NCBI RefSeq assembly: GCF_004014715.1
Contig: NZ_CP034835.1
Location: forward strand, 1,984,001 to 2,048,000
Direction: 5' to 3'
Source: Pseudoalteromonas sp. R3
GTDB taxonomy: Bacteria > Pseudomonadota > Gammaproteobacteria > Enterobacterales > Alteromonadaceae
Length of the DNA: 64,000 nt
Position numbers and translations under genes: made by a program. Below the pieces are notes generated by a model. It was not told the origin of the DNA, did no database searches, and saw only the letters and a program-made list of their open reading frames with translations. Shown piece by piece: positions 1 through 64,000 of the stretch. Each line of letters opens with the position of its first letter. Within the stretch, counting starts at the first letter, position 1.

Positions 1-38
1 GAAATTTAACCAATTAAACAAAAAAGCGAAAAAAAAGC

Positions 39-67
39 TTCACAAGGGCGTCAGGATTCACTAATAT
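39..67 (+). promoter_or_regulatory. sigma-70 promoter of the tRNA-Ser pair
   Basis: A -35 hexamer TTCACA (39-44) and a -10 hexamer TAATAT (62-67) are separated by exactly 17 bases. The bases after the -10 are GC-rich (CGCCCCGC), the discriminator type associated with stringent control of stable-RNA promoters. The tRNA begins 12 bases after the -10. The promoter call is inferred from spacing and sequence only. Confidence 0.7.
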
Positions 68-79
68 TCGCCCCGCTGC

Positions 80-170
80 GGAGAGATGGCTGAGCGGTTG
101 AAAGCACCGGTCTTGAAAACCGGCATACGTTAATAGCGTATCTAGGGTTCAAATCCCTATCTCTCCGCCA
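80..170 (+). tRNA. tRNA-Ser (anticodon TGA), copy 1
   Basis: The acceptor arms GGAGAGA and TCTCTCC pair, followed by G and an encoded CCA. The anticodon loop CTTGAAA gives anticodon TGA, which reads UCA codons. The long variable arm and the GGTTCAAATCC T-arm are typical of class II serine tRNAs. A second copy follows 58 bases downstream and differs by one visible base in the D arm (GAGCGG here, GAGTGG there). Confidence 0.97.
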
Positions 171-228
171 CTAATTTTATAAGAATTTGCCAAGTGAGGT
201 CCACTGGCGGGTTTATACAATCTGTTTT

Positions 229-319
229 GGAGAGATGGCTGAGTGGTTGAAAGCACCGGTCTTGAAAACCGGCATACGTTAATAGCGTATCTAGGGTTCA
301 AATCCCTATCTCTCCGCCA
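229..319 (+). tRNA. tRNA-Ser (anticodon TGA), copy 2
   Basis: This is a second 91-base tRNA-Ser(UGA) with encoded CCA, identical to the first copy apart from C to T in the D arm. It lies between copy 1 and a strong terminator, so both are probably processed from one transcript. No separate promoter is obvious in the 58-base spacer. Confidence 0.97.
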
Positions 320-323
320 TATT

Positions 324-356
324 AAGGCCGTAAGTCTCAGACTTACGGCCTTTTTA
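324..356. terminator. intrinsic terminator, probably bidirectional
   Basis: A perfect 12-bp stem (AAGGCCGTAAGT, 324-335, with ACTTACGGCCTT, 341-352) closes a CTCAG loop and is followed by a T run. It lies between the tRNA-Ser pair on the plus strand and the convergent HPF-like gene, and can terminate transcription from either side. Confidence 0.88.
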
Positions 357-362
357 CTTTTT

Positions 363-677
363 TCATCTTGCACGGGTTGCTAGCCTCAATGCGCGTTTTA
401 CGTAACGTTTAGCCCGGTGAGCGCAGGCATTAATTGCATCGGACGCCTTATCTGCCACCTCATTCACTTCAACCTGCTGATAGCCTCTCAGCCCGACTCG
501 GATCGTACAGTAAACTTGTTGAATGTCGTCTAACTGGTTTTCATCCGTCAAAAGGTAAACTTCGACTTTGTCAATTTGCCCTGCATAGCGGCCAAGCATA
601 AGCCTGATTTGTGCATCTACATGATTGTTTTCGGCTTCTGTCGCGTCACTATGGGATGAAAACACATCTACCCACAT
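363..677 (-). CDS. HPF/RaiA-family ribosome-associated protein
   Basis: This 104-aa protein matches the ribosome hibernation/sigma-54 modulation (RaiA/HPF) fold. It shows the family pattern of a strand with YLLTDEN, then CTIRVGLRGYQQVEVNEVADKASDAINAC, then a basic C-terminal helix (AKRYVKRALRLA). Members bind the small ribosomal subunit and stabilise inactive ribosomes, but this one is short and divergent, so the ribosomal role is inferred from the family. It is transcribed alone, converging on the tRNA-Ser terminator. The start ATG at 677 follows AATGAGAGT. Confidence 0.72.
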   Translation of the reverse strand: MWVDVFSSHSDATEAENNHVDAQIRLMLGRYAGQIDKVEVYLLTDENQLDDIQQVYCTIRVGLRGYQQVEVNEVADKASDAINACAHRAKRYVKRALRLATRAR

Positions 678-847
678 AATTTACTCTCATTGATTGATTT
701 AAAGTTCGTTTATCTGCTTAAACGTCGCCTGTAATGTGATCGTGCTACCTCATCAAGCGTATCAATCGAAAAGAATTAAGTGAAATCGTTTGTTCTATAT
801 ACTACAGTTCGGATTATTCGAAGTGTCTTCGACTATGAGGAAGCCCC

Positions 848-1750
848 ATGCAGGATGTCATTAACTACAAACACTTAAAGTACTTCTGGGCTGTTGCGCA
901 TGAGGGCAGTATTGCCAAGGCCAGTGCTAAGCTGAACATTACCCCGCAAACCATCAGCGGTCAGTTGTCTTTGCTCGAAGAGCGCGTCGGTAATGAGCTT
1001 TTGCAAAAAGAGGGCCGTGGACTGCGATTAACCGATACCGGCCGAGTCGTATTGCGTTACGCTGACGAGATCTTTGAGCTGGGTAATGAGTTGAGTGATG
1101 TCTTAAAAGGTAACAGTGCGGTGGGCCCGGCAGAGTTTATTGTTGGCGCCTCCAGTGTATTGCCCAAAACCATAGTGCATAAGATTATTGAGCCCGCCAT
1201 GCATATTGAGCAGGACATCCGCCTGACCAGCCTGGAAGGGCCAGTTGACAGTATGCTTGCTGACTTGGCGGTTCATAAAGTTGACTTGGTGTTGAGCGAT
1301 GTGCCTGTTACTGGGGCATTTAGTGTCAAGGCGTACAACCATTTGCTGGGAGAAAGTAGTATTACCTTTTTAGCGGCCCCCGCACTTGCCAGACAGTACG
1401 CCAAAAACTTTCCTATATCGCTTAATAATGCACCTTTATTACTGCCGACACAGCAACATGAAATTCGTAAAGAGTTTGATTTTTGGTTAAGCGATCAGAA
1501 TATTCACCCCAATATCGTGGCGCAGTTTGATGACAGTGCGTTGATGAAATCGTTTGGTCAGTCTGGTTTGGGGTTGTTTTTTATGCCCAGCGCCATTGCT
1601 CAAAATGTGTGTGATGCATTCCATGTACGCCCGGTGGGTGAGCTGCCAAACATAAAACAAAAGTTTTATGCGATTTCAGCAGAGCGAAAAATCCGACACC
1701 CGGCTATTGCTGCGATATTCAATACAGCCAAATCGTCGCTATTCAAATGA
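848..1750 (+). CDS. nhaR: LysR-family regulator, NhaR type
   Basis: This 300-aa LysR-type regulator has an N-terminal winged helix-turn-helix at about residues 8-66 (KYFWAVAHEGSIAKASAKLN, then TPQTISGQLSLLEER). The wording resembles E. coli NhaR, which has NHLYYFWHVYKEGS and TPQTITGQI. The effector domain fills residues 90-300. NhaR activates sodium/proton antiporter genes in response to Na+. Here no nhaA follows. The next gene in the same direction, about 150 bases on, is a P-type ATPase heading an Mrp antiporter operon, the likely target by context. GAGGAAG precedes the ATG. Confidence 0.85.
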   Translation: MQDVINYKHLKYFWAVAHEGSIAKASAKLNITPQTISGQLSLLEERVGNELLQKEGRGLRLTDTGRVVLRYADEIFELGNELSDVLKGNSAVGPAEFIVGASSVLPKTIVHKIIEPAMHIEQDIRLTSLEGPVDSMLADLAVHKVDLVLSDVPVTGAFSVKAYNHLLGESSITFLAAPALARQYAKNFPISLNNAPLLLPTQQHEIRKEFDFWLSDQNIHPNIVAQFDDSALMKSFGQSGLGLFFMPSAIAQNVCDAFHVRPVGELPNIKQKFYAISAERKIRHPAIAAIFNTAKSSLFK

Positions 1751-1896
1751 GCTACGTTATCAAAGTGGCAAAAAATCAACCTTGCGCCAAAATTACAGTT
1801 CGTATTTTTCGATTTTTTAAGTTTGATAATTCGAGTTTTACATAGCATTGCTGCACCCTAGTATAGTTTTAGTACAACTAGTTCCCGAGGTGTTTT

Positions 1897-4659
1897 ATGC
1901 AAGATCTGAAAGACTGGCACAGTCAACACTCAGAATCAGTACTCAAGCAGTTCGAGGCCGACCCGGAGCGAGGGTTATCTTCGCAACAGGTCGACAGGCA
2001 ACAGGCAGAATTTGGGCCAAATGCCATTACTAAACATGATGGAGACGGACCGATAAAACGGTTCGCTCTGCAATTCCATCAGCCTTTGGTTTACATCTTG
2101 CTTTCGGCAGTAGTGGTGACGCTGGCACTCCAGGAGTGGGTCGACGCCATCGTCATTTTTGCTGTGGTGCTACTCAATGCCATCATTGGCTTTGTACAAG
2201 AGTCTAAGGCAATTAATGCCATCAATGCCTTGTCTGGCAGTATTAAATCAACTGCAATCGTGATCCGTGATGGAGTAAAAACGACCATTGCTGCACAACA
2301 ACTGGTGCCTGGCGATATTGTGCTGCTGCAGGCCGGTGATAAAGTGACCGCAGACATGCGCCTGGTGCAGGTTAGAGATTTACAGGTGGACGAGTCGGCA
2401 CTGACCGGTGAATCCGTGCCTGTGGAGAAAAATCTGGAGGTGCTGGCGAAAGAAGCGCTGCTGGGAGATCGCCAGAATATGGCGTTTTCATCGACGCTGG
2501 TGGTTTATGGTACCGGCGTTGGGGTAGTAACTGAAACTGGTGATAACACCGAAATAGGTAAAATCTCCGAGCTGATCGCGACGACGCCAACGCTGGACAC
2601 ACCGTTGACCAAACGCATCAAGCAATTTAGTCATGTCTTGTTATATGCGATTATCGGCCTGGCAGCGATCACCTTGCTGATAGGGTACTTGCACGGACAA
2701 CCACTACTTGATTCCTTTATGGCCGCGGTTGCTTTGGCTGTGGGGGCTATTCCGGAAGGGCTGCCAGCAGCGGTCACGATTATGCTGGCCATTGGCGTTT
2801 CCCGCATGGCTAAACGTAAAGCCGTTATTCGCAATCTCCCGGCGGTTGAAACGCTGGGAAGTACCACCATCATCTGCTCTGACAAGACAGGTACTTTGAC
2901 CAAAAATGAGATGACCGTAGAGCAGATCTACAGCGGCGGACTGCTTTATGCGGTATCTGGCAATGGTTATAATCCCACAGGTGAGATCCAAACTCACATG
3001 CCGCAGTCTGAGTTACAGTCAGCTGTTGTTGAGGCCAATACCCAGCCAGGTCTTTATGCAACACTCAGAGCTGGTGCGCTGTGCAATGATGCTCAACTCT
3101 TGGCACCGGATACAGGAAATGCACAGTGGCGTATCGGCGGTGATCCGACCGAGGCAGCATTACTGGTGTCTGCACATAAAGCTAATATGGCCTCAGAAAG
3201 CCTGAATGCCAAACGAATTGATTGCATACCGTTTCAATCAGAATATCAGTATATGGCCACTCTGGATGACGTCGACGACACGCGTATAATCCATATGAAG
3301 GGATCTATCGAGAGTATTCTGCCTAAATGTCGGTTTATGCTTAATGAGCAGGGCGCCGCAATTCTTCTTGAACACGGGGCGATTGAGCAACAAGCCGAAC
3401 GCTTGGCTGCTAAAGGCTTGCGCGTACTGGCTTTTGCCAGCAAAGAGACAAGTCCGGAGCAAACGAGCCTGAGCCATGACGATGTTGCTCAGGAGCTGGT
3501 GTTTCTGGGGCTGCAAGCAATGATAGATCCGCCTCGCCCTGAGGCCATTGAAGCTGTTGCTGCCTGTCACAGAGCTGGGATCCGGGTCAAGATGATCACC
3601 GGAGATCATGCGCTGACTGCCACCAGTATTGCCAAACAGCTCGGCATTATTCAACCGCAAAGCGCAGGAAAAACCGTTACGGGCTATCAGCTCGGTGACC
3701 TATCGGAGCATGAGTTCAGTGATATTGCCAGTAATAATGATGTGTTTGCACGGGTCAGCCCTGAAAATAAACTTCAGCTGGTGAAATCGTTACAGGCCGA
3801 AGGCCATGTTGTGGCCATGACGGGGGATGGTGTTAATGATGCGCCCGCGCTCAGACGGGCCGACATTGGTGTTGCCATGGCACTCAATGGCACTGAAGTG
3901 GCCAGAGATGCGTCGGATATGATGCTGACTGATGATAACTTTGCCACTGTGCGGGCTGCTGTTGAGGAAGGTCGGGGTGTCTTTGACAATCTGAAGAAGT
4001 TTATTGTCTGGACCTTACCAACCAACGGTGGCGAAGGCCTGGTGATTTTACTTGCGGTGTTACTTGGCGTGTCCCTGCCGTTATTGCCGGTGCATATTCT
4101 GTGGGTCAACATGACCACTGCCATTTTACTCGGTCTGATGCTGGCGTTTGAGCCCAGAGAAAAGGGCATTATGGACCGTCCACCCTACGATCCGGATGCT
4201 CCTATCATTGACAGGATCTTAATGTGGCGAATTTTGTTGGTGTCCTCTTTATTGTGTATCACGGCCTTCGGCTTATACGAGCTTGAATTAATGTGGGGCG
4301 CAACTGAAGCGCAAGCCAGAACCGTCGCAGTCGCTATGTTTGTGGTCGGTGAAGCATTCTACCTGTTCAACTGTCGCTCGTTGGAACGGTCGGTATTTTC
4401 GGTTGGCTTGTTTTCAAACCGCTGGATCTGGATAGGCATCGCGCTGATGATGGCATTACAGTTGCTGTTTACCTACCTACCCTTGATGAATGACTGGTTC
4501 CAGAGTGCACCTATCTCACTTGAGGCCTGGTTACGAGTTATTGCCTGTGGTTGGTTGATCTCCCTGATTGTTGGAGCTGAAAAGCGCCTGCGCAGTGGTA
4601 ACGAAGAACCACAGTCAACCTCAGATTCAAATACCAACAGAGTGAGTGAATCAGTATGA
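1897..4659 (+). CDS. type II cation-transporting P-type ATPase
   Basis: This 920-aa protein has all P-type ATPase landmarks: actuator TGES (170-173), phosphorylation motif DKTGTLT with D329, a KGS nucleotide-site motif, and the hinge TGDGVNDAP (642-650). TM4 carries PEGL (P286-E287) and TM5 has NGGE, as in SERCA-type pumps. TM6 reads WVNMTTA, so the position of the SERCA calcium-ligand Asp is Ala742. A pump for Na+ or another monovalent ion is therefore as likely as a Ca2+ pump. Its stop codon overlaps the start of mrpE (ATGA), which makes it the first gene of the antiporter operon. GAGGTG lies upstream of the ATG. Confidence 0.9.
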   Translation: MQDLKDWHSQHSESVLKQFEADPERGLSSQQVDRQQAEFGPNAITKHDGDGPIKRFALQFHQPLVYILLSAVVVTLALQEWVDAIVIFAVVLLNAIIGFVQESKAINAINALSGSIKSTAIVIRDGVKTTIAAQQLVPGDIVLLQAGDKVTADMRLVQVRDLQVDESALTGESVPVEKNLEVLAKEALLGDRQNMAFSSTLVVYGTGVGVVTETGDNTEIGKISELIATTPTLDTPLTKRIKQFSHVLLYAIIGLAAITLLIGYLHGQPLLDSFMAAVALAVGAIPEGLPAAVTIMLAIGVSRMAKRKAVIRNLPAVETLGSTTIICSDKTGTLTKNEMTVEQIYSGGLLYAVSGNGYNPTGEIQTHMPQSELQSAVVEANTQPGLYATLRAGALCNDAQLLAPDTGNAQWRIGGDPTEAALLVSAHKANMASESLNAKRIDCIPFQSEYQYMATLDDVDDTRIIHMKGSIESILPKCRFMLNEQGAAILLEHGAIEQQAERLAAKGLRVLAFASKETSPEQTSLSHDDVAQELVFLGLQAMIDPPRPEAIEAVAACHRAGIRVKMITGDHALTATSIAKQLGIIQPQSAGKTVTGYQLGDLSEHEFSDIASNNDVFARVSPENKLQLVKSLQAEGHVVAMTGDGVNDAPALRRADIGVAMALNGTEVARDASDMMLTDDNFATVRAAVEEGRGVFDNLKKFIVWTLPTNGGEGLVILLAVLLGVSLPLLPVHILWVNMTTAILLGLMLAFEPREKGIMDRPPYDPDAPIIDRILMWRILLVSSLLCITAFGLYELELMWGATEAQARTVAVAMFVVGEAFYLFNCRSLERSVFSVGLFSNRWIWIGIALMMALQLLFTYLPLMNDWFQSAPISLEAWLRVIACGWLISLIVGAEKRLRSGNEEPQSTSDSNTNRVSESV

Positions 4660-5216
4660 ATAAAAAGGCGCATTCTCACAATTCAGACAAACGGACCTTG
4701 CTTATCCGGGCAGTGATATTCAGCGCTTTATGGCTGCTACTCACAAAAGGGGTCTGGTCCTCCTGGGTAATAGGTATCATCGTCGTACCTGTGTCGGTAT
4801 GGATGAGCATGCGTCTTTTTCATAACGCGGCAGCCGTGCCTGTTCATTCTGTAACAGGGCAGCTGCATTATGGTCGTTTGCTGCGCCTGCTGCCGTATTT
4901 TTTGCTTAACTCGTTGAAAGGGGGAATACAAACAGCGCGGCTGGCTTTTGCTCACCGCATTGCATTGCGCCCTGGGACGGTTTCCTATCCGCTACGTTTG
5001 CCTTCGGGCCATACACAGCTGTGGTTTATTCACCTGATCAGTTTACTACCAGGCACGTTGAGTGCCCAACTGAATGGTGATTCCTTGTTGGTACACATGC
5101 TGGAAGTAAATGAAAGCAATTATCGGGATGTGATTGAATGTGAACAAAAGATCGCCTATTTGTTTGATTTAGAACTAGATCAGCAAGTGGTGCCGATTTT
5201 GAAGGAGCAACTATGA
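4656..5216 (+). CDS. mrpE: Mrp-type cation/proton antiporter subunit E
   Basis: This 186-aa MnhE/MrpE-family membrane protein has two N-terminal hydrophobic segments (residues 16-50), a basic link, and the characteristic SYPLRLPSG and HLISLLPGTLSAQLNGD region followed by the VHMLEVN strand. MrpE is an accessory subunit needed for assembly of the multisubunit antiporter. It overlaps the upstream ATPase and the downstream mrpF by four bases each, so translation is probably coupled along the operon. Confidence 0.9.
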   Translation: MNKKAHSHNSDKRTLLIRAVIFSALWLLLTKGVWSSWVIGIIVVPVSVWMSMRLFHNAAAVPVHSVTGQLHYGRLLRLLPYFLLNSLKGGIQTARLAFAHRIALRPGTVSYPLRLPSGHTQLWFIHLISLLPGTLSAQLNGDSLLVHMLEVNESNYRDVIECEQKIAYLFDLELDQQVVPILKEQL

Positions 5217-5470
5217 GTGAGTATTTAAACCTGGTTATTACAATTTTAATACTGGTTCTCCTTGGTGGGCTGTGGCGGCTTTGGCTGGGCCCATCGAAGC
5301 TTAACCGGATACTGTCTCTACAACTGTTTGGCACCATAGGCGTTGCGATTTTGGCGCTGCTGGCAGTCGTATATCAACAAAGTGCTTTATTTAACGTAGC
5401 GCTGGTATTGGCCCTGCTGGCTCCAACCGCAACGGTCATTTTGGTCAAAATGGGAGACACTAAATCATGA
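5213..5470 (+). CDS. mrpF: Mrp-type antiporter subunit F
   Basis: This 85-aa protein has three predicted transmembrane helices and the family pattern RLWLGPSKLNRILSLQLFGT in the first loop. MrpF is a small accessory subunit of the Mrp antiporter (MbhB in the archaeal hydrogenase). It overlaps mrpE and mrpG by four bases each. Confidence 0.88.
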   Translation: MSEYLNLVITILILVLLGGLWRLWLGPSKLNRILSLQLFGTIGVAILALLAVVYQQSALFNVALVLALLAPTATVILVKMGDTKS

Positions 5471-5811
5471 CGTTTTTTGACTGGTACAGTGTAGTTATGG
5501 TGACGCTCGGTGTGTTCTTTTTCATCGCTGGGGGTGTTGGTTTGTGGCGTTTTCCAGACGAATTATCCCGGCTGCATGCGTTGACCAAGGCCGACAATCT
5601 GGGCTTGGGGTTTATCGTACTGGGGGTGTTACCTCAGGTTATAGAAGTGGCAGATGCAATTCAGCTGTTGTTGATTTGGGTCGCAGTGATGCTGGCTGGA
5701 GCCGTCTCATGCTATTTATTGGCCAGTCACTCAGATTTGGAGCAAGGTAAACAACCGGTAAAACAGCGAGGCAGACTGGAGGAACAGGAGGTAGCGCATG
5801 ATAAGCGGTGA
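5467..5811 (+). CDS. mrpG: Mrp-type antiporter subunit G
   Basis: This 114-aa three-helix protein has the MrpG signature GGVGLWRFPDELSRLHALTKADNLGLG. MrpG (MbhC in Mbh complexes) supports assembly of the antiporter. The C-terminal 25 residues are charged and cytoplasmic. The gene overlaps mrpF by 4 bases and the next gene by 14 bases. Confidence 0.9.
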   Translation: MTFFDWYSVVMVTLGVFFFIAGGVGLWRFPDELSRLHALTKADNLGLGFIVLGVLPQVIEVADAIQLLLIWVAVMLAGAVSCYLLASHSDLEQGKQPVKQRGRLEEQEVAHDKR

Positions 5812-6040
5812 ATTATTTATCGACCTACTATTGGGTACTGGGGCCTTAGTAACCGCAATATTGTGTCTCACTGCTAAAGACTTATTTCAGGCGATTTTAC
5901 TGTTTATCAGCATGGGCCTGCTAGTAACGCTTGCCTGGGTCAGACTGGGTGCGTGGGATGTTGCCATCGCAGAGGCGGCGATTGGAGCGGGTTTGACTGG
6001 TGCATTGCTTATCGCCACGCGTCGACAGCTCAACCAATAA
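5798..6040 (+). CDS. DUF4040/MbhD-like subunit (split MrpA C-terminal part)
   Basis: This 80-aa protein has three hydrophobic segments and the DUF4040 pattern AKDLFQAILLFISMGLL, then AWDVAIAEAAIGAGLTGALL. In classical Mrp complexes this NuoJ-like region is the C-terminal part of MrpA. In archaeal Mbh it is the separate subunit MbhD. Here it is stand-alone, as in Mbh, and sits at the Mbh position directly after mrpG. The ATG lies inside the end of mrpG. Confidence 0.82.
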   Translation: MISGELFIDLLLGTGALVTAILCLTAKDLFQAILLFISMGLLVTLAWVRLGAWDVAIAEAAIGAGLTGALLIATRRQLNQ

Positions 6041-6073
6041 AACTGTGTTAAATAATAACAACAGAGGTAACTT

Positions 6074-6835
6074 ATGTTTAATAACATGACATTAAGTGAC
6101 AGTGCACAACAAGAAGCAGACTTGCCCGGCAGCATCTTGTTGATCGTTGGTATGGTGGTTGTTGCAGCCTGTCTATTTCTGGCTATTTCCCTGGTCCAGT
6201 TTCAGTCTATAGACCAATCGCTAGTGACACTGGTTGCCTCTAATCTGGAGCAAAGTGGTGTAGAGAACCCGGTTACGGCCGTGCTACTTAACTTTCGCAG
6301 TTATGATACTTTGCTGGAAGTTGCGGTGCTGTTGATTGTTGCCCTGGCAGTGATGCCCTTCAGTTTACAAGTCGCCCGACAGCCCTTCATTAAAGTATCT
6401 GAACCTCGAAAGCGGAGCCTGATACTTGAGGCCTTCCTGCGGTGGTTGTTACCGGCGATAGTCGTTACATCCGGGTATTTACTTTGGACTGGTGCGGCAT
6501 TGCCAGGCGGTGCGTTTCAGGCGGGTGCATTGCTGGCAGGCGCAGGGATTTTGCTGCTACTTGCCGGTCATCACAGTTTTAACTTCAATGCACCCACCGC
6601 ACGCCTGTTGTTGGTGGTTGGCTTAGCCATGTTTTTATTGGTCGGTGCTGGTGTCGTCCTGTCAAGTGGCATTGCGTTGGCTTACCCGGAGGCCATGGCT
6701 GGCACGTTAATTCTGGTAATAGAAGTGGCAGCGACAATAACCATAGCGGCAATCCTGGTTTTACTATTTTGTGCTTTGCAGATTGAGCCTCAGCATGCAC
6801 TGGCAAATCGTGTTGAGGAGGAGAAGCACTCATGA
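6074..6835 (+). CDS. mrpB: MbhE-MrpB fusion subunit (MnhB domain)
   Basis: This 253-aa protein has two parts. Residues 1-110 resemble MbhE (NPVTAVLLNFRSYDTLLEVAVLL), the NuoJ-like segment. Residues 110-250 are an MnhB domain with the pattern LPGGAFQAGALLAGAGILLLL. In Pyrococcus Mbh these are two neighbouring subunits (MbhE and MbhF); here they are one protein. A GAGGT site precedes the ATG after a 33-base gap, the only real gap in the operon. The stop overlaps mrpC by four bases. Confidence 0.82.
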   Translation: MFNNMTLSDSAQQEADLPGSILLIVGMVVVAACLFLAISLVQFQSIDQSLVTLVASNLEQSGVENPVTAVLLNFRSYDTLLEVAVLLIVALAVMPFSLQVARQPFIKVSEPRKRSLILEAFLRWLLPAIVVTSGYLLWTGAALPGGAFQAGALLAGAGILLLLAGHHSFNFNAPTARLLLVVGLAMFLLVGAGVVLSSGIALAYPEAMAGTLILVIEVAATITIAAILVLLFCALQIEPQHALANRVEEEKHS

Positions 6836-7119
6836 CGCAAGCTTTGTTGTATGGTGTCTTTGGTATTGCACTGTTCGGTATTGGTCTGTTTGGCGTCTTG
6901 GCAATTGCCCATGTCGTTAAGAAGATACTCGCCATCAATATTTGTGGTGTGGGGGTGTTTATGGTGTTTATAGCGAATGCCTCCTCCGGCGCTTCACCAG
7001 ATTTTGTACCACACGCTATGGTATTAACTGGGATCGTAGTTGCGGTGGCAGGTACGGCAATGGCCTTGTCTTTGGTGGTTCGGATCAAAGCACTTGAAAA
7101 GCCTGAGGAAGACGTTTAA
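6832..7119 (+). CDS. mrpC: Mrp-type antiporter subunit C (NuoK-like)
   Basis: This 95-aa protein has three transmembrane helices and the MrpC/NuoK pattern DFVPHAMVLTGIVVAVAGTAMAL. It is homologous to complex I subunit NuoK and forms part of the lateral ion path beside the antiporter subunits. It overlaps mrpB by 4 bases and mrpD by 1 base. Confidence 0.92.
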   Translation: MTQALLYGVFGIALFGIGLFGVLAIAHVVKKILAINICGVGVFMVFIANASSGASPDFVPHAMVLTGIVVAVAGTAMALSLVVRIKALEKPEEDV

Positions 7120-8633
7120 TGCCAGTAATCGACGCTGCTTCTTTACTACCCTTGCTGATTGCAATCCCCCTGATTGGGGCTATTCTCTCGGTATTGCTGC
7201 ATACTAAAGATGCTCAGGTGCTGATTGGGCTGCTTAGCGCACTGGGCTTGGTATTCGTAATAGGGCTTATCTTGGCCAATTTTCCCCCTGGAGTCTCCGA
7301 GTTCGCGACCCCTCTGAGGTATGCCCTTGCAGGCTGGGAGGCTCCTTTGGGTATTGCGCTAAGCCTTGATGGGTTCTCAGCTCTGCTACTGTCATTGACC
7401 GTTTTTTTGGTCACAGTATTGACCTTTTATTCTGCTTTCTATTTCGCAGCATCACCTGCACGTGTGCGCTTTTGGCCTCTGTGGTGGTTGTTGGTGGCGG
7501 GGATCAATGCGTTATTCCTGTCTGCTGACATTTTCAATGTCTATGTGACACTCGAAATTATCGGATTAGCAGCGGTTGCTCTGGTCGCGTTAAGTGGCAA
7601 TAAAGCGGGCCTGACGGCAGCGTTGCGTTATTTATTAGTCGGTCTGTTAGGGTCTCTTTGTTATCTGCTTGCTGTGGCTTTGTTGTATCACGTCTATGGT
7701 ACTCTAGACTTTACACAGCTTGCAGCCAAAGCTGAATCCAATCCATTAAGCTGGGCTGCATTGGCGCTAATCACTGTGGGTTTGGTGCTAAAAACCGCCC
7801 TGGTCCCATTGCACTTTTGGTTACCTCATGCTCATGGCAGTGCACCGGCACCAGTGAGTGCTATTTTGTCCGCTTTGGTTGTCAAAGCGTCGTTTTATCT
7901 GTTGGTACGATTTTGGATGGAGATCCTGGCACCCGCCGTTACCAATGAAGCGTTAATGCTATTGGGCATATTAGGAGGGACAGCTATTCTGTGGGGGTGT
8001 GTGCAGGCACTCAGAGCAAAGCGTCTCAAACTGATGGTGGCATACTCGACCGTCGCGCAAATTGGTTATCTGTTTTTGCTGTTTCCACTTTTGATGAGCA
8101 CTGAGAAAGCATCGGTATCGCAACTGGCTGCCCAGCAGCAAAGTGCGCTCGCCGCGGTGTCTTATTTTATTGTCGCCCATGCCTGTGCCAAGGCAGCGAT
8201 GTTTATTGCTGCTGGCAACATCATACATTCGCTTGGTCATGACGACATTGCTAAGCTGCAGGGCATGGCAAAGTATATGCCATTGAGTTTGTTTACTTTT
8301 GCGATAGCAGGAGGCAGCTTAATCGGCCTGCCACCCAGCGCAGGCTTTATCGCCAAATGGTTACTGCTCAATGTTGCCATTGATACTCACCAGTGGTGGT
8401 GGGTTGTGATCATTCTTAGCGGCGGTCTGCTGGCAGCACTGGCGATATTCAGAGTGCTGGATCTGGCATTTATTAAACCGGAACAGGCGTCTGAGCAAGT
8501 TGCCCCTGACAACTGGCAGAAGGTGCCTGTGGCTATGCCTGTCAGTGGCCTGGCGTTGGCCCTGTGTACTATGGCGCTGGGTTTCAATGCGGACCTGATC
8601 ATTGACCTGATAGCGATAGGAGGCGGTAAATGA
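7119..8633 (+). CDS. mrpD: Mrp-type antiporter subunit D
   Basis: This 504-aa protein is a complete proton-antiporter (NuoL/M/N-like) domain of about 14 helices. TM5 keeps the conserved glutamate (E146 in VYVTLEIIGL). The TM7 lysine lies in LVLKTALVPLHFWLPHAH, and the TM8 region reads APAPVSAILSALVVKAS. These charged residues form the proton relay in Mrp and complex I subunits. It is one of three such domains encoded by this operon. Confidence 0.93.
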   Translation: MPVIDAASLLPLLIAIPLIGAILSVLLHTKDAQVLIGLLSALGLVFVIGLILANFPPGVSEFATPLRYALAGWEAPLGIALSLDGFSALLLSLTVFLVTVLTFYSAFYFAASPARVRFWPLWWLLVAGINALFLSADIFNVYVTLEIIGLAAVALVALSGNKAGLTAALRYLLVGLLGSLCYLLAVALLYHVYGTLDFTQLAAKAESNPLSWAALALITVGLVLKTALVPLHFWLPHAHGSAPAPVSAILSALVVKASFYLLVRFWMEILAPAVTNEALMLLGILGGTAILWGCVQALRAKRLKLMVAYSTVAQIGYLFLLFPLLMSTEKASVSQLAAQQQSALAAVSYFIVAHACAKAAMFIAAGNIIHSLGHDDIAKLQGMAKYMPLSLFTFAIAGGSLIGLPPSAGFIAKWLLLNVAIDTHQWWWVVIILSGGLLAALAIFRVLDLAFIKPEQASEQVAPDNWQKVPVAMPVSGLALALCTMALGFNADLIIDLIAIGGGK

Positions 8634-11600
8634 TGTGGCAAAGTACTCTGCCTTTGTTGATTTTACTGAGCGCACTGGTATCCGGGGTTACGATATTTTT
8701 TGTCAGCGACAACAAGCCTATACTTAGAAAAACTCTGAACTTTCTTGGCGCTGGCAGCTGTGTTGGCCTGATCTTGGTGATGATCTCGGGTGTGTATCAG
8801 GGACAGGTTTTTGAAACGCGTTTGCCCTTGCTGCCTAATATGGATTTGGTGTTGCATGCGGATGCGTTGTCATTACTGTTTGTCGCCTTATCCGGTTTTT
8901 TGTGGTTATTAACGACGATTTATGCCATCGGGTATCTGGAGCAATCACCTAACCGTAGCCGCTTTTTCGGTTTTTTTAGCCTGTGTGTATTCGCAACCAT
9001 TGGTGTTGCGCTGGCTGGTAACTTGATCACTTTTTTGATTTTCTACGAGCTACTGACGCTGACAACTTATCCACTGGTAGTCCATAAGGGGAATAAAGCC
9101 TCGCTGGCGGCAGGACGTAAATACCTGATTTATACCATGCTAGGTGGCGCCAGTTTGCTCGCCGGTGTTGTGTGGTTAAAAGCCCTGGCGGGATCATTGG
9201 ACTTTACCGCGACGGGGATCCTCGCGTCCATGCCTCATTTAGACCCATTCCACCTGAAAGTGATTTTTGCCCTCATAATTATAGGGTTAGGGGTAAAGGC
9301 GGCATTGATCCCGTTGCATGGTTGGCTACCTTCTGCCATGGCTGCACCCGCCCCTGTGAGTGCATTGTTACACGCGGTTGCCGTGGTTAAAGCGGGTGCA
9401 TTTGGCATAGTGCGGGTTGTTTATGATGTCTATGGAGTTGAATTTGCTCAGGAACTTGGTCTAACCATCATTCTGGCTGTGTTGGCTTCTGTGACAATTG
9501 TTTATGGCTCTACCCGAGCTGTGTTCCAGGATGACCTTAAACGCAGGCTGGCTTATTCAACGGTCAGTCAGGTTTCCTACATTGCACTCGGCACCGCCAT
9601 TGCCGGACCAATCGCGACAATCGGTGGCATTGCACATCTGGTCCACCAGGGATTGATGAAAATCACCATGTTCTTCTGCGCCGGTAGCATAGCAGAAACT
9701 CTGGGTGTCACTAAGGTCAGTCAGATGAATGGGGCCGGGAAACGAATGCCGTTAACCATGTTGGCGTTTAGCTTGGCGGTACTGGGCATGATAGGGATAC
9801 CGCCCGCAGCGGGTTTTATTTCAAAATGGTATCTGGGCACCGGAGCACTTGAGGCAGGCTTTTATTGGGTACTGGGGGTACTTATTATCAGTAGTCTGCT
9901 CAATGCTATCTACTTTCTGCCAATTTTATACGCGGCTTGGTTTAAACCACAGCAGGGCGCCTGGCCAAAAGAAAAACCCAAGGGGCGGCTAGAAACGCAC
10001 TGGATGCTCATGTTACCACCTGTAGTGACTGCACTACTGGCGCTCAGCGCAGGCTTGTTTGCTGATGCCCAGTTTAGCCCGCTGAACTGGGTGAAACTGA
10101 TAGCAGCCCGAGAATATGGCAGTGAGTTTGTATCAATACTGGCAGCCAGTTCGCAACAAATTCCTGCAATGTGGCTGGCGCTTGGTGCACCGTTATTGGG
10201 GGCGCTATTGCTGGTGCGCAAGCAAATGCAGCAGGTTGCACACTGGTTTTTACCCTTATCAGCAGGTATAGCACTGCTTGCCTATGCAATTTCTGGACAA
10301 GGCACCAACACCACACCTTGGTTATTTTTTGGCAGTGTGCTGACGCTAAATGATACAACATCGACCTTCTTCCTGCTTGCTGTCTGTCTGTGGTTACTGG
10401 CAGCGGTTTTTGCCGTTAATTTTGTTAAAGCTGATGAGCGTAAAGTTAGGTTTTGTCTGTTTTTCCTGCTAGCCATGTGCGGCAATTTTGGGCTTGTGCT
10501 GGCCCAGGATATTTCAGGTTTTATCAGCTTCTTCACCTTGATGAGTCTGGCTTCGTACGGCCTGGTTGTGCACTTTGATACGGATGAAGCACATCAGGCG
10601 GGCAAATCTTACATGCAATGGGCTGTACTGGGAGAGTTGTTGCTTTTTACAGGACTCGCAGGCCTGGCATTTGGATCAATTGATCCCTCCTCAGCTGGAA
10701 ATCCGGAGCAAACTTATCCGGCCTGGGCAATCGGGTTTTTACTTGCCGGGTTTGGAGTAAAGGCAGGCTTGTTTGGCTTGCACGTATGGCTGCCAATGGC
10801 GCATCCGGTCGCACCCGTTGCAGCCAGTGCGTTACTAAGCGGTGTTATGGTGAAAGCGGGGCTGCTAGGGTGGCTTAAATTTATTCCATTCGGTGAGGTG
10901 GCCTTCGCAACGTATGGCTCTGTGCTGGTGGTGCTCGGGTTATTTGCTGCATTTTTAGGCGTTCTGGTAGGGGTTACACAGGATAACCCTAAAGCCTTAC
11001 TTGCATACTCAACGATGAGCCAGATGGGCATTTTGATTGCGGCTGTGGGGGTAGGGTTGAAATATCCCGAGTTATGGTCCTTATTGCTGCCCGCTATTGT
11101 GTTGTACGCAGTGCATCATGGTCTGGCTAAGGCTGCACTGTTCCTTTTTGCTGGCATAAATAGCACTTTAACATGGCACAGGTATCGCTGGGGTTGCTTG
11201 CTGGCAGCTGCATTACCCGCTGCTGCACTGGCCGGGTTGCCACTAACCAGTGGTGCGGTTGCCAAGGTCGCGCTAAAGGATGTTGTGGAGCGGGATTTGC
11301 TCATGGGGACAGTACTGCCGTTGACAGCAATAGGGACCACCTGGCTGATGATGCGATTCTTGCAGTTGATTGCGCAAAAGCAACCAAAAAAGGTGACTGG
11401 CCAGCCTGATGTACTTCAGTTAGGTGCGTACGGCACATTATTGATATTGGTGACGGTGCTGAGTTATCTGATACCGCAAGCCAATGGTGCTTGGGCTAAT
11501 CAACTGACTGGGGCAAGCTTTTGGGGCAGTGCATGGCCTGTACTTCTTGGTCTGGGGATCTATTTTATAACACGAGCATTTGTTGACGGTATGGGACCAT

Positions 11601-11860
11601 TACCGGCTGGCGATATCAATGTCGCTTATACGGAAGCGGGCAGTCTGGTACGTCTTGGTGCAGAGACACTGGCGCAGGGCTTAAAATTGTTAAAAGATGA
11701 AATAGAGAATACCTCTTGGCAGTTGCCTCAGCGTGTGGTTTATCGGCAGGCGCGTGTAGTTGGTCTCGCGGTGGCGGCCGTACGTTCCCTGATGACGCCT
11801 GGCGTATTGTTTGCGTTGCTTTTGTGCATGCTGCTGTGGGCGATGATAGCAGCAAGGTAA
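8630..11860 (+). CDS. tandem double-domain Mrp/NuoL-like antiporter subunit
   Basis: This 1076-aa membrane protein contains two complete antiporter domains in tandem. Domain 1 (about 1-450) has E140 in IFYELLTL, lysines in GVKAALIPLHGWLPSAM, and APAPVSALLHAVAVVKAG. Domain 2 (about 550-960) has VKAGLFGLHVWLPMAHPVAP and VHHGLAKAALF, but the TM5 glutamate position is Thr636 (ISFFTLMSL). There is no MrpA-type C-terminal DUF4040/MnhB extension, since those parts are separate genes upstream. It occupies the MrpA role and is likely the last subunit of the complex. It overlaps mrpD by four bases. Some databases would call it MrpA or NuoL. Confidence 0.85.
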   Translation: MMWQSTLPLLILLSALVSGVTIFFVSDNKPILRKTLNFLGAGSCVGLILVMISGVYQGQVFETRLPLLPNMDLVLHADALSLLFVALSGFLWLLTTIYAIGYLEQSPNRSRFFGFFSLCVFATIGVALAGNLITFLIFYELLTLTTYPLVVHKGNKASLAAGRKYLIYTMLGGASLLAGVVWLKALAGSLDFTATGILASMPHLDPFHLKVIFALIIIGLGVKAALIPLHGWLPSAMAAPAPVSALLHAVAVVKAGAFGIVRVVYDVYGVEFAQELGLTIILAVLASVTIVYGSTRAVFQDDLKRRLAYSTVSQVSYIALGTAIAGPIATIGGIAHLVHQGLMKITMFFCAGSIAETLGVTKVSQMNGAGKRMPLTMLAFSLAVLGMIGIPPAAGFISKWYLGTGALEAGFYWVLGVLIISSLLNAIYFLPILYAAWFKPQQGAWPKEKPKGRLETHWMLMLPPVVTALLALSAGLFADAQFSPLNWVKLIAAREYGSEFVSILAASSQQIPAMWLALGAPLLGALLLVRKQMQQVAHWFLPLSAGIALLAYAISGQGTNTTPWLFFGSVLTLNDTTSTFFLLAVCLWLLAAVFAVNFVKADERKVRFCLFFLLAMCGNFGLVLAQDISGFISFFTLMSLASYGLVVHFDTDEAHQAGKSYMQWAVLGELLLFTGLAGLAFGSIDPSSAGNPEQTYPAWAIGFLLAGFGVKAGLFGLHVWLPMAHPVAPVAASALLSGVMVKAGLLGWLKFIPFGEVAFATYGSVLVVLGLFAAFLGVLVGVTQDNPKALLAYSTMSQMGILIAAVGVGLKYPELWSLLLPAIVLYAVHHGLAKAALFLFAGINSTLTWHRYRWGCLLAAALPAAALAGLPLTSGAVAKVALKDVVERDLLMGTVLPLTAIGTTWLMMRFLQLIAQKQPKKVTGQPDVLQLGAYGTLLILVTVLSYLIPQANGAWANQLTGASFWGSAWPVLLGLGIYFITRAFVDGMGPLPAGDINVAYTEAGSLVRLGAETLAQGLKLLKDEIENTSWQLPQRVVYRQARVVGLAVAAVRSLMTPGVLFALLLCMLLWAMIAAR

Positions 11861-11936
11861 GCTTATACGACCAAAGTTGACTTGTGATACTTATGCTTCG
11901 CGTCGACACTGACTATCTCTGTGCAAGGTAATAAAG

Positions 11937-12326
11937 GTGAAAGAGATGATCAGAAGGCAAGTGGCAAAAGCGGTGGCATATTCGTTATTTTCACCGCTAA
12001 TCGTTGGCATAGTGCTCGGAGGGTATTATGCCCTGATAAGTGGTCAGAGTAAGATTTTGTTTCAAATACTCATGACGGCTGTAGCCAATGCCCATATCGT
12101 TGGCCTGTCTATGGCGTTTTTTGTTTTGCCAGCTTATGTGATGTTGTTGCGCCACAACAAACTGACTTACTCGGGTATTTTGACCGCGGGTATGCTCGGA
12201 GGCGCACTGTTTAGCTACTTGTTTGTTGCAAGCTCTGGTATGGTTTTTATCATTAATGCAGTGATGGCGGCGCTGGGAGGCGGGCTGTTTTTGTTCAGTT
12301 TACGGCGCAATGCTCAGAACGTCTGA
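11937..12326 (+). CDS. small four-helix membrane protein, unknown
   Basis: I do not recognise this 129-aa protein. It has about four hydrophobic helices (residues 15-35, 45-70, 80-100, 104-122), short loops and a basic N terminus (KEMIRRQVAK). The start shown is GTG at 11937 after AAGG; an in-frame ATG at 11946 is equally possible. It lies 76 bases after the antiporter operon with no clear terminator between, so cotranscription is possible but unproven. Confidence 0.6.
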   Translation: MKEMIRRQVAKAVAYSLFSPLIVGIVLGGYYALISGQSKILFQILMTAVANAHIVGLSMAFFVLPAYVMLLRHNKLTYSGILTAGMLGGALFSYLFVASSGMVFIINAVMAALGGGLFLFSLRRNAQNV

Positions 12327-12439
12327 TGGCTTTTTGTACAGCGTGGCGTAGATTTACACTAATTTAATAGTTTTTCTGTCTAAAAGGTTTCATTTAGCTG
12401 CACGAAAGAGTACCTTTACTTCTTATGTAAATTTGTTGA

Positions 12440-12907
12440 ATGACCGCAATGCAGAAGAAAAAGTTCTACGATACTCTCAGCCTACAAGCTCAGGCCCTAA
12501 TTGGTGATGAGCACAACTACATCGCCAATATGGCAAACCTCAGCGCCCTGTTATTTACCTCAATGGAAGACATAAACTGGGCAGGCTTTTACCTTTTAGA
12601 TGGTAAAGATGAGCTCGTACTAGGTCCTTTCCAGGGCAATCCAGCCTGCATTCGAATCCCGTTAGGCAAAGGCGTATGTGGTACCGCGGCTGCTGAGTTA
12701 ACGACTCAGCTCGTAGAAGATGTACACAGCTTTGATGGTCATATTGCCTGCGATGCCGCTTCAAACTCTGAAATTGTTATTCCCGTTATGAGAAACGGTG
12801 AACTGTTTGCTGTATTGGACATTGATAGTCCGAGTTTGGCTAGATTTGACGATGAAGATAAACTTGGCCTGGAAGCACTGGTAAAATGCTTTGAAGGTAC
12901 ATTGTAA
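12440..12907 (+). CDS. msrC: free methionine-(R)-sulfoxide reductase (GAF domain)
   Basis: This 155-aa single GAF-domain protein reduces free methionine-(R)-sulfoxide. The three family cysteines are present: C70 (GNPACIRIP), C80 (GKGVCGTAA) and C104 (HIACDAASNSE), with the same 10 and 24 residue spacing as E. coli YebR/MsrC. It is one base upstream of the next gene and belongs to the msrC-small acidic protein-proQ-prc block. The ATG at 12440 has no good ribosome site; an ATG three codons later is an alternative. Confidence 0.92.
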   Translation: MTAMQKKKFYDTLSLQAQALIGDEHNYIANMANLSALLFTSMEDINWAGFYLLDGKDELVLGPFQGNPACIRIPLGKGVCGTAAAELTTQLVEDVHSFDGHIACDAASNSEIVIPVMRNGELFAVLDIDSPSLARFDDEDKLGLEALVKCFEGTL

Positions 12908-13192
12908 ATGAAAGAATTACTCAACGTTCAGGACTACCTGTTTTCCAACTTTGATGTGGGAGACTGGGAAGGGGAAGAAGAGCGAGTTGCTGAGACGCTG
13001 AATGAGCTTATCCACGTAGCCTGGGACATGCTTCCCGATGATCTGGAATGTGAGAAAATCGATTTAATTATAAATGGAATATGGGAACATCTGCGCGGCG
13101 AGTTGGCGCTTGTCGAAGCCGAGTATGATGAACTCGTCGACTGGGTTACACATTACATTCAGTCATCTCTTGATGAAAATATTGAACTATAG
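12908..13192 (+). CDS. small acidic protein upstream of proQ, unknown
   Basis: This 94-aa, strongly acidic and leucine-rich protein is predicted to be helical, with many Glu and Asp, two Cys at most, and no signal peptide. I recognise no family. It starts directly after the msrC stop and ends 8 bases before proQ, so it is almost certainly cotranslated in this operon. Any link to ProQ, a very basic RNA-binding protein, is only suggested by position and opposite charge. Confidence 0.72.
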   Translation: MKELLNVQDYLFSNFDVGDWEGEEERVAETLNELIHVAWDMLPDDLECEKIDLIINGIWEHLRGELALVEAEYDELVDWVTHYIQSSLDENIEL

Positions 13193-13200
13193 GTTTAGAC

Positions 13201-13872
13201 ATGGAAACCACAAACAAGCTAAAAGATATCAAAGAGGTTCTCGACTTTTTATATGCCGAGTTTCCTCAGTGTTTTAAACAAAAAGACGGTATTAAACCGC
13301 TAAAGGTTGGCATATTTAAAGATATCGCTGCCAGAATCGAAGGCTCTGACAAAGTCAGTAAGACTCAGGTTCGACAGGCTTTACGTAAGTACACCTCTTC
13401 TTGGCGTTATTTAGAAGCGGTTATCAATAATGAATTTCGTGTTGACCTGGACGGTAACGATGCTGAAAAAGTTGAGCAAGAGCACGTAGAGCATGCGCAA
13501 AAAGCGCTGGAAGAATCACGTGCCAAAATGGCTAAACGTAAAAAGCCTCAACGTCCGAGACAGGATGGTCGTGGCGAGCGTCGTCGCGATGGTGACACAA
13601 AATCTTACAAATCACGTGGTGATAACAAGCACCGCCACGGGAATAAAAACGCTAAAGTTAATGCTAAGCCTGAGCAGCAACAGCGTCGTAGTTCAGGGAA
13701 AGTTGAACCTCTGCCAGCAAATGAGGTCAAGGTAAATAATAAGGTTAAAGTGAAGTTGGGACAGGCTCTGGTCAATGCAACCATCACAGAAGTCAACAAA
13801 GATGAAGTTCATGTTGAGTTAGTGACAGGTATGCAAGTTAAAACCAAAGCAGAAAGCCTGTTTATTCTTTAA
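13201..13872 (+). CDS. proQ: RNA chaperone ProQ
   Basis: This 223-aa protein has the full ProQ layout. An N-terminal FinO-type RNA-binding domain (about 8-115) shows FPQCFKQKDGIKPLKVGIFKD and ALRKYTSSWRYLEAV. A long, very basic flexible linker (about 120-170) follows. The C-terminal Tudor-like domain (about 170-223) reads VKVKLGQALVNATITEV and TKAESLFIL. ProQ binds structured 3' ends of sRNAs and mRNAs. It is followed 10 bases later by prc, the same pair as in E. coli. Confidence 0.95.
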   Translation: METTNKLKDIKEVLDFLYAEFPQCFKQKDGIKPLKVGIFKDIAARIEGSDKVSKTQVRQALRKYTSSWRYLEAVINNEFRVDLDGNDAEKVEQEHVEHAQKALEESRAKMAKRKKPQRPRQDGRGERRRDGDTKSYKSRGDNKHRHGNKNAKVNAKPEQQQRRSSGKVEPLPANEVKVNNKVKVKLGQALVNATITEVNKDEVHVELVTGMQVKTKAESLFIL

Positions 13873-13882
13873 GGAGTCGTGT

Positions 13883-15919
13883 ATGAGTAATAAGTTACCT
13901 TTAGTTGGTGTAATCGCACTGTTTGTATCTGGCGTGTGCTCAGCTGCAACACAGACGGTGACGGAAAAAGATATTCCCATATTGGAACCTGAAATCCAGC
14001 ATGCGACGGCAACAAAAAGGGTAACCAGTAAATTTACTCGTGAACACTATAAGCGCTTTAAGCTCGACGATGCGTTGTCGGAACAGATATTTGACCGGTA
14101 CATCGAAAACCTCGATTACAACAAGTCTCTTTTCCTGCAGTCTGACATTGACAAGTATTCAGGGTATAAAAAGCAATTCGACGATGCTTTGAAAAAAGGC
14201 AAGCTCGATTTTGCTTTTGCGATGTTCAACGACAGTATGCAACGTCGATATGAGCGCTTTAACTATGCAATTTCTCTGTTAGACACAGAAATGAAGTTTG
14301 ATAAACCAGACGAATTTGTGTTTGACAGAGAAGACATGCAGTTTGCCACAACTCAAGCCGAGTTGGATGAGTACTGGCGACAGCGTGTTAAGTCTGATGC
14401 ACTGAGATTAAAACTCACAGGCAAAGACTGGGCCGGCATCAAAGAAGTACTGACCAAGCGTTACAAAAACACCATCAAACGTCTGGTACAGACCAACAAT
14501 GAAGATGCTTTTCAAATTGTAATGAATGCATTTGCGCGTAGCATTGAAGCCCACACTTCTTATTTGTCACCTCGCCGTGCCGAACAGTTTAAGATGGATA
14601 TGGAACTTGAACTAGAAGGCATTGGTGCAGTACTTGGTTACGATGAAGATTACACCATCATCCGCAGTCTGGTTCCTGGCGGTCCAGCCGATAAGACGGA
14701 AAAGATTAAGCCAGATGACCGCATTGTAGGTGTTGCACAAGATGGTGAAGAATTTGTTGATGTGATTGGCTGGCGTCTCGATGATGTCGTTGATCTCATC
14801 AAAGGACCTAAAGGGACTAAAGTAAGACTGCAGTACCTTAAGGGAAGCGACACTCATGGCACACCTAAGGTCGTTGAGATCGTCCGAGATAAGATACGCC
14901 TTGAGGACAGAGCTGCAAAGTCGGAAATCTTCGAAGCTAAATACTCAGACCTTACCAGCAAAATAGGCGTGATAGAGATCCCAAGCTTTTACAACAATCT
15001 GTCGAAAGATGTGAAGAAAGAGCTTGAAAAGCTTAAAGAACAAAATGTTGATGGGATTATCGTTGATCTCAGACAAAATGGCGGTGGCTCCCTGTATGAA
15101 GCCACTCAATTGTCAGGTTTATTTATAGACAAAGGCCCGATAGTTCAGATCCATACCGCATACAACCGTGTAGAAGCACAAAAAGACAGCGATGGGATAA
15201 CCTACTATGATGGTCCGTTAACTGTACTGGTTGACCGTTACAGCGCATCGGCTTCAGAGATATTTGCTGCTGCGATGCAGGATTACGGGCGTGCTGTGGT
15301 CATCGGCGAGCAAACTTTTGGTAAAGGTACTGTTCAGCAACACAGAGGTCTCAGAAAGACCTATGATCTGTTCGATAACGCACTAGGCAGCATTACTTAT
15401 ACTATTGCCAAGTTTTATCGTATTGATGGTGGCAGTACACAAAACAAAGGCGTAATTCCAGATATTTTGCTGCCTTCTGCAATTGAACCAGCAGAGTGGG
15501 GCGAGAGCCAGGAAGATAATGCTTTACCTTGGGACAGCATTGTCAGAGCCAAGTACCAGCAATTGGATGACCTGAGTCCAACCATTGAGTATTTGAATGA
15601 ACGCCATGGTTTGCGAATAGCCAAAGAGCCTGAATTTGCTTACGTTTACGACGATATTGCGCGATATAAAGCCCAAAAAGACGATATATCTATTTCTCTG
15701 GTTGAAACTGAGCGTACGAAAGAGCGTGAGGAACGCGACGAACGAGCGTTAAAACGCACCAATGAACGCCTTAAACGTTTAGGGCAAGAGCCTGTAAAAG
15801 ATTTGGATGACGTGCCAGATGTCATCGCTGAGCTCGACCCTTATCTCGAAGAAGCAGCCCTAATCACACAAGATATGATTAACTATGGTCGCCTGGCAAA
15901 AAACGAGGCTGGTGACTGA
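13883..15919 (+). CDS. prc: periplasmic tail-specific protease Prc/Tsp
   Basis: This 678-aa S41 peptidase has a signal peptide (cleavage near residue 21, GVCSAAT), an N-terminal lid region, a PDZ domain (about 240-325: GIGAVLGYDEDYTIIRSLVPGGPADK) and the protease domain with S456 in SASASEIFAAAMQDYGRA and K481 in FGKGTVQQ. The 25-residue Ser-Lys spacing equals that of E. coli Tsp. It degrades periplasmic proteins from the C terminus and processes PBP3. AAGGAG lies upstream of the ATG. Confidence 0.96.
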   Translation: MSNKLPLVGVIALFVSGVCSAATQTVTEKDIPILEPEIQHATATKRVTSKFTREHYKRFKLDDALSEQIFDRYIENLDYNKSLFLQSDIDKYSGYKKQFDDALKKGKLDFAFAMFNDSMQRRYERFNYAISLLDTEMKFDKPDEFVFDREDMQFATTQAELDEYWRQRVKSDALRLKLTGKDWAGIKEVLTKRYKNTIKRLVQTNNEDAFQIVMNAFARSIEAHTSYLSPRRAEQFKMDMELELEGIGAVLGYDEDYTIIRSLVPGGPADKTEKIKPDDRIVGVAQDGEEFVDVIGWRLDDVVDLIKGPKGTKVRLQYLKGSDTHGTPKVVEIVRDKIRLEDRAAKSEIFEAKYSDLTSKIGVIEIPSFYNNLSKDVKKELEKLKEQNVDGIIVDLRQNGGGSLYEATQLSGLFIDKGPIVQIHTAYNRVEAQKDSDGITYYDGPLTVLVDRYSASASEIFAAAMQDYGRAVVIGEQTFGKGTVQQHRGLRKTYDLFDNALGSITYTIAKFYRIDGGSTQNKGVIPDILLPSAIEPAEWGESQEDNALPWDSIVRAKYQQLDDLSPTIEYLNERHGLRIAKEPEFAYVYDDIARYKAQKDDISISLVETERTKEREERDERALKRTNERLKRLGQEPVKDLDDVPDVIAELDPYLEEAALITQDMINYGRLAKNEAGD

Positions 15920-15960
15920 GTAGGTAGCTGGAGATAGGACGTACGGAAGGCTAAACCATG

Positions 15961-15985
15961 AAAAGGCGCATTGAGCGCCTTTTTT
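15961..15985 (+). terminator. intrinsic terminator after prc
   Basis: The stem AAAAGGCGC (15961-15969) pairs with GCGCCTTTT (15975-15983) around an ATTGA loop and runs into a T tract. It lies 41 bases after the prc stop. Confidence 0.9.
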
Positions 15986-16158
15986 CGTTACCAGTGCGTG
16001 GGAAATTTGTTATTATTGTCAGCTGCAATATTAAAAATAGCCGGTCAGGAATATGCTCGGCGCTGTCTTGCTCAGATTCATGTGTTGTGCTTAACACTGA
16101 ACTGATCTGACAGAGATAATAATAAAGCACTCCATTAAGTGCGAAGGAGTATTCTGGT

Positions 16159-17634
16159 TTGAGACAACAAAAACAAGCATCCTACCTGGATGCCTTTATT
16201 CCTATTGTGGTACTGGTCAGCTTATTAGGCGCTGCGGTATACCTGTATGGTGATAATTCTTCTTCGGGGCCGAACCAGATAGCCCTGCTTTTTGCTACTT
16301 TTACAGCCGCACTGATAGGGCTGAAGAATGGCTTTACCTGGAAAACGCTCGAAGAGGCAATGATCAAAGGGATCACCATCTCTTTAGGCGCAATTCTGAT
16401 CCTGCTCATGGTAGGTGCTCTGATTGGAACCTGGTTACTGTCAGGCACTGTACCAACCCTGATTTACTATGGTTTGCAGATAATTCATCCTTCGTGGTTT
16501 TATGCTGCCGGTTGTTTGATCTGTGGTATTGTAGCTATGAGTATCGGAAGCTCCTGGACCACGGCAGCAACAATAGGTGTGGCATTACTCGGTGTTGCCA
16601 ACGGCTTAGGGCTTGACCCGGTGGTTACCGCAGGGGCGGTGATCTCAGGTGCTTATTTTGGTGATAAATTATCACCGCTCTCTGAAACGACTAATTTGGC
16701 GCCAGCGGTCGCTGGTAGTGACTTGTTCGAGCATATCCAGCATATGTTGTGGACGACAGTGCCCAGTTTTGTTATTGCCCTGATAATCTTTATCGTTATG
16801 GGATTCAATGCCGATGTTTCGAACGAATCCAGCAAAATCGACGAAATAGCGACGATTTTGGAAACCAACTTTAATATTGGCCTGGTTAACCTGGTGCCAT
16901 TGATCATTCTGCTTGCACTGGCGATTAAAAAAATGCCTGCTTTTCCTGCCATCTCTATCGGCGCAGTAATTGGTGCAATCTGGGCGTTGTTATTCCAAGG
17001 AGATTTAATTGCAAGTCAGGTTAACCCTGATGAGGGTCTGTTGGTCAGTCACTTCAAACTGGTTTGGGCTACTTTCTTTGACGGATTCAGTCTGGAAACT
17101 GGCAATGCAAAAATGGATGATCTGCTCAGTGGTGGCGGAATGTCCAGCATGTTAACGACAACCTGGTTGGTAATGACCGCATTGATGTTTGGCGCTATCA
17201 TGGAGAAAACCGGGCTACTGGAGCTATTTGTTAAGAGTATACTTAAGGTTGCGAAAAGCACTGGCTCATTAATCGCTTCTACAGTCGCTACTTGTTTTGG
17301 CACTAACCTGGTAGCAGCCGATCAGTATATTGCAATCGTAGTTCCGGGTCGCATGTTTAAAGAAGAATACAAGCAGCGAGGTTTGCGCAGTGTCAATTTG
17401 TCAAGAACACTTGAAGATGGTGGCACTATTACAAGCCCTCTTATCCCCTGGAATACCTGTGGTGCTTATATGCAAAGCGTGCTGCTGATCAACCCACTCG
17501 ATTATGCAGTTTATGCGTTTTTCAACCTGATCAATCCATTCCTGGCGATAGTCTATGCGTACCTGGGCATTAAGATTCTGAAAATCAAGCCAAAGGCAAT
17601 GCAACAGGCCGAAACTTCAGCCAACGCTTCGTAA
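16159..17634 (+). CDS. nhaC: NhaC-family Na+/H+ antiporter
   Basis: This 491-aa protein has about 11 hydrophobic segments and NhaC features: SIGSSWTTAATIGVALLGVANGLGLDP, ISGAYFGDKLSPLSETTNLAPAVAGSDL and GTNLVAADQYIAIVVPGRMF. It exchanges cytoplasmic Na+ for protons at the inner membrane; related proteins also exchange organic acids or amino acids. The likely start is TTG at 16159, because GAAGGAGT sits 8 bases upstream and no ATG is available at that distance. It is monocistronic between two terminators. Confidence 0.88.
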   Translation: MRQQKQASYLDAFIPIVVLVSLLGAAVYLYGDNSSSGPNQIALLFATFTAALIGLKNGFTWKTLEEAMIKGITISLGAILILLMVGALIGTWLLSGTVPTLIYYGLQIIHPSWFYAAGCLICGIVAMSIGSSWTTAATIGVALLGVANGLGLDPVVTAGAVISGAYFGDKLSPLSETTNLAPAVAGSDLFEHIQHMLWTTVPSFVIALIIFIVMGFNADVSNESSKIDEIATILETNFNIGLVNLVPLIILLALAIKKMPAFPAISIGAVIGAIWALLFQGDLIASQVNPDEGLLVSHFKLVWATFFDGFSLETGNAKMDDLLSGGGMSSMLTTTWLVMTALMFGAIMEKTGLLELFVKSILKVAKSTGSLIASTVATCFGTNLVAADQYIAIVVPGRMFKEEYKQRGLRSVNLSRTLEDGGTITSPLIPWNTCGAYMQSVLLINPLDYAVYAFFNLINPFLAIVYAYLGIKILKIKPKAMQQAETSANAS

Positions 17635-17656
17635 TTTGAAATACGCAACGTTAAAT

Positions 17657-17686
17657 AAAACGCCTCACTCAATTTGAGGCGTTTTT
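17657..17686 (+). terminator. intrinsic terminator after nhaC
   Basis: AAAACGCCTCA (17657-17667) pairs with TGAGGCGTTTT (17675-17685) around a CTCAATT loop, with a T run at the end. Confidence 0.88.
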
Positions 17687-17824
17687 GCACCTCTGCAATT
17701 CATAAATCCCTTTGCCCTCAGCGCAGGCCGTTCTACAATAAAGATATTGATTTGTACTCATTTTTTCATTTTGCTTAGTCGTGGTGCGCACGTTAGCAAA
17801 TGTAAATTGATAATAGGAATTGTC

Positions 17825-20416
17825 ATGACCTCAAAACCTCAGGCCAAATACTTACATGATTATCAGCCACCCACACATGCCGTTGAAAACCTCTCCTTAA
17901 CGTTTGAACTGGATCCGCAACACACAAAGGTAACTGCTAGGTTTATGCTAACCGCACAGGGTGACGCCAGTTCGGTTATGCTCGATGGCATTGAATTGAC
18001 ACTGAACTCAGTGCATGTAGATGGACAAGTGCACACCAATTATAGGTTACATGATACTGGCCTGGAGTTATTCGGACTGGGTGAACGTGCTGAAATTGAA
18101 ATTGTTAACACCATTTCACCAGGGACAAACACATCACTAGAAGGTCTGTATCTGTCAGATGGCGCTTATTGCACGCAATGTGAAGCTGAGGGGTTTCGTA
18201 AGATTACATATTTCCTGGATCGCCCAGACGTACTGACAACCTATAAAGTAAAAATAATCGGCCCGAAACAAATGCCGTACCTATTATCCAATGGTAACAA
18301 GGTTGACAGTGGTGAATTATCAGACGGCCGCCATTATGTTTGCTGGGAAGACCCCTTTAAGAAGCCTTCTTATCTGTTTGCTTTGGTGGCAGGGGATTTC
18401 GATGTACTGACGGATCAATTTGAAACACGGACGGGGCGCAAAGTTGATCTACAGCTATTTGTTGATAAGGGAAATCTGAGTAAAGCACCTCATGCAATGA
18501 CTTCTTTGAAGAAGGCTATGGCCTGGGACGAACAACGCTTTGATCTCGAATACGATCTCGATATTTATATGATAGTGGCGGTCGACTTTTTCAATATGGG
18601 CGCGATGGAGAACAAAGGTCTGAATGTTTTCAATAGTGCTTGTGTACTGGCAAATCAGGAAACGGCAACAGATCGGGATTTCCATATCATAGAGTCTATC
18701 GTCGGGCATGAGTATTTTCACAACTGGACAGGAAACCGCGTGACCTGTCGAGATTGGTTCCAGCTGAGTCTCAAAGAGGGCCTTACGGTATTTCGCGATC
18801 AGGAATTCAGTAGTGACCTGGGCTCTCGTGCACTGAACAGGATAGATGCAGTCAATACGGTTCGCACACATCAGTTTGCTGAAGATGCGGGGCCTATGGC
18901 GCATCCGATCAGGCCACAGCAAGTGATCGAAATGAATAACTTCTATACCGTCACTGTGTATAACAAAGGCGCTGAAGTAATCCGAATGATGCACACTATA
19001 TTGGGAGAGGCAGGTTTCCAACAGGGTATGAAGCTCTATTTTGAGCGTCACGACGGGCAGGCTGTGACGTGTGATGACTTTGTCGCCGCAATGAGTGATG
19101 CCAATGGCAAAGATTTAAGCCAATTTAAACTCTGGTATAACCAGGTTGGCACACCAAAGGTCAGTGCTCGTACGAGTTTTGACGAGCAGCAAGGGGAGTT
19201 TACCTTGCATTTGGCACAAAGCCATGCTGATCATGACCCGGTAGAAGCTCCATTGCATATTCCTGTTGCTATTGAGTTGTTGGATAAGCACGGGCAGGTC
19301 ATTACAGTACCTGAGTCGATAGCCAAGCAGGGCAAGGTGATAGAACTGACCGAGAAACAACAGAGTTTTGTGTTTAGCGGACTCGAAAGCGAGCCTGTAA
19401 TTGTGTTACTCGAAGGGTTTTCGGCGCCTTGTTTGTTGAGCTACGATTATCAGCAGCAGCAATTGCTTCACATTGCCAAGTTTGCAAGCAGTGATTACGC
19501 GCGTTGGGAAGCCATTCAGCAACTGTACAAAGCCGAAATTAAAGCACTGGTAAATACCGAGACGTTTACAGAGTATCAGCTGCCTGAATGTTTGACTCAG
19601 GCACTACGCCTGTTGCTTGCCGATCTCAGCGGTGACTTATCAATTTTGGCTGAGCTATGTACTGTGCCGGGCTTTGATGCGCTCAGTGCAGATTACACCC
19701 CTGTTCCAGTCGCGCAGCTGGATCAAGCGATTACTACCCTGGAGTACCAAATCGCAGTGCAACTCAAGCCGGCCTGGTGTGAGACCTATTCTCAGCTACA
19801 GGACGATGGCAGCCTGGACGCTGCGGCTGTGGCAATTCGGACAATGAAAAACAAATGCTTGTTTTATCTTGCTCAAGTATCAGACCCGCAGATCCAGGGG
19901 TGGATACAGGCGCAAAGTGAAAGTTACAATATGACACTAAAACTGGGGGCACTCAGGGCTGCGGTGAATGCCGGACACGTGCTGACACAGCTGTTGTTGG
20001 ACGACTTTGATAAACAGTGGCAGTCAGATCTGTTGGTAATGGACAAGTGGTTTGCACTACAGGCAAGTCGGCGTGATGAGAGCTGTATCGACAATATTTT
20101 GTCACTTTACACCCACCCCTGCTTTGACAAAGCAAACCCAAACCGCGTGCGAGCACTAATAGGTGCCTTTACTCGCACAAACCCACGTCACTTCCACCGC
20201 GAAGATGGCCGGGGCTATGCGCTGCTGGGCGATCTGATTGCGGAGCTAAACCAGGTCAACCCGCAAAATGCTGCCAGGATCATAACGCCGTTACTGTCTT
20301 TCAAACGTTTTGATGGTAACCGACAGGAATTGATGAAAACACAGTTAGAGAAACTAGCCAGATTGCCCGAATTGAGTGATGACTTGTACGAAAAAATTGA
20401 CAAAGCGCTAAATTAA
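17825..20416 (+). CDS. pepN: aminopeptidase N (M1 family)
   Basis: This 863-aa M1 zinc aminopeptidase carries the exopeptidase motif GAMEN (259-263) and the zinc site HEYFH (H295, E296, H299) with E318, almost at E. coli PepN numbering. It removes N-terminal residues from peptides in the cytoplasm. The frame stays open for 26 more codons upstream, but the ATG at 17825 has an AGGA site and gives the family length (E. coli 870 aa). The upstream part (MICTHFFILLSRG) does not look like the family. Confidence 0.95.
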   Translation: MTSKPQAKYLHDYQPPTHAVENLSLTFELDPQHTKVTARFMLTAQGDASSVMLDGIELTLNSVHVDGQVHTNYRLHDTGLELFGLGERAEIEIVNTISPGTNTSLEGLYLSDGAYCTQCEAEGFRKITYFLDRPDVLTTYKVKIIGPKQMPYLLSNGNKVDSGELSDGRHYVCWEDPFKKPSYLFALVAGDFDVLTDQFETRTGRKVDLQLFVDKGNLSKAPHAMTSLKKAMAWDEQRFDLEYDLDIYMIVAVDFFNMGAMENKGLNVFNSACVLANQETATDRDFHIIESIVGHEYFHNWTGNRVTCRDWFQLSLKEGLTVFRDQEFSSDLGSRALNRIDAVNTVRTHQFAEDAGPMAHPIRPQQVIEMNNFYTVTVYNKGAEVIRMMHTILGEAGFQQGMKLYFERHDGQAVTCDDFVAAMSDANGKDLSQFKLWYNQVGTPKVSARTSFDEQQGEFTLHLAQSHADHDPVEAPLHIPVAIELLDKHGQVITVPESIAKQGKVIELTEKQQSFVFSGLESEPVIVLLEGFSAPCLLSYDYQQQQLLHIAKFASSDYARWEAIQQLYKAEIKALVNTETFTEYQLPECLTQALRLLLADLSGDLSILAELCTVPGFDALSADYTPVPVAQLDQAITTLEYQIAVQLKPAWCETYSQLQDDGSLDAAAVAIRTMKNKCLFYLAQVSDPQIQGWIQAQSESYNMTLKLGALRAAVNAGHVLTQLLLDDFDKQWQSDLLVMDKWFALQASRRDESCIDNILSLYTHPCFDKANPNRVRALIGAFTRTNPRHFHREDGRGYALLGDLIAELNQVNPQNAARIITPLLSFKRFDGNRQELMKTQLEKLARLPELSDDLYEKIDKALN

Positions 20417-20428
20417 CAGCGCTTTTAG
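20402..20428 (+). terminator. terminator overlapping the pepN 3' end
   Basis: AAAGCGCT (20402-20409) pairs with AGCGCTTT (20418-20425), with the pepN stop codon in the loop and TTTTAG after it. The T tract is short, so efficiency is uncertain. Confidence 0.65.
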
Positions 20429-20458
20429 TTGTGATATGTAAAGGTTTTTATCCACACA

Positions 20459-20680
20459 ATGCATGAGTATTACTTTTACATGGATTTGAGCCATGAACAG
20501 TGTATGGCGTATTACCATGGCCACGTTGAGTTTATACAGGTCGTTGAGGATGGTGGGAAGCGGATCCGCTTCCCCGCTCATCATATTCGTCGGCATGTCT
20601 CAAGTTTAGGGGTCCGTGGGCGCTTTCGTTTGTTGCTTGATGAAAATAACCGCTTCGTAGCGTTGGAAAAAGTAGTTTGA
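20459..20680 (+). CDS. DUF2835 family protein
   Basis: This 73-aa protein matches the DUF2835 pattern: YFYMDLSHEQCMAYYHGHV, then GKRIRFPAHHIRRHV, then GVRGRFRLLLDENNRFVALEKV. The family is small, cytoplasmic and of unknown function in marine gammaproteobacteria. An ATG seven codons in is an alternative start. It probably has its own promoter after the pepN terminator. Confidence 0.85.
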   Translation: MHEYYFYMDLSHEQCMAYYHGHVEFIQVVEDGGKRIRFPAHHIRRHVSSLGVRGRFRLLLDENNRFVALEKVV

Positions 20681-20759
20681 TGACAATTATGCGACGAGAC
20701 ATAAAGTATTTTTGTTAAATCGGTTTGTTTTAAACTTAAATTACGTGTTATAACTACTC

Positions 20760-20777
20760 TGGTAGGACGTCTTACCA
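20760..20777. promoter_or_regulatory. 18-bp imperfect palindrome upstream of the DUF1302 cluster
   Basis: TGGTAGGAC (20760-20768) and GTCTTACCA (20769-20777) form an inverted repeat with 8 of 9 positions matching, about 140 bases before the DUF1302 gene and after the DUF2835 gene. It has the size and symmetry of a regulator site. The TGGT/ACCA ends recall FadR-type operators, but the centre differs, so no regulator is assigned. Confidence 0.4.
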
Positions 20778-20916
20778 TGAGTGAAATGCGCTCCAATGAG
20801 ATAAAAATGCACCGATCAGACGCGTATTATTTGTAATTTAAAGCTATCGCTTCTATCGTTACGACAACAAAAAACAATAACTTGATAAGAATTACCCGCC
20901 AAAGGGGGGAGAAATA

Positions 20917-23034
20917 ATGATAAAAACATCGCGCTTTGTGAAGAACAAGATAATGCTGGGCCTAAGTGCAGCATGTCTTGGTGTCGCTGGCACTGCTGCG
21001 CAAGCCGCCACGTTCCAAGTTGGTGATTTTGATGTAACCTTTGATTCTACGTTTTCTTATGGCCAAAGTATTCGTATAGAAGACCGCGACTTTGACCATA
21101 TCGGTAAAAGTAATCACCCACGTTATGACTGGACAGGTTATAACGCCTCGTTAGGCAACACCATCTACTCATCTTCTCAGATCTGGTCGCAGCAGGGTGC
21201 ATACTCAAATAACGGTGATGCTGGGGATTTAAACTTCGACTCGGGCGACACGTTTTCTCAGTTGATCAAAGGCACACATGAACTTGGCATTACCAAAGAC
21301 AACTATGGCTTCTTCTCACGCTTCATGTATTTCAAAGACTTTGCGATGGAAGACGGTGATTTTGCATACACGAATCCAGTATCTGGCCAAAAAGTAGACC
21401 CTTGTGCTGATGACAATACCAAGGAGCAGGTGTGTTCAGACTTACGTCTGTTAGATGCATTCGTCTGGGCTGATTTTGACCTCAACGGTGGTCAAAACCC
21501 ATTGTCTGTCAGACTTGGTCGCCAGGTTGTAAACTGGGGTGAAAGTACACTGATCAGCCACGGTATTAACATAAACCCCGTTGATATTGACCGTTTGAAA
21601 GCACCTGGTGCCGAGCTTAAAGAAGCCTTCATTCCTGTTGGCATGCTGTGGGCGTCTCTTGGCTTGACAGATAATGTAACGCTTGAAGCTTTTTATCAGT
21701 ATGAATGGCACGAAACACGCTTACCAGCGACGGGCAGCTATTTTTCTACGAACGACTTCGCTTCTGAAAATGGCTATAACCAGAATATTCAGCTCGGCTT
21801 TACTGCTAACCCGGATATAGACCTGGCTCACTTGACTGATGCGCTTAATAATTTGCATACAAACTGGATGGGCGCATTAGCTGCTCAAGGCTTGGATGTG
21901 ACTGACGAAAACGTACTGAAAAGTGAAGAAGCAATTTCTCAGTTAACGTCTATGTATCTGGCTTATCCAACTAAAGTAGCTCTAAAGGGCAAAGGTCATA
22001 ATGGTAAGAAAGAGCCAAAAGACAGTGGTCAGTTTGGTATTCGTTTAGGCGTGTTTGCACCTGAACTAAATGATACTGAATTTGCACTTTACTACATTAA
22101 TTATCACGCCCGCCGGCCGCTGATTTCTGGTAAAGCGTCTGACTTTACTAGTCAGGCGATTGCTGCTGATCTTGACTACATCAAAAACAACACGCTGGAT
22201 GCTGAGAATTTCACTAACCTGAATGCCTTCACCCAGGGTTTGATCGAATATCCTGAAGATATCAAACTATATGGTTTGAGCTTTAATACCGCCATCGGCG
22301 AGACAGCGTTTTCTGGTGAGTTTTCATATCGCCAGGACGAACCACTTCAAATCGATGACGTAGAACTGCTGTATGCAGGCATGTTGGAGCAGCTTGCATT
22401 GGCTGGCATTCGTACCGACGTTGCAGGTCTGTCTCAGTTGAGTAAAGGTGATGATACCGCTTTTGTTAAGCCGGGTGAAATTGCACAAGGTTATGTCCTG
22501 AAAGACACCATGCAGCTGCAATTTACTGCAACGCATTTGTTTGGCCCGTCACTGGGAGCCGACAGTTGGGCGTTAGTTGGTGAAGTGGGTGGTGTCACTA
22601 TTAAAGACATGCCAAGTTACGATGAGTTACGTCTAAACGTAGCTGGAACTGGCCGAAGTGGCACAATTGAAGGGGTAAAAGACTACGAGTACGACTTGCT
22701 CCATAAGGCTATTTCAAACGGCCCTGAGGTTAACCCATTCCCAACAGCATCTGCCTGGGGTTATCGACTTATTGCTAAAGGCGAGTACAACAACTTGTTT
22801 GCCGGCGTCAATATGTCACCGCGCATTGTGTTTTCACACGATGTTAATGGTATCACGCCAGACCCAATGTTCTTGTTTGTTGAAGACCGTAAATCTGTGG
22901 GCATGACGCTGAACTTCAGTTATCAAAATGCCTGGTCATTTGACTTTGGTTATAACGCATTCTGGGGTGGTGGTAAGACCAACACATTCTCAGACCGTGA
23001 CTTTGTTTCATTTAATATCAAGTATTCAATCTAA
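20917..23034 (+). CDS. DUF1302 family outer-membrane-type protein
   Basis: This 705-aa protein has a signal peptide (cleavage near AAQAATFQV, residues 28-31) and the DUF1302 start FQVGDFDVTFDSTFSYGQS. It continues with many alternating aromatic strands and ends FNIKYSI, like an outer-membrane beta barrel. It includes VRLGRQVVNWGESTLISHGIN, a family hallmark. The function is not established. DUF1302 proteins occur beside DUF1329 proteins, often near genes for hydrophobic substrates. It starts a four-gene cluster with a strong GGGGGGAG site before the ATG; DUF1329 follows after 11 bases. Confidence 0.88.
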   Translation: MIKTSRFVKNKIMLGLSAACLGVAGTAAQAATFQVGDFDVTFDSTFSYGQSIRIEDRDFDHIGKSNHPRYDWTGYNASLGNTIYSSSQIWSQQGAYSNNGDAGDLNFDSGDTFSQLIKGTHELGITKDNYGFFSRFMYFKDFAMEDGDFAYTNPVSGQKVDPCADDNTKEQVCSDLRLLDAFVWADFDLNGGQNPLSVRLGRQVVNWGESTLISHGININPVDIDRLKAPGAELKEAFIPVGMLWASLGLTDNVTLEAFYQYEWHETRLPATGSYFSTNDFASENGYNQNIQLGFTANPDIDLAHLTDALNNLHTNWMGALAAQGLDVTDENVLKSEEAISQLTSMYLAYPTKVALKGKGHNGKKEPKDSGQFGIRLGVFAPELNDTEFALYYINYHARRPLISGKASDFTSQAIAADLDYIKNNTLDAENFTNLNAFTQGLIEYPEDIKLYGLSFNTAIGETAFSGEFSYRQDEPLQIDDVELLYAGMLEQLALAGIRTDVAGLSQLSKGDDTAFVKPGEIAQGYVLKDTMQLQFTATHLFGPSLGADSWALVGEVGGVTIKDMPSYDELRLNVAGTGRSGTIEGVKDYEYDLLHKAISNGPEVNPFPTASAWGYRLIAKGEYNNLFAGVNMSPRIVFSHDVNGITPDPMFLFVEDRKSVGMTLNFSYQNAWSFDFGYNAFWGGGKTNTFSDRDFVSFNIKYSI

Positions 23035-23045
23035 GGGCTTTCAAT

Positions 23046-24412
23046 ATGTTTAGAAAACCTACTATGCTTGCTGCAACAATTATAACAATGATGGCAGCAC
23101 CGGGTGCATTTGCAAAAATGACCCAGAAGAAATTGCGCGCCTGGGCGCCGACCTGACGCCAATCGGCGCAGAGAAAGCGGGTAATGCCGACGGCAGTATC
23201 CCTGCCTGGACAGGTGGTATTACTAAGCCACCTGCAGAGTATAAAGTGGGTATGCACCACCCAGACCCCTTCGCAGATGATAAAATCTTGTTCACGATTG
23301 ATAAAACTAATCTGGACAAGTACAAAGATAAGTTGAGCCCTGGTCAGGTTGCCTTGTTCGAGACTTATCCCGATACGTTCAAAATGCATATCTACCCGAC
23401 TCGACGCAGTGCTGCATATCCGCAGTTAGTGTACGATGCAACCAAAAAGTATGCATCTACAGCACAGCTAATCGAAAACGGTAACGGTATTAAAGATACC
23501 GCAATTGGTATTCCGTTCCCGATCCCTAAAAATGGCTTAGAAGCTATCTGGAACCACTTGCTTCGCTATCGTGGTTTGTCTATTGCGCGCTTCGGCGGGC
23601 AGGCAATGCCTACTGCATCGGGTTCATACAACATCATCGGTTTTGATGAAAAACTGTTGGTTAAGTACTCTAGTCCTGAAGTTACGCCTGAAGAACTAAA
23701 AGAGTCTAATGTCCTGTTTAAGTTTAAACAAAAAGTAACTGAGCCTGCGAACCTTGCTGGGACTGCTTTGTTGGTACATGAAACAATGGACCAAATCCTG
23801 ACACCTCGTCAGGCTTGGACATATAACGCAGGTCAACGTCGGGTGCGTCGTGCACCGAATGTAGCATATGATGCACCGGGAACTGCGTCAGACAGTCTGC
23901 GTACGACAGACGATTTCGATATGTTCAACGGTTCACCTAACCGTTACAACTGGACATTGAAAGGAAAGCAGGAACTTTATATTCCATATAACAGCTACAA
24001 ACTTCACAGTGATAAGCTCAAGTATGATGATATTCTGATGGCCGGTCACGTAAATCCTGAGCACGTTCGTTATGAAAAGCACCGTGTTTGGGTGGTCGAA
24101 GCAAACCTGAAAGAGGGCACACGTCACATATATAAGAAGCGTGTTTTCTATATTGACGAGGACAGCTGGCAAATCCATGTTGCAGATCTGTACGACAACC
24201 GTGACCAAATGTACCGCGTAGCGATGGCACATGGTTTGAACTACTACGAAGTGCCGACGCATTGGAGTACGTTAGACGTGTATCATGACCTTAACTCTCG
24301 TCGTTATCTGGCAATTGGCCTGGATAATGAAGAAAGCATGTATGACTTCAGCCAGTCTTTCCAGGACAATGAGTTCACACAAAGCGCTTTACGCCGCGAG
24401 GGCAGACGATAA
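23046..24412 (+). CDS. DUF1329 family periplasmic protein (apparent frameshift)
   Basis: The ATG at 23046 opens a signal peptide ending PGAFA, but that frame stops after 36 codons at 23154. The mature protein continues in another frame from about 23120 (DPEEIARLGADLTPIGAEKAGN) to the stop at 24412. One extra A in the A5 run at 23114-23118 would restore AFAKNDPEEIARLG and give about 455 aa. The mature part is intact and typical of DUF1329: DGSIPAWTGGI, then RRAPNVAYDAPGTASDSLRT. The fold is thought to resemble lipoprotein carriers such as LolA/LolB; no function is proven. Second gene of the DUF1302 cluster. Confidence 0.8.
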
Positions 24413-24475
24413 GCGCAGTTGCCGGCTAGTGCTGGCAATGCGCAACTCCTCAGGAGTCACGGTAGTGACTCCTGA
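24413..24475 (+). promoter_or_regulatory. two tandem strong hairpins inside the DUF1302 cluster
   Basis: Directly after the DUF1329 stop, GCGCA-g-TTGCCGGC pairs with GCTGGCAA-TGCGC around a TAGT loop (24413-24443; 13 pairs, one G-U, one bulge). Six bases later TCAGGAGTCAC pairs perfectly with GTGACTCCTGA around GGTA (24450-24475). Neither has a T run, so they look like mRNA-stabilising or processing elements or REP-like sequences rather than terminators. Function is inference. Confidence 0.6.
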
Positions 24476-24520
24476 ATTGCACTTCCTATTCTCTCTCACA
24501 ACAATTTTCGAGTATTCATC

Positions 24521-25519
24521 ATGATTAAGAAGTTAGTCGCAACCACGATTGCTGTTTTGGCAATGCAAAGTGATGCAGTAGTCGCAGCTTCTGATGCACT
24601 AATGGTGGCACATCCACAGCGTACATTACTGACAGATATTAGTTTTACAGGCTCCCAGCTCGTTGCGGTTGGCAAATATGGCACGATCGTTACAAGCAGC
24701 GATGGGAGTAATTGGCAACAAGCTCAGGTTCCTGTACAAAGCTTATTAACGGCAGTGACTTTTGTAAGTGAAAGTAAAGGCTGGGCATGTGGTCATGACG
24801 CTACAATTCTGAGCACTGAGGACAGTGGTCAGAGCTGGCAGATCCAGCAACATTTACCTGACATCGAAAAGCCCTGTCTGGATATTACCTTTGCTAATGA
24901 GCAAGTTGGCTATGCTGTGGGTGCTTATGGCATGATGTACGAAACCGCAGACGGTGGAAAAAACTGGCAAAAGCGCTTTATTGATACCTTCGTCCACCCA
25001 GATGACATTGATTATCTGGCCGAATTAAAAGAAGAAGACCCCGCCGCCTATGAAGACGAAACTGCGTTCATACTGCCACATTTTAATTCTCTTTTGATTG
25101 ATGGCACAGACTATTATCTGGCCGGAGAAATGGGCCTGTTTGCTGTGAGTAAGGACGCCGGAAAAAGCTGGCTGAGAATGCCAAGTTTTTACGCAGGCTC
25201 ACTGTTTTCAGTTAATAAAACGTCTGATGGCCGAATATTAACAGCCGGACTGCGCGGAAATGCGTTTATTTCTGATCCTGAACTCTCCTCGTTTAAGCGT
25301 TTGGCACTTAATAAAACCGCAACCATTAATCATGTTCTGTCTGTTGATAAGCAGCAGTACCTCTTCGCAAACAGCGGTGTAATTTTCAACCGAACGCAAG
25401 ATGGGTTATCCAGTAAGCAGCTAAAAAATGGTAAATCCATTATGGCCGGCGTTTTATTCAATGGAAAACTGGTCCTGGCGACTGAACAAGGGATCCAAAT
25501 AGTAGAGGTTAAACACTAA
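24521..25519 (+). CDS. YCF48-like beta-propeller exported protein
   Basis: This 332-aa protein has a signal peptide (about 1-22, MQSDAVVA) and repeated BNR/YCF48-type blades with Gly-Trp and Asp-Gly-Gly turns: GTIVTSSDGSNWQQ, ATILSTEDSGQSWQI, MMYETADGGKNWQKR and GLFAVSKDAGKSWLR. YCF48 relatives assist assembly of membrane complexes. Here it overlaps the MMPL gene by one base (TAATG), so it may assist that transporter. The role is inferred from position. Confidence 0.85.
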   Translation: MIKKLVATTIAVLAMQSDAVVAASDALMVAHPQRTLLTDISFTGSQLVAVGKYGTIVTSSDGSNWQQAQVPVQSLLTAVTFVSESKGWACGHDATILSTEDSGQSWQIQQHLPDIEKPCLDITFANEQVGYAVGAYGMMYETADGGKNWQKRFIDTFVHPDDIDYLAELKEEDPAAYEDETAFILPHFNSLLIDGTDYYLAGEMGLFAVSKDAGKSWLRMPSFYAGSLFSVNKTSDGRILTAGLRGNAFISDPELSSFKRLALNKTATINHVLSVDKQQYLFANSGVIFNRTQDGLSSKQLKNGKSIMAGVLFNGKLVLATEQGIQIVEVKH

Positions 25520-27849
25520 TGCAGTCATTGTTAAACCAACTTGTGTATGTCGTGTTCAGACACAGAGCTGCGATGATCTTTATGTTCATTGTGGCCACTT
25601 TGTTTTTGGGTTATCGCACTACCCACATTCAGCTCGATGCTTCTTTTAATAAAAACATCCCGTTAAATCATGAGTATATGAAAGTATACCTCAAGCATGA
25701 AAAGCAATTTGGCGGAGCAAATAGCATCCTTATTTCGGTATGTGACGCAGATGGTGATATTTTCAACCCAGAATTTTTTTCCCAGTTAAAAGCAGTTCAT
25801 GACCAACTTTACTTTATTCCCGGTGTAAACCGTCCTCTCGTGAACTCAATTTTTGCGCCCAGCGCGCGTTTCGTTGAAGTAGTGGAAGATGGGTTTGCTG
25901 GCGGACCCATTATTCCCGCCAATTTTACGGCAGACGAGGCCGGGCTCGCAGTTGTTAAACAAAACATAGAAAAAGCCAAAGTTGTAGGCCGCATGGTGGC
26001 CAGTGACTATTCTTGTGCGATGGTGACTGCTCAGTTAATGGAAATTGACCCACAAACGCAGGAAAAGCTCGATACATTGGCGTTTGCTAAAAAATTGGAA
26101 AGTGAAATTCGTGCGCCACTGAGCACAGATAAAGTCACTATCCATATTATCGGTTTTGCCAAGATGGCTGGCGATATCGCGGATGGTGCAAAAGGCGTTG
26201 TGCTATTTTTTGCGGTCGCGATTTTGTTTACCTTTGTGATGGTGTGGCTATTCTGTAAGAGCTTCAAGTTAACGCTTCTGCCTATTATGTGCTCTTTGAT
26301 TGCAGTGGTATGGCAAATGGGCCTGCTCACTATACTTGGGTTTGGTTTAGATCCTATGTCTATCCTGGTACCTTTCCTGGTCTTTGCAATTGGTGTGAGC
26401 CATGGTGTGCAAATGATCAACGCGATTGGTAAAAAAGTGGCGGAAGGCGTGAGCAGTAAAGTGGCCGCAGAAGCAAGTTTCAAAGCCTTATTAATCCCAG
26501 GCGGAATTGCTTTGCTATCAGATACAGTGGGTTTTCTGACCTTGCTTGCAATTGATATCGGCATCATTCGTGAGCTGGCCATCACCGCGAGTTTGGGTGT
26601 AGCTGTGATTATTTTCACTAACCTGATTTTACTACCAGTTTTGGCGTCTTACTACAATTCCAGCAAAATCCACCGCGTCGACGATGGCAACTCTCTAAGC
26701 CATCGGTTATTTGCTGCATTGCGTGAAGCCTTAGTTAAAACCACTGATAAACGTGTTGCACGCGTTATTTTACTGGTGAGTGCGGTTCTGTTTGGTTTAG
26801 GCTACTGGCAATCTCAGAATATGCAAATCGGTGATCTACATGCCGGTGCACCAGCGCTGCATGAGGATGCACGTTACAATCAGGATACTTTCCTTATCTC
26901 TGATCGTTATGCAATCTCATCTGACATACTTAAAGTGTTGGTAGAGGCATATCCTGCTGCCTGTACCGAACATGATACGATGGATAGGATCAGTCGTTTC
27001 CAATGGCGTGTTGAAAACTTACCAGGTGTTCAGTCAGCAGTGTCTTTGAGCTCAGTGGCGCAATCTGTCAATGCGGGTTATAACGAGGGTAATCTGAAAT
27101 GGCAAACTTTGCCACGTAACAGTGCATCCCTGGTACAGGCTACGTCTCGTGTAGAAACGAGTACGGGTCTGCTTAATGGTGACTGTTCAGTCATGCCTAT
27201 TATCATTTTCATGGCCGATCACAAAGCCCAGACCATAGATAATGTGGTGTCTCAAATAAAAGCCTTTGCTAAGGAAGAGGGCACAGACACAGTGCAATTT
27301 AAACTGGCTTCTGGCCCTATTGGCGTAATGGCTGCGACTAACGAGTCTGTATCGGCGGCGCAGCTGCCTATGATGATCTACGTGTACGGTGCGGTTATTA
27401 TCCTGTGTCTTATTAGCTTCAGAAGTATACGAGCGACTATCGCCGTCGTATTGCCACTGTATATAGTATCGACACTGGCACAAGCATTGATGGTCAAACT
27501 CGAAATCGGCCTGACTGTATCCACCTTACCTGTAATCGCTCTGGGAGTGGGGATTGGTGTGGATTATGGTATCTATATCCTGTCTTCTATGATGACCCAA
27601 CTCAAACAGGGTATGCCACTTTCACACGCGTATCGTAATGCATTGGCTGAAAGAGGCAGTGCTGTCTTGTTTACTGGGATTACATTAGCGATAGGTGTCA
27701 GCACCTGGATTTTCTCGGCGCTCAAATTCCAGGCTGATATGGGGATATTATTAACCTTTATGTTCCTGGTTAATATGTTGGGTGCGGTTTTATTATTACC
27801 TGCAATAGGAACCTTAATCTGGACAGACCAGAAAAAAAAGTGTGAATAA
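25519..27849 (+). CDS. MMPL/RND-superfamily transporter
   Basis: This 776-aa inner-membrane protein has the RND layout: one N-terminal helix (about 18-38), a large periplasmic loop, five or six helices (about 220-380), a second loop, and a second helix bundle (about 620-765). It carries LGVGIGVDYGIYILSSMM and FAIGVSHGVQMINAIG, the typical TM4/TM10 regions of MMPL proteins. Such proteins move lipids or hydrophobic molecules using the proton gradient. It is last in the DUF1302-DUF1329-YCF48-MMPL cluster. The substrate is unknown. Confidence 0.88.
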   Translation: MQSLLNQLVYVVFRHRAAMIFMFIVATLFLGYRTTHIQLDASFNKNIPLNHEYMKVYLKHEKQFGGANSILISVCDADGDIFNPEFFSQLKAVHDQLYFIPGVNRPLVNSIFAPSARFVEVVEDGFAGGPIIPANFTADEAGLAVVKQNIEKAKVVGRMVASDYSCAMVTAQLMEIDPQTQEKLDTLAFAKKLESEIRAPLSTDKVTIHIIGFAKMAGDIADGAKGVVLFFAVAILFTFVMVWLFCKSFKLTLLPIMCSLIAVVWQMGLLTILGFGLDPMSILVPFLVFAIGVSHGVQMINAIGKKVAEGVSSKVAAEASFKALLIPGGIALLSDTVGFLTLLAIDIGIIRELAITASLGVAVIIFTNLILLPVLASYYNSSKIHRVDDGNSLSHRLFAALREALVKTTDKRVARVILLVSAVLFGLGYWQSQNMQIGDLHAGAPALHEDARYNQDTFLISDRYAISSDILKVLVEAYPAACTEHDTMDRISRFQWRVENLPGVQSAVSLSSVAQSVNAGYNEGNLKWQTLPRNSASLVQATSRVETSTGLLNGDCSVMPIIIFMADHKAQTIDNVVSQIKAFAKEEGTDTVQFKLASGPIGVMAATNESVSAAQLPMMIYVYGAVIILCLISFRSIRATIAVVLPLYIVSTLAQALMVKLEIGLTVSTLPVIALGVGIGVDYGIYILSSMMTQLKQGMPLSHAYRNALAERGSAVLFTGITLAIGVSTWIFSALKFQADMGILLTFMFLVNMLGAVLLLPAIGTLIWTDQKKKCE

Positions 27850-27855
27850 AAGTGC

Positions 27856-27885
27856 TTATAAATGGCCGATTTCGGCCATTTATAT
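27856..27885 (+). terminator. hairpin after the MMPL gene
   Basis: ATAAATGGCCGA pairs with TCGGCCATTTAT just after the MMPL stop, followed by TATCTATATTTA rather than a clean T run. It is a probable but weak terminator. Confidence 0.55.
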
Positions 27886-27902
27886 CTATATTTAGTGAAT
27901 AT

Positions 27903-27930
27903 CTGACCAACCGGCTGAAAAGGCTATAAT
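27903..27930 (+). promoter_or_regulatory. probable promoter of the glutamate dehydrogenase gene
   Basis: A perfect -10 TATAAT (27925-27930) lies 16 bases after CTGACC (27903-27908), which matches 4 of 6 -35 positions. The leader to the ATG at 28052 would be about 115 bases. Confidence 0.5.
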
Positions 27931-28051
27931 GTTTTCGTCGAAAAGGCTTTTTATTAGCGCCAGAAAGGTTAAAATTCACATGACTCCACGCTAATAAATG
28001 GCTGTACAAATAATCTACCGTTCAAAGGTGGTATAGATTAAGGAACACATA

Positions 28052-31000
28052 ATGACACAAAATGAAGGTCCAGCATCGGTTATCCTGGATAACGTCACCA
28101 AGCTGATCCACAAAAAAGTTCATGCCGAAAACGTGTCGCTCGTTGAAACTTTTGCCAAAGCCTTGTACAGCAACATGTCTAAAGAGGACTTGGCACATCG
28201 TAACGACAGTGACTTATACGGAGCCGCATTGAGTCTTTGGAATTCTCTCGAAAAGAATGCCACTGACGATGCGGTTATTCGCGTTTTCAACCCTGAAGTG
28301 GCCAAAGATGGCTGGCAATCCTCTCACACGATCGTCGAGATCATCGCGAAAGACATGCCATTTTTGGTTGATTCTGTGCGCATGGCGCTTAGCCGCAAAA
28401 ACATCGTGTCTCACTTACTGTTACATAGCCCGCTTAAAATCAAGCGCGACAGTAATAATAAGATCACTGCACTATCAAATTTAAAAGCAGATCAAGAATC
28501 TTCGTCGACCAAGACGGTGTTCTTCATCGAGATTGATCGTCAGACCGATACTAAGGCAATCAAAGCGTTTACCGAAGAACTGGAATCAGTATTGAAAGAC
28601 GTGTCTGTGGCCGTTGAAGATTGGAAGCCAATCCGCGATAAGCTGGTTGCAGTCAGTAAAGAGATCCCAACACGTCATCATGACTGCACACAGGCAGAAG
28701 TAGATGAAGCGGTTGAGTTCCTTGAGTGGCTATCTTCAGATAACTTCACCTTTATGGGCTATCGTCAGTACGACCTTGTGCCTGTACAAGGGGATCACGA
28801 ATTACGAGCAGTGCCAGATACGAGCCTGGGTTTGATGAAAAACTCAAGTCATGATGGCGGTCGTCTGCTTTCAGAACTGCCAGAAGTAGCCCGTAAAGAA
28901 GCGCGCAGTAAAAACTTGCTGATTTTAACCAAGACTAATTCATTGTCTCGTGTTCATCGTCCAGCTTACATTGATTATGTGGGTATCAAGCGTTTTGACG
29001 CGCAGGGCAATGTGGTCGGCGAAGACCGCTTCATTGGATTGTTCTCATCAAGTTTCTATAACAATAGTGCCGCAGATGTGCCCGTCCTGAAGAGCAAGAT
29101 CCAACGCATTATGGAGCAATGTGATTTTGCAGAAGGTACACACGCATATAAGGCCGTGCTGAACTTGCTTGAAACTTATCCTCGCGATGAGTTAGTTCAG
29201 GCACGTGAAGCCGAGCTACTGGAAGTTGCGACTGGCGTATTGCAAATTCAGGAACGCGACATGTGTCGTCTGTTCGTTCGCCGTGATGTATATGGACGCT
29301 TTTTCTCATGTATGGTTTACGTACCACGTGAGCGCTATAACACGGCACTACGTCGTGAAACTCAAAAGTTATTGGCAGATGCATTTAAGTCCAATGAAAA
29401 AGTTGAGTTTACGACCTTTTTCTCAGAGTCCACACTGGCGAGAACGCATTATATCGTACGTGTGGCAGATAACAGTATTAAGTACAACGTGAAAGACATC
29501 GAAAATAACTTGGCAGAAGCCGCTCGCACTTGGGAAGATAAACTACAGTCAGCATTACTTGGCAGTAATGGTGAAACCCGTGGTAACGAGCTAAACCGCA
29601 AATATGCCAATGCGTTCCCTCACTCTTACAAAGATCAGGTTTTGCCTAGTGCTGCTGTGGTTGACATCGAGAAGTTGGAGCAACTGAGCGATGAGAAGAA
29701 GCTGGAAATGCTGTTCTATCGTCCTCAGGAAGAAGCAAACAGTGAAATCGTTCGCTTGAGCCTGTTCCACAAAGATGTACCAATTCACCTGTCTGATGTA
29801 ATGCCAATGCTGGAAAACTTTGGTCTGCGTGTCATTGGTGAAACGCCTTACGCAATCAAGAGCAGTGATGGTCAGGTAAACTGGATCATGGATTTCTCCA
29901 TGATGATCGACTCTAAAGGCATTGCCGATTTCGATAAAGTGTCAGCACGTTTTCGTGCCGCATTGACCAATGTTTGGAACAACCGTCTGGAAAGCGATGG
30001 CTTTAACCGCATGGTATTGCTAGGCGGAATGACAGGCCGTGAAGCGTCTATCTTACGTGCATACGCAAAATATATGCGCCAGATTGGTGTGACATTCTCG
30101 CAATCTTATATCGAAAATACCTTTGAGCATTATCCACACATTGCAGCGCAAATTGTTGAGCTGTTTGTGAAGAAGTTCTCTCCAGCCAAGAAAGCGGCAC
30201 AAAAGACGCTGGACAAGCTGATTGAGAAGATCTATCAGGAACTGGAAAACGTTGCTAACCTGGATGACGACCGCATCATTCGCATGTACGTTGATATGAT
30301 CAATGCCACATTGCGCACTAACTTCTACCAAAAAGAAGCGGACGACAGCAACAAGTCTTATGTCTCGTTCAAGGTTAATCCGCGTGCCATCCCTGACATG
30401 CCGTTGCCGTTGCCTGCGTACGAAATATTTGTCTACTCTCCGCGCGTAGAAGGTGTGCATTTACGTGGTGGTAAAGTCGCGCGTGGTGGTTTACGTTGGT
30501 CTGACCGCCGTGAAGATTTCCGTACTGAGGTACTGGGTCTGGTTAAGGCACAGCAGGTTAAAAACACCGTAATCGTACCGGTTGGTTCTAAAGGTGGATT
30601 TGTTTGTAAGCAGCTGCCAAGTGACCGTGAAGCCTTCTTTAAAGAAGGTCAGGAATGCTACAAGATGTTCATCCGCGGTTTGTTAGATATCACAGACAAC
30701 ATCATCCATGGTGAAATCGTGCCACCAGTTGACGTTGTACGTCACGACGAAGATGACCCATATCTGGTTGTTGCTGCCGACAAAGGCACCGCGACTTTCT
30801 CTGATATCGCGAACGGCATCGCTGAGGAATACAATTTCTGGTTGGGTGATGCATTTGCCTCTGGTGGTTCAATTGGTTATGACCACAAGAAAATGGGGAT
30901 TACAGCCAAAGGTGCGTGGGAGTCAGTTAAACGTCATTTCCGTGAAATGGACATCGACTGTCAGACCACAGATTTCACCGCGGTAGGTATCGGTGACATG

Positions 31001-32890
31001 GGCGGTGACGTATTTGGTAATGGTATGTTGCTTTCTAAGCACATTCGCCTGCAGGCAGCCTTTAACCACATGCACATCTTTATCGATCCGAACCCGGATG
31101 CGGCAAGCTCTTATGTAGAACGTGAACGTCTGTTCAATCTGCCTCGCTCGAGCTGGGAAGATTACAACAAAGAGCTGATCTCTGAAGGCGGTGGTGTCTT
31201 CTCTCGTGCGGCTAAGTCAATTAACCTGACAGCTGAAATGAAGAAGATGCTGGGCACCAAAAAAGCCAGCATGACCCCTAACGAGCTAATCAAAGCCTTG
31301 CTTAAGATGCCAGCTGATCTGCTGTGGAACGGTGGTATCGGTACTTACATTAAAGCTAAGTCTGAATCCAATGCCGATGTAGGCGACCGCGCGAACGACG
31401 GCTTACGTATCGATGGTTCAGAGCTAGGTGCTAAGATCTTTGGTGAAGGTGGTAACCTGGGTGCAACGCAACTGGGTCGTATCGAGTTTGCCGAGAAGGG
31501 CGGGCGCATTAACACCGACTTCATTGATAACGTAGGTGGCGTGGCTTGTTCGGATAACGAAGTAAACATCAAGATCCTGTTGAATGGCCTGGTAGCAGAA
31601 GGCGACCTGACCAAGAAACAGCGTGATGAGCTGCTATATGCCATGACGGACGAAGTGTCTGAGCTGGTACTGGCTGACTGTTACCGCCAGACGCATACTC
31701 TGTCTATCACTAAGTCGAAAGGTCCGGCAACACTGAAAGAGAAGATCCGCTTTATCCATGCACTGGAGAAAGAGGGTAAACTGGACCGTACGATTGAGTT
31801 CTTACCAACGGATGAAGAGTTGGCAGAGCGCGCAGCGGCTGGGTCTGATCTGACTCGTCCTGAGCTGTCTGTACTGGTTTCTTACTCTAAAATGGTATTG
31901 AAAGAATCTCTGGTTGTTGATGAAATTTCAGAAAACCCGTATTACCGTCAGCTGTTAGTGAATTCATTCCCAGTGCCACTGCGTGAACGCTTTAACGCGG
32001 CGATGGATAACCACCCACTGCGTAAAGAAATCATTGCGACGAAACTGGCTAATAACATTGTCAACGATATGGGTCTGAACTTCATGGTCCGTATGCACGA
32101 AGAAACGGGTGCTACGGAAGCTGAAATTGCGCTGTGTTATTCAATTGCCAGCGAAATTTTTGAAATGAAGGATACCTGGCAGTCAATTGCTGCACTGGAT
32201 AACCAGATCCCATCAGCTGTTCAGACAGAAATGTTGTACCAGCTGCGCCGTACTGTACGTCGTACTACACGTTGGTTCCTGCGTCACCGTAACAAAGGTA
32301 TGACGATTGAAGAAACTATCGCATTCTTTGCGCCGACGTTTGCAGATCTAAGCAATAATCTGAACAACTACATGGTTGAAGAAGAAAGTGCACGTCTGGC
32401 AGAGAAAGCCGATGCGCTTATTGCACAAGGTGTACCAGAGCAAATCGCTATGCGTATCGTTTCTCTGTCTAGTCTGTTCTCTGTAATGGATCTGGCAGAA
32501 GTGGCTGCAAGCTCTGGCCGTGCCATTGATGTGGTGTCTAACACTTACTTCAAACTGGGTGCGAACATGGGTCTACACTGGTTCCTTGACCAGATCACGG
32601 CACAACCGGTTGCCAACCACTGGCAGGCGCTGGCACGTGCCTCTTACCGTGAAGAGCTAGACTGGCAGCAACGCGCATTGTCTGAAGTTGTTCTGAACAG
32701 CTTTGAGGGCGATGATCACGATGTCGATTCACTGATCAATCAGTGGATGGAAAATCAGTCAACGCTATTGCTACGTTGGCAGCAAATGCTGGCTGAGTTC
32801 AAGACGTCGCAGAGTCATGACTTTGCCAAGTTCTCAGTGGCATTGCGTGAACTAATGTTGTTGAGTCACAACTGTGACACTTCCAAATAG
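28052..32890 (+). CDS. gdhB: large NAD-specific glutamate dehydrogenase (about 180 kDa)
   Basis: This 1612-aa protein is a GDH of the 180-kDa class, which converts glutamate to 2-oxoglutarate with NAD+ for glutamate catabolism. The N-terminal half holds regulatory ACT-like regions. The catalytic domain lies at about residues 800-1250, with KVARGGLRWSDRREDFRTE, then VPVGSKGGFVCK, and the dinucleotide-binding GGDVFGNGMLLS. Pseudomonas GdhB is about 1620 aa. It is monocistronic, with AAGGA before the ATG and a strong terminator after the gene. Confidence 0.95.
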   Translation: MTQNEGPASVILDNVTKLIHKKVHAENVSLVETFAKALYSNMSKEDLAHRNDSDLYGAALSLWNSLEKNATDDAVIRVFNPEVAKDGWQSSHTIVEIIAKDMPFLVDSVRMALSRKNIVSHLLLHSPLKIKRDSNNKITALSNLKADQESSSTKTVFFIEIDRQTDTKAIKAFTEELESVLKDVSVAVEDWKPIRDKLVAVSKEIPTRHHDCTQAEVDEAVEFLEWLSSDNFTFMGYRQYDLVPVQGDHELRAVPDTSLGLMKNSSHDGGRLLSELPEVARKEARSKNLLILTKTNSLSRVHRPAYIDYVGIKRFDAQGNVVGEDRFIGLFSSSFYNNSAADVPVLKSKIQRIMEQCDFAEGTHAYKAVLNLLETYPRDELVQAREAELLEVATGVLQIQERDMCRLFVRRDVYGRFFSCMVYVPRERYNTALRRETQKLLADAFKSNEKVEFTTFFSESTLARTHYIVRVADNSIKYNVKDIENNLAEAARTWEDKLQSALLGSNGETRGNELNRKYANAFPHSYKDQVLPSAAVVDIEKLEQLSDEKKLEMLFYRPQEEANSEIVRLSLFHKDVPIHLSDVMPMLENFGLRVIGETPYAIKSSDGQVNWIMDFSMMIDSKGIADFDKVSARFRAALTNVWNNRLESDGFNRMVLLGGMTGREASILRAYAKYMRQIGVTFSQSYIENTFEHYPHIAAQIVELFVKKFSPAKKAAQKTLDKLIEKIYQELENVANLDDDRIIRMYVDMINATLRTNFYQKEADDSNKSYVSFKVNPRAIPDMPLPLPAYEIFVYSPRVEGVHLRGGKVARGGLRWSDRREDFRTEVLGLVKAQQVKNTVIVPVGSKGGFVCKQLPSDREAFFKEGQECYKMFIRGLLDITDNIIHGEIVPPVDVVRHDEDDPYLVVAADKGTATFSDIANGIAEEYNFWLGDAFASGGSIGYDHKKMGITAKGAWESVKRHFREMDIDCQTTDFTAVGIGDMGGDVFGNGMLLSKHIRLQAAFNHMHIFIDPNPDAASSYVERERLFNLPRSSWEDYNKELISEGGGVFSRAAKSINLTAEMKKMLGTKKASMTPNELIKALLKMPADLLWNGGIGTYIKAKSESNADVGDRANDGLRIDGSELGAKIFGEGGNLGATQLGRIEFAEKGGRINTDFIDNVGGVACSDNEVNIKILLNGLVAEGDLTKKQRDELLYAMTDEVSELVLADCYRQTHTLSITKSKGPATLKEKIRFIHALEKEGKLDRTIEFLPTDEELAERAAAGSDLTRPELSVLVSYSKMVLKESLVVDEISENPYYRQLLVNSFPVPLRERFNAAMDNHPLRKEIIATKLANNIVNDMGLNFMVRMHEETGATEAEIALCYSIASEIFEMKDTWQSIAALDNQIPSAVQTEMLYQLRRTVRRTTRWFLRHRNKGMTIEETIAFFAPTFADLSNNLNNYMVEEESARLAEKADALIAQGVPEQIAMRIVSLSSLFSVMDLAEVAASSGRAIDVVSNTYFKLGANMGLHWFLDQITAQPVANHWQALARASYREELDWQQRALSEVVLNSFEGDDHDVDSLINQWMENQSTLLLRWQQMLAEFKTSQSHDFAKFSVALRELMLLSHNCDTSK

Positions 32891-32903
32891 AAAATAACCC
32901 GTT

Positions 32904-32935
32904 AAAATACCCCGGCTTTGCTGGGGTATTTTTTT
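32904..32935 (+). terminator. intrinsic terminator after gdhB
   Basis: AAAATACCCC (32904-32913) pairs with GGGGTATTTT (32923-32932) around GGCTTTGCT, followed by more T residues. Confidence 0.92.
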
Positions 32936-33142
32936 ATCCCAGATTTGAAATTGATACCAAGTCGTTGCATTGAATAACTAATCTGAGGCAAGACAGCCTT
33001 GGCGATAACCTGGCAAAGATTTGGCTGTTTGATGTACTAAATAGCAATTTTTTACACAGTCAGCGGCAAGTTTTATCCAGCAAATCAGATATGCGCGAAT
33101 GCTGATTGGTGTCATACGTTACTAGGAACTTAAGGAGTCTCA

Positions 33143-34153
33143 ATGTTTTATGATTTAGCGCGTCGCTATATGTTCAGTAAAGATGCCGAGTGGGCTCATG
33201 ATTTTGCACTCGGAAATTTACGCCGCTTCGCGAATACCCCATTAAGTATGGCCTGGTCACAGTCACTTCCAAAGAAACCGGTTAATTTCCTTGGCCTGGA
33301 GTTTGACAACCCAGTTGGGTTAGCTGCGGGACTCGATAAAAATGCGGAATGTATTGATGCCTTTAGTCAGATGGGTTTTGGCTTTATTGAGGTGGGTACG
33401 GTTACACCCAGGCCTCAGGCTGGCAATGATAAACCGCGCATATTTCGTTTGCCAGATGCTAATGCCATCATTAACCGCATGGGCTTTAATAACAAGGGGG
33501 TTGATAATCTGGTTGCGAATGTCAAAGCAGCTAGTTATCAGGGGATCCTGGGTATCAATATTGGTAAAAATAAGGACACACCAAACGAGCAGGGGAAGGA
33601 CGACTATATCCATTGCATGCGTAAGGTATTTGAACACGCGTCATATATCACAGTGAACATTTCCTCGCCCAATACGCCTGGATTAAGGGATTTGCAGTAC
33701 GGTGAAGCATTAGATGACTTGTTACAAAGTCTGAAAAATGAACAGGTCGATTTGATTGAGAAGCACAAGAAATCTGTACCTATGCTGGTTAAAATTGCCC
33801 CGGATGTAGACGCAGTGCAATTGCAGCAAATTGCCGAGTCATTAGTGAATAATCGCATCGATGGCGTTATTGCAACCAATACCACATTATCGCGTGAAGC
33901 AGTTAAAGGGCTAGAGCACGCCGAAGAGGCAGGTGGCTTATCAGGTCGTCCGGTACGTGAAAAGTCCACACAAGTTGTTAGTGAACTAAAACGAATGACT
34001 GAAGGCAAGCTACCTATTATTGGTGTCGGCGGGATCGACAGTGCCGCTGCGGCAAAAGAAAAGCTCAATGCGGGTGCGGATTTAGTACAGGTTTACACAG
34101 GTTTTATCTATGAAGGACCTCAGTTGATCAAAAAGATCGTCACAGAGATCTAA
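33143..34153 (+). CDS. pyrD: dihydroorotate dehydrogenase (quinone), class 2
   Basis: This 336-aa class 2 enzyme oxidises dihydroorotate to orotate in pyrimidine synthesis and passes electrons to quinone at the inner membrane. It has the N-terminal membrane-associating helix ([21 protein letters not shown]), FMN-binding [11 protein letters not shown], and [14 protein letters not shown] with the catalytic serine. The C terminus holds [27 protein letters not shown]. It is followed by zapC, the same order as in E. coli. Confidence 0.97.
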
Positions 34154-34230
34154 TCGACTGTTTTGTAAGTAGTTGAATATTTTTGTAATTAATCTGTAAT
34201 ATATAGACGAATACAACAACGCCTCTCTAG

Positions 34231-34264
34231 AACGATCATTTTTTCGCGAGAATGATCGTTTTTT
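34231..34264 (+). terminator. intrinsic terminator after pyrD
   Basis: AACGATCATT (34231-34240) pairs perfectly with AATGATCGTT (34251-34260) and is followed by TTTT. A second, smaller GATCATT...AATGATC inverted repeat follows at 34274-34297. Confidence 0.85.
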
Positions 34265-34399
34265 CCTTATAAAGATCATTTATATAGCGCAATGATCTAA
34301 AACAATTTGTTATTACAAAAGTTTTTACACTGTGATAATTCGCGATATACTTCTGATCAAGTCTTAAATACGTAACACATTGATATCCGGAGGTCAGTT

Positions 34400-34927
34400 T
34401 TGCAAGCATCCAAAGAGTGGCGTTGGATAAGATGTAGCCACAGAAACAGACTGCTTGTGGACTTAGGCGACGATCTTCAGTTATGTACGCCGTTTCGTCT
34501 AAGACAACTTACGGAAGACTCTCTGCACAGTGTTGATATGAGTGTGGATGAGGCCGCCTTCTATCGCAATGTATATGATTATTTACTCGGATTTAAAGTC
34601 TGGTCCGAGCCTCAATGTTGTCAAATCGCCCTTAATGCGACTGCGGCTAAGTTCCACCTGCTCCCCGTGCAAGCTAAAAGCTGGTTTTTCAAAAGCTATA
34701 CCGGAGGTCAGCCTCTGGTTGATGCAGTTATCACATTGCACTCGAAATGCCAGCCTGGCGAGTTCTTGATTGTGGATCACAACCAAGAGAGCAGCCTGTG
34801 TATTAACCTTACTCATGGGTTTATGCTGGATGAAAACATTGAGCTTGAGCAATTTCAGGCCATCAAGGTTCTGAACGACCGAGTGCACCCTCTGATCCAA
34901 ACACAAAAGCTGACACAAACTGCCTGA
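34400..34927 (+). CDS. zapC: cell division protein ZapC
   Basis: This 175-aa protein matches ZapC: WRWIRCSHRNRLLVDLGDDLQLCTPF at the N terminus, KSWFFKS in the middle, and IKVLNDRVHPLIQ at the C terminus, compared with E. coli IKIMNDRLKPQV. ZapC binds FtsZ and promotes bundling at the division site. Its place after pyrD is as in enteric bacteria. The start appears to be TTG at 34400, because CCGGAGGT ends six bases before it and no nearby ATG fits. Confidence 0.88.
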   Translation: MQASKEWRWIRCSHRNRLLVDLGDDLQLCTPFRLRQLTEDSLHSVDMSVDEAAFYRNVYDYLLGFKVWSEPQCCQIALNATAAKFHLLPVQAKSWFFKSYTGGQPLVDAVITLHSKCQPGEFLIVDHNQESSLCINLTHGFMLDENIELEQFQAIKVLNDRVHPLIQTQKLTQTA

Positions 34928-35038
34928 TAGTGCTGCTTATCGCCTTAACTATGCGACAATGCACACATCCACTCTGATATCCCAGTCTGCTACTTGCTGT
35001 GTTATACTCGCTGCAATTGAAATTATTGAGTATTTACA

Positions 35039-37149
35039 TTGCAGTTTATCGCCTTAACGTCTATCGGTATTGAAAACCTTTTGCTTGAAGAGCTTCAGTC
35101 TCAGGGGCTTGAAGTAGTCAAACAAACTGTCGGTTCAGTTCGCTTTACCGCGGATAGCCTGGCAGTTCAGAAATTCTGTATGACGACGCGTTTCGCGACG
35201 CGCGTGATGATGCTGATTGATGAGCATGAAAACATCAACAATAAAGATGACTTATATAAATTTGCTCGCTTTCAGGGCTGGCAGGAATGGTTTGGTCCAA
35301 AACAGACGTTTGCGATTGAATTCAATGGTACCAACCGGGAGCTGAAAAACACGCAGTTTTCCGGTTTGGTGATTAAAGACGCCATTGTTGATTATTTTCA
35401 GGACCTGTATGAGCAGCGTCCATCAGTCGATAAGCAGGATGCCAATGTTCGCGTTATCGCGAAGCTCAATAAGCAAAAGATTGCGCTTTATATCGATTAT
35501 TCTGGTCCACGCTTGTCGGACAGAGGGTATCGTACCAAACAGGGGCGGGCACCTATCCGCGAAAATCTGGCTGCCGCTTTGGTGCAGCGCAGTGGCTGGC
35601 TGAGTGATACATCTAAACCTTTGTTTGATCCATGCTGCGGTTCAGGCACTTTACTGATTGAAGCAGTCAGTATGGCACTGAACATTCCCGCCAATCTGAA
35701 TAAAGATTTTGCCTTTAAGCGACTACCCGGCTTTAGGGACGCCAAGTTTAAAGAACTAAAAAGTGAGCTGAAACAGGCTCAGGTGGATAAACCTTTGTGG
35801 GTCATCGGCCAGGATATTGATGCTCAGGTCTTGGACACCGCCAGAGGAAATGCGAAGCGAGCTGGACTAGAGGACAAGATCCGTTTTAGTGAAGGAGATG
35901 CTAGTAAACTGACCTGTGTTGCTAAGCGCCCGGGACATTATTAAGTAACTTACCGTATGGTGAACGCTTAGGGTCAATGGCGGAACTGATTAACCTATAT
36001 CGTGGCATGGGTGAGCGTTTTAAAAAGCACTACAAAGATTGGTCTTTGGCGTTACTTGGTACAGACGAAGCACTGTTTAAAACCTTGAAGTTGTCATCAA
36101 AAAAGCGCTACAAGTTTAAAAATGGTCCTCTTGATGTTGCGTTGTATCTGTATGACATGGATGAGCGCCAGGTAGCACAAAATGAACAGTCTGGTGCGTT
36201 ACATTTTGAACAATCTAGGGCGTTTGCTAACCGAGTTAAAAAGAACAAACAGTCATTAAAAAGCTGGCTTAAAAAAGAGCAGGTCCAGGCTTATCGCGTC
36301 TACGATGCGGATATTCCAGAGTATAATGTCGCGGTGGACGTCTATGGCGACAGCGCCGTCGTGTTTGAATATGCTGCACCCAAAGAAATAGATGAGCAGA
36401 TTGCAAATAAGCGTCTTCAAGACATTATCACGCTCACAGCTGAGACCTTAGATATTGACCCCAGTAATATTGCGGTTAAGGTACGTAAGAAGCAAAAAGG
36501 TCAGGAACAGTACAATGCACTCAGTAAGCAAAACCGGGTGCAAGTGATTGAAGAATTCGGGGCTAAGTTTAAGGTTAACTTGTTCGACTATCTTGATACA
36601 GGGCTGTTCTTGGACCATCGACTCGCCAGACGCTATATTCAGCAAAACGCGAAGAACAAACGTGTTCTTAACCTGTTTGCTTATACCGGCAGTGCTTCAG
36701 TACACGCAGCACTAGGTGGAGCAAAAGCCGTAACAACGGTAGATATGTCAAAAACCTATCTAAAGTGGGCGGAGGAGAACTTTGCCTTAAATGAACTGCG
36801 AAACCCACGCTTCAGATTTGAGCAGGCTGACTGTCTCAAATGGCTTGAGCACGCACAAGGGCAATATGATCTAATCTTCCTCGACCCGCCGACCTTTTCG
36901 AACTCAAAGCGTATGAAGGACGTGTTTGATGTGCAGCGTGACCATATCCAGCTGCTTGAATGGGTTAAGAAAATTCTTAGTCCAGGTGGTACCTTGCTGT
37001 TTTCTAATAACAAGCGGGGCTTTAAGATGGATGAAGTTGGGTTGATGGGATTAGGTCTTAAGGCAGAGAATGTCTCAGATAAAACCTTATCGCCTGATTT
37101 CAAACGTAATAAGCAAATCCACAACAGTTGGTTGATCACCCATGGCTAA
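35039..37149 (+). CDS. rlmL: 23S rRNA methyltransferase RlmKL (apparent frameshift)
   Basis: RlmKL (about 700 aa) makes m2G2445 (N-terminal half) and m7G2069 (C-terminal half) in 23S rRNA. The first frame, TTG at 35039 to a stop at 35944, carries THUMP and the RlmL domain (FDPCCGSGTLLIEA). The second frame carries RlmK to 37149 (DTGLFLDHRLARR, FAYTGSASVHAALGGAK, FLDPPTFSNSKRM). One extra G in the GGG run at 35932-35934 restores PGTLLSNLPYGERLGS and one protein of about 703 aa. Both halves are otherwise intact, so a sequence error is likelier than decay. Motif IV reads NLPY instead of E. coli NPPY. Confidence 0.88.
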
Positions 37150-37372
37150 ACTCACATTATTCTATACTGACGGCTGTCACCTTTGTGAGCAGGCTTATGA
37201 GCTGGTACTCAGGTGTGTAACCAGTGACGCCGTAATACATAAGGACATAGTGGACGATCCTCAGTTGATGGCCGAGTATCAGACCTCAATCCCTGTACTT
37301 AAGTTAACAGATAGCGCCAGAGCTTTGTTCTGGCCTTTTACAGAACAAGATATAAAAGAGTTGTTAAAGTAA
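37142..37372 (+). CDS. glutaredoxin-family small protein
   Basis: This 76-aa thioredoxin-fold protein has a C12-H-L-C15 redox motif near the N terminus (FYTDGCHLCEQAYEL) and a cis-proline strand (TSIPVLKLTD). It overlaps the end of rlmL by eight bases and precedes uup by one base. Similar small glutaredoxins sit between rlmL and uup in related marine bacteria. The substrate is unknown. Confidence 0.85.
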   Translation: MAKLTLFYTDGCHLCEQAYELVLRCVTSDAVIHKDIVDDPQLMAEYQTSIPVLKLTDSARALFWPFTEQDIKELLK

Positions 37373-37373
37373 G

Positions 37374-39287
37374 ATGGATTTAATCAGAATTGCGAGAGCC
37401 CAGCTGGCTTTTGGTACTCATCCCTTGTTAGACCAAGCCGACGCGGTGATTGAAGCTGGAGAGCGGGTTTGTATTGTCGGGCGTAACGGTGCCGGAAAAT
37501 CAACCCTATTAAAGGTACTTGATGGCCAGGTCCAACTGGATGATGGAGAAATCAACCGGGTATCGGGATTAAAAGTTTCACGGTTAGAGCAGGATCCGCC
37601 TAAGGGCGCACAGGGCAGTGTATTCGATTACGTAGCTGGCGGCCTTCCAGATATCGCTCAACTGCTAATTGACTACCATAACGTCAGTGAAGCCTTGCAG
37701 ACCGATCACTCGAGTAGCCTTTTGAGTCGACTGGAGCGGTTATCTGCTGATATCGAAGCTAAGGATGCCTGGCGGTTTGAAAGCCGTATCAAGCTAGTTT
37801 TAACTCAGTTGCAGCTAACTGCCAATATGAAACTGGAAAAGTTATCTGGAGGCTGGCTGCGCAAAGTCGCTTTGGCCAAGGCTTTGGTAAGCGATCCAGA
37901 TTTGTTACTGCTGGATGAACCGACCAACCACCTGGACATGAGTAGCGTTGAGTGGCTTGAGCAGTTTCTTAAAGAATTTAAGGGCGGCATTGTTTTTATA
38001 TCGCACGACCGGGCATTTATTCGCGGTGTTGCGACCCGCATCCTCGATTTAGATCGCGGCAAGCTCATCTCCTATCCTGGAGATTATGCGAAATACCTAG
38101 AGCAAAAGGCGCACGATCTTAAAGTTGAAGAGGCGCAAAATGCACTGTTCGATAAAAAGCTTGCCGAAGAAGAGGCCTGGATCCGACAAGGGATCAAAGC
38201 ACGACGCACACGCAACGAAGGACGAGTCAGAGCCCTCAAAGCACTGCGGGTTGAGCGTAAGCAGCGTGTTGAGCAAGTCGGTAAGACTGACTTTAACATA
38301 GAATCAGCTGAGCGCTCCGGTAAGTTGGTCTTTGAGGCACAACATATTGGTCATGCCTTCAAAGATAAGCGTATTGTGGATGACTTCTCGACACTGGTTA
38401 TGCGCGGCGATCGAGTGGGTCTGATTGGTCCCAACGGGGTAGGTAAAACCACTTTACTGAAAATTTTATTTGGTGATATTGCACCAGATAACGGCAAAGT
38501 GAAGCAGGGTGTTAACCTTGAAGTAGCCTATTTTGACCAGTATCGGGAAAAGCTGGATGAGGAAAAGACCGTTCAGGACAATGTCGCGGAAGGCAAACAG
38601 GAAGTACAAATGGGGGGCCGAAGCCGCCATGTTCTGGGGTATCTGCAAGACTTCTTGTTCCCGCCAGCGAGAGCGCGCACGCCGGTTAAAGCATTGTCGG
38701 GAGGAGAGAAGAACCGCCTGCTGTTGGCCAAGCTATTCCTCAAACCTTCAAACGTTTTGGTACTCGATGAGCCGACCAATGACCTGGATATAGAAACACT
38801 GGAATTGCTGGAAGAAATCATTAACCAGTATCAGGGCACTATCTTGATTGTTAGCCATGACCGAGAGTTCATTGATAATACTTGTAACAGTGTGTGGGCG
38901 TTTGAAGGCGAAGGTAAAGTAACAGAGATTGTTGGTGGCTTTAGTGATTTTGAAGCTTACCGGGCGCAACGGCTTGAGCAGCAAAAAGCGTTGGAAAAGC
39001 TCGATAAGGAGAAGCAGCAAGCAAGCGATAACAAAAAGTCTGCCAATAAAAACAAATCCGGTAAGTTAAGCTACAAATTAAAGCTTGAACTGGAGGCGTT
39101 GCCGGGTAAAGTAGAGGCGCTGGAAAACGAGCTGGAAGAGCAGCAAAACTTGGTGAATTCACCGGAGTTTTTCAAGCAAGATCCTGAAACGACCCAAACC
39201 GCGTTGAACCATTTGGCCGACCTTGAGTCCAAGCTTGAAGCCGCGTTTGAGCGTTGGGAAGAATTAGAAGCATTACAGAATCAGTAG
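37374..39287 (+). CDS. uup: ABC-F ATPase Uup
   Basis: This 637-aa soluble ABC-F protein has two nucleotide-binding domains: Walker A GRNGAGKST (36-44) with LSGGWLRKVALAKAL, then GPNGVGKTT with LSGGEKNRLLLAKL. Each has a LDEPTN Walker B motif. The C-terminal coiled coil (about 545-635) is rich in Lys and Glu, as in Uup, and binds DNA in E. coli. Uup acts on ribosomes and affects transposon excision. It lies one base after the glutaredoxin gene and 11 bases before DUF3466. Confidence 0.95.
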   Translation: MDLIRIARAQLAFGTHPLLDQADAVIEAGERVCIVGRNGAGKSTLLKVLDGQVQLDDGEINRVSGLKVSRLEQDPPKGAQGSVFDYVAGGLPDIAQLLIDYHNVSEALQTDHSSSLLSRLERLSADIEAKDAWRFESRIKLVLTQLQLTANMKLEKLSGGWLRKVALAKALVSDPDLLLLDEPTNHLDMSSVEWLEQFLKEFKGGIVFISHDRAFIRGVATRILDLDRGKLISYPGDYAKYLEQKAHDLKVEEAQNALFDKKLAEEEAWIRQGIKARRTRNEGRVRALKALRVERKQRVEQVGKTDFNIESAERSGKLVFEAQHIGHAFKDKRIVDDFSTLVMRGDRVGLIGPNGVGKTTLLKILFGDIAPDNGKVKQGVNLEVAYFDQYREKLDEEKTVQDNVAEGKQEVQMGGRSRHVLGYLQDFLFPPARARTPVKALSGGEKNRLLLAKLFLKPSNVLVLDEPTNDLDIETLELLEEIINQYQGTILIVSHDREFIDNTCNSVWAFEGEGKVTEIVGGFSDFEAYRAQRLEQQKALEKLDKEKQQASDNKKSANKNKSGKLSYKLKLELEALPGKVEALENELEEQQNLVNSPEFFKQDPETTQTALNHLADLESKLEAAFERWEELEALQNQ

Positions 39288-39298
39288 TAAGGATTGAA

Positions 39299-41020
39299 AT
39301 GAAATATTCACTTATGGCCGCCAGCATTATTTTCGGCCTTTCTGGTCAGGCACTTGCCGCGACCTATAAACTCACTGAATTACCGACCAGTGATATAGGC
39401 AAAATGAACTATATCATTGACACTAACGAAAGCGGTGAAGCAATTGGACAAGTGACTGGCCTGTTCAAGTTACCCGTTGATACTTCCTATATTGACTTTG
39501 AAGACAGCTCTATCACCAACTTTTATGATTCTTACAAGAGGCTCCTGGAAGACAGAGAAGAAACCATTGACTTTACGTTGGATGACATAAAAAACGGTAA
39601 CGTGCTTGAAACTAATGCAGAGGCACACAACTTTATGTTGAGTTACCTGCTATCTGGAACACAAAGCGCCAGCGCAGAGTTTCAGAAGATAGCCTCAGTA
39701 TCTGGATTTGAATTTACCGGTACCAGTGTTAACCTTATCGACATATTTGATGTTGAATCAAGTGACTATGTCGGCTTAACGCGCTCTGTAAGTAACGCAC
39801 TAACTGCGATTGCCGAAGATGGCACTATCGTTGGTTGGGGCTCTGCGCCGTACAGTAAAATTACCTTCACACCAGAGGGTGAAAGTGAAGCCAAAACCTA
39901 TTTTGTGCGAGACTGGCATGCCCGTGGTATTGTGATTGCGCCCAGTGGTAAACGGGTGACGCTGGAACCTGCTTTCACTGAGTATGGTGGTTACAGCATA
40001 GCAACGGATATAACCCTAACTGATGAAGGGAACTACTTGGTTGTAGGGCAAGCGTCTGTTGGGTTACCTGAAAACAGCCAAACAACCATCACTGACAATT
40101 GTGATGATAAGGATGAACCAGAAGCTGTGTGCATCTGGCGTCAGAGCAGGTTAGTGTACGATTTACACGCCTACCAGTGGACGCTGGACAAAGATTTTAA
40201 TGTTATCGAGTCAAAAGATCTCGGTATCGGTCTGGTGCGCAAAGACGATGAAAACAATCCGTTTTATAGTTCGGCATATGCTGTCAATAAAGCCGGTATT
40301 GTGGTGGGTAAATCTCGGGTCAGAATTGATGACAGCCTTAAGGCTTTTCAGGAGCCTGGCTATTATCAGGACGGACAGTTTTTTACTTTACGTGAGCACG
40401 ATGACTACTACCAGTCAGGTAATGCCGTTGATATCAACAATAGTAATGTCATAGCAGGTTACGTTGGCAGACAAAATCAGAATACACTGTTTGACGTCAA
40501 AGGTTTTTATTACGATATGAACGACAAAGCCTTGGTTGAAATCCCAAGCTATTTCAATGGCTCAGATACTTACGTCAGAGATATTAATAATCAAGGCTAT
40601 ATGGTCGGTCAGGGTGAGACAGAGAAAAATGTTTCTAACCCGCGTAGTGAAGCATTTATGTATAAAATTGGTGATGAAAAGCTAACTAACATCAATGATT
40701 TACTACCTTGTAAGAGCGATGAATTCCCGTATACCGTCGCGGAAGCCATCCGCATAACAGACGATAATACGATTTACGCGGTAGCAACCAAAACGGTTAA
40801 AAAGCTGGACACGCTCGGCAATGTGGACAAGGACAGTGATGGCAATGAAGACTCAGAATCTGTTGTGATCCCAGTCGTATTGACCAAGACTGGTAGCACT
40901 GAAATTGATCAATGTGTTGCACCCGAAGCTGAAACTTACGAGCGTCAGTCAGGAACACTGAGCTGGCTGTCATTGCTTGCGCTTCCATTGGTATGGGGGC
41001 GTCGCAGACGCCGCAAATAA
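39299..41020 (+). CDS. DUF3466 family exported protein with GlyGly-CTERM-like tail
   Basis: From the ATG at 39299 (AAGGA upstream) this is a 573-aa protein with a signal peptide (about 1-20, GLSGQALAATY). It has repeated segments of the type NKAGIVVGKSRV and NNQGYMVGQGE, as in HAF-repeat/DUF3466 proteins. The C terminus is SGTLSWLSLLALPLVWGRRRRRK, a hydrophobic helix plus basic end like GlyGly-CTERM sorting signals cut by rhombosortase. It is probably a secreted or surface protein of unknown role. It follows uup by 11 bases; the longer open frame upstream lies inside uup. Confidence 0.82.
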   Translation: MKYSLMAASIIFGLSGQALAATYKLTELPTSDIGKMNYIIDTNESGEAIGQVTGLFKLPVDTSYIDFEDSSITNFYDSYKRLLEDREETIDFTLDDIKNGNVLETNAEAHNFMLSYLLSGTQSASAEFQKIASVSGFEFTGTSVNLIDIFDVESSDYVGLTRSVSNALTAIAEDGTIVGWGSAPYSKITFTPEGESEAKTYFVRDWHARGIVIAPSGKRVTLEPAFTEYGGYSIATDITLTDEGNYLVVGQASVGLPENSQTTITDNCDDKDEPEAVCIWRQSRLVYDLHAYQWTLDKDFNVIESKDLGIGLVRKDDENNPFYSSAYAVNKAGIVVGKSRVRIDDSLKAFQEPGYYQDGQFFTLREHDDYYQSGNAVDINNSNVIAGYVGRQNQNTLFDVKGFYYDMNDKALVEIPSYFNGSDTYVRDINNQGYMVGQGETEKNVSNPRSEAFMYKIGDEKLTNINDLLPCKSDEFPYTVAEAIRITDDNTIYAVATKTVKKLDTLGNVDKDSDGNEDSESVVIPVVLTKTGSTEIDQCVAPEAETYERQSGTLSWLSLLALPLVWGRRRRRK

Positions 41021-41034
41021 TAAACATCTTTAAG

Positions 41035-41070
41035 GGCTCAGCCTTCAGTGGCTGCGCCCTGATTTTTTAT
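41035..41070 (+). terminator. intrinsic terminator after DUF3466
   Basis: AGGGC-T-CAGCC pairs with GGCTG-C-GCCCT around TTCAGT, with one internal mismatch, and is followed by GATTTTTT. Confidence 0.82.
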
Positions 41071-41697
41071 TTCAAAACGCCACTTATAACCTCACCGCTG
41101 GCTGCTTTTAATCGTAAATTGTCTGTCAGAAGACATCTCGCCAATATCTACATTCTAGTTTTCCGCAGAACTGTATAGAAATCCTACGAGACAACACGCC
41201 TAGCAATGGCCAATTTACCTGCTTTATGCTTCTGTAATCGCTCAAATTATAATTTTTTATTGTTTTCAGTCTAACTCGTGTGGTTATTTCGTACTCTTTC
41301 TTCTGCTACGCGTTAGCGTATTTGATCCCATAGAAAGTAACAGATACGAAAGCGGGTAGTTTTAAAGTGCTAGTTTTTGGCTTAAATGTCGCCCTTATGT
41401 CTGTTCTTACCAGCACTCTTTGTAAACATTAAGTTCCACCTGGCAACGTTCCAAATATATGGTTATTCATAAAAGTGCAACAAATAAATAATCTTTATTA
41501 TAAACAAAGAGATAATGATATTTCTGAGTGATTGCGAGAGCTGAGTTTAAGTAAATATGTACTAGATTATTATTATTTGCTAGTCACTTGTTATGTTTTT
41601 TTGCGTCGATACACTGCCTCCGCCTGCACCGATGATAGGGAATTACTTCATTTCCATTGACGTCAGGTTAAAAATAAAAACAAGTGAGGATGCATTT
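41071..41697. other. 627-base AT-rich intergenic region before the chitin cluster
   Basis: I see no gene here. It is AT-rich, especially 41460-41600, and contains no rmf-like short reading frame, although rmf follows this position in some relatives. A frame in phase with the chitinase is open from 41593 but looks non-coding and lacks a signal peptide. The region must carry the chitinase promoter; I could not pick one convincingly. Confidence 0.6.
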
Positions 41698-44600
41698 ATG
41701 CAACTAGTTAACATGAAAAAGCCAACTATTAAGTTCAGCGCAATAGCACTGGCATTAGCTGCACATTACGCGCATGCAGAAGTGGATTGTGGCGAATTAC
41801 CAAAGTGGCGAGCAGGTCAGGTATATACTGCTGGTCAACAGGTGCAACAAGATAACATTGCCTACACTGCAAATTGGTGGAACCGTTCATCACCTAAGCT
41901 GCGCTCTGGCCAATGGCAGGAGTGGCGCAAACAGGGAGAATGTCTCGGGGCTGAGCAACCTAATCAATCACCTGTGATTAAGCTGAAGCAGCCCGATAGT
42001 GATATGAAAGTGACTGAAGGTGAAAAGCTTCTGTTCGTTTTTAGTGCGCATGACAGCGACGGCGTCGTCAAGCAGGTTTCTGTATATCACAATGACGCTT
42101 TGGTTAAAGTACTGGACCATGCTCCTTATGTGCTTAACTGGAAGGCACGCGTCGGGGATCACGTTTTCCATGCTGTTGCGATTGATGACGATGGTGCAAA
42201 GTCGGTATCGGCAAAACACACTGTGCAGGTTATAGCCGTACCGCCGGAAGAAAAAAATACCGCACCTGTTTCACGGCTGACAGCTGAACTGCCCAGTGAA
42301 CTGGAAGTTGGTAGTGTGGTTCGCCTCACATTGCGAAGCCATGACAAAGAAAATGACGGTTTAACTCAGGTACTGACGCTAAATGGGGAAGAGGTTAAAC
42401 GTACAGAACTGACTGAGGCGCATTATGAGTGGTCAGCTGCGTCAGCGGGTCGTCATGAGTTTACTTTGCAGGCAACGGACGAGCATGGACTGGTGTCTGA
42501 GTCCATTCGCCGTACCTTTATCGTAAAAGAAACTGGGAACGATCAAACAAACCAGCTGGACTGTTTGCCCGCCGGTCTATATCGCACACCCGGCGTAACC
42601 AGTGCCTATTGTGATGTATACGATAGCGAAGGTCGGGAAAAAATGGGGACTGATCATCCTCGGCGCGTGATTGGTTACTTTACCAGCTGGCGTCATGGTA
42701 AAAATGGTCAGCCAAGTTATCTGGTCAATGATATTCCCTGGGACAAGATCACCCACATTAACTATGCCTTTGCTCATGTAAATAGCCGAAATGAGCTAAG
42801 CATTGGCGACCCTAAAGCTGAGGGCAACGCTGCAACCAATATGACCTGGCCGGGTGAGGTGGGCGCCGAAATGGACCCAAGTTTGCCCTATACTGGTCAC
42901 TTTAACTTATTGAATCGTTACAAAAAGCAGTATCCACACGTCAAAACCATGATCTCAGTTGGTGGCTGGGCTGAAACGGGCGGTTACTTCGATGAAGCCG
43001 GTAAGCGCGTCAACAGTGGCGGGTTTTACACTATGACCACCCATGCCGACGGCAGTGTTAATCACGAGGGGATAAAAGCCTTTGTTGCCAGCTCTGTAGC
43101 CTTCTTACGTCAGTACGGTTTTGATGGTCTGGACATTGACTACGAATACCCGTCCTCGATGAAGGACTCGGGCCATCCTGAAGATTTTGAGATCAGCAAC
43201 CAGCGTCGTGCTGGCCTGAATAAGTCTTATCAGGTGCTGATGAAATCTTTGCGTGAAGCGCTGGATAAAGCGGGTGAGCAGGATGGTAAGCACTATATGC
43301 TAACCATTGCCTCTCCGTCCTCAGGCTATTTGCTAAGAGGAATGGAAACTTTCCAGACTGCGCAATATCTCGACTTTGTTAACATCATGAGTTACGACCT
43401 GCACGGCGCCTGGAACGACCATGTCGGCCACAATGCGCCTTTGTATGACACGGGTAAAGACACCGAGCTGAAAACCTGGAATGTCTATGGTACCAAAGAG
43501 TTCGGCGGAATCGGTTATCTCAACACAGACTGGGCCGTGAATTATTTCAGAGGTGCATTGCCTGCGGGGCGGATCAACATAGGTATTCCATATTACACCC
43601 GTGGATTTAAGGATGTACGTGGTGGTGAGAATGGCCTCTGGGGTCGTGCGCCATTGCCTGATCAAAACGCCTGTCCGAAAGGAACAGGGATCGGTGAGAA
43701 GAACAAATGCGGTAATGGTGCGATTGGCATAGACAACCTCTGGCACGACATAGAAAATGGACAAGAAGTTGCAGCAGGTTCTAACCCCTTATGGCATGCA
43801 AAGAACTTGCAACATGGTATCAACCCAAGCTACCTGACAGACTATGGCCTGACGCCTGCCACAGACTCGGATGATGTGCTGCTTGGCGACTATGTGCGGC
43901 ATTACGATGACATCGCTGTCGCGCCCTGGCTGTACAATGCACAGAAAAAAGTTTTTCTGTCCATGGAAGATACCGAATCCATGCAGACTAAGCTCAATTA
44001 TGTGGTTGAAAAAGGCCTGGGTGGCGTGATGTTCTGGGAGCTTGCCGGCGACTTCGACTACCATGCGGATAAAGGTGAGTACTTCATGGGCTCGACCATG
44101 ACTAGCCTTGCCTACAACACCTTCAATCAAGATGGTACCGACTACGCAACGGCACAAGGTGATGCCGAGTTTGTTGTGCCTGAGTCAGCGGTTGATATTC
44201 GCTTTGATGTCAAAGACTTCCCAGTTGGTGATCAGAACTACCCGATCAGACCTACATTCGCATTCACTAACCACTCAGAGCTGGACCTGAGCGGCGCAAC
44301 TATCAGCTTCAATGTACCAGTCTCAACCTCTGCGATTTTCAAGTCCAACTGGAATGCCCGCAAAAAGCTGGGTATGAAAGTAGAGCAAGATGCCAGCAAC
44401 ACACGCGGTAATAACATTGGTGGCTTTGACAACGAATTCCATCGTTTCTCAATTACCCTGAAAAACGAGTGGGGTGGTCAGCTGGAGTCGTTTAAGCCGG
44501 GGGAGACCGTAAATGCTCAGGTGATGTACTACATGCCTATCACGGGACCGGTCAACTTTGTCATCGAAAAAGACGGCAAGCAATACGCCTTCAGTAGCGA

Positions 44601-44859
44601 ATACCCCGAATTACCTGTAGCGAAAAAGTCGGACGACACATCCGGTGGTAATCCACCATCCGGCACGCTTTGTGAAGGCGTTGAGCTGAGTAATATCAAC
44701 CAATATCCACAGTGGCCTCGCACTAATTGGGCAGGTACACCGAGTCATGCGCTCGGTGGCGACATGCTGATCCATAACGGTTACGTCTACAAAGCAAAGT
44801 GGTGGACCAATGCTACGCCATCCAATGGTGGTGCCTGGCAGCAGGTTTGCTCGCTGTAA
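41698..44859 (+). CDS. secreted multidomain GH18 chitinase
   Basis: From the ATG at 41698 (AGTGAGGA seven bases upstream) this is 1053 aa with a signal peptide ending AHA. Domains in order: CBM5/12 (about 30-80, PKWRAGQVYTAGQQ and NWWNRSSP), two Ig-like domains (about 88-285), then the GH18 barrel (about 320-800) with D476-G-L-D479-I-D481-Y-E483, E483 being the catalytic acid. A beta-rich segment and a C-terminal chitin-binding module (YKAKWWTNATPSNGGAWQQV) end it. It hydrolyses chitin outside the cell and is first in the cluster. Confidence 0.93.
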   Translation: MQLVNMKKPTIKFSAIALALAAHYAHAEVDCGELPKWRAGQVYTAGQQVQQDNIAYTANWWNRSSPKLRSGQWQEWRKQGECLGAEQPNQSPVIKLKQPDSDMKVTEGEKLLFVFSAHDSDGVVKQVSVYHNDALVKVLDHAPYVLNWKARVGDHVFHAVAIDDDGAKSVSAKHTVQVIAVPPEEKNTAPVSRLTAELPSELEVGSVVRLTLRSHDKENDGLTQVLTLNGEEVKRTELTEAHYEWSAASAGRHEFTLQATDEHGLVSESIRRTFIVKETGNDQTNQLDCLPAGLYRTPGVTSAYCDVYDSEGREKMGTDHPRRVIGYFTSWRHGKNGQPSYLVNDIPWDKITHINYAFAHVNSRNELSIGDPKAEGNAATNMTWPGEVGAEMDPSLPYTGHFNLLNRYKKQYPHVKTMISVGGWAETGGYFDEAGKRVNSGGFYTMTTHADGSVNHEGIKAFVASSVAFLRQYGFDGLDIDYEYPSSMKDSGHPEDFEISNQRRAGLNKSYQVLMKSLREALDKAGEQDGKHYMLTIASPSSGYLLRGMETFQTAQYLDFVNIMSYDLHGAWNDHVGHNAPLYDTGKDTELKTWNVYGTKEFGGIGYLNTDWAVNYFRGALPAGRINIGIPYYTRGFKDVRGGENGLWGRAPLPDQNACPKGTGIGEKNKCGNGAIGIDNLWHDIENGQEVAAGSNPLWHAKNLQHGINPSYLTDYGLTPATDSDDVLLGDYVRHYDDIAVAPWLYNAQKKVFLSMEDTESMQTKLNYVVEKGLGGVMFWELAGDFDYHADKGEYFMGSTMTSLAYNTFNQDGTDYATAQGDAEFVVPESAVDIRFDVKDFPVGDQNYPIRPTFAFTNHSELDLSGATISFNVPVSTSAIFKSNWNARKKLGMKVEQDASNTRGNNIGGFDNEFHRFSITLKNEWGGQLESFKPGETVNAQVMYYMPITGPVNFVIEKDGKQYAFSSEYPELPVAKKSDDTSGGNPPSGTLCEGVELSNINQYPQWPRTNWAGTPSHALGGDMLIHNGYVYKAKWWTNATPSNGGAWQQVCSL

Positions 44860-44872
44860 TCCTCAACAAATA

Positions 44873-44894
44873 GCGGTGGCATAACTGCCACCGC
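44873..44894 (+). promoter_or_regulatory. perfect hairpin abutting the LPMO ribosome site
   Basis: GCGGTGGCA (44873-44881) pairs perfectly with TGCCACCGC (44886-44894) around TAAC in the 48-base gap between chitinase and LPMO. The next bases are AGGAG, the LPMO ribosome site. With no T run it is unlikely to be a simple terminator. It may set mRNA processing or relative expression. Confidence 0.6.
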
Positions 44895-44907
44895 AGGAGA
44901 TATCCCT

Positions 44908-46497
44908 ATGAAATATAATAAAACCCTGTCGGCTATGGCCGTGGGGATGATCTTGGCTGCTGCCAATCAGGCATTAGCGCACGGCTATATGGACTTTCCT
45001 AAGGCCCGCCAGGCGATTTGTCAGGAGCAGGGCGGATTCTGGTGGCCAAAAGATGGTTCCAAAATCCCCAATGCAGCTTGTCGTGCCGCATTTTTGAAAT
45101 CCGGCCATGTGCAGTTTATCCAGAAGCATGAATTTGCCGTCAATACAGCAGAGTTTAACGATCAAAGTGCGGTTGAGGCGAACATTCCCGATGGGACTTT
45201 ATGCCATGCTGGCGATAAAAATAAAGCCGGCATGGGTTTACCCTCAAAAGACTGGCAGAAAACCCCTGTGACGGTCGATGGTCAGGGGAAAATCAAGATA
45301 CGCTATCGCGCCACGACGCCGCACAACCCGAGTTTCTGGCAGTTCTATCTGACCAAGCCGGGTGTTGATTTTGAAAACAAAGCGCTCAGCTGGACCGATC
45401 TGGAACTGGTGCAAAGCCATGGCAACATTGACTTTTTTATGGCACCTGACGGTAAACGTTACTACGAGATGACAGTGGCCATACCTGACAAGTTTTCAGG
45501 CGATGCTGTTCTGTACAGCCGCTGGCAACGGGACGATGTGGTCGGAGAAGGTTTTTATAACTGTAGTGACATTACTATCATCAGAGACGCTGAACCCCAG
45601 CCGCCACAAAGCTGGCACAGCGCCGGGTATTATTTGCGTCAGGGGCAGCAGGCCAATATTGGCGACACGGTCTGGCTGCGGGCGTTCGACGGCAATGGTA
45701 AAGAGCTTATTCAGGAAAAACTCACCATTTCTGAGCAGCGCCTTGCCGACTGGCCAGCGTATTTTGCGACTCAACTCAATGAGGCGTTTACTGCACTGAT
45801 CCGCATTGGGGTGCAAGATGAGCATGGCAATATTCACTTTGATGCAACCAACCTGGCGAGCAATCAGGTTTTTGTGAGCGACCAGGCGTATACCTTTAAT
45901 CTCAGTGTGGTTACCAAGCCTGTGAATACGCCACCCACAGTGCATACCCCGGCTATATTGACGGTGCAAGAAGGACAAAGCGCACATTTGCATGTGCATG
46001 CCTTTGATGATCAACAAAGCAGACTGGATTTCGACTGGCAGTTGCCCGCCCAAGTCAGTTACACCGGCAACGGCGCAACCATCACAGTCACGGCTCCACA
46101 GGTGGATAAAGACACGCAATTTAGCGGCAAAGTCACTGTTTCCGACGGGCAACTTAGCACCTCAGTCAATCTGGTCATTGCCGTGACCAACCAAAATGAT
46201 ACCCCGACGCCCCCCGATAGTGATGCCTGGCAGGCGGATAAGGTCTATACCGGTGGAGACATTGTCAGCTTTAACGGCAGCCAATATCGCGCCAAATGGT
46301 GGGTTCGCGGGCAACGTCCCGATACAAGCCATGCCTGGGAGCGCATAGCGTCACCTTCTGAACCAAAAGACCTATGGCAAGCCTCTGCGGCTTATACCGG
46401 CGGTACAATTGTGCGCTATCAGGGCGAGCGTTATCAGGCGCGCTGGTGGACCCGAGGCCAGCAACCTGGCAAACACAGCGTGTGGAAAAAACTATAA
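44908..46497 (+). CDS. AA10 lytic polysaccharide monooxygenase, chitin-active
   Basis: This 529-aa secreted copper enzyme breaks crystalline chitin oxidatively. After a signal peptide ending NQALA, the mature protein starts at H25 (HGYMDFPKARQ), the first histidine of the copper brace. The second is probably H139 (TTPHNPSFWQF), with GFYNCSDI near the end of the catalytic domain. Next come a GbpA-type second domain (about 231-330, SAGYYLRQGQQANIGDTVWLRAF), an Ig/PKD-like domain (about 340-428) and two CBM5/12 modules (about 437-480 and 488-529, each with YTGG and WW). It is 19 bases before chiA. Confidence 0.93.
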   Translation: MKYNKTLSAMAVGMILAAANQALAHGYMDFPKARQAICQEQGGFWWPKDGSKIPNAACRAAFLKSGHVQFIQKHEFAVNTAEFNDQSAVEANIPDGTLCHAGDKNKAGMGLPSKDWQKTPVTVDGQGKIKIRYRATTPHNPSFWQFYLTKPGVDFENKALSWTDLELVQSHGNIDFFMAPDGKRYYEMTVAIPDKFSGDAVLYSRWQRDDVVGEGFYNCSDITIIRDAEPQPPQSWHSAGYYLRQGQQANIGDTVWLRAFDGNGKELIQEKLTISEQRLADWPAYFATQLNEAFTALIRIGVQDEHGNIHFDATNLASNQVFVSDQAYTFNLSVVTKPVNTPPTVHTPAILTVQEGQSAHLHVHAFDDQQSRLDFDWQLPAQVSYTGNGATITVTAPQVDKDTQFSGKVTVSDGQLSTSVNLVIAVTNQNDTPTPPDSDAWQADKVYTGGDIVSFNGSQYRAKWWVRGQRPDTSHAWERIASPSEPKDLWQASAAYTGGTIVRYQGERYQARWWTRGQQPGKHSVWKKL

Positions 46498-46516
46498 CAA
46501 CGAACGAGGAAAAAAC

Positions 46517-49158
46517 ATGTTGAACTATTTGATCAGTGCGGCTGCGGTCGCATCAGCTTTATCAGTAGCGACAGCTGTCGCTGCGCCATCAACCCGAGCA
46601 TTAACTGGAAACCGCAAAACTACTCCTTTGTTGATGTGAATATTTATGGCCGAGGGTCATACAAACAGCTGATCCAGGCCAAAGAAGTGGTCGATATTGC
46701 CATAGAGTGGAATGCCTGGTCGGGCAAGGGAGGAGACAGCTACAAAGTATACTTTGATGATAAGGTGGTCAATGAAGGACAGCTGGCGAAAGGCACCACC
46801 AGCGGGGTGATCCGCTTCCCTTATCATAAATCAGGGCGTCATGAATTGCGTATTGCACTATGTGATGCGTCGGGCTGTGCCACCTCTGCCAGCAAGCCTA
46901 TCGTGATCGCGGATACTGATGGCGGGCACCTGGAGCCTCTTAAGCTGAACGTCAACCCAAACAACAAGCAATATGACACTGATCCCAATACGGTGGTAGG
47001 CGCCTATTTTGTTGAGTGGGGGATATACGGCAGAAACTTTGATGTGACCCAAATCCCGGCAGATAACCTGACCCACCTTTTATATGGCTTTATTCCTATT
47101 TGTGGTCCGAATGACTCGCTGGCTGAGATAGAAAATGGCAATAGCCTGCACGCGTTAAAGTTGGCCTGCGGCAGCTCTGAAGACTATGAAGTGGTGATCC
47201 ACGATCCCTGGGCTGCGGTGCAAAAGGCGCTGCCTGGGATCAGCAGTAAAGATCCAATTCGTGGCACCTACGCGCAATTAATGGCGCTGAAACAGCGTAA
47301 CCCGGACCTGAAGATCTTACCTTCGGTGGGGGGCTGGACCTTATCCGATCCCTTCTTTGATTTCACGGACAAAGCAAACCGCGACACTTTTGTGAAGTCA
47401 ATGCGCAAGTTCCTGACCACCTGGAAATTCTATGACGGCGTGGACATTGACTGGGAATTCCCCGGAGGTGATGGTGCTCACCCTGATTTGGGTTCCAGTA
47501 CGGATGGCGAAACCTATGTATTGCTGATGAAAGAGCTCAGAGAGATGCTGGATGAGCTGGAAATTCAAACCGGTCGTGAATACGAATTAACTTCAGCCAT
47601 AGGTACCGGCTGGGACAAAATCGAAGATGTTGACTATCGCGACGCTGCTCAGTACATGGACTATATCTTTGCCATGACCTATGACTTTTATGGTGGCTGG
47701 AACAATGAAACCGGCCATCAGACGGGTATTTACTGTGGTTCACATCTGAGTTCGGATGAATGCCGGGGCACGGGTGTTGATGATCAAGGTGAGGCAAGAA
47801 AAGGCCCTGCATATACGCTGGACAATGCTATTCAGTTGCTACTTAAACAAGGTGTGCCCAGCGAAAAACTCGTAGTCGGAGCAGCCATGTACGGACGTGG
47901 CTGGGAAGGGGTTTATCCAAAAAATGCCCAAATCGCAGATAACCCGATGACGGCACCAGCCAATGGTAAGTTACGAGGCAGCACGTCACAGGGCGTTTGG
48001 GAAGCGGGTGTCATTGACTATAAAGGCCTAAAAGCGCACATGATTGGCAGTGGTGAGCACGGCATTAATGGCTTTGAAGTGGGTTATGACACCACTGCCG
48101 AAGCTGCCTATGTGTGGAATCGCGATACAGGAACGCTGGTGACCTATGACAGCCCGCGTTCAGTCAGAGCTAAGGGAAAATATGTCCGTGAGCACAATCT
48201 GGGTGGTTTGTTCGCCTGGGAAATTGATGCGGATAACGGTGATATTCTCAATGCCATGCACGAAGGTTTGGCCGGGAAAGTGACTGAGCCGGTACCCGTG
48301 AATAAAGCACCCATAGTCACTATGCAGACCAACCTGACGCTGGCAGCGGGAGACATTTATATTCTGACTGCTGATGCGCGCGACCCCGAAGGTAAAGCGC
48401 TGACCTACCTTTGGTCAGGCGATGATCAGCTGCATCTGCAAAGCGAGCATGACAGCGTTATCGTGACGGCGCCCAATGTCTCTCAGGACTCTGTTTTTAC
48501 TATCAACTTACAGGTCTCCGATGGGGTGAACCAGGTACAGCGACAAGTCAAAGTACAGGTAAAAGCGCCGGTAGTTGAAAACAAAGCCCCAATTGTTGGA
48601 GACATAGCGAGTATTAGTCTGGATGAAAAGACCAGCAAAACGCTGACTGTGAGTGCCACTGATCCGGAAGGTAAGACACTGAGCTATCGTTGGCATGTGC
48701 CTGGTCACACAACAAGCGGCCAGGGCGCATCTGTGACCCTGACCGCCTCCGAAGTAGATAAAACACAGACTGTGACTGGTACTGTGACTGTCACCGATGG
48801 CATCCACGAAGTGCAGCGTCAGTTTAACGTTACCGTGAAAAATCTGGCTGATACGCCTGATCCGACGCCAGGCGATGGCAACACCACCTGGGATGCCAAC
48901 AAAGTGTATGTGGGTGGCGATAAGGTGTTCTACAAAGGCGTTGAATATCGCGCCCGCTGGTGGACACGAGGTGCGCTGCCCGCCAATGGCGGTGTGTGGC
49001 AGGAGATCATCCCAGACGATGGCAAAGTACGCGCATGGCGCAGTGACCTGGTTTATACCGGCGGTGACAAGGTTACGCATAACGGTGAAACCTGGCAGGC
49101 ACGCTGGTGGACCCGAGGTCAGACGCCTGGCAGTAATGGCGTTTGGCGCAAGCTATAA
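46517..49158 (+). CDS. chiA: ChiA-type GH18 chitinase (apparent frameshift)
   Basis: The ATG at 46517 (after GAGGAAAAAAC) opens a signal peptide (SALSVATAVAAPS), but this frame stops at 46639. The mature protein runs in another frame from SINWKPQNYSFVDVNIYGRG to 49158. One extra C in the CCC run at 46593-46595 joins them (APSTPSINWKPQ), giving about 880 aa. Domains: ChiA N-terminal domain (about 25-140), GH18 with FYDGVDIDWEF (catalytic Glu 314 after correction, near Serratia ChiA E315), two PKD-like domains and two CBM5/12 modules. It probably works processively with the other chitinase and LPMO. Confidence 0.88.
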
Positions 49159-49247
49159 ATTAACTCACGCTTACGGATAACCCCAAAATAGCGCAGGGAC
49201 GCGCTTCTATCAGACAAATAAAAACAACGAACAATAAGAGTATAATT

Positions 49248-52004
49248 ATGTATAAGTTATCACCCATAGCGTCTTTTCTCGCCGCGATGTGCGTGTTTGG
49301 TGCTACAGCTAGCACCGCGCCAATCAGTGTCCACAGTAACAAGCAGCTGGAGTCACAACTGATCGAACAGTTGCAGCAGTCAACGCGCTTTTTTCAGTCC
49401 CGTCAGGCAAGTGCTCAGGCTGGCTTTGAATTTAAAACCCACAGCCGCAGCAAAGATGGCAAGCACCTTCGTCGCAGTCAGTATTACCAGGGAATACGGG
49501 TACATGGAGGGGAAATTGTGACCCATCATGATGCACAAAACCTGTTTAGTGTGTGGTTTTCACCTGAGGGGAATATAACAGGGGTCAGTGGTTCGGTGGT
49601 AGCGGCCCCAAAGCTGGATTCGGTGGTCGCATCAATTGATGAAGCACAAGCGCTGAGTAGCGCAAAGGCGAGTATTCCGGATCTCTTGCTCACGCATGAT
49701 GAGCAGGTCGAACTGGTGGTTTATCCTTACCAGAATAGCTTTAGATTGGCATACATGATCACATTTTTTGCCGAGACAGAGCAAGCACCCAGCCGACCAG
49801 AGTTCTTTATTGATGCCCATAGTGCGGAGGTTTTGAGTCATGTTGAAACCCTAACCCACGGCAAAATTGGCACGGGCCCCGGCGGTAATGAGAAAATCGG
49901 CCGACACTATTTTGGTGAGGACAAACCTAAGTTTTATGCCACAGAACGTGCAGATGGGCGTTGTGCCCTGGCGCATGATGATATTCGTGTGATCGACATG
50001 GAACATGGCATCAGTAATGCAGAGACCTTTGTGTTTGATTGCCATGAGAACCAGCATAAGTCAGTTAATGGTGCGTATTCTCCGCTGAATGATGCCATGT
50101 ATTATGGTAAAGCGACGCTGGAGATGTTCGATGACTGGTACAGCAGCCGCGCACTGGAAGGCGATTTGGTGATGAGGGTGCACTACCGAGAAAATTACCT
50201 CAATGCATTTTGGAATGGCAAAGAAGTGACGTTTGGCGACGGCAACTTGTCTCGTTATGGTGTGTATCCCTTTACATCATTGGGCGTGGTCGCCCATGAA
50301 ATTGCCCATGGTGTGACGTCACAAAACTCCAAGCTCGTTTACAGCAGTATGTCTGGTGGTGTGAACGAAGCGTTTTCAGATATGACATCGGAAGCACTGG
50401 AGTGCTTTTTGAATCAAGACGCCGATGGCAGCTGCGAGGTCGATTGGTTAATAGGTGCCAGCATTTTCAAAAACCGTACAGCATTGCGTTATATGAATGA
50501 CCCAACGAAAGACGGTAAGTCGATTGGTCATGCGGATGACTATACCGTGGGGCTGGATGTTCATTACAGTTCTGGGGTGTTTAACAAAGCATTTTATCAC
50601 CTGGCAAATACATCAGGCTGGGGCGTGAAAAATGCCTATGAAGTGATGTTGCACGCCAACAAATACTACTGGGTTTACAACGGCAGTTTTGAATCTCTGG
50701 CTTGCGGTGTTACCGATGCTGCCGAGGAGCTGGGTTACGACACTAAAGATGTCGGCGCGGCGTTTAAACAAGTGGGGGTTTTTGCCTGTACAGAAAATAA
50801 AGCGCCGGAAATAACCATAACGAGCCCGGGTGAGGGCAGCCGCTTTAAGATTGAGTCAGAGTTGACCTTCAGTGCTGATGCAAAAGATGAGTATGGTGAG
50901 GTTGTTAAAGTCACTTTTGTTGTAAACGGTGAGCAATATCGGACATTAACTGCTGAGCCTTTTGAGGTGCACTGGCAAAGCGATGAAACCGGCACCTATC
51001 AACTCAGTGCGATTGTAGAAGACAATGAAGGTCTGACAGTAACCTCTGAGCCTGTGCGCTTTACCTTAATTGACCCTGCGCAATGCCAGACACCCCAGTG
51101 GAGAGAAAACCAGGTCTATGTCCAGGGTAATAAAGCGTCCTTTGATGGTTTTGAGTATACGGCTAAATGGTGGAACCGAGGTCAGAGCCCCGCGCATAAC
51201 TCGGGTTCCTGGGGCGTATGGCAGCGCGGCGTTGAGTGTGGTATCAAAGCGGAGCAACCAAATCAGGCACCTGAACTGACCTTCTTATCACCAGATAATT
51301 ACCTCGAAGTGAGTGAAGGCAGCAAGGTGGCGGTGGCATTAAATGCAACCGACAGAGATGGCACGATTAAACAGGTGCTAGTTAGTGTCAATGGGCAGTT
51401 GCTGAGTGAGCTTACTCAAGCACCTTATGCATTTCACTTCGACGCAAAACAAGCTGGAGAATACACCCTGAGTGCGGTTGCCATAGATAACAAGGGGGCC
51501 CGCTCCGCAGCAGTTTCACGCACAATCAAAGTGAATGCCATAAAAAGTGAGACCCATGCACCAGAGGTAACCCTGAACAGCCCCAAAAATGGCAGTGAGT
51601 TTGCACTGGGTCAGCCAATCGCACTACAGGTCAGTGCGTCTGATAAGGATGGGGACCTGGCTCAGATCCGCTATTTTGTTAATGGCAAACAGGTGGCAAG
51701 CAGTCACACAAAACCTTACTCTGCCTCGGTGTCTTTGAGCGAAGCGGGTACTTATGAGGTTTATGCGGTGGCCAGCGATAAAGGTGGGCTGCAAACTCGC
51801 TCAGCCACACACAACATAAATGTCAAAACAAAGACTCCTGGATGTCGAGTCGGTGCCTGGTCCGCTAATACGGTTTATACCGCGGGTGAACAGGTGAGTT
51901 ATAACGGTCGGTTTTTCCAGGCCAAGTGGTGGACACGCAACCAGAATCCGGCCGACAATTCTAGCCGCTGGGCAGTGTGGAAAGTGATGGGGGCATGTAA
52001 CTAA
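49248..52004 (+). CDS. secreted M4 metalloprotease with chitin-binding modules
   Basis: This 918-aa protein has a signal peptide, an FTP/PepSY-type propeptide to about residue 200, and a thermolysin-like catalytic domain with H350-E351-x-x-H354 and E374 (the thermolysin spacing), plus DVHYSSGVFNKAFY. C-terminal to this are an Ig-like domain (about 517-608), a CBM5/12 (PQWRENQVYVQGN, AKWWNRGQSP), two more Ig-like domains and a final CBM5/12 (YTAGEQVSYNGRFFQAKWWTR). It probably removes protein from natural chitin. It follows chiA by 89 bases; the ATG at 49248 has a weak ribosome site. Confidence 0.92.
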   Translation: MYKLSPIASFLAAMCVFGATASTAPISVHSNKQLESQLIEQLQQSTRFFQSRQASAQAGFEFKTHSRSKDGKHLRRSQYYQGIRVHGGEIVTHHDAQNLFSVWFSPEGNITGVSGSVVAAPKLDSVVASIDEAQALSSAKASIPDLLLTHDEQVELVVYPYQNSFRLAYMITFFAETEQAPSRPEFFIDAHSAEVLSHVETLTHGKIGTGPGGNEKIGRHYFGEDKPKFYATERADGRCALAHDDIRVIDMEHGISNAETFVFDCHENQHKSVNGAYSPLNDAMYYGKATLEMFDDWYSSRALEGDLVMRVHYRENYLNAFWNGKEVTFGDGNLSRYGVYPFTSLGVVAHEIAHGVTSQNSKLVYSSMSGGVNEAFSDMTSEALECFLNQDADGSCEVDWLIGASIFKNRTALRYMNDPTKDGKSIGHADDYTVGLDVHYSSGVFNKAFYHLANTSGWGVKNAYEVMLHANKYYWVYNGSFESLACGVTDAAEELGYDTKDVGAAFKQVGVFACTENKAPEITITSPGEGSRFKIESELTFSADAKDEYGEVVKVTFVVNGEQYRTLTAEPFEVHWQSDETGTYQLSAIVEDNEGLTVTSEPVRFTLIDPAQCQTPQWRENQVYVQGNKASFDGFEYTAKWWNRGQSPAHNSGSWGVWQRGVECGIKAEQPNQAPELTFLSPDNYLEVSEGSKVAVALNATDRDGTIKQVLVSVNGQLLSELTQAPYAFHFDAKQAGEYTLSAVAIDNKGARSAAVSRTIKVNAIKSETHAPEVTLNSPKNGSEFALGQPIALQVSASDKDGDLAQIRYFVNGKQVASSHTKPYSASVSLSEAGTYEVYAVASDKGGLQTRSATHNINVKTKTPGCRVGAWSANTVYTAGEQVSYNGRFFQAKWWTRNQNPADNSSRWAVWKVMGACN

Positions 52005-52014
52005 ACTGACATTG

Positions 52015-52050
52015 GGGCCTGATCTGTCATTGACATCAGGCCCTCTCTTT
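52015..52050 (+). terminator. intrinsic terminator after the chitin cluster
   Basis: GGGCCTGAT (52015-52023) pairs perfectly with ATCAGGCCC (52035-52043) around an 11-base loop and is followed by TCTCTTT. It closes the four-gene chitin cluster. Confidence 0.82.
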
Positions 52051-52215
52051 GGAATGAAAAAACGAACTAAGCCCTTAAAAAGCGGCTGCACGTTACATTA
52101 GCAAACAGAGCATAGTGTTTAATTGTGCAATGAGTAACATTTAATAACACACAAGCCATTGTTACCAATACATATCCAGATAGAATATGACGTACTTGCA
52201 GTTTAAGGACAAGAC

Positions 52216-52926
52216 ATGATGAGGATGAAAACACTGGGTGTACTGGCGCTATCGGGCGTGTTAACAGGCTGTGGTTCTGGCAGCGATGGCACGGCTCCCG
52301 GGCAGGGGGGACAACCCAAGCCCAGCGAGAAAAATTCAAAAATAGTCACCCAAGGATTTGAAGTTCGCATTTACAATCGACTGGCGGAACAAGATACGCA
52401 AAACCCTGAATATAATCGGGACACGCCGTATCAGGTAACTGAGCAAGTGACCTATCAGGACATTGTTTTTGGTCTGGACACTCAAACTAAGTCGGTCACA
52501 ACGGCATCCTGGCTTGATATACCTCATTCGTTTTCGTTGATCACAAAAGCCTATGCTTTGTCGCCCATACCGCCTCACACAGAAGAGGACATCGTCTCAA
52601 TTGATATTACCTCAGCGTCCGACTTTAGCGAGGCCTATCCATCCGGTTCTAAGCTGAATGCGCTGTTTTCCGTGACTTATGCAGATACGCTGAATAAGTA
52701 CTACAGCTATAAAAACGACGTGAAAACGTTTTTTACGGTTGAGGAGTATGTGCAATATGGTCAAGCCAATGGCGGGCTAAATGCCGGGTTTACACGTAAT
52801 TTGATATTGAATACCGGGCCAGACTATCCAGTGAATATGACTTTTTATATCGAGATTGAACTGGACAATGGCAAAATTTTCTCCCTTGAAACACAAGACG
52901 TTGCCTTTAAAGGTGTGGATAATTAA
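52216..52926 (+). CDS. predicted lipoprotein, unknown
   Basis: This 236-aa protein begins with a lipoprotein signal (residues 1-18, lipobox LTGC with Cys19), then a Gly/Ser/Pro-rich linker and a mixed alpha/beta domain with many Tyr and Thr. I recognise no family. It stands alone between the chitin-cluster terminator and a MAPEG gene. AAGGACAAG precedes the ATG; a second ATG one codon later is possible. Confidence 0.75.
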   Translation: MMRMKTLGVLALSGVLTGCGSGSDGTAPGQGGQPKPSEKNSKIVTQGFEVRIYNRLAEQDTQNPEYNRDTPYQVTEQVTYQDIVFGLDTQTKSVTTASWLDIPHSFSLITKAYALSPIPPHTEEDIVSIDITSASDFSEAYPSGSKLNALFSVTYADTLNKYYSYKNDVKTFFTVEEYVQYGQANGGLNAGFTRNLILNTGPDYPVNMTFYIEIELDNGKIFSLETQDVAFKGVDN

Positions 52927-53033
52927 AGGGGAGTTAAGTAAGTGCCATGGGGTCATATGAATGTTCGATTGACCTCAGATACAACCCGAGTCACAGTACC
53001 TGAACCTAAATCATAAAAACACAGGAGCCATAC

Positions 53034-53444
53034 ATGGCAGAACTATTGGCGCCATATCATCTTAGCATTTTGGTGCTCGGCCTGTCGGGTGCATTATTCT
53101 TAATCCAACTGGCGATTGTCGATATTGTCGCCATTAAGCAAAAGCATCCTCCGGGAGTCGCAGTTACTCAGGACCCGGATGACTGGCTATTTCGTTGTAA
53201 CCGGGTATTTGCGAACAGTAATGAGACGCTCGGTATATTCGTGTTGGTCATACTCTTTGCCATGTTTTCCGGTGCGGATCCCTGGTGGCTGAATGCAATA
53301 GCCTTAACATACCTTGTCTCCAGGGTCGGGCACATGTTGTGTTACTACTTCGGCCAGAAAATATTGCGCAGCGTTGCATTTGGCGTCTGTTATCTGAGCC
53401 TGCTGGGTATATTTATCATTGGGTTATCAGCCTGGCCAAATTAA
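53034..53444 (+). CDS. MAPEG family membrane protein
   Basis: This 136-aa protein has four hydrophobic helices and the MAPEG pattern: FRCNRVFANSNETLGIFV after the first loop and RVGHMLCYYFGQKILRSVAFGV near the end. The family includes membrane glutathione transferases and eicosanoid enzymes. Bacterial members have mostly unknown substrates. CAGGAG precedes the ATG. It converges on the chemoreceptor gene 15 bases away; a GTTTAAA...TTTAAAC repeat at the junction may act as a weak terminator. Confidence 0.85.
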   Translation: MAELLAPYHLSILVLGLSGALFLIQLAIVDIVAIKQKHPPGVAVTQDPDDWLFRCNRVFANSNETLGIFVLVILFAMFSGADPWWLNAIALTYLVSRVGHMLCYYFGQKILRSVAFGVCYLSLLGIFIIGLSAWPN

Positions 53445-53459
53445 GTATGGGGTTTAAAC

Positions 53460-55079
53460 TCATAATTTAAACTGGCTGGTTGCTGCGACCAGCCTGTCTG
53501 ATGCTTCGTGCAGTCTGTGCGATACATCGTCAAGGTCAGCAAATGATGCATGTACCTGTTGTTGCCCTTCGTTCATCTGTTCAATGGTATCGGCAACCTG
53601 TGCGGCCACAGAGCTTTGCTGTTCTGTGGCCGACGCGATTTGATTATTCATCAACGTAATATTGGCAATCTTAGACTGTATCTCTTCCAGTGCTTGTCCT
53701 GCTTTTAATGCCCGGCTTTCATTACTTGCGGCTTGTTCATCGGCCTGGCTCATCATTTTAACACTGTGATCTGCCGCGTTTTGCAAGGAATCGAGCAGGG
53801 AGCGAATTTCAGTAGTGGCATCACCGGTGCGTGAGGCCAGAGTTCTGACTTCGTCAGCGACGACGGCAAAACCACGACCTTGTTCACCAGCCCGAGCGGC
53901 TTCAATGGCCGCATTAAGTGCGAGCAGGTTCGTTTGTTCCGCGATGGAGCTAATGACATCTAGGATAGACGACACGTTACCAGTGCCTTTGGCAAGATCA
54001 TTAACGGCCTCGGCGGCATGACTGATCTGTTGGTTTAACTCTTTGGAATTGGCAATGGTGTCTGTAACCGCTGTCAGGCCGTTGTGGGCTTCCTGCTCGG
54101 TTTCATGTGCTGCGGTATTTGCCGCAGAGGCCGCTTCACTTATGCTGGCGATAGACTGAATAAGTTCATTGATAGATTGTTGTGTCTGTGATGCCTGAGC
54201 TGACTGAGTATTAGTAACTTCTCTCACTTTTTCGGTACTATGAACCAGTTTTTCTGAGGTATCTAACAAAGGTTGAGAAACCGACATCACGCCGTTAATG
54301 GCCGATGTCAGGGTATCCATAAACTTATTGAAGTTTTGCGCGGTGAGACCGAGTTCATCTTTGCCCAATACTTTTATACGTTGGTTCAAATCCCCGTGTC
54401 CTTCTGCAAGTTCACGTAAAGATGATCTGAGTTCGTTGGCGGTAAAGCTGATATTACGCGCCACCGACAGAGCCACAATGACAAGTAGGATGGTCAGCAC
54501 CACGCCGGATTGAATTGACATCCATAGGCCGTCATTGCCGCTTTGATAGGCCTTCTTAATGGTTGACTGAAAAAGCGCATCGACGCTTTGCTGATAAGCG
54601 CTCAGATCGTTATCGGTTTGCTCAAACAGCTCCGATTTTTGTTTTGCTTTGGCAGGTAAGGTACTGAAGTCTATGGTGTCGTTGATCATGCCCTGCGCGA
54701 TCTGCTCGGACAGCGCCTTATATTCTTCAATTGCGTTGAGTTGGCGCTGAATTTGTGTGGCATTGTCAAGGTCCAGCACGCGCAGTTCATCCAGGTTGGC
54801 TTTCAAGTCTTGCACCGTTTGAGACGCCTGGTTCAACACGTCATTGTCTGCAAAAGAGACGGCCTGACTGTAGAGCTCATCTGCGCGGCGGATAAGCACA
54901 CTGTTTATGGTGGATAACTGGACGGTTTTGTAAATTTGCTTTTCCAGCAGCATAAGCTCTTTTTGTGTGCTTTTAAAGGCGAAGTAATTAATTAACAGGT
55001 TTGCGGTAAATACGGATACCGACAGAGCGACGATTAGACAAACTTTGTAAAATAACGGTAGGTTTTTAAACCATTGCAT
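53460..55079 (-). CDS. methyl-accepting chemotaxis protein
   Basis: This is a 539-aa chemoreceptor from the ATG at 55079 (GGAG nine bases upstream); an in-frame TTG five codons earlier is less likely. TM1 is at about 10-30, a helical periplasmic sensor domain spans about 30-185, TM2 about 190-210, then HAMP. The cytoplasmic hairpin has its tip [32 protein letters not shown]. The sensor looks like a four-helix bundle and the ligand is not evident. It is divergent from a PstS-like protein and porin, a possible ligand source. Confidence 0.93.
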
Positions 55080-55395
55080 AACCTTAATCTCCAAGGGGAG
55101 GTGCTGTTTTTATATCTGCACCACAGCCCCGTTGTGCGCCGATAAGTTGTTCAGTCCACTATCAAGTTTTAGTCATAAGACAAGAAAAAGCCAATTGTTT
55201 AGTTAAATTTAACAAACTGCTCGTGTTGCCCAGTCTGGCCTTTGTTGGGCTGTATTCACTATTGTCTCAGAAATAGCACAATGTCCTACCTAACCACCTG
55301 TTAAAAATTGGCTAATTATTAACCTTTCTACTACTTTGAAGGGGAAGTTTGTGCACAAAACTTCTTGATTCTGCCACTCACATGAGGAAACGATT
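55080..55395. promoter_or_regulatory. divergent control region between chemoreceptor and PstS-like gene
   Basis: This 316-base region holds no gene but must carry both divergent promoters. It contains a perfect 12-bp palindrome GTTAAATTTAAC (55202-55213). It also has a 7-bp inverted repeat GAAGTTT...AAACTTC (55344-55364) centred on GTGCAC, which ends 31 bases before the PstS-like start codon. Confidence 0.5.
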
Positions 55396-55836
55396 ATGTC
55401 AATCTCCGTCAAGAAGGTGTGTTGTGCGGCCATGTATGGCGCCGCACTTCTGGGTATGGCCCAGTCCCTGCCTGTACATGCCGAAGTTGTTGTCATTGTT
55501 CATCCAAGCAATGATTCATCCTTTGATCAGGGTGAAATCAAAAAGATATTCCTAGGAAAAACAAAGTCTTTTTCTAATGGACGCAATGCGATTCTGATCA
55601 GTGCCAGTGCTGATGACCCAGCGACTGACGAATTTAATGAAAAGGTGATAGGCCGCTCCAGCAGCCAGGTAAAAGCCTACTGGTCTAAAATTCTGTTCAC
55701 AGGTAAGGGGACTCCTCCGCAGGAGATGAGTTCGGCTCAGGAGGTGATCTCGACTGTGGCTTCAAACCCCGATGCGATCGGATATATTGACGCGAGTGCT
55801 GCAACAGACTCGGTCAAGGTTGTTGCGAAATTTTAA
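55396..55836 (+). CDS. small PstS-like periplasmic binding protein
   Basis: This 146-aa protein has a signal peptide (about 1-29, SLPVHAEVV) and a short phosphate-binding-protein-like domain: HPSNDSSFDQGEIKKIFLGK, KAYWSKILFTGKGTPP and NPDAIGYIDAS. It is much shorter than PstS and covers one lobe only. Such proteins often sit next to an outer-membrane porin, as here (12-base gap). Phosphate binding is a family guess. AGGAAACG precedes the ATG. Confidence 0.82.
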   Translation: MSISVKKVCCAAMYGAALLGMAQSLPVHAEVVVIVHPSNDSSFDQGEIKKIFLGKTKSFSNGRNAILISASADDPATDEFNEKVIGRSSSQVKAYWSKILFTGKGTPPQEMSSAQEVISTVASNPDAIGYIDASAATDSVKVVAKF

Positions 55837-55848
55837 TAGGACATAATC

Positions 55849-56985
55849 ATGAAAAAATTATTAGCATTCTCATCTTGTTTGTCTTTATTACTGTCAGCAT
55901 CGGCCATGGCTGAGATGCGGATAAGTGGATATGGTTCTATCATTGCCGGTAAAACCCTGGGTACGGTGGATGACCCGCTCAAACCCGGACAAACCCGCGA
56001 TGAAATATTGACCGCTGACTTTTATGATGTGGGTCAGTATGACAATGATATCACCTTTAATGCCGAGTCAATTTTAGCTGTTCAGGCTGTGGTCGATTTG
56101 AATGAAAAGTTCTCAGTGACGGCGCAGCTGGTCGCCAAAGGAGTCGACGATTTTGAGCCCGAATTCGATTGGTACTATGTTACTTATCAGGCCTCAGATC
56201 AGCTTACCCTGATGGCAGGACGCCGTAACATCCCCATGTACTATTTTTCTGAGTTTTCAGAAGTCGGCTATGCTTACCCCTGGATGCGGCCCCCTGCAAA
56301 CTTATATTGGTGGCAGGTTACTCAGTTTAACGGGGTCCATGCAATGTATAGCTTTGACCTGGGTGATTACAGCAATACACTGACCTTTTTCTACGGTAAC
56401 GAGTATTCCGACGATAACGTCGAAATGCTCTACTACGATAAGCTGTATGGTGGTAATGCGCGTACCGTCAATGAATTCTGGACCGATATTACCGGGATGA
56501 ACTGGAATATTTCGGGCGACAACTTTGACCTGAGATTTGTTTATTTCCAGAACGACCGCGACAGGGAGACCATTCAGCAAGATGGCAGTATTGACCCATA
56601 TACGCCATTTTCTCAGACCTTTATTGGCCTGGGTGGGAGCATCAATTTAAGTCAGTTCACGGTACTTTTTGATGCAAACTTTGTTGACTACGATGACGAT
56701 CTGGGCACTGAATTTCCTACCTATCTGGTTTCTCTCGTCTATCACTGGGATGATATTCAACCCTATGTATCTTATTCAAAAGCAGACCATGAACGCTCCA
56801 AAGTCCCGACAGAAGATTTGGAAGAGCACTACATGCTGAGCTTTGGTGTTCGCTATGACTTTATGCCTAAGGCTGCTTTCAAAGTCCAGTATGACAAGTT
56901 TGTCGATCAGGGCGATGTGCCTAACGGTTGGGCCTATCACGGCGATTCGCGCACCATCAGTATGGGTGTCGATTTTGTCTTTTAG
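55849..56985 (+). CDS. outer-membrane porin-like protein
   Basis: This 378-aa protein has a signal peptide (about 1-21, SASAMAEMR), alternating amphipathic strands with many Tyr/Trp/Asp, and a C-terminal strand ending in Phe (ISMGVDFVF), as in beta barrels. It includes YYVTYQASDQLTLMAGRRNIPMY, common in alginate/phosphate-type porins of marine bacteria. It is cotranscribed with the PstS-like gene. The substrate is unknown. Confidence 0.85.
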   Translation: MKKLLAFSSCLSLLLSASAMAEMRISGYGSIIAGKTLGTVDDPLKPGQTRDEILTADFYDVGQYDNDITFNAESILAVQAVVDLNEKFSVTAQLVAKGVDDFEPEFDWYYVTYQASDQLTLMAGRRNIPMYYFSEFSEVGYAYPWMRPPANLYWWQVTQFNGVHAMYSFDLGDYSNTLTFFYGNEYSDDNVEMLYYDKLYGGNARTVNEFWTDITGMNWNISGDNFDLRFVYFQNDRDRETIQQDGSIDPYTPFSQTFIGLGGSINLSQFTVLFDANFVDYDDDLGTEFPTYLVSLVYHWDDIQPYVSYSKADHERSKVPTEDLEEHYMLSFGVRYDFMPKAAFKVQYDKFVDQGDVPNGWAYHGDSRTISMGVDFVF

Positions 56986-57054
56986 TCCTGTATTCGCGCT
57001 GAATGGTCCAGACCGTTTCAGTGGTTAAGCTATGTGACCTTGTTAAATACTCTC

Positions 57055-57090
57055 AGCCCGATATCACTTTGCCGATTTCGGGCTTTTATT
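57055..57090 (+). terminator. probable terminator after the porin gene
   Basis: AGCCCGA (57055-57061) pairs with TCGGGCT (57078-57084) with a 16-base loop, followed by TTTATT. Confidence 0.6.
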
Positions 57091-57182
57091 ACCCCTGCGT
57101 TTTTAGCCTTGTTAGTACTATCCTCAGTGTTGTTATCTTAAAAATACAATGATTTATGATTCCTACATTTGCTCTTTTCGTA

Positions 57183-57980
57183 CTAACGTATCAGATTGTG
57201 AAACTGATCAACTACATTTGAATAGAGGAAGCTTTGTTCAAGCAAGGCTTCCATCAGCCCTTCACGTTTTGCTTTGATAATGGCCGCTTCCAATGCCTCT
57301 TTGTCGGCCAGACAAGGGCTTTGGTTAGACAGGGCAAGGTACACAGGGTTGATTTGCACAGGTTCAGGTAACATGGCAAGGGGTAAAGACTGCTCACTAT
57401 ACACATTCAACCAACTGCTAATGGCCTGCCACTGTGGGGCAATAAAGTAATCAATCCGACCCAGCGCCAGCATTTTAAGGGCTTTTTCAACGCTATCCGC
57501 CGTCGTCAGGGTCAGCTGGGTGAGATCAAATCCGGTGTGGCTATGTGTGGCTGATTTAGCTTCACGTAACGCTGCGCCTCTGAGTGGCAAAAGTGCATGC
57601 AAGTTACGCAGCGGTATTTCTCGGCGACGATAAAACACACTGTGTGCAGACGTTGTCAGAGGAGGCTCTAAATAGGTAAACCAGTCTGGCGGATAGTGGG
57701 TGTGTTGCAAACCAACCAGCAAATCAATATGGCCATCTCTTGCCCATTGAATGGCTCTGAGCCAGGGCATGGGCTTTGCTATTTTTATTTGCGTTTGCTT
57801 AGGCAAAATTTGCCGAACAAAATCAAACCCGATACCACGTAAACTGTCTTCACTAATAGCATAGCTGATGGGAGGGGCATCAGGGCTACCGCCTATGCGT
57901 ATTTCAGAGCACATCGCAAAACTGTATTTGCTAACCAATAAGCAAAGTAATAAAAGGGCTATAACATAGGAGCGTTGCAC
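57183..57980 (-). CDS. periplasmic solute-binding protein, SBP_bac_3 type
   Basis: This 265-aa protein has a signal peptide (about 1-22) and the amino-acid-binding-protein fold: RIGGSPDAPPISYAISEDSLRGIGFDFVRQIL, MPWLRAIQWARDGHIDLLVG, and a second lobe with MLALGRIDYFIAP. No transporter permease is nearby, so it may be an orphan binding protein or a sensor-type relative. It runs alone on the minus strand. Confidence 0.82.
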   Translation of the reverse strand: MQRSYVIALLLLCLLVSKYSFAMCSEIRIGGSPDAPPISYAISEDSLRGIGFDFVRQILPKQTQIKIAKPMPWLRAIQWARDGHIDLLVGLQHTHYPPDWFTYLEPPLTTSAHSVFYRRREIPLRNLHALLPLRGAALREAKSATHSHTGFDLTQLTLTTADSVEKALKMLALGRIDYFIAPQWQAISSWLNVYSEQSLPLAMLPEPVQINPVYLALSNQSPCLADKEALEAAIIKAKREGLMEALLEQSFLYSNVVDQFHNLIR

Positions 57981-58154
57981 AATTTTACCACTTACTAAAG
58001 TGAAGGCTGTTATTAGTTATAGCTCAATTCTGTTTGCTTTTCGCGGTGCGACTATGGCTCATGCCGTTCTCAGGCTTAATAATCGTAGGCGCTAACACGT
58101 TAAAAGAGATAATTAGAGCACTGTCTCTTAACCCTGTTTATTCTGGTATTTAAT

Positions 58155-58628
58155 TTAAGTTATAGCGCGAATAATGATGCCGGGATCAGTGATCCCTTCT
58201 TTTTTCAGCGCTTCCTGAATGTTTTTGATCATGTCAAAATACTGCTCCTGCAACTGCATCAGGTACTGGCTTTTCATTTCTGTCAGTTGCTGAGTTGCCT
58301 CATCGGGTTCTCGCTCTGTTTGCAATGCCATTAACTCTTCTTTGAGTAAGGTCATTTCTTCTTTGAGCTTTTCCAGACGTTCCAGCATACGCTGAATATA
58401 GGCAGGGACATCTTCAAACTCCTCAGCGTCTTCTTTGGCTTTTTCCCCGGACAGTACATGCTTGTCTTCATTAGATAAAGTGATGCCCTGGGCTTCTTCT
58501 GCGGTATCTGTTGCAGACGGCGTCGTCTGTTGTTCTTTGGTTGCAGCCACTTCGTCTGTCGCGGTGGCTGCAGGTTTACTCTGAAAAGCGGTAATGTCTC
58601 TGGATGTCTGGTGAATTATAAATGTCAT
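58155..58628 (-). CDS. coiled-coil protein, unknown
   Basis: From the ATG at 58628 (AGGGAA six bases upstream) this is 157 aa; a GTG six codons earlier is less likely. It has no signal peptide. The first 60 residues are low-complexity and rich in Thr/Ala/Glu. Residues about 75-140 form a strong coiled coil (RMLERLEKLKEEMTLLKEEL). I recognise no family; it is loosely like FlxA-type proteins. It stands alone between the solute-binding protein and DUF6463. Confidence 0.65.
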   Translation of the reverse strand: MTFIIHQTSRDITAFQSKPAATATDEVAATKEQQTTPSATDTAEEAQGITLSNEDKHVLSGEKAKEDAEEFEDVPAYIQRMLERLEKLKEEMTLLKEELMALQTEREPDEATQQLTEMKSQYLMQLQEQYFDMIKNIQEALKKEGITDPGIIIRAIT

Positions 58629-58729
58629 AGCACTTTCCCTGATCACGCTTGGCTAAACATACAAAGTATCGATTAATACTTTTATCTTAATTTATATCGA
58701 CATTTAATTGGACATCTTTAGGACAAAAG

Positions 58730-59122
58730 TCACGACAAGTGCGACGGCCTGCGCCAGAATTTATCTTTTAATATCGGGAGGGCGCCAAGCAAAATCAATA
58801 AATAAGCACCAGAGAAAGGCATTATGATCGCCAGTATCACACCAAATAAGGTGAGTGAGGGGGCAAATAGCCCTGGCACGGGTATCTGATATGTGCTGAG
58901 TTGACGCAGCACAGAGCCAAGGAGTAAAAACAACACCCCACTGCTTAGAAACCACACGATGGCTTCGCGGTCAAATAGCAAACTGCCGTTGACGACGGTC
59001 GTGGCGAACCAGCCTTCCCGATGCATTGCGGTGAGTACCTCCCAGCCCATCAAGATACCGACCAGGTTGTGAAGCAGGCCTGTGAATATCAGCCCATTTC
59101 CTAAAAAAGCGGCGCGATTCAT
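58730..59122 (-). CDS. DUF6463-like membrane protein
   Basis: This 130-aa protein has four hydrophobic helices. The pattern is GLLHNLVGILMGWEV, DREAIVWFLSSGVLFLLLG and ILAIIMPFSGAYLLILLGALPI, which resembles DUF6463. Function is unknown. Its start overlaps the end of the TetR gene by four bases, so it is the third gene of a DUF2867-tetR-DUF6463 operon. Confidence 0.75.
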   Translation of the reverse strand: MNRAAFLGNGLIFTGLLHNLVGILMGWEVLTAMHREGWFATTVVNGSLLFDREAIVWFLSSGVLFLLLGSVLRQLSTYQIPVPGLFAPSLTLFGVILAIIMPFSGAYLLILLGALPILKDKFWRRPSHLS

Positions 59123-59658
59123 AATAATGTCTCCAGTTGCGTTTTTGCCTGTTGGGAACTCAGTGTCAGACAGTCCTGTACGGACAGCCGAGGGTAGAGT
59201 TGCTGTAGTCCCAGAAAACTGGCATAGCTGGTGGTTGCCAGTTGTTCTGCCTGAGTTGGCTCCAGACCTAATTCAAGGTAACAGGTTTTAAGGTAATGCT
59301 GGCGCTGAGCGTCGATGGTGCACAAGTGATGCTGGATGCTGGTATCTTTCAGGGCCCAGGCACGTATATGCAGTTCGGCTTCTATGTCAGTGGCTGCAAT
59401 GGCCTCATCGAGGCGTTCCAGTCTGGTCATGGGGCAGGGTTGCGTATCGGCAATGCTAATCAGGCGTGCAGTGGCTTGCTCATACCAGTAAGTCATCAGT
59501 GCATCGATAAAAGCCTGGCGATTTTTAAAGTGATGATAAAAAGAGCCTTTAGTCACTTTTTTACGGCTGCACAAGCGGTCTATGGTCAGGGCGTCCGGCC
59601 CGTTGCGGATCAGGGTTTTTAGCGCAAATACCAGCCAACTTTGTTTTGCATCGCTCAT
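59119..59658 (-). CDS. TetR/AcrR family regulator
   Basis: From the ATG at 59658 this is 179 aa. It has a TetR N-terminal HTH (about 10-55, ALTIDRLCSRKKVTKGSFYHHFKNRQAFIDAL) and a helical ligand domain. It overlaps the DUF2867 gene upstream and the DUF6463 gene downstream by four bases each. The palindrome in front of the operon (60182-60206) is probably its operator, so it likely represses its own operon. The ligand is unknown. Confidence 0.9.
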   Translation of the reverse strand: MSDAKQSWLVFALKTLIRNGPDALTIDRLCSRKKVTKGSFYHHFKNRQAFIDALMTYWYEQATARLISIADTQPCPMTRLERLDEAIAATDIEAELHIRAWALKDTSIQHHLCTIDAQRQHYLKTCYLELGLEPTQAEQLATTSYASFLGLQQLYPRLSVQDCLTLSSQQAKTQLETLL

Positions 59659-60155
59659 AATCTGCCCGCCTTCTTGGCATTGTGAATAACACATCGCGCG
59701 ATGACATAATGAAAGGGCAAAATGGCAGTGAGATAAGTGCGGCCAATTAACGTTTTTGGATTGACCAAGGTAGATATTACCACAGTATTTTGCTGTTTTT
59801 TAACGCTCAGGTAAAAGTCCATATGGCGATCCTCAGCGCTGCTGATGATCTCGTCAGGGTGCTTTTCGCAAACGTTCAGAAAACCTGCCTGATCGCCAAC
59901 ATCCAGCTCATCACTGGCAGGCTCCATCGTGTCTTGCCCTACTGAAAAGCCAAATACAGCGACTAACTTATTTCTGAGTCGCATCAATTGTGTTACCCAG
60001 CCGGGCATAGTATTAAAAATCCGGTATTGCAGCTGAGAAGGTGTTAAGGATGGTGTATCGAGTGTGACCTGTAGTGCGTCACGAAAATGGTGTGTACGTG
60101 CTTTGGCCTGAAGGCGATCGTGCTCAGGCTTCAGGCTCAAGATCTGACTGAACAT
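59655..60155 (-). CDS. DUF2867 family protein
   Basis: From the ATG at 60155 (CGGAG upstream) this is 166 aa. The longer frame upstream runs over the operator and is not likely used. It shows the family pattern MPGWVTQLMRLRNKLVAVFG, then EDRHMDFYLSV, then LVNPKTLIGRTYLTAILPFHYVI. DUF2867 function is unknown; members often sit near short-chain dehydrogenases or TetR genes. First gene of the operon. Confidence 0.78.
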   Translation of the reverse strand: MFSQILSLKPEHDRLQAKARTHHFRDALQVTLDTPSLTPSQLQYRIFNTMPGWVTQLMRLRNKLVAVFGFSVGQDTMEPASDELDVGDQAGFLNVCEKHPDEIISSAEDRHMDFYLSVKKQQNTVVISTLVNPKTLIGRTYLTAILPFHYVIARCVIHNAKKAGRL

Positions 60156-60181
60156 AAAACAACTCCGTTTGATGATAACTG

Positions 60182-60206
60182 AACATACCGTACTGTATGG
60201 TATGTT
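60182..60206 (-). promoter_or_regulatory. probable TetR operator in the DUF2867 promoter
   Basis: AACATACCGTAC and GTATGGTATGTT flank a single T and form a 25-bp inverted repeat with 11 of 12 positions matching. The ACATACC/GGTATGT arms are of a type common to TetR-family operators. It lies 27 bases before the DUF2867 ATG of the operon that encodes a TetR regulator. Confidence 0.8.
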
Positions 60207-60259
60207 TTTCTGCAACAGTTTTGCGTGTTTTTTATTCGAGAGTAATAAACGGGGCGCAA

Positions 60260-60284
60260 GCCGGGTCAGTGGTAATGACCCGGC
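60260..60284 (-). terminator. hairpin downstream of ompK
   Basis: GCCGGGTC (60260-60267) pairs perfectly with GACCCGGC (60277-60284). Read on the minus strand it follows the ompK stop after a T run, but no T run follows the stem. It probably ends ompK mRNA or protects its 3' end. Confidence 0.55.
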
Positions 60285-60297
60285 AAAAAAGCGTAGC

Positions 60298-61083
60298 TTA
60301 GAAAGTCCAGGCCAGGTGCACCTGAGGCACTGACTCGTTGGTGTCTGTGCCCAGTTTATTGCGCCAGTACTGCCATTCGATACCCAGCATCAGCTGGTTT
60401 TCGGGCATCTCCAGTGCATGACCCAGATCCCAGCGCAGAATAGGCTGCGCCAGTAGCCAGCCTTTCACATCACCGCCCACTTCGTTATCACGGCCAGTAA
60501 TGTACTCAACATGACCTGTAAACTCGAACTTTTGTCCGCCAATGGTAAACGGGTAGCCCCAGGCCACATCCAGCATATAACTGTTGGTCTCTTTCGGCGC
60601 GCCGCCAGCATTAACGCCGCGACTGTCGTCGATGTAACCTGTCAAAGTAGTAGAGAAGAAATTAAACCCATCGATATTCCAGGAAAGTTTCACGCCAGGC
60701 AGGTACTTCATGACCTTGGCATCGCCCGCGGCGTTAAAGCCCATTACAAGACCGACGTCCTGTAGTGGAGAGTTATCAAACTTCAGATCTGCCAGTTTCC
60801 CCAGGCTAAATGTAGAGTACCACTCGCCGTAAAAGTCGCCATCCTGATAACCATCGTCCAGATCGTCTGAGCTGTAATCGATAAAGAAAAAGTTATCTCC
60901 ATAACGGTAACCGGAAGCATGCTGCAGAGAGTAAATCGTCTGATTGGCTTTTTGCTGACTAAATGGGTTTTTAAATTCACCGTGATTGAGGTGTAGTTGA
61001 GTGTTGCTCCAGTCAGCCGCCACAGCCGTACCAGCACTAAGCATAAGACTCAGAGTGAGCGCAGAAAAAAGTGGTGTTTTCAT
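60298..61083 (-). CDS. ompK: OmpK/Tsx-family nucleoside channel, outer membrane
   Basis: This 261-aa protein has a signal peptide (about 1-22, GTAVAADWS) and the Tsx/OmpK barrel: HGEFKNPFSQQKANQTIYSLQHASGYRYGDNFFFIDYS at the N terminus and VPQVHLAWTF at the C terminus. Vibrio OmpK is a phage receptor; E. coli Tsx passes nucleosides. It is monocistronic on the minus strand. A TATAAT on the minus strand near 61118-61123 may be its -10. Confidence 0.88.
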   Translation of the reverse strand: MKTPLFSALTLSLMLSAGTAVAADWSNTQLHLNHGEFKNPFSQQKANQTIYSLQHASGYRYGDNFFFIDYSSDDLDDGYQDGDFYGEWYSTFSLGKLADLKFDNSPLQDVGLVMGFNAAGDAKVMKYLPGVKLSWNIDGFNFFSTTLTGYIDDSRGVNAGGAPKETNSYMLDVAWGYPFTIGGQKFEFTGHVEYITGRDNEVGGDVKGWLLAQPILRWDLGHALEMPENQLMLGIEWQYWRNKLGTDTNESVPQVHLAWTF

Positions 61084-61180
61084 TGTTTCTCGTGTGTATG
61101 GGGTTATAAACAGCTGAATTATAAACGCAAATCAACAAACAAGGGGAATAAAAACACGCATTTTCTTGGTTTAGGACAAA

Positions 61181-61205
61181 TAATGGCATCCTCAGGATGC
61201 CATTA
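61181..61205 (-). terminator. intrinsic terminator after the minus-strand nhaC-family gene
   Basis: TAATGGCATCCT and AGGATGCCATTA form a perfect stem with a tiny loop 12 bases beyond the transporter stop; on the minus strand TTTG follows. It separates this gene from ompK. Confidence 0.8.
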
Positions 61206-61216
61206 AAGAGGGGGAC

Positions 61217-62530
61217 TTAGTCTTTATGACGGCGCAAACATATAACGGCAATGGCCGTAAACGCCAGAATAAAGCAGTAAAAGGACGAGGTAGAGACTTC
61301 CCACGGACTGATCTTAAAGGTCGCACCCAGCAATAAAGCCTGTGCGCCATAAGGCAGCGAGCCCTGCATGACACAGGCAAAAATATCCAACAGGCTGGCA
61401 GAGCGCTTACCAGAGATCTCACCATCATCCGCCAGCTTTTTAGCAACCGGGCCGGCAACAATAATACTCACTGTGTTGTTGGCGATGCACAGGTTACTGG
61501 TGAGCACCAGCGCGGCAATACCTAACTGATCGGCCACTTTTCTGTGCCATTTGGCAATGATGGCCGTGATTGCCTGGATCTTGTGAGCCAGATAGTCCAG
61601 CCCGCCATTGACGCGAATAAACTCAGACAAACCGCCGATAAACATAGATAACAGGAAAATTTCCTGCATATCACTGAAGCCTTTGTACACGTCTTTGACA
61701 AATGCAGCGCCCTGATAATCCCCCGTGAACCCCATGAGTGCGGCAAAGATAATACCACTAAAGAGCACCACAAAGACGTTAATGCCTATCACTGCCAGTA
61801 CCAAAATAAAGGCATAGGGCAGCACCAGCAGCCAGTCAAATGGCTTGGTTTCAACCGCCTGTGGTTCAGGTGTTAAAAACACCAGTAATGCAACAGTAAG
61901 CGCAGCAGCAGGCAGGGCAATTTTCAGGTTTTCTCTGAACTTGTCTTTCATTTCACAACCCTGAGTACGAGTTGCTGCAATGGTGGTATCAGAAATGATA
62001 GACAGGTTATCACCAAACATCGCACCGGAGACAATAGTACCTGCCATCAGGGCGGGATCGATACCGGTTTTAACAGATACCGCATAAGCAATTGGGCCGA
62101 TGGCACCGATAGTACCCATGGACGTTCCCATAGCCGTTGAAACCACTGCCGCGATCAAAAACAGCCCGGGTAACAACAGGCTTGGCGGGATCAGCGATAA
62201 ACCAGCATTGACGACGGCATCAACGCCGCCCGTCGCGCTGGCCACCGACGAGAACGCACCGGCGAGCAAGTAAATTAAACACATGGTGATGATATTGCTG
62301 TGTCCGGCGCCTTTAATAAAAGTTTCAACGCTCTGGTTGATGGTGCCTTTGTTGATCCAAAACGCGATCACTATGGCGGGCAAAATGGCAACCGGTGCCG
62401 GTAGCTGATAGAAAGCATAGTCGACGCCCTGTGATTGCAGGTACAGACCTGCGCCCAGGAACAGGCCAACAAAGGTTAAAAGTGGTAGCAAAGAAAGCTT
62501 TGCTTGTGTGTGATTTAAGTTTGGCTGCAT
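61217..62530 (-). CDS. NhaC-superfamily transporter (Na+/H+ antiporter type)
   Basis: From the ATG at 62530 (GGGGAG upstream) this is 437 aa with about 11 helices: STAMGTSMGTIGAIGPIAYAVS, SGAMFGDNLSIISDTTIAATRTQGC and LTSNLCIANNTVSIIVAGPVA. It is only distantly like the NhaC at 16159-17634. Related NhaC-type genes in gammaproteobacteria include proposed amino-acid carriers such as LysW, so the substrate may not be Na+ alone. I looked for a lysine riboswitch upstream and did not find one. Confidence 0.82.
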   Translation of the reverse strand: MQPNLNHTQAKLSLLPLLTFVGLFLGAGLYLQSQGVDYAFYQLPAPVAILPAIVIAFWINKGTINQSVETFIKGAGHSNIITMCLIYLLAGAFSSVASATGGVDAVVNAGLSLIPPSLLLPGLFLIAAVVSTAMGTSMGTIGAIGPIAYAVSVKTGIDPALMAGTIVSGAMFGDNLSIISDTTIAATRTQGCEMKDKFRENLKIALPAAALTVALLVFLTPEPQAVETKPFDWLLVLPYAFILVLAVIGINVFVVLFSGIIFAALMGFTGDYQGAAFVKDVYKGFSDMQEIFLLSMFIGGLSEFIRVNGGLDYLAHKIQAITAIIAKWHRKVADQLGIAALVLTSNLCIANNTVSIIVAGPVAKKLADDGEISGKRSASLLDIFACVMQGSLPYGAQALLLGATFKISPWEVSTSSFYCFILAFTAIAVICLRRHKD

Positions 62531-62974
62531 AGCACTCCCCAAAAACTAACCACAGCCAACGAATCCATTATTAGCTGCATTTAAACTACATCGCCCGCAA
62601 TAATTGAAATCGGCGAGGGCGGAAGTTTATATGGTTAGACGTCCAAAGTCCATGGTGTTTAGTTATTATATTAATCTACCTGTCTGAGCACATGACTTTG
62701 AACCTGAGCAGAGGTTGCGACAGCTGAAAACCCCATTGTAAAGGGGGCGAGACCTCAATAGTCGGACCTAAGTGATGAGCACGCAAAACAGGATAGATTG
62801 GTATTATTGTCAACTGACTATGACACAGAGATAGGGTAAACTCTAGAGCACAAAATTAATCACCTGGTATAAAAGCGGGGTGATTAAGCTTATCTCTCTT
62901 GCGCTGAAAATCGGGAAAATACGTTTCCGTACCACCAAACAGGTGGCATATCTAACACAAAGGAAAACCGTAAA
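62531..62974. other. 444-base divergent region between the NhaC-type gene and dapB
   Basis: No gene is visible. The stretch 62705-62756 can fold: GAGGT (62711-62715) pairs with ACCTC (62752-62756), enclosing CCCC...GGGG. The hexamer TGAGCA occurs three times (62685, 62705, 62776). No known riboswitch consensus fits. The dapB promoter area lies at 62856-62887. Confidence 0.5.
62856..62887 (+). promoter_or_regulatory. inverted repeat around an extended -10, upstream of dapB
   Basis: TTAATCACC (62856-62864) and GGTGATTAA (62879-62887) are perfect inverted repeats. The 14-base spacer holds TGGTATAAA (62865-62873), which looks like an extended -10 element. The repeat ends 87 bases before the dapB ATG. 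It may be an operator over the dapB promoter or a leader hairpin. Confidence 0.5.
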
Positions 62975-63778
62975 ATGACACAAATCGGTATTTTTGGCGC
63001 CAATGGCCGTATGGGCCTGGCGCTGATTGAAGCAGTCCAACAGTCTCAGCATTGCCAGCTTGGTAGCGCGTTCGTCAGAGATTCCTCGCCACACCTTAAC
63101 CAGTCTATTGCCACATTGCAGCCGCAAGCACCAACCGGGGCGACTTTCAGTTCTGAACAGCAACTGGACCCTGAACTGGATGTACTGATCGATTTTACCC
63201 TGCCAGAGGGCATGCTTGGTCACCTGCAACAGGCTGTGGCCAACAAAACACCTATGGTGATTGGCACAACGGGCCTGAGTGCAGAACAAATGCAGGCATT
63301 AGAAAACGCCTCTCAGTCTATTCCGATTGTTTTTGCGCGTAACTTTAGTGTCGGTGTGACGCTGATGCTGGACCTGGTGCAAACTGCCGCGGCAAAGCTG
63401 GCCGATGAAATGGACATTGAAATCTTTGAAGCCCATCACCGTAACAAAGTCGACGCCCCTTCGGGGACCGCGCTGGCGATTGGTGAAGCCATTGCCGAGG
63501 CAAAAGGCTGGGATCATGACCAGGTGGCACGCTATGACAGAACTCAGGTACATGAGGCTAAAAGTCAACAAGAAATTGGCTATTCAGTGCTCAGAGCTGG
63601 CGACATAGTTGGTGAACATACGGCTTATTTTGCCACCATGGGAGAAAGGCTGGAATTAACACATAAAGCAACATCAAGATTAACCTTCGCATCAGGTGCT
63701 GTAAGGGCTGCGCAGTGGTTAAAAGATAAGCCGAACGGACTTTATTCCATGCAAGATGTGCTTGGATTGAAGAGGTAA
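62975..63778 (+). CDS. dapB: 4-hydroxy-tetrahydrodipicolinate reductase
   Basis: This 267-aa protein has the NAD(P)-binding GIFGANGRMG at the N terminus, VIGTTGLSAEQ, FARNFSVGVTLMLDL, the catalytic EAHHRNKVDAPSGTAL with the His-His-Lys set, and the C-terminal FASGAVRAAQWL. It reduces hydroxy-tetrahydrodipicolinate in the lysine/diaminopimelate pathway. AAAGGAAAA precedes the ATG. carA follows, a conserved order in this group. Confidence 0.97.
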   Translation: MTQIGIFGANGRMGLALIEAVQQSQHCQLGSAFVRDSSPHLNQSIATLQPQAPTGATFSSEQQLDPELDVLIDFTLPEGMLGHLQQAVANKTPMVIGTTGLSAEQMQALENASQSIPIVFARNFSVGVTLMLDLVQTAAAKLADEMDIEIFEAHHRNKVDAPSGTALAIGEAIAEAKGWDHDQVARYDRTQVHEAKSQQEIGYSVLRAGDIVGEHTAYFATMGERLELTHKATSRLTFASGAVRAAQWLKDKPNGLYSMQDVLGLKR

Positions 63779-63984
63779 GCTTACTATTTTAGCGTGTTCG
63801 TTAGTAAAAGTCGTCAAAAACCTTATTTTTTTATTTTTTACGTGAATTATTAGACGAATCTAAGAAAGTGCTGTAGACTATAACGAATTTGCCAAAATTT
63901 TAATAACTGCGTGTTACCAAGCGCTTTGTAGACGGGAAGATAAGCGCTGGCTTGCTCCCGTTTTTTACTATCTAGGAGGTTAAC

Positions 63985-64000
63985 TTGACTAAATCCGCTC
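63985..64000 (+). CDS. carA: carbamoyl-phosphate synthase small subunit, first codons
   Basis: Only the start is in the window: TTG ACT AAA TCC GCT C, giving MTKSA, preceded by the strong ribosome site AGGAGGT five bases before. CarA proteins begin like MIKSALLVLEDGT, and dapB-carA is a common order. The gene runs off the window end. Confidence 0.75.

Follow-up and report, generated by a model that had tools for sequence, protein, structure and literature searches.

The window, a stretch of 64,000 nucleotides of Pseudoalteromonas sp. R3 DNA from a host that looks like a member of the P. rubra group, places a P-type ATPase gene directly ahead of a set of Mrp antiporter genes, raising the question of whether the two form one unit, which class of antiporter is encoded and which ion the ATPase moves.

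Layout of the gene block

Nine plus-strand ORFs lie head to tail from 1897 to 11860 in the ORF list, with seven overlaps of 1-14 bases and a single 33-base gap, bearing out the earlier note's description of a row of nine genes joined mostly by such overlaps. Pfam and NCBIfam profile searches of ten genes (848-11860) assigned the first ORF to a P2-type, P2A-like ATPase of 920 aa (1897..4659; also from alignments). It is followed by mrpE (4656..5216; MNHE, PF01899), mrpF (5213..5470; MrpF_PhaF, PF04066), mrpG (5467..5811; PhaG_MnhG_YufB, PF03334), an MbhD (DUF4040) subunit corresponding to a portion of the C-terminal end of MrpA (5798..6040; PF13244), MbhE and MnhB (B') in one protein (6074..6835; PF20501, PF04039), mrpC (6832..7119; Oxidored_q2, PF00420), the MrpD-like antiporter subunit D1 (7119..8633; Proton_antipo_M, PF00361) and a protein of 1076 aa in which Proton_antipo_M matches two stretches. 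We refer to the halves of this protein as D2 (residues 1-500, 8630..10129; PF00361) and D3 (residues 501-1076, 10130..11860; defined by alignments and a model). The ATPase/E, E/F and F/G junctions are 4-base overlaps, G and DUF4040 share 14 bases, the gap separates DUF4040 from MbhE/B', and the B'/C, C/D1 and D1/D2D3 overlaps measure 4, 1 and 4 bases.

The consensus scan found no plus-strand terminator-like site between 4406 and 4825, and hence none at the ATPase/mrpE junction, where the previously noticed overlap is confirmed at 4 bases. These data support the view that the ATPase and Mrp genes make up one operon-like block. The proposal that the ATPase is fused to the Mrp system is correct in the sense of an operon and incorrect in the sense of a protein, no ATPase-Mrp fusion protein being present. 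Over positions 1-14000, the scan returned 25 terminator-like sites (16.9 expected, sd 3.8) and 17 promoter-like sites (17.2 expected); the latter figure is at chance level and limits the weight of the weak promoter-like site at 1837-1864 (9/12 matches), within the intergenic region 1751..1896 upstream of the ATPase gene.

The class of antiporter and its third subunit

By its predicted gene content, the block fits a Group 3 Mrp antiporter with the order E-F-G-DUF4040-MbhE/B'-C-D1-D2-D3 and three antiporter-like subunits. According to excerpts of PMC8415708, Group 3 Mrps lack mrpA and at times carry mrpD in several copies. In the window, E, F, G, B-type, C and D subunits are encoded together (Pfam), mrpA is absent with DUF4040 and MbhE/B' standing separately, and three D-type copies are present, extra mrpD copies being on record for known Group 3 Mrps as well. 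Neither the stand-alone system of Pyrococcus furiosus (published order mrpEFGBB'CD; excerpts of PMC8415708), which has the E-F-G-B-B'-C-D order in common with the window, nor the cyanobacterial one (mrpCD1D2EFGAB; excerpts of PMC5703873) has a separate full-length mrpA, as in the window. 'Ca. Nitrospira alkalitolerans' comes close by description: its Group 3 Mrp continues past mrpD with two more genes that resemble NuoM and NuoL, which its authors regard as extra mrpA/mrpD-like genes (excerpts of PMC7784846); the terms 'P-type' and 'nhaR' are absent from the main text of that paper. The window differs from the P. furiosus and cyanobacterial systems in having three antiporter-like subunits, the third distinct and without the TM5 Glu, in the fusion of D2 to D3, and in the attached ATPase and NhaR genes.

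The earlier note read the block as an Mbh-derived module in which the hydrogenase part was exchanged for a tandem antiporter protein. The order is indeed that of the membrane module of the Mbh membrane-bound hydrogenase, as the earlier note held, and among solved structures MbhH gives the best sequence match to each of D1, D2 and D3 (for D1, 185.6 bits, with MrpD next at 167.4). However, neither hydrogenase genes nor, by comparison with Mbh, any hydrogenase subunit was found by Pfam and NCBIfam among the ten genes searched (848-11860), and the genes 3' of the block resemble, by the look of the sequences, what we take to be a small protein, fRMsr, ProQ and Prc. In 57/77 D3 rows drawn from the best 80 of 561 loci, the 'tandem antiporter' is encoded as two separate genes, and D3 falls in a clade of its own in a tree that contained no Mbh sequences. 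P. furiosus has a stand-alone Group 3 Mrp of the same order without any hydrogenase (excerpts of PMC8415708). On these grounds the replacement scenario is unsupported, and we consider it very improbable.

The 1076-aa protein is one gene, as the earlier note took it to be. Three other assemblies carry it, at 97, 89 and 88% identity in P. rubra S2676, P. rubra S2471 and Pseudoalteromonas sp. OOF1S-7, respectively, and a D2+D3 fusion occurs at 20 of the best 80 of 561 named loci; a misjoined gene pair is rejected on account of the three assemblies. As judged from the predicted proteins, D2 and D3 are in most cases encoded by two genes, with fusion in the window and in other marine gammaproteobacteria, and D3 follows D2 in 30/32 class regions read. 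D2 has TM5 Glu140, TM7 Lys223 and helix VIII His248.

In the window, D3 has Thr636 in place of the TM5 Glu, Glu669 in TM6 and Lys711 in TM7. Among the comparison rows from the best 80 of 561 loci, the TM5 Glu occurs in 0/77 (76 another residue, 1 gap), while the TM6 carboxylate and the TM7 Lys are each found in 77/77. A reading of D3 as a dead copy is rejected on this conservation, together with that of the Lys at the columns of window residues 742, 834 and 879 (62/77, 66/77 and 66/77 D3 rows of the same set). The TM6 carboxylate is not a D3-only trait: that column is Asp in 2/2 NuoL rows, which also have the TM5 Glu, and the PF00361 protein of genome G669, presumably DabB-like, has TM5 His and TM6 Asp. 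Of the NuoL/ND5-type features, D3 thus has the TM6 carboxylate and the TM7 Lys and lacks the TM5 Glu, and in the tree mentioned above it stands apart from NuoL as a separate clade. K229 of E. coli NuoL is paired with both D178 and E144 according to excerpts of PMC13324432, the K229/D178 pair being described also in excerpts of PMC9271201. With respect to complex I, whose membrane arm runs NuoN-NuoM-NuoL, NuoL keeps the TM5 Glu and D3 is without it, and the window block has no redox arm and includes E-F-G subunits.

When the complete 1076-aa model was used in a fold search, the matches covered mainly the D2 half, so D3 was modelled by itself. As to the TM15 and lateral helix of NuoL/ND5-type subunits, the D3 model places helices at 461-487, 495-527 and 557-575, with a mean pLDDT of about 44-76 past residue ~490, and the C-terminal helices are of low confidence in both models. 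Alignments to E. coli NuoL extend to model residues 515-549, and 9/78 D3 segments are shorter than 460 aa. The predicted C-terminal part of D3 is reminiscent of NuoL.

Linkage of the ATPase and its ion

The same or nearly the same Mrp layout was found in many phyla, and the earlier expectation that the ATPase would adjoin mrp genes in related genomes is borne out by a pairing that recurs. Named loci are the best 80 of 561 confirmed stretches, a set that leans to close and fused relatives, and locus counts are uncorrected for relatedness (rows L133 and L139 were left out, their genomes being already in). An intact ATPase is found no further than 1.2 kb from the operon (overlapping or at most 1145 bases away) in 8/32 other class-level regions, a ninth having the adjoining ATPase split over two ORFs, in 2/9 order-level regions (L016, L034) and, within 2.5 kb, at 11 of the best 80 of 561 named loci; weak matches at L039 and L092 (103 and 116 bits), with other motifs, were not counted. 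Most Mrp operons of this type stand without a neighbouring ATPase (69 of the best 80 of 561 loci, 23/32 class-level and 7/9 order-level regions, truncated contigs included). Such an ATPase is nevertheless carried somewhere by 31/33 class genomes with such an Mrp versus 157/369 class-level genomes overall (match at E 1e-170; Fisher p 1e-10, kinship ignored). On the ATPase tree, linkage changes at least 7 times, the fewest changes being 9, a figure that holds with L106 counted as linked (D3-like gene upstream) and the very long row L118 left out. Open-licence PMC articles, judged by titles, counts and abstract starts, included none that deals with linkage of such an ATPase to Mrp genes or describes a third subunit lacking the TM5 Glu, a scope that makes this weak evidence of absence.

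The ATPase has the P2-type hallmarks (DKTGT, E1-E2, cation ATPase N and C domains); the earlier label of an ATP-driven cation pump holds as to family, not as to which cation is moved. Its best NCBIfam model, that of PMR1-type Ca2+ ATPases, points to Ca2+, yet the scores fall below the curated P2A Ca2+-ATPase cut-offs (678.8 versus 798.3 for TIGR01522 and 608.1 versus 703.4 for TIGR01116). Counted on alignments, the protein keeps M4 Glu287, M5 Asn710 and Glu713, and M6 Asn738. The M6 Asp, which in SERCA (D800) is used by both Ca2+ sites, is replaced by Ala742 in alignments to SPCA1 and LMCA1, which speaks against Ca2+ as well. This position is Ala in 19/19 rows labelled Mrp-linked and A, S or G in 25/26 labelled unlinked, the remaining row being unmatched by the pattern; a loss special to Mrp-linked ATPases is therefore rejected, and the trait is uninformative on linkage.

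A tentative alternative, less likely than not, makes the ATPase an exporter of Ca2+ of the CtpF type. The operon would then link Ca2+ efflux to proton/sodium homeostasis, as in sea water that is alkaline or rich in Ca2+, or the Mrp would itself swap Ca2+ for H+. M. tuberculosis CtpF is reported to depart from the SERCA Ca2+ sites only at D800 and A305, and to respond to stimulation by Ca2+ and Mg2+ but to neither Na+ nor K+ (excerpts of PMC7525011). By that published description, the window ATPase departs at the same two positions, with Ala742 and a Gly at that of A305, and Ca2+/H+ antiport is reported for the Thermomicrobium roseum Mrp (excerpts of PMC5703873). Most other Mrp-linked ATPases of other genera keep the Ala at the A305 position, and the neighbours of the window ATPase, NhaR and Mrp parts, argue against a Ca2+ role. 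The ion would be Na+ judging from context and Ca2+ judging from the nearest studied relative, CtpF. Shared regulation alone, as in a stress regulon joining two unrelated jobs, is compatible with either ion and is a possibility we rate somewhat below even. It accords with the position of the linked ATPase, which may be upstream, downstream or convergent and implies no fixed stoichiometric complex, and with locus L105, where the ATPase adjoins an NhaR homologue and no Mrp gene was found within 1.5 kb. It is opposed by the 4-base ATPase/Mrp overlaps in the window, G581 and G499 and by the recurring linkage changes. These explanations are not mutually exclusive.

A putative sodium and pH homeostasis module

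The reading we favour, on balance slightly more likely than not, is that the segment encodes a sodium/pH homeostasis module composed of a Group 3 type Mrp, the P2A-like ATPase and an NhaR-type LysR regulator. The regulator gene (848..1750, plus strand) passes the NhaR equivalog cut-off (NF008284, transcriptional activator NhaR; 238.1 versus 219 bits), and, of the bacterial proteins that control genes in a Na+-selective way, NhaR is described as the only one to have been validated (excerpts of PMC9337991). An NhaR-type gene lies near 17 of the best 80 of 561 loci, at 12 of them within 2.5 kb (one weak), with the ATPase in between at 4 and at a distance of 3.5 kb in L204, and in only 2/32 class regions. 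A general NhaR-ATPase pairing is rejected: in 30 loci with flanks no longer than 1.5 kb, L105 is the only case other than the window.

In such a module, NhaR would sense Na+ and turn the unit on, E-F-G-B' would form the Na+ path, and D1, D2 and D3 may act as a complex-I-like row of proton channels, letting H+ in and driving Na+ (perhaps K+ or Li+) out. D3 would be the outer NuoL-like module, working with a TM6 carboxylate-TM7 lysine pair instead of the customary TM5 glutamate-TM7 lysine pair. The ATPase might spend ATP on exporting that cation or one linked to it, and efflux would then go on under a weak proton gradient, for example at high pH or once respiration has ceased. A bolder version, which we hold to be doubtful, is that the window represents a widespread, unnamed Mrp class with three complex-I-like proton modules, the outer D3 relying on the TM6 carboxylate-lysine pair, and working jointly with a P2A ATPase subfamily whose Na+ export uses a site without the M6 aspartate, the ATP-driven and the proton-driven efflux of Na+ both being under one Na+-sensing regulator. 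If true, this would provide a natural Mrp with three modules, two of them on a single chain, for probing what each antiporter-like subunit of complex I does, and a handle on whether a TM6 carboxylate makes the TM5 glutamate dispensable; it would also suggest what is transported by a P2A ATPase subfamily that is common in bacteria and mean that primary and secondary cation export were bundled more than once.

The ATPase/Mrp block is missing from most sampled genomes of the same genus. Integration with tRNA duplication is rejected, the tandem tRNA-Ser pair being present also in 9/10 genomes without the operon. Besides the NhaR-type gene, the earlier note had passed over a minus-strand gene for a small S30AE/HPF-like protein within the inserted segment (363..677; PF02482, 23.9 bits, cut-off 23.7); similar genes occur at 7 of the best 80 of 561 loci, in 2 cases no more than 3 kb from the mrp genes.

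Gene content and order of the operon

The nine-gene row on the + strand at 1897-11860 described in the earlier note was borne out; seven of its junctions overlap by 1-14 bases and the eighth is a 33-base gap. Family searches assigned its genes, in order, to a P2-type ATPase, MrpE, MrpF, MrpG, MbhD/DUF4040, a single 253-aa protein joining MbhE and MnhB, MrpC, the MrpD-like D1, and a 1076-aa protein whose two Proton_antipo_M stretches constitute D2 and D3; no universal stress protein gene was found within the operon by family search. The Mrp order is identical to mrpEFGBB'CD of P. furiosus, presented in passages of PMC8415708 as a stand-alone Group 3 Mrp, and excerpts of PMC7784846 describe in Nitrospira a Group 3 Mrp plus two more genes, NuoM-like and NuoL-like. 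With both published, the layout is of a known kind: Group 3 Mrp, its gene order and additional D-type genes are known, and the newness of the operon is in its detail. Listings from searches of open-licence papers showed no recurrent ATPase-Mrp link, no fused D2-D3 protein and no D3 pattern in which the TM5 Glu is absent and the TM6 carboxylate kept.

The host genome (5.82 Mb, two contigs) carries a second mrp cluster (~C2:3186600-3192500), encoding 731-aa MrpA-like and 503-aa MrpD-like proteins and classical by its look. Another three-antiporter Mrp type, T1-T2-T3, occurs at loci L018 and L020-L023, at G669:C1:2362517-2366459 and at G499:C31:33919-37858, and also in some same-genus genomes. 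In the tree, its third subunit adjoins MrpA/NuoL (support 85/78); the TM5 Glu was kept in 4/4 rows inspected.

Distribution of the Mrp genes and their link with the ATPase

A D2-D3 match (E 1e-150) was present in 33/369 class-level genomes, the window's genome counted, and in 9/394 order-level genomes. The class-level regions read comprised 32 places in 31 genomes, G782 (on a 3.6-kb contig) being left out; D2 was followed by D3 in 30/32, and the usual order was E-F-G-(DUF4040)-B-C-D1-D2-D3, some short subunits being overlooked by the search or lying past contig ends. The named loci, the best 80 of 561 and many of them metagenome bins, span Gammaproteobacteria, Planctomycetota, Verrucomicrobiota, Chloroflexota, Campylobacterota, Myxococcota, Actinomycetota and others. 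Most whole loci among these 80 share the gene order, with mrpE at the opposite end in L167 and both Nesterenkonia loci; D2 and D3 are fused in 20/77 D3 rows and separate in 57, fusions occurring in Pseudoalteromonas, Glaciecola, Paraglaciecola, Colwellia, several marine gammaproteobacterial bins and one Brocadiia bin. Some operons hold two consecutive D3 genes (L147-L149, L151, L099), L081 has extra D3-, D2- and D1-like genes past the operon, and L135 a second, convergent Mrp-like cluster. A universal stress protein gene (L181:6954-7970; PF00582, the profile being tested on this gene alone) has similar genes in 24 of the best 80 of 561 loci, some of them within the operon, between mrpE and mrpF.

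An intact ATPase adjoins the Mrp genes in 8/32 class-level regions (2 upstream, 4 downstream on the same strand, 2 convergent), for a chance expectation roughly estimated at ~0.1 ATPase neighbours in 32 genomes of 3 Mb; in a ninth, the neighbouring ATPase is split over two ORFs. The same holds for 2/9 order-level regions and, at <=2.5 kb, for 11 of the best 80 of 561 named loci, where the ATPase is upstream in 8 and downstream in 3, one of the latter being truncated by the end of its contig. These 11 loci belong to Pseudomonadota and one Geoalkalibacter bin (Thermodesulfobacteriota), so the link spans fewer phyla than the Mrp itself. Such an ATPase lies somewhere in the genome in 31/33 class-level genomes with this Mrp, versus 157/369 overall; of the two remaining, G674 holds the split ATPase. 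At the fewest, 9 changes of the linked/unlinked label are required on the ATPase tree, at least 7 of them forced by well-supported branches, gains and losses being counted alike and not separable from each other. The differing ATPase positions argue for several gains of linkage. A related ATPase, L105 (G564), neighbours an NhaR homologue of 41% identity, and no Mrp gene was found within 1.5 kb of it.

Transported ion and proposed working

An NhaR-type LysR gene (NF008284, 238.1 bits, cut-off 219) lies on the same strand, 146 bases upstream of the operon, and passages of PMC9337991 name NhaR as the sole validated Na+-selective bacterial gene-control protein. We infer that NhaR controls the ATPase and Mrp unit, in which the Mrp would export Na+ using the proton gradient and the ATPase would export Na+ using ATP. 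Alternatively, the two may be merely co-regulated. What the sequences establish is which genes are there, their order, their conservation and the residue patterns; the regulation, the ion and the coupling are proposed.

Ca2+, in place of Na+, is a serious rival as the ion of the ATPase. The closest model to the 920-aa protein is that of PMR1-type Ca2+ ATPases, with a score under their cut-off; alignment with SPCA1 and LMCA1 revealed the M4 Glu and M6 Asn, and Asn and Glu in M5, with Ala where both carry the M6 Asp (SERCA D800). The motif N-M-x-[TS]-A is common to 19/19 Mrp-linked ATPase rows and to nearly all unlinked ones, and is therefore a subfamily trait. According to portions of PMC7525011, M. 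tuberculosis CtpF and the SERCA Ca2+ sites differ at D800 and A305, and CtpF is stimulated by Ca2+ and Mg2+ but not by Na+ or K+.

Probable arrival of the block beside tRNA-Ser genes

Among 35 same-genus genomes, the full-length 1076-aa protein was found only in G033, while G003, G017 and G034 gave a 40-41% match from another mrp type; its nearest named relatives among the matches listed are from Pseudoalteromonas rubra strains and Pseudoalteromonas sp. OOF1S-7. The operon is flanked by genes for a 221-aa protein (-847 to -182) and a small protein (11937-12326). In 9/10 same-genus genomes without the operon these two genes adjoin, separated by ~0.5-1.1 kb that contains a tandem tRNA-Ser pair; in L252, the remaining genome, the upstream flanking gene and the tRNA-Ser genes were not found. 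Here, tandem tRNA-Ser (TGA) genes at 80-170 and 229-319 border the inserted segment. The arrangement in operon-less genomes thus delimits one block beside the tRNAs, from ~320 to 11936, containing an S30AE-like gene, nhaR, the ATPase and mrp. It was likelier gained here than lost from other same-genus genomes. Positions 2001-12000 have a G+C of 0.48-0.52, compared with 0.43-0.46 in 1-2000 and 12001-17000, although it reaches 0.50 again at 19001-20000. The S30AE/HPF-like gene (363-677, - strand) has counterparts in 7 of the best 80 of 561 named loci, in 2 of them <=3 kb from mrp genes.
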